35,189 nt of DNA from a virus, in IMG/VR virus record IMGVR_UViG_3300027573_000488, positions 1-35,189 of that record, one strand, 5' to 3'. Shown here in pieces: positions 1 through 35,189 of this stretch; position 1 is the first letter of the stretch, and every line of letters begins with the position of its first letter. Position numbers and translations under genes: made by a program. The notes under the pieces were generated by a model. It searched no databases and had not been told where the DNA came from. It worked only from the letters and a program-made list of their open reading frames with translations.

Positions 1-2
1 CC

Positions 3-167
3 TCCGAGATCCCGGAGCTGGCCGACGACCTGGAGTGCTTTTGGTGCGGAGGACAGCACAGCGAAGGGGAGGTGTGTGAGTACGCACCCTATTACATCAG
101 CGATCAACCCAACACTGATGAGGATGAGAATTGTATCGACATTGGGGATGGGAGCGCAAAGCTATGA
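3..167 (+). CDS. 3' end of a small zinc-ribbon-like hypothetical protein (truncated by window edge)
   Basis: An open frame enters from the left edge and stops with TGA at 165-167, giving about 54 residues. It contains a CFWCGG pair of cysteines followed about ten residues later by another cysteine (GEVCEYAPYYI), which resembles a small zinc knuckle or ribbon. The tail is acidic (DQPNTDEDEN). The stop overlaps an ATG at 164 in ATGA fashion, the same coupling used by the genes that follow. The stretch EGEVCEYAPYYI is repeated almost exactly about 166 nt downstream (KGKVCSYAPYYI), so this gene supplied, or shares, sequence with the mosaic remnant next door. Function unknown; the true start lies outside the window. 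Confidence 0.6.
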   Translation, partial: SEIPELADDLECFWCGGQHSEGEVCEYAPYYISDQPNTDEDENCIDIGDGSAKL

Positions 168-294
168 CAGTAAAGAAAACCAAGCTCGCCACACCCAAGA
201 TCCTTTAAACCCACCGGGCGGAAGTTCAAAGGGGAAGGTGTGTAGCTATGCGCCTTACTACATCGAAGGAACAAACAACGAGGGGGACAAATGA
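164..294 (+). pseudogene. Mosaic remnant made of pieces of two neighbouring genes
   Basis: An ATG at 164, coupled to the previous stop, opens only 14 codons (ending TPKIL) before TAA at 206. The DNA at 194-204 and 211-234 matches the gene at 829 (the PKIL and PTGRKFKG segments), but a net loss of about 14 nt between the two pieces breaks the frame. The next part (229-264) matches the tail of the first gene at codon level (KGKVCSYAPYYI versus EGEVCEYAPYYI) and stays open to TGA at 292-294. A GTG-initiated reading from 76 spans the region, but its first half is only the out-of-frame shadow of the upstream gene. I infer a decayed duplicate or recombination scar. A short functional peptide using the second half cannot be excluded. 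Confidence 0.45.
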
Positions 295-842
295 CACACG
301 GATTATTCGGTTGGAGCTACCCGCCGGGATGTAACGGGCTGCCAAGCGATGAGGATCAGCCTGTTGACATTACGAAGGAGCTAGAAGCCTTCGCCAAGCC
401 GGGGCATGGGCTGTGTGGGAAGGACGCGGATTTGGACTATGGAGGACAGATAGCCATCGTTGCGGCGTTTCTTAATGAGGAAACGATTGAAGCAAGGTTG
501 AGGGTTTATGCAACGATCTGCCCGCCGGAAGGGGATGAGCAAGCAGATATCGCTGGGGAGATTGTCGGCACTTGGGCCGATCACCCAAGCGGGGTAAGCG
601 GCGAATGGACCGGGGACGATTGGTGCTGGTCCCTATCGAACGTGGAAGGGGGACAATACCTAGTAAGCATTCCAATTCCCTTCGTTTCGGATGGGGATTA
701 CGAAGCCGATAAGAAACGTGCCGCTCAAGCGATCCATGATGCAATCTGGGAGGATGAGGGCATCAAGGCTTTCCGGGCGAGCATGACAGGACTGGCGAAG
801 GTATTGGATGGAATCGAAGGGAGCAACGATGCCGAAAGCTAA
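291..842 (+). CDS. Hypothetical phage protein with GWSYPPGC motif
   Basis: This 183-residue acidic protein starts at an ATG directly after AGGGGGACAA, a good SD, and overlaps the preceding reading frame by 4 nt. The N-terminus GLFGWSYPPGCNGLPSDED is of a type I recall in small uncharacterised phage proteins; the WSYPPGC part is the recognisable signature. The middle is rich in Trp, Gly and Asp (GTWADHPSGVSGEWTGDDW), suggesting a compact globular fold. No signal peptide or membrane segment is visible. It lies upstream of three other tiny genes and the helicase, so it is probably an early accessory protein. Its function is not known to me. Confidence 0.8.
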   Translation: MTHGLFGWSYPPGCNGLPSDEDQPVDITKELEAFAKPGHGLCGKDADLDYGGQIAIVAAFLNEETIEARLRVYATICPPEGDEQADIAGEIVGTWADHPSGVSGEWTGDDWCWSLSNVEGGQYLVSIPIPFVSDGDYEADKKRAAQAIHDAIWEDEGIKAFRASMTGLAKVLDGIEGSNDAES

Positions 843-1065
843 AGCTCCAACCTCGCCCAAGATCCTCTATCCGGAGTGTAAGAAGCCGACCGGCAGGAAG
901 TTCAAAGGGCTGATGGCGAGATCATTGCTCGTGACATTGCACCCGGCGGGATGGATCGAATTGCAGGAAGGGAGGGGGAGGAGCTACAGCCTCCCTCTGA
1001 TGACCGTATATCGCCTGGCTATCGAGGCCGAGCGACAATCGAGGAAACGAAAGGGGACACAATGA
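829..1065 (+). CDS. Small basic hypothetical protein
   Basis: I chose the ATG at 829 because AAGGGAG sits 6 nt upstream; an in-frame ATG at 808 has no comparable SD. The 78-residue product is strongly basic. It begins with MPKAKAPTSPKILYPECKKP, contains PTGRKFKG, and ends in a basic tail (EAERQSRKRKGTQ). The centre (SLLVTLHPAGWIELQEGRGRSYSLPLMTVYRLAIEAE) reads like a small beta-sheet followed by a helix, common in small phage nucleic-acid-associated proteins. It overlaps the preceding gene by 14 nt and the following gene by 4 nt. A broken partial copy lies at 164-234. Function unknown; nucleic-acid binding is only suggested by charge. Confidence 0.75.
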   Translation: MPKAKAPTSPKILYPECKKPTGRKFKGLMARSLLVTLHPAGWIELQEGRGRSYSLPLMTVYRLAIEAERQSRKRKGTQ

Positions 1066-1325
1066 CAATCCGGAGAGATGAAGTCTGGTTTCAAACCGAT
1101 GGGAAGGGGCTACGCGAGCTAAACGTACCAGAGGAAGCGCCCGCCGCGATCCCAGCTTGGGCGAAGGCAATCAAGTATGAGTATGACCTGGGGATGAGCA
1201 CATCCTGCGAGGTGTGCGGGGAGGATTTGAAGGAGAACGCGACCGTGTACAAGGACACTGAGTGCGAGGGGAGGGGGCAATACTATTGCTCCCCCGCGTG
1301 TGCGAGAAAGGCGGATACAGCATGA
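1062..1325 (+). CDS. Small zinc-finger-like hypothetical protein
   Basis: The start at 1062 is supported by AAGGGGACAC just upstream and by the ATGA overlap with the previous stop; an upstream in-frame ATG at 951 would overlap the previous gene without an SD. The 87-residue product has a C-terminal cysteine cluster, CEVCGED followed by a 25-30 residue loop and CSPACARK. That CxxC...CxxxC layout is expected for a single zinc-binding treble-clef or ribbon fold. The N-terminal half has no recognisable motif. It is translationally coupled to both neighbours. Metal binding is inferred from spacing alone, and the role (nucleic-acid or protein contact) is unknown. Confidence 0.75.
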   Translation: MTIRRDEVWFQTDGKGLRELNVPEEAPAAIPAWAKAIKYEYDLGMSTSCEVCGEDLKENATVYKDTECEGRGQYYCSPACARKADTA

Positions 1326-1657
1326 GACTTGCGCCTTATGAAGACAAAGGATTGGGTGTTCTCTATCGGTACGATGAAATGCCCTGCACTGATGGGCTTC
1401 ATGTGAACTTGCATGAGTATGGGATCGAGAAGAGAACAGCGAAGGGAGTATGGATTGATTACTACGGGGACCAGCGATTTGTGTTGCTGAGCGCGAGAAA
1501 GCGATTCGCTGCACCAACCGTCAAGGAAGCCCAAGAGAGCTTCCGCGCACGCAAGAAACGACAGGTACAAATCCTCAAGGGGCAGCTCAAGCGTGCGGAG
1601 AGCGCCCTATGGATCATCGACAACGGAAAGGGAGGGGACATTGAACTCATTGATTAA
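1322..1657 (+). CDS. Hypothetical protein with basic helical C-terminus
   Basis: The ATG at 1322 overlaps the preceding TGA (ATGA) and has AAAGGCGG upstream, so I prefer it to the earlier in-frame ATG at 1262. The 111-residue product starts MRLAPYEDKGLGVLYRYDEM, has a probable beta-rich middle with aromatic residues (GVWIDYYGDQRFVLLSARKRF), and ends in a charged helix (AQESFRARKKRQVQILKGQLKRAESALW). The last 17 nt overlap the start of the helicase gene. I do not recognise a family. Its position suggests a minor early protein co-transcribed with the helicase. Confidence 0.75.
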   Translation: MRLAPYEDKGLGVLYRYDEMPCTDGLHVNLHEYGIEKRTAKGVWIDYYGDQRFVLLSARKRFAAPTVKEAQESFRARKKRQVQILKGQLKRAESALWIIDNGKGGDIELID

Positions 1658-3143
1658 AACGCCGCAACAGGAAGCGATCATCGCCCACATGAAGGACAAC
1701 GGATCGTCGCTGGGGGTCGATGCGAAGGCCGGGAGTGGGAAGACCTCCACGGGGATTATGATTTGTAATGAACTCGAAGGGAGTGCGTTCTTCGGGGCAT
1801 TCAACAAAGCGATCGCGGAGGAATTGAAAACCCGCTTACGGGGGATCGAGAATTCCATGATCGAAGCCGGAACGTGGCACAGCTTAGGGCTTCGAGGCTG
1901 GAGAAGGGTCTATCCGAAGGTTGCCGTGGATGGGGATAAACTGTGGAAAATCGTCGATAAGCTGGGGATGCAGACCAGTGGTGGCCCGATTAAAGAACTC
2001 GTGTCCCTCGCGAAGCAAGGATGCTTCAAGGGCGATGAGGACGCGGAAGCGTGGCAGGATATCATCGACTACCATGGGATCGAGATCCAAAACAGAACGG
2101 CTCAGGTCATCGAGGGAGCGAAGAAAGTCTTCGAGGCTAGTAAGGACCAATGCACAAGTGTGGTGGATTTCGACGATATGCTGTGGGCGCCCCTGCATTT
2201 CGATATCGAGTTGCCACAGTACGAGACGATCCTAATCGATGAGGCCCAGGATACGAATAAAGCTCGCCGGGAACTCGCGACCCGCTGTATGTCTGAGGAT
2301 GGGAAGCTGTGCTACCTCGGAGATGAGAACCAGAGTATCTACGGATTCTCAGGGGCCGATGCACAGGCAATGAATCTCATACAGGGGAAGGTCGATGCGA
2401 CCCTGCTCCCGCTTACGGTGAGTTGGAGGTGTGCGAAGGAGATCATCAAGAGGGCTCAGAGGTGGGTCCCTTCGATTGAACATGCTCCCTCCGCTAAGCA
2501 AGGGGAGATTCTGTACACAACCGAAGGGGAGGTGTTGAAGCAACTGATCGATGGGTATGGGGAGAAGGCCGCGCATATTCCCAAAGCTGGCGATGCGGTT
2601 CTCTGCCGGAACACGAAGCCCCTCGTTCAGATGGCCTATCACTGCATTCGAAACAGGGTGGGTGTGACAATCGAAGGCCGCGATATCGGGAAGAAACTCA
2701 CAAAGCTCGTTGAGAAGTTCAAGGAACCTCAGCTATCGAAGCTAAGAGATCGGGTGGATGCGTATTCCAGAGAGGAGCAGGAGCGCTTGATCCAGAAGAA
2801 TAAGCCGGGGATCGCCGCACTCATCGCGGACATGTGCGATACGGTTGACTTCCTCGCGGAGAGCTTGATGCTGGAGGAGAAGAAGGACACGCGGGATCTC
2901 ACGGATCTACTCAATCGCATGTTCAGCGATAGTGGGGGTGGATCGGCATCCACGATCCTGCTAAGTACGATCCATAAGTCCAAGGGCCGGGAGTGGGAGA
3001 AGGTGTTCATCTTGGGAGAGAATCGATACCAGCCGTCGAAGTACGCGAAGCAACCGTGGATGAAGCAGCAGGAGATGAATCTGTGCTATGTGGCAACGAC
3101 ACGAGCAAAAGACACTCTGGTCCACATCGAGGTTATGGGGTAG
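1641..3143 (+). CDS. UvrD/PcrA-like superfamily 1 DNA helicase
   Basis: The 500-residue product carries the SF1A helicase signature in order: Q-motif-like TPQQEAI (7-13), Walker A AKAGSGKT (28-35), Walker B with DEAQD (D200, E201), motif III LGDENQSIYGFSGAD, motif IV-like LTVSWRC, motif V STIHKSKGREWEKVF and motif VI NLCYVATTRAKDTL. In this family these bind ATP and drive 3'-5' unwinding of duplex DNA. It is shorter than bacterial UvrD (about 700 residues), with reduced 1B/2B insertions, as is common in phage versions. I chose TTG at 1641 because GGAGGGGACA ends right before it; the upstream in-frame ATG at 1593 has no SD and adds residues not needed for the fold. It probably unwinds forks or recombination intermediates and lies next to the origin-like array. 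Confidence 0.93.
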   Translation: MNSLIKTPQQEAIIAHMKDNGSSLGVDAKAGSGKTSTGIMICNELEGSAFFGAFNKAIAEELKTRLRGIENSMIEAGTWHSLGLRGWRRVYPKVAVDGDKLWKIVDKLGMQTSGGPIKELVSLAKQGCFKGDEDAEAWQDIIDYHGIEIQNRTAQVIEGAKKVFEASKDQCTSVVDFDDMLWAPLHFDIELPQYETILIDEAQDTNKARRELATRCMSEDGKLCYLGDENQSIYGFSGADAQAMNLIQGKVDATLLPLTVSWRCAKEIIKRAQRWVPSIEHAPSAKQGEILYTTEGEVLKQLIDGYGEKAAHIPKAGDAVLCRNTKPLVQMAYHCIRNRVGVTIEGRDIGKKLTKLVEKFKEPQLSKLRDRVDAYSREEQERLIQKNKPGIAALIADMCDTVDFLAESLMLEEKKDTRDLTDLLNRMFSDSGGGSASTILLSTIHKSKGREWEKVFILGENRYQPSKYAKQPWMKQQEMNLCYVATTRAKDTLVHIEVMG

Positions 3144-3449
3144 GTGATGAGGTAAGGGGGGTAGGTAATGACTTCGGGCGTTCCAGCGAGCATCCTTACC
3201 CCTCCCGCTGTTCTAGGACATCCTGAGAGCAAATTTGACCACCAACACACATTCGTGGACGGGGACCACCGTACCACCCGTACTAGTGTATATATATGTT
3301 ATACATAAATACCGTACCACCTACCGTACCGATCCCGTACCAAGGTGTGTTTTGGTTCGGTTGCGGTCCGGTACGGAGTACGCCACTTCGGTACGGTATT
3401 AATGTGTTGAGTCTAAAGGGTTGGTACGGTAAGTACGGGTCCCCCCGCA
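3144..3449. other. Gene-free region with an inverted CCGTACC/GGTACGG array (origin or partition-site candidate)
   Basis: No credible gene fits these 306 nt between two convergent genes. The motif CCGTACC occurs at 3269-3275, 3312-3318, 3324-3330 and 3335-3341. Its reverse complement GGTACGG occurs at 3370-3376, 3390-3396 and 3423-3429, with near matches at 3280-3284 (GTACT) and 3432-3438 (AGTACGG). The sites therefore point toward each other around about 3355. An AT-rich stretch (3284-3311, containing TGTATATATATGTTATACA) sits inside the left arm. Iterons next to an AT-rich melting region, flanked by a helicase gene and a RepA-like ATPase gene, fit a replication origin. Alternatives are a partition or regulator-binding site or a bidirectional terminator; no U-tract hairpin was seen. 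Confidence 0.55.
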
Positions 3450-4514
3450 CTAGGGCTTTTTCTTAGATGGCTTTGTTGATTCTACGAGGGTTAGCTTTTT
3501 GTCAAATCCGAGCTTGTTCCGTTTGAGGTAGATTGGGGACTCACCTTTCTTGGTCATCATTCCGAGCCGGATGCAATGCCGAACCCAGTCAGAGAAGGAT
3601 TCCTTGGACTTGATGAACTCACAACACGCGACGAACCCTTCATTGAACTTGAATTGCTGGGGAAGGGCTTTCCATGCGTCCTGGCGCTTCTTGGTCCCGC
3701 AGGACATGTCGAAGACTTCTTCCCAATCGTCTACGACTTCGAACCAGCCATCATCACGCTTCCGGAGGGCCATGACCGATTGCCCCCCGAGGAATCGCTG
3801 GGCACCCCCAAGGAAATGTGTGAGATCGTCGGAGTTGCGCTGGATGCCCCAGAGGGAGCCGAAGGAATTGACAAAGTGCGACGATCCCATGATCTCCTCG
3901 AAGAAGCCTTCAGCGTTGGTAGTAAGGGAAGGAGTGGTTTCATTAGCCTTCCGAGGATGGGCGGCAACGATCACGGCACAGTTGTATTCCTGTGAGAGAT
4001 CGAAGCAGAGGGTAGAGAGCGCGTGGACACGGGTGGCGTTATTCACATCTCCCCCGACGAGCTGTGCCGCGTTATCGAGAATAATGCAATCCGGCTTGCA
4101 GTCGGAGCAGATCGCGCACATGGAATCGACGAACTTAGCGGAGGAAGCGCGAACGGTGATCTCGTTTTGAGAAAAATACTCCCTTGTGAAAAGGAAGAGA
4201 TTCTCCCGGACACAGTGATGACCGTTGAGGACCCCCTTGGTTTTATCTTGGATCTCCCGCGTGTCATCTTCGAGGAGACAGGCGACGACGCGACGAGGAG
4301 AGGGGATATCCCAGCCAAGCAGCGGGATACCCGACGCTAGCGATACGCTGAGATTGAGGGTGAAGGTGGTCTTTCCATGACGACGCCTGCCGCCGAGGGC
4401 CACAAGGTCACGCCGGTAAAGTAATCGGTCAATCAGGCATTCTTTCTCCGGGGTTTCATGCTTCAGGAAATTGTTGATCTTTGCCCAATCGGAAGGGAGA
4501 GGGGGTTTGGTCAT
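3450..4514 (-). CDS. RepA/DnaB-like RecA-fold replicative helicase ATPase (AAA_25-like)
   Basis: The 354-residue protein has the RecA-fold core of the RepA/KaiC-like hexameric ATPases. Walker A is an atypical GGRRRHGKTT (41-50), the likely catalytic glutamate is in VACLLEDD (E82), Walker B is CIILDNAAQ (D147), followed by VIVAAHPRK and the polar loop GSSHFVNSFGSLWGI. In phages and plasmids such proteins unwind DNA at the fork or at iteron origins. The C-terminus is basic (TKPSKKKP), suggesting DNA contact. It is the only minus-strand gene in the early block. It faces the helicase gene across the iteron array and is divergent from the plus-strand genes after 4600. The ATG at 4514 follows GGAGA. 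DnaB-like or RSF1010 RepA-like cannot be separated by eye. Confidence 0.85.
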   Translation of the reverse strand: MTKPPLPSDWAKINNFLKHETPEKECLIDRLLYRRDLVALGGRRRHGKTTFTLNLSVSLASGIPLLGWDIPSPRRVVACLLEDDTREIQDKTKGVLNGHHCVRENLFLFTREYFSQNEITVRASSAKFVDSMCAICSDCKPDCIILDNAAQLVGGDVNNATRVHALSTLCFDLSQEYNCAVIVAAHPRKANETTPSLTTNAEGFFEEIMGSSHFVNSFGSLWGIQRNSDDLTHFLGGAQRFLGGQSVMALRKRDDGWFEVVDDWEEVFDMSCGTKKRQDAWKALPQQFKFNEGFVACCEFIKSKESFSDWVRHCIRLGMMTKKGESPIYLKRNKLGFDKKLTLVESTKPSKKKP

Positions 4515-4529
4515 GATGGATCGGTCTCC

Positions 4530-4586
4530 GACACGCTATCGTGTCTGTCAGAATAGAAGAGCCGAGGCTCTGACCACCCCGGCTCT
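4530..4586. promoter_or_regulatory. Two inverted repeats in the divergent control region
   Basis: GACACG-CTAT-CGTGTC (4530-4545) is a perfect 6-bp stem with a 4-nt loop, just upstream of the RepA-like gene start. Downstream, AGAGCC-GA-GGCTCT (4558-4571) forms another, and a third arm (CGGCTCT at 4580-4586) could pair with the first arm AGAGCCG instead. These alternatives would sit in the 5' leader of the minus-strand gene or between divergent promoters. They could be operators, or mutually exclusive RNA hairpins. No run of T follows directly, so a simple terminator is less likely. Confidence 0.4.
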
Positions 4587-4614
4587 CTTTGGGAGGGAAC
4601 GAAAGGAAAGCGGT

Positions 4615-4707
4615 ATGCCTACCGCACAGGGGGAGAATATCACACACAACGGCGGGCGCAAGAAAATAATCGTTGACATTGAAGAATCGACTATAGTAGG
4701 GTCATAA
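4615..4707 (+). CDS. Possible 30-residue peptide gene
   Basis: An ATG at 4615 with AAAGGA 7 nt upstream opens a 30-codon frame ending at TAA 4705-4707. It encodes a small peptide starting MPTAQGENITHNGGRKK and ending in VDIEESTIVGS. No family is recognisable. It lies in the divergent region between the RepA-like gene and the next plus-strand gene, 19 nt before the latter. It may be a leader peptide or a chance frame; the strong SD is the only positive evidence, and the frame also overlaps the TTGACA promoter-like hexamer at 4673. Confidence 0.3.
   Translation: MPTAQGENITHNGGRKKIIVDIEESTIVGS
4673..4702 (+). promoter_or_regulatory. Possible sigma70-like promoter
   Basis: A perfect TTGACA (4673-4678) lies upstream of the gene at 4727. 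The downstream hexamer is uncertain: TATAGT (4692-4697) is the better match, but the 13-nt spacing is too short, and TAGGGT (4697-4702) has an 18-nt spacing but is weak. The position in a divergent intergenic region makes a promoter likely, but its exact elements are not resolved. Confidence 0.35.
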
Positions 4708-4726
4708 CACACAGGGAGACCAACCC

Positions 4727-5029
4727 ATGAAACTCCACATTACCATCCAGAAGGGAAGCGAGACAGCGGCAGGAGTTATTGCAGCGTTGGAAGCGAAGGG
4801 ATGGGAAATTGAGACCCGAGAGATAGGACTGGCAGAGTTCTCCGATGTTCCCAGGGGGGTCTACTACGCCTCATCCGGAACGAAGGAGGATCGATCGATT
4901 GAAGAGCAGGATACCCTGCGGCTCCTCGATGACATGAAGATGATGGGACTGACGCCAGAGAGGGTTACGTCGCCAGCGATCCCACTCCTTGTTCCATCGG
5001 ATGAGCACATTGGGTTGGCGATTCTCTAA
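4727..5029 (+). CDS. Hypothetical protein
   Basis: The ATG at 4727 has AGGGAGACC upstream. The 100-residue product has an alternating beta-alpha look: MKLHITIQKGSETAAGVIAALEAKGWEIETREI, then PRGVYYASS, then a helical stretch EEQDTLRLLDDMKMMGLTPERV and a short end. It may be a small alpha/beta fold with a thioredoxin-like or ACT-like size, but I see no catalytic signature. It is followed by a 24-nt gap and the coiled-coil gene, probably in one transcript. Function unknown. Confidence 0.75.
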   Translation: MKLHITIQKGSETAAGVIAALEAKGWEIETREIGLAEFSDVPRGVYYASSGTKEDRSIEEQDTLRLLDDMKMMGLTPERVTSPAIPLLVPSDEHIGLAIL

Positions 5030-5053
5030 TCACACACCACAAAGAGGGGACAC

Positions 5054-5737
5054 ATGAAAGCCAAAGTTACCGCAAAGAAGGTCGAACTGACGGTTGAGAA
5101 ATCCACATCGACTGCGCTTATCACATCGAAGAATGCCGCCGCGCTCCAACAGCAAGCGAAGACACTCAGCCAGCAGGTAGCGGGCATTGCGATCCGGAAT
5201 GAGCAGGAATGTCAATCCGCACGCACGCTACTCACTCGCATTATCACCGCGAGGGATAAAGCCACGGCATTCGTGAAGCCGATCGTTGACAATGCGAAGG
5301 AAGGCTTGCGGCTAGCGAAGGAGCAGGAGACGACATTGGTAGGCCCGTTGGAAGAGCTACGAGTCAGTCTCAAGTGCACGATCAATAAGTATCTCACGGA
5401 TGTGATGCTGAAGGAGAGGGAGGAGCGAGAGCGGCAACAGCGGATAAAAGAGGAGCATGAAGCCAAGCTTGCGGCTTCGAAGCGACCCGAGAGGATCAAG
5501 GAACTCGTGCTTCCAGCTATCGTCGAGCCTCCCAAGATGGAGAACACCGTCGTCCCGATGGTGCCAAAGTATGAGATCACCGATGAATCACAGATCCCAG
5601 ACGTGTATTTCAAGCGTGTGTTGGATCGGGAGAAGCTGTGGGAAGAAGTCAGGCACGCTCACAAGGATGGAATTGTCATCGTGATTCCCGGCGTGAGAAT
5701 CTGGGAGGAAGCCTCCCTTACGATCAGGAATAGATAA
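5054..5737 (+). CDS. Coiled-coil phage protein, possibly recombination-associated
   Basis: This 227-residue, Lys/Glu-rich protein starts after AGAGGGGACAC. Residues about 20-150 are nearly all helical with heptad-like spacing, ending in a highly charged stretch (MLKEREERERQQRIKEEHEAK). A C-terminal globular tail follows (PDVYFKRVLDREKLWEEVRHA ... IPGVRIWEE). Proteins of this layout, a long helix then a tail ending in a conserved aromatic patch, often sit next to phage ssDNA-annealing and exonuclease genes and are annotated only as hypothetical. That family placement is from memory and not certain. In this window it lies between replication genes and the beta-helix gene. Confidence 0.75.
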   Translation: MKAKVTAKKVELTVEKSTSTALITSKNAAALQQQAKTLSQQVAGIAIRNEQECQSARTLLTRIITARDKATAFVKPIVDNAKEGLRLAKEQETTLVGPLEELRVSLKCTINKYLTDVMLKEREERERQQRIKEEHEAKLAASKRPERIKELVLPAIVEPPKMENTVVPMVPKYEITDESQIPDVYFKRVLDREKLWEEVRHAHKDGIVIVIPGVRIWEEASLTIRNR

Positions 5738-5750
5738 CGAGGATTTGTCA

Positions 5751-7607
5751 ATGTCGAAACCGCAGAAGAATAAACCGCCGGTGGTCAGCGCTGGACCGGA
5801 TCAAACGGTGATCCTTGGAAACCCAGCCACCCTCTCGGGCTCCGTGAGCGATGATAAACTCCCGAAGCCGCCACGATTAACGAGCGGATGGACATTCGTA
5901 TCCGGACCGGGAGCGGTGACATTCACAAACCCAAACTCCGCTATGACGCAGGCTAGTTTCACGATGGCAGGCCAATACGTCCTGCGCCTGCGTGGCTTTG
6001 ATGGGGAGATGGCAACGGTCGATGATGTGATGGTTACGGTGAATAAGCCGCCAGTCGAGCCACCACCTGACCCTGCGGGTCCATTGCCAGAACTCCCGAG
6101 GGTCCAGGTTGACATAACGTATACGAATCCAACGGGGCAAACACTCCGGGTGCGAGACAGCGGACAACTTCAAACCGCGCTGAATACGTGTCTCCCCGGC
6201 GATCTGATCGTGGTGGAGATTGGGGGATATGTAGGCTCATTCAGTCTCCCGAAGAAGACAGCCGACGCGCCTGTGTACATCGTCAGCAGTGCGTTAGCTA
6301 TGCTCCCGAGCGGGAGAGTGAGCCCAATGGACGCCGGTGCCATGCCGAGACTCATAGCGCCCGATCCAACAAGCTCGGCTCTCTACACCCTCCCCTCCGC
6401 CCATGACTATCGCTTCGTGGGAATTGATTTCGGCTGTGAGAAAGGAGAACCGAATAATGGACTGGTACGATTGGGAACTGGAAGTGAGACGAATGTCTCG
6501 GATTTCCCTTCTCGCATTGTTCTCGATCGGTGTCTTATTCGAGGCGATGCTGGCACTGGGGGTCGTCGCGGCGTACTACTTAGCGGTAATCATCTGGGGA
6601 TTGTGAAGAGCCATATCAGCGACTGGAAGCTGACGGATCGGGATGCACAGGCGATCGCGGGATGGACCGGACGTGGGCCGTGGAGGATTGAGGATTGCTA
6701 CCTCGAAGCCAGCGGGGAAGCGTTCCTCAGCGGCGGGAGCGATCCGCTGATTGATGATCTCGTGCCGAGCGACATACAGGTTAGCGATTGTCTCTTCTCG
6801 AAGCCGCTCGCGTGGAATCCGTACAGTCCGGCGTACGACGGCTCCCAATGGCAGTGTAAGAACGCACTTGAACTCAAGAACGCGCGGCGGGTGCTGATAT
6901 CCGGCAACACGATGGAGAATAATTGGTTCGCAGCGCAGAGTGGGGCGATGGTGCTATTCACTCCTAAGAATCAGGATGGATTAGCGACCTGGAGCACGGT
7001 TGAGGACGTGACGATGACTGGGAATAGAATCGCTGGAACGCTTCGAGGTTGGGCGATCAGCGGGAACGATGGCGGCTTCCCATCAGCCGGTGGACGGAGG
7101 ATTCTGATTAAGAACAACTATGTGAGTGATCTCGGGGGAGCGTTGTGGGGAGAGGGTCAAGCGCCCTCATGGGAAGCGAGTTGTGTGTTCCTGATGACGG
7201 GGGGGATGGAGGACGTACAGATCGATCACCTCACGGCGATCCGAGCGATTGGTGCGTCGTTCCCCGGCGCATTCATGTTGGCCGATGGAGCCGCTTATCA
7301 TCGGTTCAAGCTCATGAATAGCATATGGGAGAGCAATGCGTATGGGATCAAGGGAGGAGGGACACAGCAGGGTAACGCGACGCTGGCGGTGTGGTTCCCA
7401 AACGCAGAGGTCAAGCGGAACCTGATGATTGGTGCGTCGTCATGGGATTATCCGACCGATAACTTCTTCCCGGCATCAACGAGTAGCGTGGGATTCGTGA
7501 AGTATCCGGAGGATGTGAGACTGGCGGCTGGTGGGTTGTACGTTGGGCAAGGGACTGATGGGTCGAATCCAGGAGCAGCGGATAGCCTGCTCGGAGGTGG
7601 CGCGTGA
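5751..7607 (+). CDS. PKD-domain plus parallel beta-helix protein (pectate-lyase-like fold)
   Basis: The 618-residue product has two parts. Residues about 8-105 match a PKD/REJ-type immunoglobulin-like domain (PPVVSAGPDQTVILGNPATL, QYVLRLRGFDG, VDDVMVTVN). After a proline linker (PPVEPPPDPAGPLPELP), residues about 120-570 show the short turns of a right-handed parallel beta-helix (RCLIRGDAGTG, IEDCYLEASG, VLISGNTMENNW, ILIKNNYVSDLGG). Such proteins bind or cleave polysaccharides, for example tailspike depolymerases. No signal peptide is visible. ATG at 5751 is preceded by GAGG; TTG at 5745 is a weaker alternative. It is odd that a spike-like gene lies in the early plus-strand block rather than with the virion genes. 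A hydrophobic frame is embedded at 6457-6606. Confidence 0.85.
   Translation: MSKPQKNKPPVVSAGPDQTVILGNPATLSGSVSDDKLPKPPRLTSGWTFVSGPGAVTFTNPNSAMTQASFTMAGQYVLRLRGFDGEMATVDDVMVTVNKPPVEPPPDPAGPLPELPRVQVDITYTNPTGQTLRVRDSGQLQTALNTCLPGDLIVVEIGGYVGSFSLPKKTADAPVYIVSSALAMLPSGRVSPMDAGAMPRLIAPDPTSSALYTLPSAHDYRFVGIDFGCEKGEPNNGLVRLGTGSETNVSDFPSRIVLDRCLIRGDAGTGGRRGVLLSGNHLGIVKSHISDWKLTDRDAQAIAGWTGRGPWRIEDCYLEASGEAFLSGGSDPLIDDLVPSDIQVSDCLFSKPLAWNPYSPAYDGSQWQCKNALELKNARRVLISGNTMENNWFAAQSGAMVLFTPKNQDGLATWSTVEDVTMTGNRIAGTLRGWAISGNDGGFPSAGGRRILIKNNYVSDLGGALWGEGQAPSWEASCVFLMTGGMEDVQIDHLTAIRAIGASFPGAFMLADGAAYHRFKLMNSIWESNAYGIKGGGTQQGNATLAVWFPNAEVKRNLMIGASSWDYPTDNFFPASTSSVGFVKYPEDVRLAAGGLYVGQGTDGSNPGAADSLLGGGA
6457..6606 (+). 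CDS. Possible embedded small membrane protein in an alternative frame
   Basis: A 49-codon frame lies fully inside the beta-helix gene in another frame. AAAGGAG (6441-6447) stands 9 nt before its ATG, a good SD for an internal site. The product begins MDWYDWELEVRRMSR and continues as about 34 hydrophobic residues (LLALFSIGVLFEAM, LALGVVAAYYLAVIIWGL), enough for one long or two short membrane helices. The layout, a short charged N-terminus plus membrane segment, would suit a small phage membrane peptide such as a holin-like protein. Chance remains quite possible because shifted beta-helix codons can yield hydrophobic residues. Confidence 0.3.
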   Translation: MDWYDWELEVRRMSRISLLALFSIGVLFEAMLALGVVAAYYLAVIIWGL

Positions 7608-7723
7608 CGTTGTTGATAGTGGAATGGGTTGCGGGATTGTTGGCAGTGGGTCTAGTAGCGCTAGTATTGACTGTTAATACATTGCTAAAGGAACTTAGAC
7701 CAAAGGATAAAGGAGCGCGTTGA
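7604..7723 (+). CDS. 39-residue single-pass membrane peptide
   Basis: A GTG start at 7604 overlaps the previous stop (GTGA) and has GGAGG 6 nt upstream (7593-7597). The product is MTLLIVEWVAGLLAVGLVAL followed by VLTVNTLLKELRPKDKGAR: a single hydrophobic segment of about 22 residues and a basic cytoplasmic-type tail. The stop overlaps the next ATG (TGATG). The size and layout resemble small phage membrane peptides of unknown role. Strong translational coupling on both sides supports a real gene. Confidence 0.65.
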   Translation: MTLLIVEWVAGLLAVGLVALVLTVNTLLKELRPKDKGAR

Positions 7724-7902
7724 TGAATGACCAGTGGGCAACGTTTGAGATTCCGGTGCCACAAAAGGTTTCAGCACATTTGAAACTTCCATCGGATTTA
7801 ACCTTTGCCGAGTGGTCGCTGATTAGCGATCTTATCCATGTGTGGATTAGAAGAACTGAGCCGCAACCGCTGCCAGAGCCACCGAAGGAAGAAATGACGT
7901 GA
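7723..7902 (+). CDS. Small hypothetical protein
   Basis: The ATG at 7723 is coupled to the previous TGA and has AAGGAG upstream. The 59-residue product starts MNDQWATFEIPVPQKVSAHL, is rich in Leu and Pro, and ends PLPEPPKEEMT. The phrase LPSDLTFAEWSLISDLIHVW looks like a small helical domain. I recognise no family. It is part of a run of seven very short genes with 1-11 nt overlaps. Confidence 0.7.
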   Translation: MNDQWATFEIPVPQKVSAHLKLPSDLTFAEWSLISDLIHVWIRRTEPQPLPEPPKEEMT

Positions 7903-8099
7903 TGACAACAACCAGACACCCGCAGGCGATTGCGCTAGACAAATGGTTGGAATCCGAAGAAGGAAAGACTGCCGTAAATGACTCGCTTCTCAGGCACTCA
8001 AAAGACGTTCACTATCTTGAGAACCGCATCAAGCGAGCCTTTGCCGCTGGTTGGGGTGCCGCTGAAGCCCAGCAGAAGAAGGGATGGAGAGATGAGTAA
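7902..8099 (+). CDS. Small helical hypothetical protein
   Basis: The ATG at 7902 overlaps the previous TGA (TGATG); an adjacent GTG at 7899 is less likely. The 65-residue product is almost all helical and charged (ALDKWLESEEGKTAVNDSLL, HYLENRIKRAFAAGWGAAEA). The phrase RAFAAGWGAAEAQQKKG recalls small phage proteins ending in an AFxAGW segment, but I cannot name a function. The last 8 nt overlap the next gene. Confidence 0.7.
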   Translation: MTTTRHPQAIALDKWLESEEGKTAVNDSLLRHSKDVHYLENRIKRAFAAGWGAAEAQQKKGWRDE

Positions 8100-8313
8100 G
8101 GCACACCAAGCACTGATTGGTCCTGACCCGCAAGGCTTCAATAAAGACGATGATGACAGCAACAAGGCTCGCTGGATTGCCGAGGGCAGGCGGCTGGAGC
8201 GGCGACTCATTAAGCGATGGGTTGCTAATCAGAGACTTCTTTACCAACACGATTACACGAACTTAGAGAACAAGCTCGCAGCCCGCTCCAAGCGCGGGCG
8301 GAGGAAGACGTGA
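8092..8313 (+). CDS. Small basic hypothetical protein
   Basis: The ATG at 8092 (in the context GGAGAGATGAG) overlaps the preceding gene by 8 nt. The 73-residue product is basic and helical (GRRLERRLIKRWVANQRLLY) and ends KLAARSKRGRRKT, a tail suggesting nucleic-acid contact. It overlaps the next GTG start by 4 nt. No family recognised. Confidence 0.65.
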   Translation: MSKAHQALIGPDPQGFNKDDDDSNKARWIAEGRRLERRLIKRWVANQRLLYQHDYTNLENKLAARSKRGRRKT

Positions 8314-8453
8314 GTGAGTTTGCCAGAGAACTACTCATACTGCTAGCAATCAGCACGTTCTGGTTCTGGGTTGGCTTCGGTATCGGCAGGATCTATCAGG
8401 ACGAGCGATCCAAGCGGAAGCCACCGAAGGGAGGCGAGAGGGATGCTAGTTAA
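8310..8453 (+). CDS. 47-residue small membrane protein
   Basis: A GTG start at 8310 overlaps the previous TGA (GTGA); GGAGGAAGAC is just upstream. The product is MSEFARELLILLAISTFWFW followed by VGFGIGRIYQ and a basic, proline-containing tail (DERSKRKPPKGGERDAS). A single membrane helix of about 20 residues with an N-out-like short acidic head is clear. It overlaps the next ATG by 11 nt. It resembles small phage inner-membrane proteins; the exact role is unknown. Confidence 0.6.
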   Translation: MSEFARELLILLAISTFWFWVGFGIGRIYQDERSKRKPPKGGERDAS

Positions 8454-8631
8454 ACACGGTTACGCAATACGCATTGGGAGAGAGCCGCAAGACTCTCCCT
8501 ACTTCATGCTCTCAGAAGACAGAAAAGGCGTGCAGATATTCGACAAACGCGGAGAGGCGCTGGCTAAAAAGCCAAAGGAAACAAGGTGCGCGGTTGTGCG
8601 CGTAAAGATTGTTGAGCAGGGAGGCGCGTGA
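8443..8631 (+). CDS. Small hypothetical protein
   Basis: I place the start at ATG 8443, with GGGAGG 8 nt upstream, rather than the earlier in-frame ATG at 8371, which lies inside the membrane-protein gene. The 62-residue product has probable beta-strands (GYAIRIGREP, PYFMLSEDRKGVQIFDKRGE, CAVVRVKIVEQGGA). The stop overlaps the following ATG. Small all-beta proteins of this type are common in phage early clusters but their functions are mostly unknown. Confidence 0.65.
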   Translation: MLVKHGYAIRIGREPQDSPYFMLSEDRKGVQIFDKRGEALAKKPKETRCAVVRVKIVEQGGA

Positions 8632-10010
8632 TGGAGGATAAGCAACAGACCGACTCATGGCGTGGCAGGTTGATACGTATCATGTCGGCAATCAAGAACG
8701 GCGGTGGCACTGGGCATGAAGTCGTCAGGCTGGGTGAGATTATCGACGAGATGAGCACGCCTGTGCATCCGATGGAGCCTAAGCCGAGTGATCCAATTCC
8801 AGAGGAGCTTGTTCACAAAGTGGCAGTGTCTATACATGAGACTGCACACATGTCTACGTTTCGCGCAAGAGCTGTACACGTTCTTGACGCCATCGACTTC
8901 GCCGCCCTGCGCTCAGAGTACGAGGATATCTTGGTTGACCGCAACAAGTTGATGGCTGACTTCCAGCGTGTGCGCTCCGAGTTGCAGGCTGCGCAGGCCG
9001 ACTTGGAAGGTAGTAAAAACCATATCGAAGCCCTAAACTCTGTTCTCCGAGAGCACAATGAGGCTGCTTCAATCTTTCAACCCGGCGGACGACTGCACAA
9101 GATAGCTGGGTTGCCGCTTGGCAAGAGTGCCGTCGTTGAAGGGTTCAAGTGGTTCAAGGCCCAGTTGCAGGCTGCGCAGGCCGAGATGCTGGCGAAGGAA
9201 GAGGAGATACGGCAACATAGGGATGCGCTGGCTTTGATGCAAGAAAGAGAAGAGGGACTTCAGCAGCAGTTGCAGGCTGCGCAGGAAAAGCTCAATCAGA
9301 ACCGATGTAACTCTGGACATGAAACGCTTCCGCTAGTTCTATGGGACTGTCCCGAGTGCTCAAGGATTACCCGAGAGAGCTTGCGGAACGAAAACGAGAT
9401 GATGAGAACATCACTGTTCGATTGCAGAGAGCAGTTGCAGGCTGCGCAGGCCAGGATTGAGCAGCTTGATGGACAGATTGTTGAGTATGAAACCTATCGA
9501 ATGCAGCAGATCCGTGAAAGGGATGAGCAACTCGCCGCAGCCCAGGCCGATAGTGAGCGTGCTTGGTCACTCATTGAAGCGTCAGGAGTGCCAAAGGATC
9601 GCGCCAAGACTATTAGCGGCGGTATCATGGTGCTACAGCAACGCATGAACAAGGAAAGCCATTTACTTCAGGCCCAACTCGCCGCAGCCCAGGAGCAGGT
9701 GCGCTTGCACGAAGCCGACTCCAAGCAGAACTGGCAGGCGTTGCAGGTGGCTGAAGCGCAGGTGCGGATGCAGGAAGACCATCGGATTAGAATAGGTAGG
9801 GAGATTGTCCGACTTGAGGAGCAGGTGCGGGAGAAGGACGCGGAGATTGAGCGGATGGATCAGCGCGAGCGTGGCCTGTTCGATCAGATTGCAGCCTCGC
9901 AGCGTGAGGTAGAGCGGTTGAAGGCGGAGAATGAGACGCTGAAGAAGAATCTGGAAGCTGAAATCAAGCATTCACAAGACCTCGAAGACGACTTACGACG
10001 TGCGATATAA
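8631..10010 (+). CDS. Long coiled-coil protein with LQAAQA repeats
   Basis: ATG at 8631 has AGGGAGG upstream; GTG at 8628 is an alternative. The 459-residue product is nearly all helical coiled coil. A segment QLQAAQA or QLAAAQA recurs at about residues 118, 179, 214, 269, 301 and 350. In DNA the first four copies are nearly identical (TTGCAGGCTGCGCAGG) and the last two form a second type (CTCGCCGCAGCCCAGG), so the gene grew by two rounds of duplication. A break near residues 225-245 holds CNSGH and CPEC, a possible zinc site between coil segments. It could be a structural rod, a scaffold or a filamentous cytoplasmic protein. No tape-measure features are seen, and its location in the early block argues against a virion rod. 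Confidence 0.8.
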   Translation: MEDKQQTDSWRGRLIRIMSAIKNGGGTGHEVVRLGEIIDEMSTPVHPMEPKPSDPIPEELVHKVAVSIHETAHMSTFRARAVHVLDAIDFAALRSEYEDILVDRNKLMADFQRVRSELQAAQADLEGSKNHIEALNSVLREHNEAASIFQPGGRLHKIAGLPLGKSAVVEGFKWFKAQLQAAQAEMLAKEEEIRQHRDALALMQEREEGLQQQLQAAQEKLNQNRCNSGHETLPLVLWDCPECSRITRESLRNENEMMRTSLFDCREQLQAAQARIEQLDGQIVEYETYRMQQIRERDEQLAAAQADSERAWSLIEASGVPKDRAKTISGGIMVLQQRMNKESHLLQAQLAAAQEQVRLHEADSKQNWQALQVAEAQVRMQEDHRIRIGREIVRLEEQVREKDAEIERMDQRERGLFDQIAASQREVERLKAENETLKKNLEAEIKHSQDLEDDLRRAI

Positions 10011-10017
10011 ATAGTTC

Positions 10018-10045
10018 TTGACATTCTCCTATAGGAGTCTAATAT
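10018..10045 (+). promoter_or_regulatory. Sigma70-like promoter with a 12-bp palindromic operator in its spacer
   Basis: TTGACA (10018-10023) is followed after 16 nt by TAATAT (10040-10045), 30 nt before the next ATG. The spacer contains CTCCTATAGGAG (10026-10037), a perfect 12-bp palindrome placed where a bound protein would block RNA polymerase. The gene it precedes encodes a small likely DNA-binding protein, so autoregulation is a simple model. The promoter call rests on consensus and position; the operator call on the palindrome. Confidence 0.6.
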
Positions 10046-10074
10046 ACACCTCGCGTAACGGAGCCGCTGCCACC

Positions 10075-10410
10075 ATGAAAACCAAGAAAATCCACCCCCA
10101 CTACAAACAACCCCGCAGCGTATTGCTGACTCATGAGGAGGATCTCCAGGTCCAGCTTATCGCCGCGAAGCTCAGCGTAGAGAGAGGGAGGCAGCAATCG
10201 AAGTCGGGGATCATGCGGGAAGCGATTCTCATGTTCATTGGGTTGCATGAAGTAGGGAACGGAACGAAGTCAAAGAGGGGACAAACATCATGCCGAACAA
10301 AGAAAGAAATTCGAGAAGCACTCCAGCCAAGAATAAAGCGACTAAACCAACAAGCCAAGGAAGCGAAGGTACTAACAAAGCAGCTTCGAGCAACGCGCTC
10401 AGCAGAATAG
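10075..10410 (+). CDS. Small basic protein, possible ribbon-helix-helix-like regulator
   Basis: The 111-residue product starts at ATG 10075, with GGAG about 11 nt upstream. The part SVLLTHEEDLQVQLIAAKLS followed by SKSGIMREAILMFIGLHEVG reads as a strand then two helices, the order of MetJ/Arc-type ribbon-helix-helix proteins, with a polar first strand. The rest is a basic, coiled-coil-like tail (KKEIREALQPRIKRLNQQAK). It follows a promoter with a palindromic operator, so it may repress its own transcript and the recombination genes downstream. The last 121 nt overlap the next gene in another frame. RHH assignment is by eye and uncertain. Confidence 0.65.
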   Translation: MKTKKIHPHYKQPRSVLLTHEEDLQVQLIAAKLSVERGRQQSKSGIMREAILMFIGLHEVGNGTKSKRGQTSCRTKKEIREALQPRIKRLNQQAKEAKVLTKQLRATRSAE

Positions 10411-11672
10411 TCCTCCCGCCCAGTGAGTTCATCGTCGATCGATCGCGACTGATTGACTTCCAGCAGTGCCCGAGGATGGGGTTCTACGGGTATGGGTACG
10501 ATGGAATCGGACTCGATACGCTGAAGAAGAGTGTGTATTTGCTCCGAGGACAAGCGATCCACACAGGGGTAGCGATTATCCTGGCTGGATATCCTAGCAA
10601 GCCCGAAGACGCAATCAGAGCAGCACTGGCTGAGTTTGAAGTGCGTGCTCGGAAGGGCATGGAAATCGAGAAAGGGGAAGAGAACCCTCCCTCGATTGAG
10701 GAAGAGAAGAGAATCATCGAGGGGGCGCTGTGGGCCTTCGTCGCTACGCTCCTCCCAAGAATCAAGGCCCAGTACACCATCCTCGACGTGGAACGGGAGG
10801 AAGCCGTATCCCTCGGCGATGGCGTAACTCTCCTGGCGCGCACCGATGCCCTCCTTGAGCATAAGATCGACCATACGCTGCATATCTGGTCCCTGAAGAC
10901 AACGAAGCAGTATGACTCAAGAAAAGAAGCGGATGGACAGACGGATATCCAAGGGTTATCAGAGGCCCTCGCGGTCGAAGCGCGGCTCGGGAAGAAAGTG
11001 AAATCCATCCAGATGTGCTACTTCATACTCGGGCGGAGGAAGACGATCGAAACCGATATTGGGAAAGAGACGATTACCCAATCGCCGTTCGCGTGGGGGT
11101 ATCGGAGGTTGGGAGGTGGTATCGGACAGGGGGATGAATACTACGCCAGTCAGTATTGGGAGTGCCATGAGCCCCACACCACGACGCATACGAAGAAAGC
11201 CACATCTTGTCCCGGAGGGAAGACTCACAAGATCAACGATGACTTCGAGATGTTCCCAACCGATGAATACCCATGCGGGATACAAGGGTGGATTGAGGAT
11301 ATCGCGAGCGGAGAGGTGAAAGGTGGGGATCTGGAATCACTCATCCTGCTCCCGTCTGAATACTTCCGCCAAGAACGGGACATCGTGAGCTTCAAGCGTC
11401 AGGCGTTCTATCAGGCACGGGAGATCAAGGAAGGACTGACAGCAGTGAACCGCTACTCCCACCCCGACGAGAAGGAGATCAAAGAGGACGCCCTGGATGC
11501 GATGTTTCGTCAGCACAAGCACAGGTGTCACTACCCCGGCGATTGCAATTTCCTGAAGTTGTGCTTCCCACCTCCAGGCGAGAGGGACGACATTGCGAAG
11601 AATCCCTTGAAGTATGGATACAGGCTCCGAGAACCCAATCACCCTGCGGAGTTGCAGACGTTGAAAGGATAA
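10290..11672 (+). CDS. RecB/Cas4-like PD-(D/E)XK nuclease with four Fe-S-type cysteines
   Basis: The 460-residue product has the Cas4/RecB-like layout: first cysteine in FQQCPRMGFY (C60), GQAIHTG (H91), an acidic motif LLARTDALLE (D186), SLKTTK (K203), and a C-terminal cysteine set CHYPGDCNFLKLC (C413, C419, C425). In AddB/Cas4 families such cysteines bind a 4Fe-4S cluster and the D..(E/D)xK residues bind metal for 5'-3' or 3'-5' DNA degradation. The position expected for the E/D of the ExK motif is a serine (S201), so catalysis may be altered or another acid may serve. ATG 10290 follows AGAGGGGACA. The first about 45 residues are low-complexity (SRSTPAKNKATKPTSQGSEG) and overlap the previous gene. 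It sits before the Sak4-like ATPase, so recombination is its likely role. Confidence 0.85.
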   Translation: MPNKERNSRSTPAKNKATKPTSQGSEGTNKAASSNALSRIVLPPSEFIVDRSRLIDFQQCPRMGFYGYGYDGIGLDTLKKSVYLLRGQAIHTGVAIILAGYPSKPEDAIRAALAEFEVRARKGMEIEKGEENPPSIEEEKRIIEGALWAFVATLLPRIKAQYTILDVEREEAVSLGDGVTLLARTDALLEHKIDHTLHIWSLKTTKQYDSRKEADGQTDIQGLSEALAVEARLGKKVKSIQMCYFILGRRKTIETDIGKETITQSPFAWGYRRLGGGIGQGDEYYASQYWECHEPHTTTHTKKATSCPGGKTHKINDDFEMFPTDEYPCGIQGWIEDIASGEVKGGDLESLILLPSEYFRQERDIVSFKRQAFYQAREIKEGLTAVNRYSHPDEKEIKEDALDAMFRQHKHRCHYPGDCNFLKLCFPPPGERDDIAKNPLKYGYRLREPNHPAELQTLKG

Positions 11673-11674
11673 CG

Positions 11675-11809
11675 ATGAAAGTCAAGATGGATCTGAAGGA
11701 TGTCATCAAGCTAGCAATTCATGGGTTGGAGCTGGGGAATACGGAAGGCGTGAAGGCCCTGCTATCAGATCTCTTGAAGGAACTGGAAGAAAAGGAGACA
11801 CCCAAGTGA
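11675..11809 (+). CDS. 44-residue hypothetical protein
   Basis: ATG at 11675 has AAAGGA upstream and begins 2 nt after the nuclease stop. The product starts MKVKMDLKDVIKLAIHGLEL and continues GNTEGVKALLSDLLKELEEK, two amphipathic helices. Its stop overlaps the GTG start of the ATPase, so it is translated together with it. An in-frame ATG at 11525 lies inside the nuclease gene and is unlikely. Function unknown; a small helical partner of the ATPase is possible. Confidence 0.65.
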   Translation: MKVKMDLKDVIKLAIHGLELGNTEGVKALLSDLLKELEEKETPK

Positions 11810-12582
11810 CCCTCGATAAGATGCCAGACATACTCATCGTAGGACCGAGCGGCTCCGGGAAGACCACTTCCTTCCGCAATATGGATAGGAAAACAACGGA
11901 GTACATCGATCTGGAGGAGAAAGGATTGCCATTTGGGAAAGCATTCAAATTCCACCATCACCCGCTACGTATCGAAGGGAAAGCGCCGGATGAAGAGATC
12001 GATCCCGCCCGTGTGATCGAACAGGATAAGCAGATGATGAAGATTGCGGTGAATAATCCCGAGAGCGACGTGATCGTAAGAGACTCATTCACCAAATGGG
12101 ATGAGATGCTCCTATCGTATCAGCGGATCGTGAATAGGAACTACGACATTTACAACGGGCACAATGAATCCGTGAAGAAGATCCTGAATCGGTATAAAGG
12201 CTGTGGGAAACCCGTGGTCTGGACCGGGATCGATGAAGTTGTGAAGATCGAGACCGCCGATGAGATTGATGTGATAGGCAGGCGATTGAAAGTCTACGGG
12301 AGGGAGCTGGAAGGTACACTCGAAAAGGAATTCACCGTCGTCCTCTTCACCGAAACCGTGAAGCAAGCCAATGGCTCCCTCAAGTATTTCTTCCGCACGC
12401 ATGGCGACGGCGTGTGCAGCGCGAAAACCCCAATGGGAATGTTCAAGGACGATCTGATCGATAATGATCTGAAGGCTGTCATGGATCGGATCTGGGAGTT
12501 CTATGAGGAGCAGGAGGAAGAAGACACAGCGGCAACAGTAACTCCGAAGAAAGTAGCAGCGAAGAAAGCTGCGAAGCGATAG
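11806..12582 (+). CDS. Sak4-like phage P-loop ATPase (AAA_24-like)
   Basis: The 258-residue protein has Walker A GPSGSGKTT (13-21) and a probable Walker B in SDVIVRDSFTKW, with later sensor-like stretches (KPVVWTGIDEV, FTVVLFTETVKQ). This layout fits the single-domain RecA-like Sak4 family of phage single-strand-annealing/recombination ATPases, usually paired with an SSB-like protein. The C-terminus is basic and low-complexity (VTPKKVAAKKAAKR). GTG at 11806 overlaps the previous stop and follows AAGGAGACA. The gene is bracketed by the nuclease and, two genes later, a possible ssDNA-binding protein, matching the usual phage recombination module. Confidence 0.82.
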   Translation: MTLDKMPDILIVGPSGSGKTTSFRNMDRKTTEYIDLEEKGLPFGKAFKFHHHPLRIEGKAPDEEIDPARVIEQDKQMMKIAVNNPESDVIVRDSFTKWDEMLLSYQRIVNRNYDIYNGHNESVKKILNRYKGCGKPVVWTGIDEVVKIETADEIDVIGRRLKVYGRELEGTLEKEFTVVLFTETVKQANGSLKYFFRTHGDGVCSAKTPMGMFKDDLIDNDLKAVMDRIWEFYEEQEEEDTAATVTPKKVAAKKAAKR

Positions 12583-12627
12583 CCGAGGTTAGGCACCTAG
12601 AGACGCAGGAGAAGGAGGAACACGCAG

Positions 12628-13227
12628 ATGTTCACCACAAAGATCGACGGGAAGGAAATCAAAGTCACATTCCAGCATCAAATTACGACAGCGAGCGCAC
12701 CGCTCACCCGTCCAGAAATGAAGCGGGTGCATAAGCGGGATTACATGGGGATCGTCCAACACTTTGACTGGGAAACGATCCGCGTCCCGATCTATGCGAA
12801 TTGCTTTTGTTTCTTCGACGATATGGTTGTGGGAGTGGCGTGGTGCTCGCTCAGCGATCGGAAACGATATAGCAAAGAGATTGGTCGCCAGCTATCCCTG
12901 AGATCGGCCCTGAAATCAACTCTCAAACGATCCGGCAGGAAGGATGATATCGTTGCTGAAGAACGGGCTGGCGTATGGGATAGCTACTTCAGGTCATCTA
13001 CCACGCGAGCGAAAACCAATCCGCTAGTGATTGGACGGGCGTTACATCGGATGGCAAATGAAGTAGGAACGCTGACCGATATCCCAACCCCAATGCCCTC
13101 CGAGAAGGATATGAACCACAGCGGCATTCCCTGGAAGCTGGGACACATGCCCGACGAAGTACGGGGACACTTGAATCAACAAGACGCAGATAGCGATTTC
13201 CATCCATCAACCGGCGCACAGCGCTAA
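12628..13227 (+). CDS. Hypothetical phage protein
   Basis: ATG at 12628 follows GAAGGAGGAACACGCAG, a strong SD. The 199-residue product has an N-terminal beta-rich part (MFTTKIDGKEIKVTFQHQ) and a segment VVGVAWCSLSDRKRYSKEIG followed by RQLSLRSALK, of a kind I associate with uncharacterised phage proteins in replication modules, where a basic GRxLxLxRAL-type helix follows a short strand pair. The C-terminal third is polar and probably disordered. There is no clear catalytic motif. It lies between the ATPase and a secreted protein. Confidence 0.75.
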   Translation: MFTTKIDGKEIKVTFQHQITTASAPLTRPEMKRVHKRDYMGIVQHFDWETIRVPIYANCFCFFDDMVVGVAWCSLSDRKRYSKEIGRQLSLRSALKSTLKRSGRKDDIVAEERAGVWDSYFRSSTTRAKTNPLVIGRALHRMANEVGTLTDIPTPMPSEKDMNHSGIPWKLGHMPDEVRGHLNQQDADSDFHPSTGAQR

Positions 13228-13238
13228 GGAGATTCATC

Positions 13239-13667
13239 ATGAAGAAATTACTCACCCTATTCATCGCATTGCTCCTCTCAATCCCCCTGCTCGCGAAGGG
13301 AGGGGAGACTGACACCTCATTCAGCCAAATCATCAGCGGGTCCTGCGTCCTTGAGGATGTGGCGATCGTGGGGATCATTCACACATCCAGTCGGACCACC
13401 GCTCTTCGTGATGGAGGCATCCGCATCGACATCACCGACCGGACAAAGGGAGAGGGGACCGGACTCTCATCGGGTATCAAGTACAACGTCAGCGGACGCA
13501 CGACTCAGCGGTTCATTATCAGTAGTGAGGAACTGGAGAGTTACACGTACAAGAGTGGGTTCACACTGATTGGACCGGGGCCGGATAATAACCTCACGAT
13601 CACCTACATCTTCCGCCAGACCACTGAGGGCGTCGTGGTCGATAGCTTCCTCGCACAGTGTAAATAG
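13239..13667 (+). CDS. Secreted or periplasmic hypothetical protein with signal peptide
   Basis: The 142-residue product begins with a clear Sec signal peptide (MKKLLTLFIALLLSIPLLA), cleavage predicted near residue 19. The mature part is rich in Ser, Thr and Gly and looks all-beta (RIDITDRTKGEG, KYNVSGRTTQRFIIS, NLTITYIFRQTTEG). It has two cysteines, one near the mature N-terminus (SGSC) and one in the last residues (AQCK), which could form a disulfide in the periplasm. AAGGAG precedes the ATG. A secreted protein in a replication module suggests a lysogenic-conversion or superinfection-type accessory gene (a moron). Function unknown. Confidence 0.78.
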   Translation: MKKLLTLFIALLLSIPLLAKGGETDTSFSQIISGSCVLEDVAIVGIIHTSSRTTALRDGGIRIDITDRTKGEGTGLSSGIKYNVSGRTTQRFIISSEELESYTYKSGFTLIGPGPDNNLTITYIFRQTTEGVVVDSFLAQCK

Positions 13668-13677
13668 GGCGGCAACG

Positions 13678-13917
13678 ATGGCACGAATACTCTGGGAGAA
13701 TTTTGAAGCAGGTGATTTCGCGTGGATGAATCCCGGCAGCGGGGAGATCATGCTCCGGACCCCAGACGGGAAACCCTACTGTGTTCGCTGTGGGAAGCCG
13801 ATAAAAGACAGGTCATCCGGGAGGCTCGCTCATACCGAGGACGAAATATGTCACTATGTTGGACCGCATTGTAAAGACTGCTTAGAAAAGGAGGGGACAC
13901 AACAGAATCAGGAGTAG
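13678..13917 (+). CDS. Small zinc-ribbon-like protein
   Basis: The ATG at 13678 begins 10 nt after the previous stop; no strong SD is seen. The 79-residue product carries two CxxC pairs, CVRCGKPI and, about 26 residues on, CHYVGPHCKDCLEK, an arrangement typical of a small zinc ribbon or treble clef. The N-terminal part is acidic and aromatic (WENFEAGDFAWMNPGSGE). It ends KEGTQQNQE. It could contact nucleic acid or protein; the role is unknown. Confidence 0.65.
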   Translation: MARILWENFEAGDFAWMNPGSGEIMLRTPDGKPYCVRCGKPIKDRSSGRLAHTEDEICHYVGPHCKDCLEKEGTQQNQE

Positions 13918-13961
13918 ACTTCTCATCTCACCCAACAATCCAAATAAAGGAGACACACGCA

Positions 13962-14630
13962 ATGGCATTCGGAACGAAGAAGGATGACAAAGGGAAAGGA
14001 AGAGTATCAGCCGCCGCCGCTTCCCGCATGAATCAAGCTGATGACGAAGTAGTGGAGGGGTTCGATAACGAGGCGGATGCGTATGAAGTCCCACCCCCGG
14101 TTAGCGATGGGGAACATATCGTGGAAGTCAAGATCGCGGAGGGGAAGGATCATGGGGAATTTGTGACCAAGGATCAGGAGACCGGGCAGGAGAGGAAGCA
14201 TTTCCATCTGCCGCTGGTGCTTACCATCGTTGGGAAGTCAGACCCCGAGAAAGGAAGAGTGGTGTTCGATTACCCCAACACCATGCCGAAGCGCACCGCG
14301 AAGGGTGTGACCACGCCGATCGCAACACTTGTGCGTCGGTTCGGGGGGAAGGCATCGGGACGCCCGTTCACCGATATCCAGGCATTGAAGACGATCCTCT
14401 CGAAGTCATCTCCCAAGGTCAAAATCACCACCCGCTGGGAAGCTGACTACGACAAGGAAACGAAGACCGCTCATAAGGCCAGTCACAATGGAGATTCCTT
14501 GAAGCCCTACAAGAAGGGTCAGGCGAATTTCCCCGAGGTGGATGGGGTCAATGTGCCCCTCAGCGTCGATAACGAGGGCGTGGCACTCATCACGTCGGCG
14601 CGAGTGCTGAAGTACGAGGCGATTGATTAA
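13962..14630 (+). CDS. Possible phage ssDNA-binding protein
   Basis: The 222-residue product starts at ATG 13962 after AAAGGAGACACACGC. The N-terminal about 45 residues are basic then acidic and low-complexity, followed by beta-rich sequence (GEHIVEVKIAEGKDHGEF, FHLPLVLTIVGKS, GRVVFDYPNTMP), a small helix-strand region, and a beta-rich end (GVNVPLSVDNEGVALITSAR). The order and size resemble the ssDNA-binding proteins that accompany Sak4-like ATPases in phages (DUF669-type), but no signature motif can be named. Its position 1.4 kb after the ATPase supports the idea. A real test needs a profile search. Confidence 0.55.
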   Translation: MAFGTKKDDKGKGRVSAAAASRMNQADDEVVEGFDNEADAYEVPPPVSDGEHIVEVKIAEGKDHGEFVTKDQETGQERKHFHLPLVLTIVGKSDPEKGRVVFDYPNTMPKRTAKGVTTPIATLVRRFGGKASGRPFTDIQALKTILSKSSPKVKITTRWEADYDKETKTAHKASHNGDSLKPYKKGQANFPEVDGVNVPLSVDNEGVALITSARVLKYEAID

Positions 14631-14791
14631 CGCGGCTACAGTCAACCAGTAGCGCGCAGCGCTAGCGCTTGTGCCCGGTGGAGGAGGTTGGGTGTCCCCC
14701 CTGTCCTCCCCGGCAGATCGAGGTTACGAGCATGGCCTCGATAGGCTTCCTAACGGAACCGGGCTATCCCATGCCAAATAGGAGACCCAGT
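14631..14791. other. 161-nt intergenic stretch with a 12-bp palindrome
   Basis: No gene is seen between the ssDNA-binding-like gene and the pilin gene. A perfect palindrome, AGCGCTAGCGCT, occupies 14658-14669. GAGGAGG at 14681-14687 looks like an SD but no good frame follows at once. The rest is GC-rich. A promoter or operator for the pilin gene may lie here; I cannot pick out a clear -35/-10 pair. Confidence 0.35.
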
Positions 14792-14974
14792 ATGAGACGT
14801 TTACTAAATGGTTTTGTTTCAGATGAATCGGGTCAAGATTTAATCGAATATTCCCTTCTTCTTGTGTTCCTTGCGTTAGCGGCAATCTCGATACTTCCGC
14901 TCCTTGGAACCGCAGTGAACAATGTGTTCAGCTCCGCCGCGAGCACACTCACGAGAAGCCAGACGGGGTCGTAG
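14792..14974 (+). CDS. Flp/Fap-type pilin-like protein
   Basis: The 60-residue product matches the type IVb Flp pilin pattern: a short basic head (MRRLLNGFVSDESG), the processing-site region GQDLIEYSLLLVFLALAAIS with the conserved glutamate, and a hydrophobic helix followed by a short polar tail (SSAASTLTRSQTGS). In Flp pilins a prepilin peptidase cuts before the hydrophobic part. ATG 14792 has AGGAG 7 nt upstream; an earlier in-frame ATG at 14771 is weaker. Codons are more A/T-rich (TTT, TTA, AAT, GAT, CTT) than the neighbouring genes, which suggests recent acquisition from a bacterial host. No other pilus genes are in the window. Confidence 0.75.
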   Translation: MRRLLNGFVSDESGQDLIEYSLLLVFLALAAISILPLLGTAVNNVFSSAASTLTRSQTGS

Positions 14975-15035
14975 GCAACGGTTTAGCAAAGCTGGGCAGG
15001 CGACCGAAGTCTGCCCTTTTGTTTTGGAGGGGACA

Positions 15036-17900
15036 ATGCTATCGAAGCCACCAGCGTGCCGTGACTGCCTCGGATTCAAATGGGACGATGGCGACGGATT
15101 TACGCATCCAGAAGGCACAGGTCGTCTCGGCGTTCACATAGTCGGCGAAGCTGCTGGAAAGAATGAGGCGGTTGATGGACTGCCGTTCCGACCCTACGCA
15201 CAAGCTGGATCAATTCTTACTCAGTGCATTAAGAGAGCCGAAGCCGGTCTCGATCGAAGCGACTTTCTTATCCACAATATCGTCCGTTGTCGTCCACCTA
15301 ATGATCTGCTGGCAGGGCAGTGGTTCGAAGAGCAGGCCATCGCTCATTGTGCGACACACCGAAATTCGGTATTTAAGAAGAATCCCCCCAAAGTGATTCT
15401 CGCGCTGGGCGCTACAGCATTCAAAACTCTCACGAAGTACAGTGGGGAGGAGAAGGAAACGCTGAGCATGATGAGGGGGTATCCGTTACAGATCACACTG
15501 AATGGAAGAAAGGTATGGGTCGTGCCCTCTTTTCATCCCGCGTATATCGCTCGTGGCAAGCGATCACTGATCCCTGTTCTCATCCATGATATCCGCCGGG
15601 CGCTCGACGTAGCAAAGAAGGGATGGAGGATTGAGAAGAAGGACAGATATGTGCTGTATCCGAGCATAGGGGATGCGAAGGAGTTCCTCCAGCAGGTGAT
15701 CTCGCAACCCGAATCCATGCTCTCCTTCGATCTTGAGAACCCCGAGATGCACGACGACTCTGAGGACTGGAAGGACGACGAGGAGCACGCGGAGGATGAG
15801 GGGTGGGAGGAACTGAAAAGTGACAAAGAACGAGCACAAGTCAAAGCAATCGTCTCTGGTAGGCACTACGCTGATATTAAAACCATCCAATTCAGTCTGG
15901 AAAGTAACACAGGTATCTGTCTCCCCTGGGTCGGAGACTATATCAATTTTTCTAAAACAATCCTCGCCCTCCCTAATCCGAAGATTGGCCAAAATGTGTA
16001 CCGATATGATCTTCCAGTTCTCCGCGACAAAGGAGTAACGGTTAATGGACATATCCACGATCTCATGTGGATGATGCACCACCTGTGGCCGGATCTGGAG
16101 GGGTGCTACCATCTCCAAGGGATCTGCTCGTTTCACGGAGGCGATGAGCCCTGGAAGCACAAGAGCAACACGAATCCGGAATTCTACGGCTGCGAGGACG
16201 TATCGAATCCGTTGAAGGCCATCGCGACACTGATCCCGGAGATGAAGGCAGCGGGAGTGTGGAAGAGCTACCTCAGCCATATAACCGAACTCCGGAAGCC
16301 GCTTGATGCAGCCTCTGCCAAAGGTCTCCTCTATGATGTCAAGGGCGGCGAATCCCTCAGCATCGAGCTTGGTGATGAAATGAAGATCCTGGTGGAGAAG
16401 ATGAGGGAGCTATGCCCGGACGAAGTACGCTTGAGTAAGCAGAAGGAGGGATATACACGAGACCCCTCCGATACGACTGGTCTCGTCCAAAGGGAATTCT
16501 CGATTCAATCGAAGACTTACTCTGAATATAAGGTGGACTGCATATGCACGGACGGGATGACGAAGAAGGGCAACCTTTGCGGAAGATGTGGGGGCTCACA
16601 GAAGCGTGTCAAGCGCGTCTTAGAGAAATCCAAAGGCAAGCAGAAAGGGACATACAGCGTCGTCGTGAGATGGTGCTCATTGAAGCCCTTCGTTCCAAGC
16701 AACAAGCAACTGATACGGTACATGGAGTACAAAGGCCACAGCGTCCCAAAACACGCGAGGACGAGTAAGCCGACGACCGATGAGCGAGCCATGAAGCTCC
16801 TTACGACTCGCACGAAGGACCCGATGTATCCGCTGGTGACGGAGTATAAGGGGATTCAGAAACTTAAATCGTCATACGTGGATAGCTGGAAAACCTGGGG
16901 CGATGGGAGGATACATACGACGTTTGGATTCCATCCTAGCAGCGGACAACTGAACTCGCGTGATCCAAACGTCCAGCAGCTCCCGAAGCACAAGGATATT
17001 GCCAATCGCTTCCGCCAACTCATCATCTGCCCACGCAATACATGGCTTGTGGAGATGGATTACCACTCCTTCCACGGGATGACGTGCGGGTTTGAAGCAG
17101 AGGATGCTGATTACCTCCGGCTGGCTCAGATCGATCTCCACGCATACCTGACGAGCGATATGGTTGGGCAGCGGGCCGACACGCGATGGGATGATAAGAA
17201 GCTCACACAGTATCTCAAGGAGATAAGGGCCGCATATCCCGAGATCCGCGACACGAAGGCCAAGCGGGCGATTCTGGGGTATCAATTTGGCATGACAGGC
17301 TACCTCCTTTTTCAAATGTGGAGGGAGATCTATGAGAAACAGAAGGACGCGGAGGATGCCATAGCTCGGATTGACGCATTGTTTCCGAAGCAAGTAGCGT
17401 ATCGGAATCGTACGGTTGATGAGGCGTGGACGAGGAAGCATCTGAAAACCCGCTATGGGTACATCCGCTGGTTCTGGGACGCGAAGAAGTGGGATTCAAA
17501 AAAGAAGACTCATGTATGGGCAGATGATGCGAAGAAAGCCATCGCCTATCGCCCCTCCAATGATGCCCATGCACTCATGAAGGAGAGGATGCTGTGGCTA
17601 GCGGGACTTCCAACACTCGCGTTCAAGGGTCCGAGATTCATGAATGCGGACGATATGCTGAGAGAGTGTGGGTTCCTCATGCCCTACCATGACGCTCTGA
17701 TATTTGAAATGAATGCGAGGGGCATGGATAAGAATATTGAACTCATCCAAAACGTCATGGAAGCCGCCGATCCGCTACTTGTGAATAGCGTAGCCCCCAA
17801 CGGGCTCGCAGTGAAAGTTGATGTGAAAATTGGCTCGAATCTTGGAAAGGAGGCGATGAAGAAATGGGAACGCATAGTCAAGCAGAGGAGATCAGCCTGA
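15036..17900 (+). CDS. Fused uracil-DNA glycosylase (family 4), 3'-5' exonuclease and family A DNA polymerase
   Basis: The 954-residue protein has three parts. Residues 1-195 match family 4 uracil-DNA glycosylase: four cysteines for an Fe-S cluster (C8, C11, C85, C105), GEAAGKNEAVDGLPF (37-51), VILALGATAF and PSFHPAYI with H167. Residues about 200-420 are a DnaQ-like exonuclease (Exo I DLE at 232-234; Exo II IGQNVYRYDLPVLRD). The polymerase has motif A MDYHSFHG (D675), motif B DTKAKRAILGYQFG (K743, R744) and motif C YHDALIFE (H885, D886). An insertion with C502, C504, C515 and C518 looks like a zinc knuckle. ATG 15036 follows GGAGGGGACA. The fusion would couple uracil removal or recognition to replication. 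The Exo III motif is not obvious, so proofreading is less certain. Confidence 0.9.
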   Translation: MLSKPPACRDCLGFKWDDGDGFTHPEGTGRLGVHIVGEAAGKNEAVDGLPFRPYAQAGSILTQCIKRAEAGLDRSDFLIHNIVRCRPPNDLLAGQWFEEQAIAHCATHRNSVFKKNPPKVILALGATAFKTLTKYSGEEKETLSMMRGYPLQITLNGRKVWVVPSFHPAYIARGKRSLIPVLIHDIRRALDVAKKGWRIEKKDRYVLYPSIGDAKEFLQQVISQPESMLSFDLENPEMHDDSEDWKDDEEHAEDEGWEELKSDKERAQVKAIVSGRHYADIKTIQFSLESNTGICLPWVGDYINFSKTILALPNPKIGQNVYRYDLPVLRDKGVTVNGHIHDLMWMMHHLWPDLEGCYHLQGICSFHGGDEPWKHKSNTNPEFYGCEDVSNPLKAIATLIPEMKAAGVWKSYLSHITELRKPLDAASAKGLLYDVKGGESLSIELGDEMKILVEKMRELCPDEVRLSKQKEGYTRDPSDTTGLVQREFSIQSKTYSEYKVDCICTDGMTKKGNLCGRCGGSQKRVKRVLEKSKGKQKGTYSVVVRWCSLKPFVPSNKQLIRYMEYKGHSVPKHARTSKPTTDERAMKLLTTRTKDPMYPLVTEYKGIQKLKSSYVDSWKTWGDGRIHTTFGFHPSSGQLNSRDPNVQQLPKHKDIANRFRQLIICPRNTWLVEMDYHSFHGMTCGFEAEDADYLRLAQIDLHAYLTSDMVGQRADTRWDDKKLTQYLKEIRAAYPEIRDTKAKRAILGYQFGMTGYLLFQMWREIYEKQKDAEDAIARIDALFPKQVAYRNRTVDEAWTRKHLKTRYGYIRWFWDAKKWDSKKKTHVWADDAKKAIAYRPSNDAHALMKERMLWLAGLPTLAFKGPRFMNADDMLRECGFLMPYHDALIFEMNARGMDKNIELIQNVMEAADPLLVNSVAPNGLAVKVDVKIGSNLGKEAMKKWERIVKQRRSA

Positions 17901-18100
17901 CACTCATGGAGCGCGGGGGGTTGATGATAATGCTGTGTGGAGCCGGGACAATCATCGCCATCATTCTAAACATCATGTGTGAGAGCCGAGTGTGGGGATT
18001 AGCCCTCACAATCGGAGCGACGATTGGATTCGCTGGGTTCCTTGTGGGAATCGCGGTGTGGGGCAGCGGTTGGATATTGAAAGAAGATACCGATGTGTGA
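17864..18100 (+). CDS. Small two-helix membrane protein
   Basis: The ATG at 17864 overlaps the polymerase end by 37 nt; AAGGAGG (17847-17853) lies 10 nt upstream. The 78-residue product has two membrane helices (LMIMLCGAGTIIAIILNIM and LALTIGATIGFAGFLVGIAV) and a short charged tail (KEDTDV). Such proteins are often holins or other small phage membrane factors; in this window it closes the plus-strand block. Function not settled. Confidence 0.65.
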   Translation: MGTHSQAEEISLTLMERGGLMIMLCGAGTIIAIILNIMCESRVWGLALTIGATIGFAGFLVGIAVWGSGWILKEDTDV

Positions 18101-18159
18101 TGTGAGGGAGCCACTATGCTAGCTCGGCCCCCTCTCCTGCGGGATGGATGCTGCGGATG

Positions 18160-18399
18160 TTACTTTCTGCGGCCAGAGGGCTCAACTGGGGGCTCAACGG
18201 GTGGCACTTCAACCGGGGGCTGTGTTCCAGTGGCCTTCAGCTTCGCGACCACAGGTGCGATGATGGTGTTCACTTCCTCAAGGGTTGAAGCGTTTACGAG
18301 GGCCTGGGCACTCGACTGTAGCTCAGCCGCGATCCGGTTGGTTTCGGTATCGATCTGTGCGGCATAGGCATTCAACTGTTCTGTAGCTGTTCCTGGCAT
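18160..18399 (-). CDS. Small hypothetical protein with proline-rich tail
   Basis: ATG at 18399 follows AGGAGATAATCCA. The 79-residue product is helical at first (ATEQLNAYAAQIDTETNRIA), then holds EEVNTIIAPVVAKLKATGTQ, and ends in a Pro-Val-Glu-rich tail (PPVEVPPVEPPVEPSGRRK). The segment from EEVNTII to GTQ is shared with the end of the next upstream gene (EEIVSIIGPRVERLKGVGTQ), so the two are related by a shared C-terminal module. It is the last gene of the minus-strand run. Function unknown. Confidence 0.65.
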   Translation of the reverse strand: MPGTATEQLNAYAAQIDTETNRIAAELQSSAQALVNASTLEEVNTIIAPVVAKLKATGTQPPVEVPPVEPPVEPSGRRK

Positions 18400-18450
18400 T
18401 GGATTATCTCCTGGGGCTAGCGCCCCTACTGTTGTTGATAATGAGTGATT

Positions 18451-18858
18451 CTACTTCTTTTTCTTCTTCTTCCCTCCTGTAAATTCAGGCTCTTCTAGCT
18501 GGGTCCCCACTCCTTTTAATCTCTCGACTCTTGGGCCAATAATCGACACGATCTCTTCCTTCGTTGCACTGTCGGCGGGGGTGGAGGGCTTGGAGACGAT
18601 CTCCAGCACCTGCTTCAAGGTCTCCAGAATCTCCCTTTGCACGCTCATGTCCACTTGGACAATCACATGCAGATCCTGCCGCTGTTTCTCCACACGGTCG
18701 AGGCTAAGGAGGGTTTCTCTGAATCCATTCTTCACCCTTTCAATCAACTCTTCGTGCTGTCCGGGACCACGGGAGAAGGACTCAGCTTCACCTGGAGGGA
18801 GGGGAGTAGATGCTGCTGGTTCTAGCGGCTTCGTAAAACGTTCTCGACTTCTCTGCAT
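18451..18858 (-). CDS. Coiled-coil hypothetical protein with lysine-rich end
   Basis: I prefer ATG at 18858, which has AAGGAGG 5 nt upstream, over the GTG at 18933, which has no SD; the extension would add 25 residues. The 135-residue product has a helical central coil (ELIERVKNGFRETLLSLDRV, QREILETLKQVLEIVSKPS) and ends in EEIVSIIGPRVERLKGVGTQ, then a lysine run (GGKKKKKK). The same EExxxIIxPxVxxLKxxGTQ motif closes the next downstream gene. A minor virion or assembly factor is possible. No known family recognised. Confidence 0.65.
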   Translation of the reverse strand: MQRSRERFTKPLEPAASTPLPPGEAESFSRGPGQHEELIERVKNGFRETLLSLDRVEKQRQDLHVIVQVDMSVQREILETLKQVLEIVSKPSTPADSATKEEIVSIIGPRVERLKGVGTQLEEPEFTGGKKKKKK

Positions 18859-18951
18859 GGATTCCTCCTTCATCTCATCTGAGAGGGTGATTCTACCGGG
18901 GCGATATCTGGAATGAGTGTCACTTTTGCTCACAACGAGATGTCGTAGTGC

Positions 18952-19161
18952 TCATGGGTATCGAAGCAGTGGATGTCCGCTCATCCCGAGCAACAGGTTC
19001 ATCAGATAGATCAGCACGAACAGTCCAACTACAACCTTGATGATCTTGTTGAAAGGTTCCGGCACGGCAACCCACGCGAGGAACCATAGCACCAGCCAGA
19101 AGATCAATCCGAGGATTACAAGCGTCACGAACAGAGAGAGTAAAGCCGATCCTGAGATCAT
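18952..19161 (-). CDS. Small integral membrane protein, holin candidate
   Basis: ATG at 19161 follows AGGAGGGATCT. The 69-residue product is nearly all hydrophobic, with two membrane segments (ALLSLFVTLVILGLIFWLVL, VVVGLFVLIYLMNLLLGMSG) separated by a short loop (AVPEPFNKIIK). The FWLVLWFLAW and PFNKIIKVVVG phrases resemble the small Thivi_2564-type membrane family, which is a memory-based suggestion. In this place (end of the virion operon, beside lipoprotein and coiled-coil membrane genes) a lysis or membrane role is plausible. Confidence 0.7.
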   Translation of the reverse strand: MISGSALLSLFVTLVILGLIFWLVLWFLAWVAVPEPFNKIIKVVVGLFVLIYLMNLLLGMSGHPLLRYP

Positions 19162-19170
19162 AGATCCCTC

Positions 19171-19704
19171 CTATTTCTTTAGCGATTCCAGTGCCTTCAA
19201 GAGTACATCACTCTTCGCGGCTTCGTCGATCACATTCGACCCAGCGACATTCCGGCTTCGCACACCCGCGACGATCTTGGGAGGGGCACCTGCGGCTCCA
19301 TTCGCGATCGCCGTAGCGATGATGTTCAAAGCGATCCCCACGACCGCGAGGATGCCGGCGACGATGCGACGCTGTGCCTCGGGAATGAGCGCGACTTCAT
19401 TGAGGATCTGCTGGAAGAGACCGTTCGGGGCAATGAGTTGATTAATGAGATCGATAGCGGTCTCAGACTCAGCGCTGAGTGCATCCTGGAGGAGCTTCGC
19501 GACTGCGATAACCTTCTGGAGCAATGGAACTGCGGAGGGGAGGAATTCCTCAAAGTAAGGGAGCGCCTGCTCAAGGAACATCACCACGGTTCCTGCCCAT
19601 TGCACAATGGTCTTCTTCGTGCATCCAACGATGGATAAGCTACCTCCCGTGAGGCCCGCTGCAATCCCTGCCTTTATCACGAACCTGCGATTCATGGTTG
19701 TCAT
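19171..19704 (-). CDS. Lipoprotein with Tat-like signal
   Basis: The 177-residue product begins MTTMNRRFVIKAGIAAGLTG and has a lipobox-like SIVGC with C28, so it is probably a lipoprotein. NRRFVIK is close to the twin-arginine consensus SRRxFLK. The mature part is helical with one very hydrophobic stretch (IVAGILAVVGIALNIIATAI) and ends in an Ala/Ser/Lys tail. The start overlaps the previous stop (ATGA) and follows GGAGACC. Phage lipoproteins are known in superinfection exclusion (for example T5 Llp), but that is only an analogy; it could also act in lysis. Confidence 0.75.
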   Translation of the reverse strand: MTTMNRRFVIKAGIAAGLTGGSLSIVGCTKKTIVQWAGTVVMFLEQALPYFEEFLPSAVPLLQKVIAVAKLLQDALSAESETAIDLINQLIAPNGLFQQILNEVALIPEAQRRIVAGILAVVGIALNIIATAIANGAAGAPPKIVAGVRSRNVAGSNVIDEAAKSDVLLKALESLKK

Positions 19705-20189
19705 ACGGTCTCCTTTTTATCGACGACTGCTTGCTTCGCGACATGCTCCGCGAGAAGTTTCTCCGCGTCCTCGGCAGCGAGGATATCCGCGGGGAGCTTC
19801 GAGTCATTCGCGATTCTTCGCTTGTCGGTAGCGATGGTCGCAAGCGCTGTTCCATACTGTGAGTTCACGAGAGTATGAATCTCCCCGAGCTTGGTGTCTA
19901 CTATCTTATTGGTGGTCTCAAGTTTATCGGATACTTCGGCTGCCTTCACTGCCGCTACCGCCCCCTGCCTCTGGATCTTATACATCAGGTAGGTCATGAC
20001 CCCGCCAAAAACAGTGGTGGTGATCGTTACCACGCCGCCTATGATCGCGAGCATTACGGGGTCCGAGATTCCGCCGAGGGTCGTGAGCGCTGCCTCCCCA
20101 GCCAACGCGAGGGTTAGGTACACCGCTACCGCTCCCGATATGATGAGTCCCAGGGGGTGATGATGAGAGTGAGGGTCGATAGGGCTCAC
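19701..20189 (-). CDS. Membrane protein with coiled-coil tail
   Basis: GTG at 20189 has AGAGGT upstream overlapping the preceding stop. The 162-residue product has a His-rich head (PIDPHSHHHPLG), two membrane helices (LIISGAVAVYLTLALAGEAA; VMLAIIGGVVTITTTVFGGV), then a long helical cytoplasmic or periplasmic tail (VKAAEVSDKLETTNKIVDTK, AEDAEKLLAEHVAKQAVVDK). Layouts of two membrane helices plus a coil are seen in holin-like and phage membrane-anchor proteins. Overlaps the lipoprotein gene by 4 nt. Confidence 0.7.
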   Translation of the reverse strand: MSPIDPHSHHHPLGLIISGAVAVYLTLALAGEAALTTLGGISDPVMLAIIGGVVTITTTVFGGVMTYLMYKIQRQGAVAAVKAAEVSDKLETTNKIVDTKLGEIHTLVNSQYGTALATIATDKRRIANDSKLPADILAAEDAEKLLAEHVAKQAVVDKKETV

Positions 20190-20193
20190 TCAG

Positions 20194-23100
20194 CTACCTC
20201 TTGAATCGAAGGTTTCTCTTGCCTTCTCCGGGGAGATTGACGGGTTCCACTCCTAACTTCACTTCCTTGATTCTCCCCTCGAAGCGAGAGGGAACCTTCC
20301 CTTTGATCGGCATCACGATGCCTACTACTTCGCCACCGTCTTTGAAAAACACCTGCGTTCCCTCTTCTCCGAGATAGGGCTTGGCCTTGGGATACTTCGT
20401 GAGAATCGCATCGACGTACTGAGGATCGAGCATCGCTTCGCTCTTCCCCCCTACGACGTGAGCTACCGGGTGCTTCATCCATTCATCATCAGGAAGCTCT
20501 ACTTTTGGTGCTGTTTCCTTCGGGGTGGATTCCAGATCGGGGCGGGCGGGCTTATACCCAGGTTGATAAGAGACGGCAGAAGGTTTCGCTTCTTCTAGTA
20601 GAGCCTTCTGGTAGTAGAACTCCCCTTGTACCTCAGCAGGGGTGAGTTTCGCAGGAGGAGTTACCTTCTCCTTCAAAGCAGGCATATCGGTGGGAGTGAT
20701 ACCGCTCGGGGGTTCGCTTTTGATCGCGTAGTGTCCATTGGAGAACCATCCCTCGTGAGAGTAGTTCTTGTTGATTTGTTTCCGAGCATCAAATGCTCCC
20801 TCGACCACTTCCTGCTTCCGAGCGCGATAGGGATTGTAGTATTCGATCCCTTCCCCTTCGAGACGCCTGTTGGTAGTGCTACGGAGCGCTGGAGGCTTCC
20901 GGGGTCCTTCATTGGTTGGATACTGTTTAACAACCCGGCTCCGGAACTCAGTCAGCGCGTCCTTGGTGGGGACAATGTTGAACTCTCCAGCACCAGGAAC
21001 TTTGAATTTTACTCTAGCTTCGTAGTCTGGCTTCTCTGGGATGTTTTTTAGTGCCTCATCCACCTGGGAGAGCACACTGGTCTTCTGTTCTTTGAACGAA
21101 GTACCCCCGGCACTCGGGGCGATCGAGGATACGAAGGGAGGTGCTGGTGCTTTCGATTCTTCAGCCTTCATGGATTTTTTCCCCTTTCCAGTTCTCTTGG
21201 GTTTTGGTTGTGGTACTGGGAGCTTCACAGGCTCCGGAGCCGCGATGGGTGGCGTTTCAGCGGAGGATAGTATGCTACTATTTCCCGCGCTTGTCGAAGG
21301 GGAAGTGGTATCCATCGTCTCTACAAAGTCTGCCGCCCCTTCTGCCCCTTGGAACCGCAGATTCTGGGCATCGGTAATCGTTGCATCGGGAGTAATCGCC
21401 GCTTCACCAATCGTGGGCCTTTCCATCCTCCGCCGCTCCTGCTCCACAGACGATTCTCGTCGTCCGCTTCGAGGGCGCTTCGTCTCTGGCTGCAAGGCTT
21501 GTTGCTGCCTCTCTGCCACACTCGCGATTGCCTGCCGCTCAGGAGTCATGGGAATAAGGGATTCGGTAGTAGTCCCCCCTACTTGTTGTCCTTCGCTTGG
21601 AAGCATAATGGGCTCCGCTTCTGGAAGTGGAGGAGCTTTGCTTGGAGGAGCAGCGGAGGGTCCCCTCTCTCTGCTGCGTATCGTTCCCCCGAAGTTCTGG
21701 AGCAATTCATCCTGACGAGATGCAGGGGTACGCTCACGAGGCTGGACAGGAAGGGTACGTGCGGGAGGAGGTGTGGTATCCGGCGGAGACACAACGCTCC
21801 GCTCCGCAAGAAGCGGTCGCTGGGCATTGGATGGGAGTTGGATTGGCTCGGCTCCGCTGGGTACGATATCGCCGCCTGTGCGTGGTGGCAATGCGAGCTG
21901 CTGTGGTGCATCGCTTGGATGGCGGATCGCATCCGCCTGCGCTCGAAGTGCCGCTCTCTCTGGACTCGCTCCCTCGACTTCGAAATCGAATAGCCCTCGC
22001 TGTGGACCTTCAAAGCCACCAACTTGCTGAGGGATACCACCAACTTCCTGCGGAACGAAGGGCATCTCGACTTGTCCGGTTTCAGTTGCAGTATTCGCAC
22101 TCTTCGCGCCGGGGAGTTTGATAGGCTCCGCCTGAATCGGCGGTGGACGATCGATCGCACGTCTGGCGGATGTACGCAGCACGGGAGATTTCTTCGTGAG
22201 GTTATTCGCAGCTCTACGGGCGAGTGTATCTGGGGAGAGCGCAGGGGTTTCGAGGCTCCCTCTCCCTGTGACCATCTTGCGGCCAGCTCGCCAAGGGGCC
22301 GATGTAACCGACGACACACCTTCGACAACTTTTGTTGCTGCGCTCCGTGTGGCTCCAGGGGCTGACGCCATCGCTACCCTGCGAGCGGCGTCGTTCTTAA
22401 CCCCTGCGAGATGGGCTTGCCTACTGATCTGTATGAGATCACTCCACTGATTCATGAGGTTCGATGCGCCGCCGCTGACAGGAGCCATCTTATCCACAAG
22501 CTCATTGAGGGAGGCTTGAACAATGCCCTTCTGAGTAGCGAGTTCTTGAACAGCAGGTGATGATCTAGCGATTGCTCTCGCTGTCGAATCTTTCTCAAAG
22601 TAACCCATGCGCTCAAGGGCCTTATTGAGTTCGGCTCGCTTGGCCTTCAGAGGACCATACTCCGGCACGCCCTTGAGTGCGTTATTAATCGGCTCGATAT
22701 GTGCCGCTTCGAATGCAGCCTCCGCATCCTCCGCGACCTTCGCAAAGCTGTCTACGTCCTTCCACTTCGCGCCGGTGTTCTGGACATACTCATCGATATG
22801 GTGGTATCCATTCTCGACAGCTTTGATGTTCCGTGGCGTCGGCTCGATCACGGTGATGAGTTGGTTCTTGCCCTTGGCTAATCGGAGCTTATCTCTCGCT
22901 GCGAGGTTCGAGGCGACCCTCCCTGGCATCCCACCCAACACCTGCGCTCCCTTTACGAGCAGCGTGGTATCGATCGCGCCGCCGGTGAATGCCTCTCCGG
23001 TCGTGCGGGGGGACATTAACGGTTCGGTCATGCCCTGCACGAGTCCCGCGCCAACTTCCCCCGGCAGATTCACGATGGGGTTATCTGCGATCCCTTTGTA

Positions 23101-23469
23101 CTCGGCGGGGTCAGCGAATTTCTTGGCAGCTCCTACTACGCCGCTGATCGCACTTCCAATTCTTCGGGGCGTATTGACGATTGCTTCCTTCGCACCACGC
23201 AGCAATTCATCCTGTACCCCGCTTGGACCGAGTGTCGTCGCCGCTTCGATCCATCCGTTTGTATGCCTGCCGTCCGGCTTCGCGATTAGCAGTATGTTCG
23301 GAGAGGAGTTGAGAACGAGACTTACGCTGTGATGGGAGCTGAACTTGTGGGGCGGGGATATCGTTCCCGGCATCATCGAGGTATACGTTCCCCTGATCGT
23401 CGAGGTAGCCGCCCGTGCTCCCCAGATCCTCGGAGAGAATCTCGCTCCCCTGCTCGTCGAGATACACAT
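20194..23469 (-). CDS. Large low-complexity virion-type protein (frame interrupted near its start)
   Basis: The open frame encodes up to 1091 residues, but its first about 87 residues overlap, out of frame, a better-looking gene start at 23500, so the real protein may begin in that frame and shift near 23207-23300. The confident part starts around QDELLRGAKEAIVNTPRRIG. It is helical to about residue 400, then Pro/Ser/Arg/Thr-rich to about 780, with five copies of EP(I/V)xLP (EPIKLP, EPIQLP, EPIMLP, EPVKLP, EPVNLP). The C-terminal 250 residues look globular (EFNIVPTKDALTEFRS, EGTQVFFKDGGEVVGIVMPI). It is probably a minor virion or internal ejection-type protein given its neighbours. No enzyme motif is visible. 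Confidence 0.75.
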   Translation of the reverse strand: MCISTSRGARFSPRIWGARAATSTIRGTYTSMMPGTISPPHKFSSHHSVSLVLNSSPNILLIAKPDGRHTNGWIEAATTLGPSGVQDELLRGAKEAIVNTPRRIGSAISGVVGAAKKFADPAEYKGIADNPIVNLPGEVGAGLVQGMTEPLMSPRTTGEAFTGGAIDTTLLVKGAQVLGGMPGRVASNLAARDKLRLAKGKNQLITVIEPTPRNIKAVENGYHHIDEYVQNTGAKWKDVDSFAKVAEDAEAAFEAAHIEPINNALKGVPEYGPLKAKRAELNKALERMGYFEKDSTARAIARSSPAVQELATQKGIVQASLNELVDKMAPVSGGASNLMNQWSDLIQISRQAHLAGVKNDAARRVAMASAPGATRSAATKVVEGVSSVTSAPWRAGRKMVTGRGSLETPALSPDTLARRAANNLTKKSPVLRTSARRAIDRPPPIQAEPIKLPGAKSANTATETGQVEMPFVPQEVGGIPQQVGGFEGPQRGLFDFEVEGASPERAALRAQADAIRHPSDAPQQLALPPRTGGDIVPSGAEPIQLPSNAQRPLLAERSVVSPPDTTPPPARTLPVQPRERTPASRQDELLQNFGGTIRSRERGPSAAPPSKAPPLPEAEPIMLPSEGQQVGGTTTESLIPMTPERQAIASVAERQQQALQPETKRPRSGRRESSVEQERRRMERPTIGEAAITPDATITDAQNLRFQGAEGAADFVETMDTTSPSTSAGNSSILSSAETPPIAAPEPVKLPVPQPKPKRTGKGKKSMKAEESKAPAPPFVSSIAPSAGGTSFKEQKTSVLSQVDEALKNIPEKPDYEARVKFKVPGAGEFNIVPTKDALTEFRSRVVKQYPTNEGPRKPPALRSTTNRRLEGEGIEYYNPYRARKQEVVEGAFDARKQINKNYSHEGWFSNGHYAIKSEPPSGITPTDMPALKEKVTPPAKLTPAEVQGEFYYQKALLEEAKPSAVSYQPGYKPARPDLESTPKETAPKVELPDDEWMKHPVAHVVGGKSEAMLDPQYVDAILTKYPKAKPYLGEEGTQVFFKDGGEVVGIVMPIKGKVPSRFEGRIKEVKLGVEPVNLPGEGKRNLRFKR

Positions 23470-23500
23470 CCTTTACGACTGGTGATCCGCTGATTGGCAT
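23207..23500 (-). CDS. N-terminal fragment of the large virion-type protein (apparent frameshift)
   Basis: This 97-residue frame begins at an ATG 1 nt after the upstream gene's stop, the coupling used across this operon. The first 50 residues look coding (MPISGSPVVKDVYLDEQGSE, then GGYLDDQGNVYLDDAGNDIP), with a repeated YLD(D/E)xG unit. The frame ends at TGA 23207-23209, where the long downstream frame (+1 relative) carries on as QDELLRGAKEA. A one-base insertion or deletion, an assembly error, or reinitiation at the TTG just after the stop would explain it. A programmed +1 shift at the GGA-TGA is possible, but there is no clear stimulator. Confidence 0.55.
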   Translation of the reverse strand: MPISGSPVVKDVYLDEQGSEILSEDLGSTGGYLDDQGNVYLDDAGNDIPAPQVQLPSQRKSRSQLLSEHTANREAGRQAYKRMDRSGDDTRSKRGTG

Positions 23501-23501
23501 G

Positions 23502-25160
23502 TTATCGGTTCAGTTTCTTCCAACCCTTACCGTCCCAGACACCGATGTTCCCATTAGGAAACTCTTTATGATCTCCGATCTTTGGAGCACTACCAGCAGC
23601 AGGTGCGGCTGTCTGTGGTTGTCGCCGTCCTCTGTTCGCGATCGCAGGACGCGGTGTTCCTGTGTCCGGCAAGGTCCACCGTCCCATCGCCTTCATCCGG
23701 TCCTTCATCATCTCGATGTTCTGGAGGGTTTGAGCGTATGCAGCCTTCCAGTCCTCCGGATGCTGATCGGTATGTGGAACCTCACGCTTGATCCTCTCTG
23801 CTTCCTGCTCTCCCATCTGAGCGCCGGTGATGAATTTGATAACGGAGTTGAGGATCTTGGCGTTCGCGACTCTGAAGTCGCTAATCTCCGGGGAGCCAGT
23901 GTATCCAACGATCTTCCGTGCGAAGTCTGGACTGTTCGCCATGAGATCGTTCCACCGGCCCTGAATTGGCCCCACGTACTCGGGTTTGAACAACTCTCCC
24001 AGCGACCGCACGAACTCCTCATCCTTATCGAGCGTTGCCATTTCCTTGGCTTCCGCGAGGGGGACAGGCGTGCGGCGTAGGGGAGCGCCAGATGGTGATG
24101 TCGTAGGCCCTCCTGTGCGCGAGCCCCACTGTCCCGCGACGTTCCCCGCAGCATCCACCAACGGTGATACCGTTTGTGCGGGGCGCACATCCGGCACCGT
24201 TCCTGCAACTGTTCCCGTTTGGTTCATCTGCTGCCCGACGCGCTGCCGGTTAAATACGTCGATACTTCCCTGCTGATTGGGGAACACTTGAAGGGATTGA
24301 TTGAAGACCTTGGTCCAGCCATCGAGAGCGGCAGGGTCCAGCAACTGGCCTGTGCGGGAGTCCATGAACCCACCCCCACGAGTCGCCTGCGCGTAGATCC
24401 GCTGGGTTCCGTCGGGGGACACGAATTCCGTCACACCAAGTCCCACGTCACGGTTGCCACCCATCGCCCCACGATCTCGAATTGCCTGCGCTCGCTCACG
24501 AGCACTCAACACTCCAGGCGGGAGGTACAATGATCCAATCGCGACTTCCTGATCCTCTGGGCTCAGGGGCGATTGCCCAATCTCACCCACCTTCGACTGC
24601 CGAGCGAGCATATCCTTCTGGCGGGTCTGATAATCCTTCGCTGCGACGGCACGTTGGGATGCGGGGAGCTGAAGCACATTCGAATCTACGCGAGGGATAT
24701 TGCTCCCTTCGATCGGGAGCGGAGGAAGCGACACAGGGCGCGATGGAAGTTGGATTGGGGTTGCCGATTTCTCAAACTCTCCATGATTCACAGCATCGAG
24801 AGATTCAGGACCTTCCATCGTCCCGCTGAGATTAATGGGCTTCGATGATACACGCTGTGCTGCACCTTCTAGCTCCTGTATGGGCTTCTGCTGTGCGAGT
24901 GCCCCTTGGAGGAACTTATACCCCTGCTCCCCTTTACCTAAGAGATCCGCACTGTACCCCTTCTTCTGCTTGAGGATCTTATCAAGCTCTGGAGCTACAG
25001 CATTGCGCTCTTCCGGGCTGTAGTATTCCCATTCACTGAGCGCTTTATCGAGTTTCGCCGCAGACGCATGTTCTTCCAGTCGTCGCTTGGTTTCAGACTC
25101 GGCTTTGTACCGATCAACCGTGGGCCGCATGACCCCGCTAACGAACGCCGCGAAACTCAT
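23502..25160 (-). CDS. Large virion-type hypothetical protein
   Basis: The 552-residue protein starts at ATG 25160 after GGGAGGTGGGCT and overlaps the previous gene by 4 nt (ATGA). Residues 1-110 are helical (DRYKAESETKRRLEEHASAA, LDKILKQKKG). The middle is low-complexity and Gln/Pro/Ser-rich, with PIQLPSRPVSLPPLP, similar to the EP(I/V)xLP motif of the next protein. Later parts read as globular (QRIYAQATRGGGFMDSRTGQ, VGPIQGRWNDLMANSPDFAR) and the end is short and aromatic (FPNGNIGVWDGKGWKKLNR). It is likely an internal or structural virion protein; no enzyme motif is seen. Confidence 0.78.
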   Translation of the reverse strand: MSFAAFVSGVMRPTVDRYKAESETKRRLEEHASAAKLDKALSEWEYYSPEERNAVAPELDKILKQKKGYSADLLGKGEQGYKFLQGALAQQKPIQELEGAAQRVSSKPINLSGTMEGPESLDAVNHGEFEKSATPIQLPSRPVSLPPLPIEGSNIPRVDSNVLQLPASQRAVAAKDYQTRQKDMLARQSKVGEIGQSPLSPEDQEVAIGSLYLPPGVLSARERAQAIRDRGAMGGNRDVGLGVTEFVSPDGTQRIYAQATRGGGFMDSRTGQLLDPAALDGWTKVFNQSLQVFPNQQGSIDVFNRQRVGQQMNQTGTVAGTVPDVRPAQTVSPLVDAAGNVAGQWGSRTGGPTTSPSGAPLRRTPVPLAEAKEMATLDKDEEFVRSLGELFKPEYVGPIQGRWNDLMANSPDFARKIVGYTGSPEISDFRVANAKILNSVIKFITGAQMGEQEAERIKREVPHTDQHPEDWKAAYAQTLQNIEMMKDRMKAMGRWTLPDTGTPRPAIANRGRRQPQTAAPAAGSAPKIGDHKEFPNGNIGVWDGKGWKKLNR

Positions 25161-26032
25161 AGCCCACCTCCCTTACCAAACATCTGCCCCCAACTCCCAC
25201 CCTCCTGCTCATTGGTCTTCGCCCCAAAAAGATCGAGATTGATATTGGCGTTGGGAAGGGAGAGATCGGAGCCCTTGAAGTCGCCACCGGGGAACTCGGG
25301 CATCCCTGGAAGTGGAATCCCTTTCCCCGGAAAACTTCCCGCTGTATCGTTCGCCTTCCCGCCACCGAAGATGTTCCCCATCGTGGTTCCCAGCTTCCCC
25401 CACACTCCGGTTTTATCAAGGATCGTTCCGACGCCTTCCCCGATATCTCCCGCGACTCCGAGGTTCTGCCCGCGCCGCTGGAGTTCCAATCCCTCTCCCC
25501 GGCCAAGGATAGAGCTTCCCACTTCAGAGCCCGCGAGGCCCAGCGTTCCGAGTCGATCGAGGGCCTGCCCACGAACCCCGCTGCGAAGGGACAGCGCGGA
25601 TCGTTCAAGTTCTCCAGGGGCCTCACTCAGAACCTTACTCTGTGCTCCCCCACGATTCATCGTGCTCTTCGCACGTTTGATTTGATTGGAGGCAGCTCGG
25701 TTGAGATCATTGGTCTCGGTCCCGGTGAAAGCTGCGAGTTCCTTCCGATCTCCGCCAAGGATCTTGCCATACGTGCCCAACGCCTGCTCGAATGCCGGAT
25801 TTGCCTGACCAAACATCTTCGCGCCCTGCTCGGTCAGGAGCTTCGTGTTCTCGTCTTCCTGCTTGAGATCCTTGCCGATGGCTTTCCCAGCGAGCGCCCC
25901 TCCAGCAGCGAGACCCCCCAGCTTTAATCCTCCTTTAACAGCAGCAGCAACCGCTCCACCTCCCGGAATGAACGACGCTGCGATCGGTCCCGCAATCGCG
26001 AATGCCTTCCCTAACTTTCCCCAGAAACCCAT
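25157..26032 (-). CDS. Glycine-rich virion-type protein with N-terminal amphipathic segment
   Basis: ATG at 26032 follows AGGAGGGCAT. The 291-residue protein starts with a Gly/Ala-rich segment (MGFWGKLGKAFAIAGPIAAS, then GGAVAAAVKGGLKLGGLAAG) able to form a membrane-active helix, then a helical coil (EDENTKLLTEQGAKMFGQAN) and Gly-rich repeats, ending DLFGAKTNEQEGGSWGQMFG. Such Ala/Gly-rich heads recall phage internal or membrane-penetrating ejection proteins. The stop of the glycosyltransferase gene overlaps its SD, so translation is tightly coupled. Function is inferred from position only. Confidence 0.75.
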   Translation of the reverse strand: MGFWGKLGKAFAIAGPIAASFIPGGGAVAAAVKGGLKLGGLAAGGALAGKAIGKDLKQEDENTKLLTEQGAKMFGQANPAFEQALGTYGKILGGDRKELAAFTGTETNDLNRAASNQIKRAKSTMNRGGAQSKVLSEAPGELERSALSLRSGVRGQALDRLGTLGLAGSEVGSSILGRGEGLELQRRGQNLGVAGDIGEGVGTILDKTGVWGKLGTTMGNIFGGGKANDTAGSFPGKGIPLPGMPEFPGGDFKGSDLSLPNANINLDLFGAKTNEQEGGSWGQMFGKGGGL

Positions 26033-26040
26033 ATGCCCTC

Positions 26041-27318
26041 CTAGATGTCCTGTGCTCCCGGCGCGTTATCAGAATACGGTGGTTTCAATGCGATCATATC
26101 CGCCTGTACCCAAGGAATGTTGTGCCGCTGCTCGAATTCCCCCGCGAAGAACGTGACGCTGCGGGCCATCTGAAACCGGCCTATGTACTTCGGCTGAATG
26201 AATCTCGCGAACTCTCTGCGAGTATAGTACCAGAAAGAGTGCTCGTTCCAATAGGATACGTGGGTGGGGTCTTGGAAGGCTCCCCTTCCATCTGTGCTTG
26301 GGACTTCACACAGCAGCCATCCACCCGGCGCGAGAACTCTGTAGGCTTCGTTCATAGCATGTATCGGATCTCGAAGGTGTTCAAGGATGTGGGATGCGCG
26401 AAGCACTCCCACGCTATTGTCCGCTGCGAAGTCCCAATCTGCATTCAGATCCCATGTAATGTTCGATCCGGATTCCATATCTACTGTCTCATAACCCGGC
26501 CACCCGTTGAACCGTCCCCCCAGATCCAACTTCCTCAACCCATTCTCCTCCGCCCACTGGGTTGCCATCGAAGTACGGTACTTGCAATAATTCCGATCCA
26601 CCTGAGAAAACACGTCGGGGTTATGCTTCTGGCAGGTGTTCTCAGAGTGCCACCGATAGAAGTAGAGGCACCGCTCAATGTGGTGTATCCCCTGCTTCCC
26701 AAACCGTGCGTACATCTTGCACATGAGTTCGTGATCGTCGCCATTCTGGATTGAAGGGTCGTGCCCACCAACTTCTTCATATGCTGATCGTCTCCACGCT
26801 CGCACATGATCGGGGGAATAGAGAATTGAGCGGAGTGCTTGGGGTCCGATACCGAAGTGCAGAGTTTCCTGAAGCTCATGTCCCTGGTACATCACAGGGC
26901 GAGTGCGCCATCCATGCGACTCCACAAAGGTCCGAGGCTTCCATGTGTCGTTATCGAATCCCGCGTTATTCGAGTAAGCCATTGCTACGAGTGGATCATC
27001 GAAGGCACGACGTACTTCCATCAGACACTCCGGGTGTAGCAAATCATCCGCGTCGAACTCCACGATCACATCTCCATTCACGCGGTCAGCGCAGAACTTC
27101 TTGAGGAAGCCGATGGGAGGGTACTTCGAGTTGGGGGGCAGCGAAACCGGACACACCTTCGCCCTAGAATCAAGAACCCCAGTAAACTGATGAGTAAGTG
27201 TCCCTTGAGGAGCGACGATCCACTCCCAATCTTCATGCGTTTGCTCTAGGAGAGTCTTGTATGCCGCTTCCAGAAACCCAAAGTGCGGCGGATGTACAGG
27301 CGTGATAACCGAGAGCAT
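26041..27318 (-). CDS. Family 2 glycosyltransferase fused to a SAM-dependent methyltransferase
   Basis: I place the start at ATG 27318 (MLSVITPV), where AGGAGGAACG fits well; an in-frame start at 27378 lacks an SD. The 425-residue protein has an N-terminal GT-A fold: LSVITPVHPPHFGFLEAAYK, the DxD-like EFDADD (D89, D91) and a YRWHSENT segment. The C-terminal part (from about residue 255) is a Rossmann methyltransferase: LDLGGRFNGWPGYETVDM, ASHILEHLRDP and VLAPGGWLLCEVPSTDG. It would transfer a sugar and methylate it or another target. It lies in the virion operon just after the collagen-like fibres. Substrates are unknown: fibre residues or host-type glycan are the options. Confidence 0.87.
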   Translation of the reverse strand: MLSVITPVHPPHFGFLEAAYKTLLEQTHEDWEWIVAPQGTLTHQFTGVLDSRAKVCPVSLPPNSKYPPIGFLKKFCADRVNGDVIVEFDADDLLHPECLMEVRRAFDDPLVAMAYSNNAGFDNDTWKPRTFVESHGWRTRPVMYQGHELQETLHFGIGPQALRSILYSPDHVRAWRRSAYEEVGGHDPSIQNGDDHELMCKMYARFGKQGIHHIERCLYFYRWHSENTCQKHNPDVFSQVDRNYCKYRTSMATQWAEENGLRKLDLGGRFNGWPGYETVDMESGSNITWDLNADWDFAADNSVGVLRASHILEHLRDPIHAMNEAYRVLAPGGWLLCEVPSTDGRGAFQDPTHVSYWNEHSFWYYTRREFARFIQPKYIGRFQMARSVTFFAGEFEQRHNIPWVQADMIALKPPYSDNAPGAQDI

Positions 27319-27326
27319 CGTTCCTC

Positions 27327-28574
27327 CTATAGAATCATCTGAACGATATTTGAAGCGGGATCGCCAAGAGTCGCCCACAGAATCTGATTCGCAACGGCGT
27401 CGTTGGTTGTCCAGTTCACAGCAGCATTGCCCCCGCCGAACGAACTGAAATCCGCTTCTGAATCCACTGTGAGGGAACCAGCACCAATGGTCCCGAGCCT
27501 GAGAACCTTGTCATCCACAAGCTGACTCCCGCACTGGGTGGGAAGCGTAGCCCCTTTCTCAATAGCAATAAGCGACGCCTCGGAACTGCCATCCGTAGCT
27601 CCAATCGTGAAATTATCATCCTGTACGGCACTCGACGTTGCCACGTTCCCAAAGCTCGTCATCATCAGGAGCTTCGTGATCCCAGCGAGTCCCGTTGCTA
27701 TATTCTGAACTCCTGTGCCATCGGCTTTCTTATTCGTCGCTCCGAGCGCCCAATTTCCACCGCGAATCGCGAGCATTGTGAAGAGATAGTCGTCGGGTGG
27801 TGCATTTGTGAAATCTAAAGTGACGTTGGTCGCATCGTCCGAAACATAGTCGGCTTCGAAATCGAGGGCACCGTCTACGCCAGCCGCTCCAATCTCAATT
27901 CCTTGAAGACATTTGGCCGTTGTTTGCCTTCTAACCGCGTCCATGTTTGTAGTTAGTACAGCTCCATCAACAGCAGAGACGGTAATGGTCCACCGAGAGC
28001 TTGAACTCATCGCCGCGCCAAAAGAAAAGTTGCCTTGGGCTGCAATTCCGGTTGCTGCCAAACTGCTGGTAAATAGAAAAACAATATCCGGCGCACCTCC
28101 GCTCAACCCATGCGCGAAGGTTTGTGTTCCCGTAACTGTTGGCATCGTCTGATTCGTAGCTTGTGCTTCGATATCAGAACCGCCTATGGCGATGTAGGCG
28201 ATCTTGATGGCTCCTGCTGTGTTCGTTGTCCAGTTCAAAGTGAAGCCATCGGAATCGAAGCTCGTTAAATCAGCAAGCGCTCCCGCAAATCCCGTACCCG
28301 TAATGTCGCCAACCAACTTGGTGTTCTGGTAGTTCCGTCTGACTTCCGTGGTCGATACGTTATCGGTAGAGTAGTAAGTAGAACTGAACTCTTCCCCGGC
28401 TCCGGTAGTCCAGGAGATCGCCAACTGCACATCATTATTAAATCCAAAATCACCCCGAGCCACGGTATAGAGGATCAGCAACTTCGGCTGGAAGCCAATG
28501 CCGGTAACTGCTTGGCTAGCAGGTGCTCCACCCGTGCTCTTATCGAAGATTCCAGTCTTTACGAAAACAGACAT
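27327..28574 (-). CDS. Repeat-containing all-beta virion protein
   Basis: The 415-residue protein begins 3 nt after the preceding stop. It is Gly/Ala/Thr-rich and beta-like. A unit ending in a WTT motif recurs: DGFTLNWTTNTAGAIKIAYI, with AIGG, and near the end AAVNWTTNDAVANQILWATL; the phrase GFQPKLLILYT resembles GAPDIVFLFTSS and GITKLLMMTSFG. I infer two or three internal duplicates of one beta-rich domain. Such proteins serve as fibre or receptor-binding parts. No signal peptide or enzyme motif is visible. Confidence 0.75.
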   Translation of the reverse strand: MSVFVKTGIFDKSTGGAPASQAVTGIGFQPKLLILYTVARGDFGFNNDVQLAISWTTGAGEEFSSTYYSTDNVSTTEVRRNYQNTKLVGDITGTGFAGALADLTSFDSDGFTLNWTTNTAGAIKIAYIAIGGSDIEAQATNQTMPTVTGTQTFAHGLSGGAPDIVFLFTSSLAATGIAAQGNFSFGAAMSSSSRWTITVSAVDGAVLTTNMDAVRRQTTAKCLQGIEIGAAGVDGALDFEADYVSDDATNVTLDFTNAPPDDYLFTMLAIRGGNWALGATNKKADGTGVQNIATGLAGITKLLMMTSFGNVATSSAVQDDNFTIGATDGSSEASLIAIEKGATLPTQCGSQLVDDKVLRLGTIGAGSLTVDSEADFSSFGGGNAAVNWTTNDAVANQILWATLGDPASNIVQMIL

Positions 28575-28577
28575 AGG

Positions 28578-28940
28578 TTATGGCGCAGTGCAAGACAATG
28601 TGACGACGAGTGATCCAGGGGTTCCACCCACGCTCGCGATATCCAACCAGAGCCAATTATCAGCCGCGAGGGACGAATTGGAGAATGCAGTAGCGGTTTC
28701 GCCAGTGATGTCTGCGACTTGATGCGCTGCGAGGAGATCCGTGCCGGGAGTGCCGATGGTGCTCCGCTCCTCGATATTGAATGTGACGCTGGTAGCAGCG
28801 GTTACATAGCTGTCGATCCGGATCGCGGTCTGGGCATCTTTTAAGCGAGGCCCCGGAATGCCGCCCGCCGTTGGATTCTGAATGACCCACGAGTATGTGC
28901 GAATGTTTGATCCTGCATTACTGACAGCACTGAGACTCAT
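28578..28940 (-). CDS. Small all-beta virion-type protein
   Basis: ATG at 28940 is chosen because TAGGGGGC precedes it; the in-frame ATG at 28991 lies inside the previous gene. The 120-residue product is Ser/Thr/Gly-rich and beta-like (SNIRTYSWVIQNPTAG, AIRIDSYVTAATSVTFNIEE, NWLWLDIASVGGTPGSLVVT). It fits a small fibre-associated or jelly-roll-like protein. No motif links it to a named family. Confidence 0.68.
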   Translation of the reverse strand: MSLSAVSNAGSNIRTYSWVIQNPTAGGIPGPRLKDAQTAIRIDSYVTAATSVTFNIEERSTIGTPGTDLLAAHQVADITGETATAFSNSSLAADNWLWLDIASVGGTPGSLVVTLSCTAP

Positions 28941-28948
28941 GATGCCCC

Positions 28949-31900
28949 CTAAGCGACCTTGACCAGGATAACCCACGAGGGACGAATCCAAAGGTTCTGA
29001 GAGGTAACTTTCAGACCTTGAATTGAGAAGGTCCCGCTATCCGACACGATGATGACTCCGGCAATTCTCTGCCACCCAATATCAGCCGACACGATGTTGA
29101 AGACAACACCCGGAGTAGCCTTCGCAGTCGTGCGCCCGGAGCGAAGAACTGTTGGCTGTGCGGCTGACTGCGTGCCAATCGTCATGAAGTCGATCGTGGT
29201 CACGGTGCCAGTGTATTGTACTCCAAACTGACATCCATTCGTGCCTGTTGAGCACATCGACTGGATGTAGGCTTCGAACATATACGTTCCAGCAGTAATT
29301 CCGGCGAGGGTCAATCCTCCAATGTCAACGAGGGAGGTAGAGGTAATCTGCTGCTGGGCTCCCTGTGCCCCGAAGAAGGATGCAGCGATAGCCCCTTGAG
29401 ATCCCTGTACGCCTTGAGTACCTTGTGTTCCCTGGGTTCCTTGAGTTCCCTGCGCGCCCTGTGCGCCTGCTGGCCCTTGAACTCCACTCGTCAGCGACGG
29501 GCGGAACGGAAGAACGATCCCACTCGTCGATGCCATCGCGAAGAGAAGGGGGTTGGAATACAACGGGGGTTCAGTAACCGTGAGCGCCCCCGCCGTCGCA
29601 GCAGACACGTAGTAGTATTGCCCCCCAGTCAGCCCACTGAGCCCACCGATCGGCCCGAGCATCACATAGGTGAATTGATCGGCACTCGCTACGGATGAAA
29701 CGATCGCAATGCCCAGTGTGTTCGCGCTATCAGCCTTCGCTTTCGCCCACGACGTGCCATTGTGATAGATCGCATCCTGCACCGCGAATCCATGAGCAAC
29801 TTGGGACACGTTGATCGATGTTCCAACGCCCTGTGGACCTTGCGGTCCCATCGCCCCGTCGAGTCCATCTTCTCCATTGATCCCCGGAACGCCGTTGATT
29901 CCAGCAACGCCCTGAGCACCACTAGCACCTTGAGTTCCCTGCGCGCCTTGGGCTCCTTGATTACCTTGAAAGCCTTGGTTCCCTTGAAATCCCTGATTCC
30001 CTTGGAAACCTTGCGTTCCTTGGTTTCCCTGCGTCCCCTGGGTTCCTTGAAATCCTTGTGTTCCCTGACTACCCGTCGCTCCTTGCGCTCCTGGAGGCCC
30101 ATCCGCACCATCGGCCCCATCCGCACCATCCATTCCGATGATGCCGGGGGTTCCTTGGAATCCCTGAAAACCCTGTGCGCCCTGATTCCCTTGGGTACCT
30201 TGAAATCCTTGAAACCCTTGAAATCCCTGCACTCCCTGCGCTCCACTGGCACCCTGTGCGCCTTGTGCTCCCGCATCGCCTTGAGCGCCGGTTGAGCCCT
30301 GTACACCTTGCGTTCCTTGATTGCCTTGTGTTCCTTGAGTGCCTTGAGTTCCCTGAGATCCCTGCAAACCTGTGGCCCCTTGGAACCCCTGCGACCCCAT
30401 TTCTCCATCGATCCCATCCTGTCCAGGCGAACCGATAGAGCCTTGATTCCCCTGAAATCCTTGCGAGCCGCTAGCACCTTGAGCCCCAGCAGATCCCTGC
30501 GTACCCTGAGAACCTTGAGCACCCTGTGCTCCTTGAGGACCTTGCACCCCACTGGTGAGCGAGGGCCGGAACGGCAACACGATTCCCGTCGTCGCTGACG
30601 TAGCGATGAGTAGCGGATTGGAATATAGGGGAGGTTCTGTCGGAGTGAGAGCGCCAGCGGTTGCTGCGGAGACGTAATAGTATTGCCCGCCGGTTAAGCC
30701 ACTGAGACCTGTGACCGGCCCATCCTGGACGAAGGTGAAGTTATCAACATCGGTAACAACTTTGACAAGGCCGATCCCGAGGGTCGTTGCTGCATCCGCC
30801 TTCGCTTTCTGATAATCGGTGCCGTTGAAGTAAATCGCATCGCCAACGACGAAGCCATGACCCGTTTGGTTGACGCTGATTGCTCCGCTACCGCCCGCGC
30901 CTTGGAAGCCCTGATTGCCCTGATAGCCCTGTGGCCCTGCGAGTCCTGCTTCGCCATCGTTCCCATCGGTGCCGGGAATTCCAGGAACACCAATAGCCCC
31001 TTGAGCTCCCTGTGATCCAGTTGCCCCTTGAACACCTTGAGTCCCCTGAAAGCCTTGAGTACCTTGATCCCCTTGGGCACCAGTAGCTCCTTGAATTCCT
31101 TGTACCCCTTGAAATCCCTGGTTGCCCTGAAATCCTTGGAATCCCTGATCCCCTTGGGTTCCTTGAGTACCTTGGAAACCTTGTAAACCTTGCACACCCT
31201 GCGGTCCCGCAGGTCCGGCCTCTCCGTCTTCTCCATCGGCTCCGGTTGCACCTGTAGCGCCCTGTGATCCAGTTGCTCCAGTAACACCTTGCGTTCCCTG
31301 GAAACCCTGTGTTCCTTGAGCGCCGGTATCACCTTGAAATCCCTGCGGACCTTGGGCTCCGGTAGTTCCCTGAAAACCCTGTGTGCCCTGTGCTCCCTGT
31401 ACTCCTTGCGATCCTTGGCTCCCTTGCAGTCCCTGTGGCCCCTGCGGTCCTCGTATCGGCCCCACATCGACGAACTGCACGCCATCCCAGACCCATCCAT
31501 TCCCCGTGTCGGCGGCGATGTACATATCACCGACAGCGTGTGGACCGGGGAGAGCGATGATCGCGGCGGAGTCAGGCTCCGTGCCCTTGATCGTGACGCC
31601 GCTGCCAGTTGATCCTTGAACGCCTTGTGTGCCCTGCGGACCAGCAGCACCTTGGAACCCTTGAAATCCTTGCGCCCCTTGATTGCCTTGAAATCCCTGA
31701 GTTCCTTGGGCTCCAGTGTCTCCTTGTGCCCCAGTTGTGCCTTGGTCCCCTTGGAACCCCTGGAATCCCTGAGTGCCCTGTACTCCCGTTGCTCCCTGCG
31801 GACCTTGGCTACCAGTAGTGCCTTGAAATCCTTGAACACCCTGAAATCCCTGTGTCCCCTGTGGACCCGCCGATCCCTGTGCTCCGACACTCCCTTGAAA

Positions 31901-31993
31901 CCCTTGTGCCCCCTGCGTTCCTTGTGGACCTTGTGCGCCCTGTGGCCCAGCACCTCCCCCACCTGTCCCGACATTGGACTGATAAATCGGCAC
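28949..31993 (-). CDS. Long collagen-like fibre protein with duplicated globular domain
   Basis: The 1014-residue protein starts at GTG 31993, with GGAG 6 nt upstream. It is mostly Gly-X-Gln triplets ([19 protein letters not shown]). Residues 14-130 are collagen 1; 131-180 a spacer ([18 protein letters not shown]); 181-360 collagen 2; about 361-482 globular A; 483-719 collagen 3; 720-836 globular B; 837-870 collagen 4; 871-1014 a beta-rich end ([20 protein letters not shown]). Copies A and B share [21 protein letters not shown] and PPLYSNPLL, and [14 protein letters not shown]. The Y position is usually Q, as in bacterial collagen without prolyl hydroxylase. Such trimers form long rod-like phage fibres. 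It precedes, in the same operon, the glycosyltransferase gene. Confidence 0.9.
29386..31955 (-). repeat. Collagen-type Gly-X-Gln triplet repeat blocks
   Basis: On the minus strand the DNA repeats GGxNNNCAAGGx units, seen on the plus strand as CCTTG, CCCTG and ATCCTTG. Four blocks lie at about 29386-29490, 29836-30545, 30898-31455 and 31610-31955, separated by non-repeat domains. Similar blocks lie in the fibre at 33396-34613 and, in a shorter and more proline-rich form, at 32040-32520. The repeats make many spurious open frames on both strands. Confidence 0.85.
29486..30900 (-). repeat. Two diverged copies of a globular fibre domain
   Basis: A domain of about 117 residues is encoded at about 29486-29835 and again at about 30547-30900. 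Shared parts include GFxVxDAIYxNGT, KAKADxANTLGIxxV, [21 protein letters not shown] and PPLYSNPLL. By eye the DNA differs at many codon third positions while the protein is conserved, so the duplication is old and selected. Confidence 0.75.
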
Positions 31994-32011
31994 ATGCGAC
32001 TCCGGGCTATC

Positions 32012-32557
32012 TTAGGTGAGGGCTTTCTTTACGAGCTGGGCAATGAGATTAGCAAGGTCATCGACACTAACGGTTCCGGGAGGGCCTTGGGGACCGGCAG
32101 GTCCAACCGTTCCCGATGAACCTTGAACTCCCTGTGGACCGGGGACACCCTCCCCTTGCAATCCCTGGAAACCTTGTGGTCCAACATCTCCCTTTGGCCC
32201 CACGTCCCCACGAGCGCCCTGAGGGCCTAACGATCCAGCAGGTCCAGTTGATCCTTGTGGCCCCACAGTACCCGTCGCGCCCGCTGCACCTTGTGTTCCC
32301 TGAGATCCAGCGGTCCCTTGAGATCCCTGTGGTCCCTGATTCCCCGTGAGCCCACGTTCTCCCACAGGTCCAGGAGGCCCGATGAATCCAGTTGCCCCTT
32401 GAAACCCAGTCGTTCCCTGAATCCCATGAGGCCCCTCAGATCCACGAGGGCCAGTGAGACCTTGGGGACCGATAGCTCCCGGTTCTCCTTGCGGACCCTG
32501 AGATCCCTGCGGTCCAGCTACCGCAATCGTATCGTCCTTCGTTCCACGTATTGCCAT
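32012..32557 (-). CDS. Second collagen-like protein with C-terminal helix
   Basis: ATG at 32557 follows GGAGGGAGCT; an in-frame ATG at 32713 lies in the previous gene. The 181-residue protein has a short head ([18 protein letters not shown]), then a collagen region of about 140 residues with more classical Gly-Pro-rich triplets ([13 protein letters not shown]), and ends in a short amphipathic helix ([19 protein letters not shown]) that could trimerise it. It may be a second, thinner fibre or a link to the large fibre gene, which starts 18 nt downstream. Confidence 0.82.
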
Positions 32558-32567
32558 AGCTCCCTCC

Positions 32568-32909
32568 TCAGACCTTGAGAACGCTGATCCGTACTTTCTT
32601 GGTCCCGGTTGAAGCATCGACCACATAATCCCTCGGATCGACGCAGTTTGCATTCGTGCCAGATGTGAACGCGATGTACTCCCTCGCGGCGAGCGTTGTC
32701 CCTCGGGTGTCATCGTTAGCCGCTACCAGATCCCGATCGCCCACATAGATCAGATCCGAACCATTCCCCTCATGCGCTTGGAAATACAGTGTGTTCACGT
32801 AGCAACTCCCCTTCGAAGGATCAAGGAGAGTGGCGAAAGCAGTAGCGAGAAGTACCGGAGTCCCGGAAGTCACGGCAATCACGCCCAGCACTTGATAAGA
32901 TCGAAGCAT
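32568..32909 (-). CDS. Small all-beta virion-type protein
   Basis: ATG at 32909 follows GGAGGATGAGTCT. The 113-residue product has a beta-like sequence ([52 protein letters not shown]) and two cysteines (GSC, NANC). Its position between collagen-like genes suggests a decoration or fibre-linked protein. No known family recognised. Confidence 0.7.
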
Positions 32910-32936
32910 AGACTCATCCTCCGTTATTCAATGTAA

Positions 32937-33314
32937 TTAAGCCCCTACTCCAATCTCACCCTCACCTTGGATCGTGAGAGAAGTTGCTGCCGACGCGCCA
33001 CCCACGAGGAAATCCGCCGTCCCCAATCGCATCGTCCCGAACCAGTCATACGCGCTATTCGCGGCTACACTCTGCGCGATCCCGATGACTTCGGTTCCGG
33101 CTGCGTTCCCACCCGTCGCTCCCAGCCACAGAGAGAATGTCACCGCGCCTCCGGTCTTATTCACAATCCGAATGTGCTTGAGAGTAATGTTGAGAACGGC
33201 ATAGGGAGCCGATGTGCTCGCGACCCCACCCGTCGTTGTGCCGGGGTTGAGAATATTCGTGGTCAGCGTGTTCGACATCGCTACCGGGCCGAACCTGAAA
33301 GTCATGTTCTGCAT
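32937..33314 (-). CDS. Small all-beta virion-type protein
   Basis: ATG at 33314 follows GAGGAGACACC. The 125-residue product is Thr/Gly/Ala-rich and beta-like (AVLNITLKHIRIVNKTGG, AVTFSLWLGATGGNAAG, ATSLTIQGEGEIGVGA). The HIRIVNKTGGAVTFSLWLG phrase resembles small virion decoration or tail proteins. It follows the only sizeable gap in this operon, which holds a promoter-like sequence. Confidence 0.7.
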   Translation of the reverse strand: MQNMTFRFGPVAMSNTLTTNILNPGTTTGGVASTSAPYAVLNITLKHIRIVNKTGGAVTFSLWLGATGGNAAGTEVIGIAQSVAANSAYDWFGTMRLGTADFLVGGASAATSLTIQGEGEIGVGA

Positions 33315-33325
33315 GGTGTCTCCTC

Positions 33326-33365
33326 AGCGCTTGGCGCTATACGTCGGGATTTGAATGAAAGTCAA
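33326..33365 (-). promoter_or_regulatory. Promoter-like sequence with hairpin at the start site
   Basis: On the minus strand TTGACT (33365-33360) and TATAGC (33341-33336) are 18 nt apart, within the 81-nt gap 33315-33395, the largest in the right block. AGCGC-TTG-GCGCT (33326-33338) is a small hairpin that overlaps the -10 and the expected start of the transcript. It could begin the late transcript for 33314 and downstream genes. Spacing is 1 nt above the ideal. Confidence 0.45.
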
Positions 33366-33395
33366 GGGAATCATACACTACTCCGCTATCAACCC

Positions 33396-34613
33396 CTACG
33401 TTTCCTTCCAATGAAGGAGGGTCGTTTGGACCGTGTAAGTCGCATCATTCGCTTCCACGAAGAACCCGATCTGATCGGCGGTGAGGAAATCAGTCCGGCC
33501 AATGGTATGAATCTGCAACCAGTTCTGTCCATCCGCTCCAATGCGGCAGATGCGATTGGCTCCATCGTCGGTGAACTGAAGCCACAGCGGGTTGATGCTA
33601 TACAACGCGAGCGGGGTATCGAGATAATTCGCGCTGAACACCGTAGCGCTCGTCATCTTCGCGATCTGAAGACGAGGGGTTGCGCCTGCCGTATGATAGT
33701 AGCCGAACCGTACGAGTTCTCCCGTAGCCACTTCCCTCCAACAGATCCCGACGATCGGGGAGTTCGTGAGGCCGGTTAGCGGGAGCATCGCGACGGTGAG
33801 GGTGTAGGGGGTTCCCGGAGCACTCTTCACCCGGCACCGCATGTTGATCCCAGCACCTGCGGGACCTTGGAGGTAGATTCCTCCCTTGGTTGTCGAGACC
33901 GTCGCGGTAGATTGATTGACCCATGCGAAGTCTCCATCGACCGGGGGTGTCATGGGAAAGATCGGTCCCCACGGTTCCCACACACTCCCAGTATCGCGTT
34001 CTACATAGAAGCTGTCGGTGGGGAAGAATAAGCGGCCCTGAACTCCAGCAGCGGGGCGACTTGCGTATGTAGAACTCTCAGTCTGCGCTCCCGCCCCTTG
34101 AGAGCCACCCGCTCCAGTGACGCCTTGAAATCCCTGGGGTCCCTGAAATCCTTGGAATCCCTGTACACCTTGCGCTCCTGTCGCACCATCAATCCCATCA
34201 CTCCCATCGAATCCAGGAGGACCTTGAGCACCCGTGTTGCCCTGGAAACCTTGAGCACCCTGTGACCCAGCGGCTCCAGCATCTCCCTGACTTCCTTGAA
34301 CACCTTGGAATCCCTGTGGCCCCTGAGAGCCTTGACTCCCTTGAAAACCCTGTGGACCTTGGCTTCCCGTCGATCCTTGGAATCCTTGAAAGCCTTGATT
34401 ACCTTGTGATCCCTGCGATCCTTGAAACCCCTGATCTCCTTGAGTTCCCTGGATACCCTGCGTTCCTTGCGTACCCTGGGGGCCAACATCTCCCTGAAAT
34501 CCCTGTGCTCCCTGGGGTCCGCCAAATGCACCCTGTGGACCTTGACTACCCTGAGCACCCTGTGCGCCCTGCGATCCACTGCCCCCCGTACCTATGGGTC
34601 TCATTCCACTCAT
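33396..34613 (-). CDS. Collagen-like fibre with C-terminal globular domain
   Basis: ATG at 34613 overlaps the previous stop (ATGA). The 405-residue protein has a Gly-rich head, about 165 residues of Gly-X-Gln collagen-like triplets ([39 protein letters not shown]), and a C-terminal globular part of about 230 residues (GRLFFPTDSFYVERDTGSVW, MRCRVKSAPGTPYTLTVAML, FTDDGANRICRIGADGQNW). The end has a lectin-like beta-sandwich look (ConA/LamG-like guess). It is probably a tail or head fibre with a receptor-binding tip. Confidence 0.88.
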   Translation of the reverse strand: MSGMRPIGTGGSGSQGAQGAQGSQGPQGAFGGPQGAQGFQGDVGPQGTQGTQGIQGTQGDQGFQGSQGSQGNQGFQGFQGSTGSQGPQGFQGSQGSQGPQGFQGVQGSQGDAGAAGSQGAQGFQGNTGAQGPPGFDGSDGIDGATGAQGVQGFQGFQGPQGFQGVTGAGGSQGAGAQTESSTYASRPAAGVQGRLFFPTDSFYVERDTGSVWEPWGPIFPMTPPVDGDFAWVNQSTATVSTTKGGIYLQGPAGAGINMRCRVKSAPGTPYTLTVAMLPLTGLTNSPIVGICWREVATGELVRFGYYHTAGATPRLQIAKMTSATVFSANYLDTPLALYSINPLWLQFTDDGANRICRIGADGQNWLQIHTIGRTDFLTADQIGFFVEANDATYTVQTTLLHWKET

Positions 34614-34990
34614 GAGAGGATGATCCCCGTCATTCCGGCAATCGCAAGCACGCGAGTATCACTCACGGGTTGCCAGATGATGACCGTCGCCGTATTAGCG
34701 GTTAAATCCAAATTGAGATTCGCGGAGTCTTGGAACTTCGCAGGCCAGCTCACAGCCCACCCACCAACAGCATCTTGAATGAGTATTGTCATCAGCGGCT
34801 TTCCAATGAACGTGGGGATGTTCATGATCCGCGTTCCGGATAGAACGAATTCCCTCACGTCCCACTGCCGGTCGCGGAGGGAGAACATATTGTCCTCCGC
34901 AATGCGCCAAGCCTCTTTCAGTTCGGAGGGAATCTCCTTCGAGAACCGCTCGCTGACGTAGTACCGTTCCTTCGCGCGCGGCTCGTTCAT
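34610..34990 (-). CDS. Hypothetical virion-operon protein
   Basis: ATG at 34990 overlaps the previous TGA (34987-34989). The 126-residue product has a helical N-terminal half (ERYYVSERFSKEIPSELKEA) and a beta-rich second half (FIGKPLMTILIQDAVGGWAV, ANTATVIIWQPVSDTRVLAI). Alternatives are open: a small tail or head protein. It is coupled to the collagen-like fibre gene downstream. Confidence 0.7.
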   Translation of the reverse strand: MNEPRAKERYYVSERFSKEIPSELKEAWRIAEDNMFSLRDRQWDVREFVLSGTRIMNIPTFIGKPLMTILIQDAVGGWAVSWPAKFQDSANLNLDLTANTATVIIWQPVSDTRVLAIAGMTGIILS

Positions 34991-35189
34991 ATCTGCGCGC
35001 CTCGCTCGAAGCTAGGTCCACCTTGCGGTCGCACGAGGGAGTACGCGGAGTCATCCCCCCACGATTTCAAGCGCACCTCGAAATCCTTCTGATACAACCG
35101 GAAGGGGACGGTATAGTTCAACACATCCGGAGGGGTGCGAGGGGGGCACTCACCCGGCGGCAGCGGAGGAATTGGCGGGGGATTCTCAG
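34987..35189 (-). CDS. 3' end of a hypothetical virion-operon protein (truncated by window edge)
   Basis: An open frame runs in from the right edge on the minus strand and stops with TGA at 34987-34989. The visible 66 residues start ENPPPIPPLPPGECPPRTPP, a proline-rich linker, followed by LNYTVPFRLYQKDFEVRLKS and a short end (GGPSFERGAQI). Proline-rich linkers often join phage structural domains. The stop is coupled to the next ATG. The start lies outside the window. Confidence 0.6.
   Translation of the reverse strand, partial: ENPPPIPPLPPGECPPRTPPDVLNYTVPFRLYQKDFEVRLKSWGDDSAYSLVRPQGGPSFERGAQI

Follow-up and report, generated by a model that had tools for sequence, protein, structure and literature searches.

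In the E. coli PICI EcCICFT073, repeats situated directly 3' of rep are a tested origin, and both the gene and the origin are needed for plasmid replication (PMC6092414). The PICI origin comprises two iteron sets that flank an AT-rich region, immediately 3' of rep, and this organisation has been called unique to PICIs (PMC6092414). In both SaPI Rep and SCCmec Cch2, it is the C-terminal domain that binds such sites (PMC7581432). In PLE, a Vibrio cholerae satellite, variation of the origin allows escape from a phage nuclease that cuts it (PMC8263062).

Here, we describe a comparable layout in a 35,189-base virus record (the window, by which we mean this whole stretch of analysed DNA). A gene-free gap in the window carries an inverted array of short sites, and we consider it very likely that this array is the phage replication origin, with the adjacent RepA-like AAA_25 protein binding CCGTACC iterons, probably via its C-terminal domain. 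Judged from sequence comparisons, this would newly extend the PICI-type organisation to phages, prophages and plasmid-borne elements that have AAA_25 helicases. The features of the locus, in window coordinates, are as follows.

1593-3143, + strand: UvrD/Rep-type SF1 helicase gene, the convergent neighbour (family match)
3144-3449, no strand: gene-free gap with the proposed origin, between two convergent genes
3269-3275, + strand: iteron CCGTACC, exact
3278-3284, + strand: near-iteron CCGTACT, mirror of 3432-3438
3284-3311, no strand: AT-rich segment, possible strand-opening element (24 of 28 bases are A or T)
3312-3318, + strand: iteron CCGTACC, exact
3324-3330, + strand: iteron CCGTACC, exact
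3335-3341, + strand: iteron CCGTACC, exact
3370-3376, - strand: iteron CCGTACC reverse, exact
3377-3383, - strand: near-iteron GCGTACT reverse, degenerate
3390-3396, - strand: iteron CCGTACC reverse, exact
3423-3429, - strand: iteron CCGTACC reverse, exact
3432-3438, - strand: near-iteron CCGTACT reverse, mirror of 3278-3284
3450-4514, - strand: AAA_25 RepA-like hexameric-helicase gene, 354 aa, proposed cognate initiator (family profile and model match RepA)
3453-3746, - strand: C-terminal part of that protein, proposed DNA-binding domain (low-confidence model, helix-helix-helix-strand-strand)

The first-pass annotation had described four CCGTACC copies facing three GGTACGG copies, in a gene-free gap between an SF1 helicase and a RepA-like ATPase, and this description stands. 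CCGTACC is exact at 3269, 3312, 3324 and 3335, and GGTACGG at 3370, 3390 and 3423, all where they had been placed; these four forward and then three reverse sites span 161 bp (3269-3429). The gap is confirmed at 3144-3449, flanked by the UvrD and AAA_25 genes, which are convergent (+ and - strand, respectively), so that it is met by the 3' ends of both. Seven of the nine exact CCGTACC copies in the window fall inside those 161 bp, and dinucleotide shuffles of the whole window yield a mean of 2.1 copies (maximum 6). Three additional copies with one or two mismatches bring the array to five forward versus five reverse sites, and all ten GTAC cores occur within 170 bp, the window maximum. Together, the outermost near-copies make up an inverted repeat of 9 bp without a mismatch (ACCCGTACT/AGTACGGGT), and the last near-iteron lies 11 bp from the AAA_25 stop codon. 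As single-stranded DNA the gap folds better than its shuffles (z of -3.1), which is expected of inverted repeats. The segment at 3284-3311, earlier proposed as an AT-rich core, is the most AT-rich 28-mer of the window, but it sits in the left arm, between its second and third sites, off the centre of symmetry. In the literature searched, the papers that contain CCGTACC or GGTACGG deal with unrelated subjects, and the motif was not matched to a known one.

A second virus record, IMGVR_UViG_3300009678_001044 (39,256 bases), overlaps window positions 1-7142 with a single difference (99.99% identity over 7.1 kb) and reaches 32 kb further upstream. Being almost identical, the two records are silent on conservation of the array, and the searches turned up no close relative that diverges from this phage. 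Given the terminase, portal and head-protein matches in the upstream part of the overlapping contig, the source is a tailed phage. Other 300-bp stretches with at least five copies of a 7-mer occur only at 29.9-31.9 kb and 34.3-34.6 kb of the window, inside collagen-like tail-fibre genes, and none occurs in the 32 kb of the overlapping contig. A search for the same site elsewhere in the genome had been proposed as a check, and across the 67 kb of sequence available for this phage it revealed no further array, which favours an origin. GC skew, another proposed check, went the other way: its sign changes ~3-3.5 kb before the window and near 18.5 kb, not at 3350, and skew was dropped as origin support because there is no switch at the array. 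The switch ahead of the window (window -3500 to -3000, in the overlapping contig) is ~6.5 kb from the array, and both this switch and that at ~18500 are close to changes of gene orientation.

Other genes of the window were noted in passing. A single reading frame (14922-17900, + strand) joins a uracil-DNA glycosylase superfamily domain, at the N-terminus, to DNA polymerase A, glycosyltransferase 2 and methyltransferase domains share one frame among the tail genes (26041-27378, - strand), and tail-fibre genes with collagen-like repeats occupy 28949-31993 and 32012-32713 (- strand).

Viral contigs were scanned for a DNA pattern of two forward and one reverse CCGTACC, which returned 63 loci with arrays, the window included. 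The AAA_25 protein of the window was the starting point of a profile by which AAA_25 genes were found at these loci. In 33 of the 63, the array lies no more than 700 bp past an AAA_25 stop codon, mostly at 1-81 bp. Loci with tandem CCGTACC, of no interest themselves, served as controls: an AAA_25 gene occurs anywhere in 9/118 of them, and an array within 700 bp behind it in 0/118. About 18 of the 33 linked loci represent one family, and the whole comprises roughly ten distinct lineages. Most of the linked proteins are primase-helicases that carry Toprim, Prim-Pol or zinc-finger domains ahead of AAA_25. At the equivalent position, named phages and plasmids that encode related proteins bear arrays of other sequence, such as CGGTACA in Idiomarinaceae phage 1N2-2, TGAACCA in two Alteromonas phages, CTACAAA in Roseobacter phage CRP-823 and AAGTGAG in an E. 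coli element; 3 of 13 lack an array. A tie between the array and the UvrD helicase was also considered and rejected, as the two distant relatives of that helicase, in two other phages, are without such an array.

We then turn to AAA_25 genes gathered by protein similarity alone, 228 of which have downstream sequence. Within 300 bp past the stop codon, 179 of the 228 have an array beyond that of shuffles (p ≤ 0.02, 100 shuffles each), and in 156 (68%) one 7-mer occurs five times or more. Because the queries came partly from array-bearing loci, these fractions (68-79%) are not unbiased and hold for this family neighbourhood. The comparison regions are nearly free of arrays, with 0/211 upstream of the AAA_25 start and 5/778 after other genes of the same loci. 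In the 156 arrays, the median distance from the stop codon to the first repeat copy is 8 bp, both orientations are always present (156/156), and there are 82 distinct top 7-mers. Neither an AT-rich element nor strong left-right polarity was retained as a family-wide feature: the maximum AT content per 25 bp is 0.697 in arrays versus 0.692 in shuffled sequence, and the polarity is slight (0.365 versus 0.301).

When genes were sampled family-wide from two bacterial classes with the Pfam model, arrays were present at 11 of 35 strong AAA_25 genes and at 3 of 25 weak ones, the latter being members in the score range where DnaB- or RadA-type genes are expected, without individual annotation. Given these counts, an array behind an AAA_25 gene is frequent and not universal. 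Two bacterial loci with weak AAA_25 matches, L483 and L521 (frames of 854 and 958 aa), have arrays of AGTTGGC (nine copies) and GTTGGGA (five copies), and their proteins are possibly further initiator types.

These comparisons bear on the most durable of the alternatives, that the array is an operator cluster through which a phage regulator, possibly the AAA_25 protein, controls transcription or blocks convergent transcripts. Short inverted-site arrays also serve repressors, and this one occupies a gap between convergent genes and adjoins the gene of a DNA-binding candidate. However, it stands at two 3' ends, in a gap (3144-3449) where no promoter-like or terminator-like site was found; the known 67 kb hold no second array; and the arrays of relatives follow the helicase gene and never precede it (0/211 upstream). 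We regard an operator role as improbable.

AAA_25 is the sole family matched by the window protein. The family profile of its ATPase domain (alignment A4) matches the RSF1010 RepA structure 1g8y at 3.7e-22, and the window protein model aligns with 1nlf with a TM of 0.66 by target length; the ATPase part of a relative, L174, has the RSF1010 RepA fold with Z of 22. Another alignment, A1, proved too diverse as a search query and was dropped. The C-terminal domain of L174 has a high-confidence model whose elements follow in an order compatible with a winged helix, and the element order in the window protein resembles it, in a model of low confidence. By sequence, the window C-terminal domain has no detectable similarity to those of other proteins (hhalign probability 1.7%). 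The Pfam matches of the C-terminal domains are weak and mostly helix-turn-helix. Against PDB sequences, the C-terminal profile matches only weakly; several matches are to the C-terminal regions of cullin/Cdc53, and the best (E of 0.0077) is to an unrelated engineered protein; structure comparison, which barely covered the C-terminal part, listed no fold for it. In all probability, the RepA-like ATPase acts both as the replicative helicase and as the initiator.

This protein also weighs against a partition site, the alternative named in the first-pass annotation, at which a ParB-type protein would recognize the array as a centromere-like element. Clustered short sites are typical of some centromeres, and beyond the array no result favours this idea. 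Among the proteins searched, which cover the small ORFs in part, none matches the ParA or ParB families, the AAA_25 protein has a match to the fold of the RepA helicase, and the gene linked to the arrays of relatives is a primase-helicase. A centromere-like function is, in our judgement, very improbable, and that earlier suggestion finds no support.

Still less credence can be given to a role in packaging (as a pac site) or as integrase arm sites. Groups of short sites on two sides do occur in the pac of phage P1 and in phage att regions, but the terminase large-subunit match is ~12 kb away, in the overlapping contig, no integrase family match occurs among the proteins searched, and the arrays in relatives come after a helicase gene. 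A chance or decaying, functionless repeat, for which the sole point is the lack of a divergent relative for checking conservation, is scarcely believable given nine copies versus 2.1 expected, seven of them within 161 bp and in ordered orientation, and given that the position of the array recurs in other lineages.

How would an AAA_25 protein recognize arrays of such varied sequence? With the ATPase domain controlled for, repeat similarity tracks the identity of the C-terminal domain (partial Mantel r = 0.25, permutation p = 0.002); the reverse comparison, of repeat similarity with ATPase-domain identity, gives r = -0.07. Among pairs with ATPase domains at least 85% identical, the median C-terminal identity is 86% where the repeats agree (105 pairs) versus 65% where they differ (28 pairs), the pairs not being independent of one another. 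Between loci L265 and L253, identity falls to ~50-70% across the final 300 bp of the gene plus the 260 bp that follow it, with flanks mostly at 85-100%; L437 and L425 have the same dip at the C-terminus and array, with flanks mostly at 75-95%. Both dips would fit a specificity cassette. Since the C-terminus and the array are adjacent, recombination could couple them without recognition, and binding is therefore supported, not proven. On balance, and with considerable reserve, we favour a broader picture in which AAA_25 phages, prophages and satellites share a modular replicon, with the C-terminal domain and the array as a co-changing cassette and very many origin specificities, possibly selected by competitors or origin-directed nucleases.

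Returning to the array as a replication origin, several attributes of an iteron origin coincide at this locus. Short sites, seven exact and three degenerate, cluster within 170 bp of a small non-coding region; the gene of a putative initiator is adjacent, 11 bp away, in a linkage that recurs; and an AT-rich element is present, with a putative opening role that is not general in the family. The comparison with distant AAA_25 genes strongly backs an origin. The iteron-type origin proposed in the first-pass annotation emerges as the best reading, with an array linked to an AAA_25 helicase gene and a position that recurs in distant AAA_25 genes. In the mechanism that we propose, the AAA_25 protein would bind CCGTACC, probably through its C-terminal domain, the AT-rich stretch of the left arm would open, and the two opposed site groups could seat two helicase rings in opposite orientation, which would then unwind both ways.

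To our knowledge, the replication origins of most uncultured phages are not known. Should the arrays behind AAA_25 genes be origins, then in many phages, prophages and satellites the sequence alone would reveal where they lie. Because the C-terminal domain and the repeat change in pairs, the recognition code is open to direct testing.

Parallels with described replicons differ in kind. In the crenarchaeal plasmid pRN1, an essential origin candidate lies just past the orf904 primase-helicase gene (PMC4234260), similar to the placement seen here. The pRN1 candidate is a long stem-loop without iterons, however, and the helicase is of SF3. Phage P4 alpha belongs to another helicase family than AAA_25. 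It is similar in that primase, helicase and winged-helix origin-binding parts are united in one protein and the origin has repeats (PMC4234260). P4 has a second site, crr, whereas none like crr was seen in the window. RSF1010 oriV is an iteron origin. The RepA of RSF1010 is the closest solved fold to the ATPase domain, but in RSF1010 origin opening is the task of a separate protein, RepC, with RepA loaded at that site (PMC8965321), and no RepC was identified here. Unlike in RSF1010, with its RepC, the iteron sequence in relatives follows the C-terminus of the helicase itself.

The PLE RepA of the Vibrio cholerae satellite offers another likeness, as its initiator and origin are specific to each other and can be exchanged together as a module (PMC8263062), although this RepA belongs to the RepA_N family and is predicted to be neither helicase nor primase (PMC7145576). 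By analogy, and speculatively, nuclease escape as in the Vibrio satellites might be a reason for the diversity of repeats behind AAA_25 genes.

The resemblance to PICIs and SaPIs is the most extensive: the origin is right 3' of the initiator-helicase gene, and the short iterons form two sets and are element-specific (PMC6092414, PMC7581432). In PICIs the two sets surround the AT-rich region, whereas here the two sets are opposed and the AT-rich stretch is within the left one. EcCICFT073 Rep has D5_N, DUF5906 and Pox_D5 matches and GTCTACC iterons, whereas the window protein is AAA_25. In E. coli CFT073, the iterons of this tested PICI origin (GTCTACC/GGTAGAC) were seen at 18997-19284 of locus L461, after the D5-type Rep. 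PICIs and SaPIs are satellites without a terminase large subunit and tail genes of their own, but here both are present, plus a portal; the terminase large-subunit and portal matches are in the overlapping contig, and the tail-fibre genes are in the window. Two plasmid-borne elements carry an AAA_25 Rep with arrays and appear PICI-like by their neighbouring genes. A PICI-type layout with another helicase family in tailed phages suggests either convergence or wide exchange.
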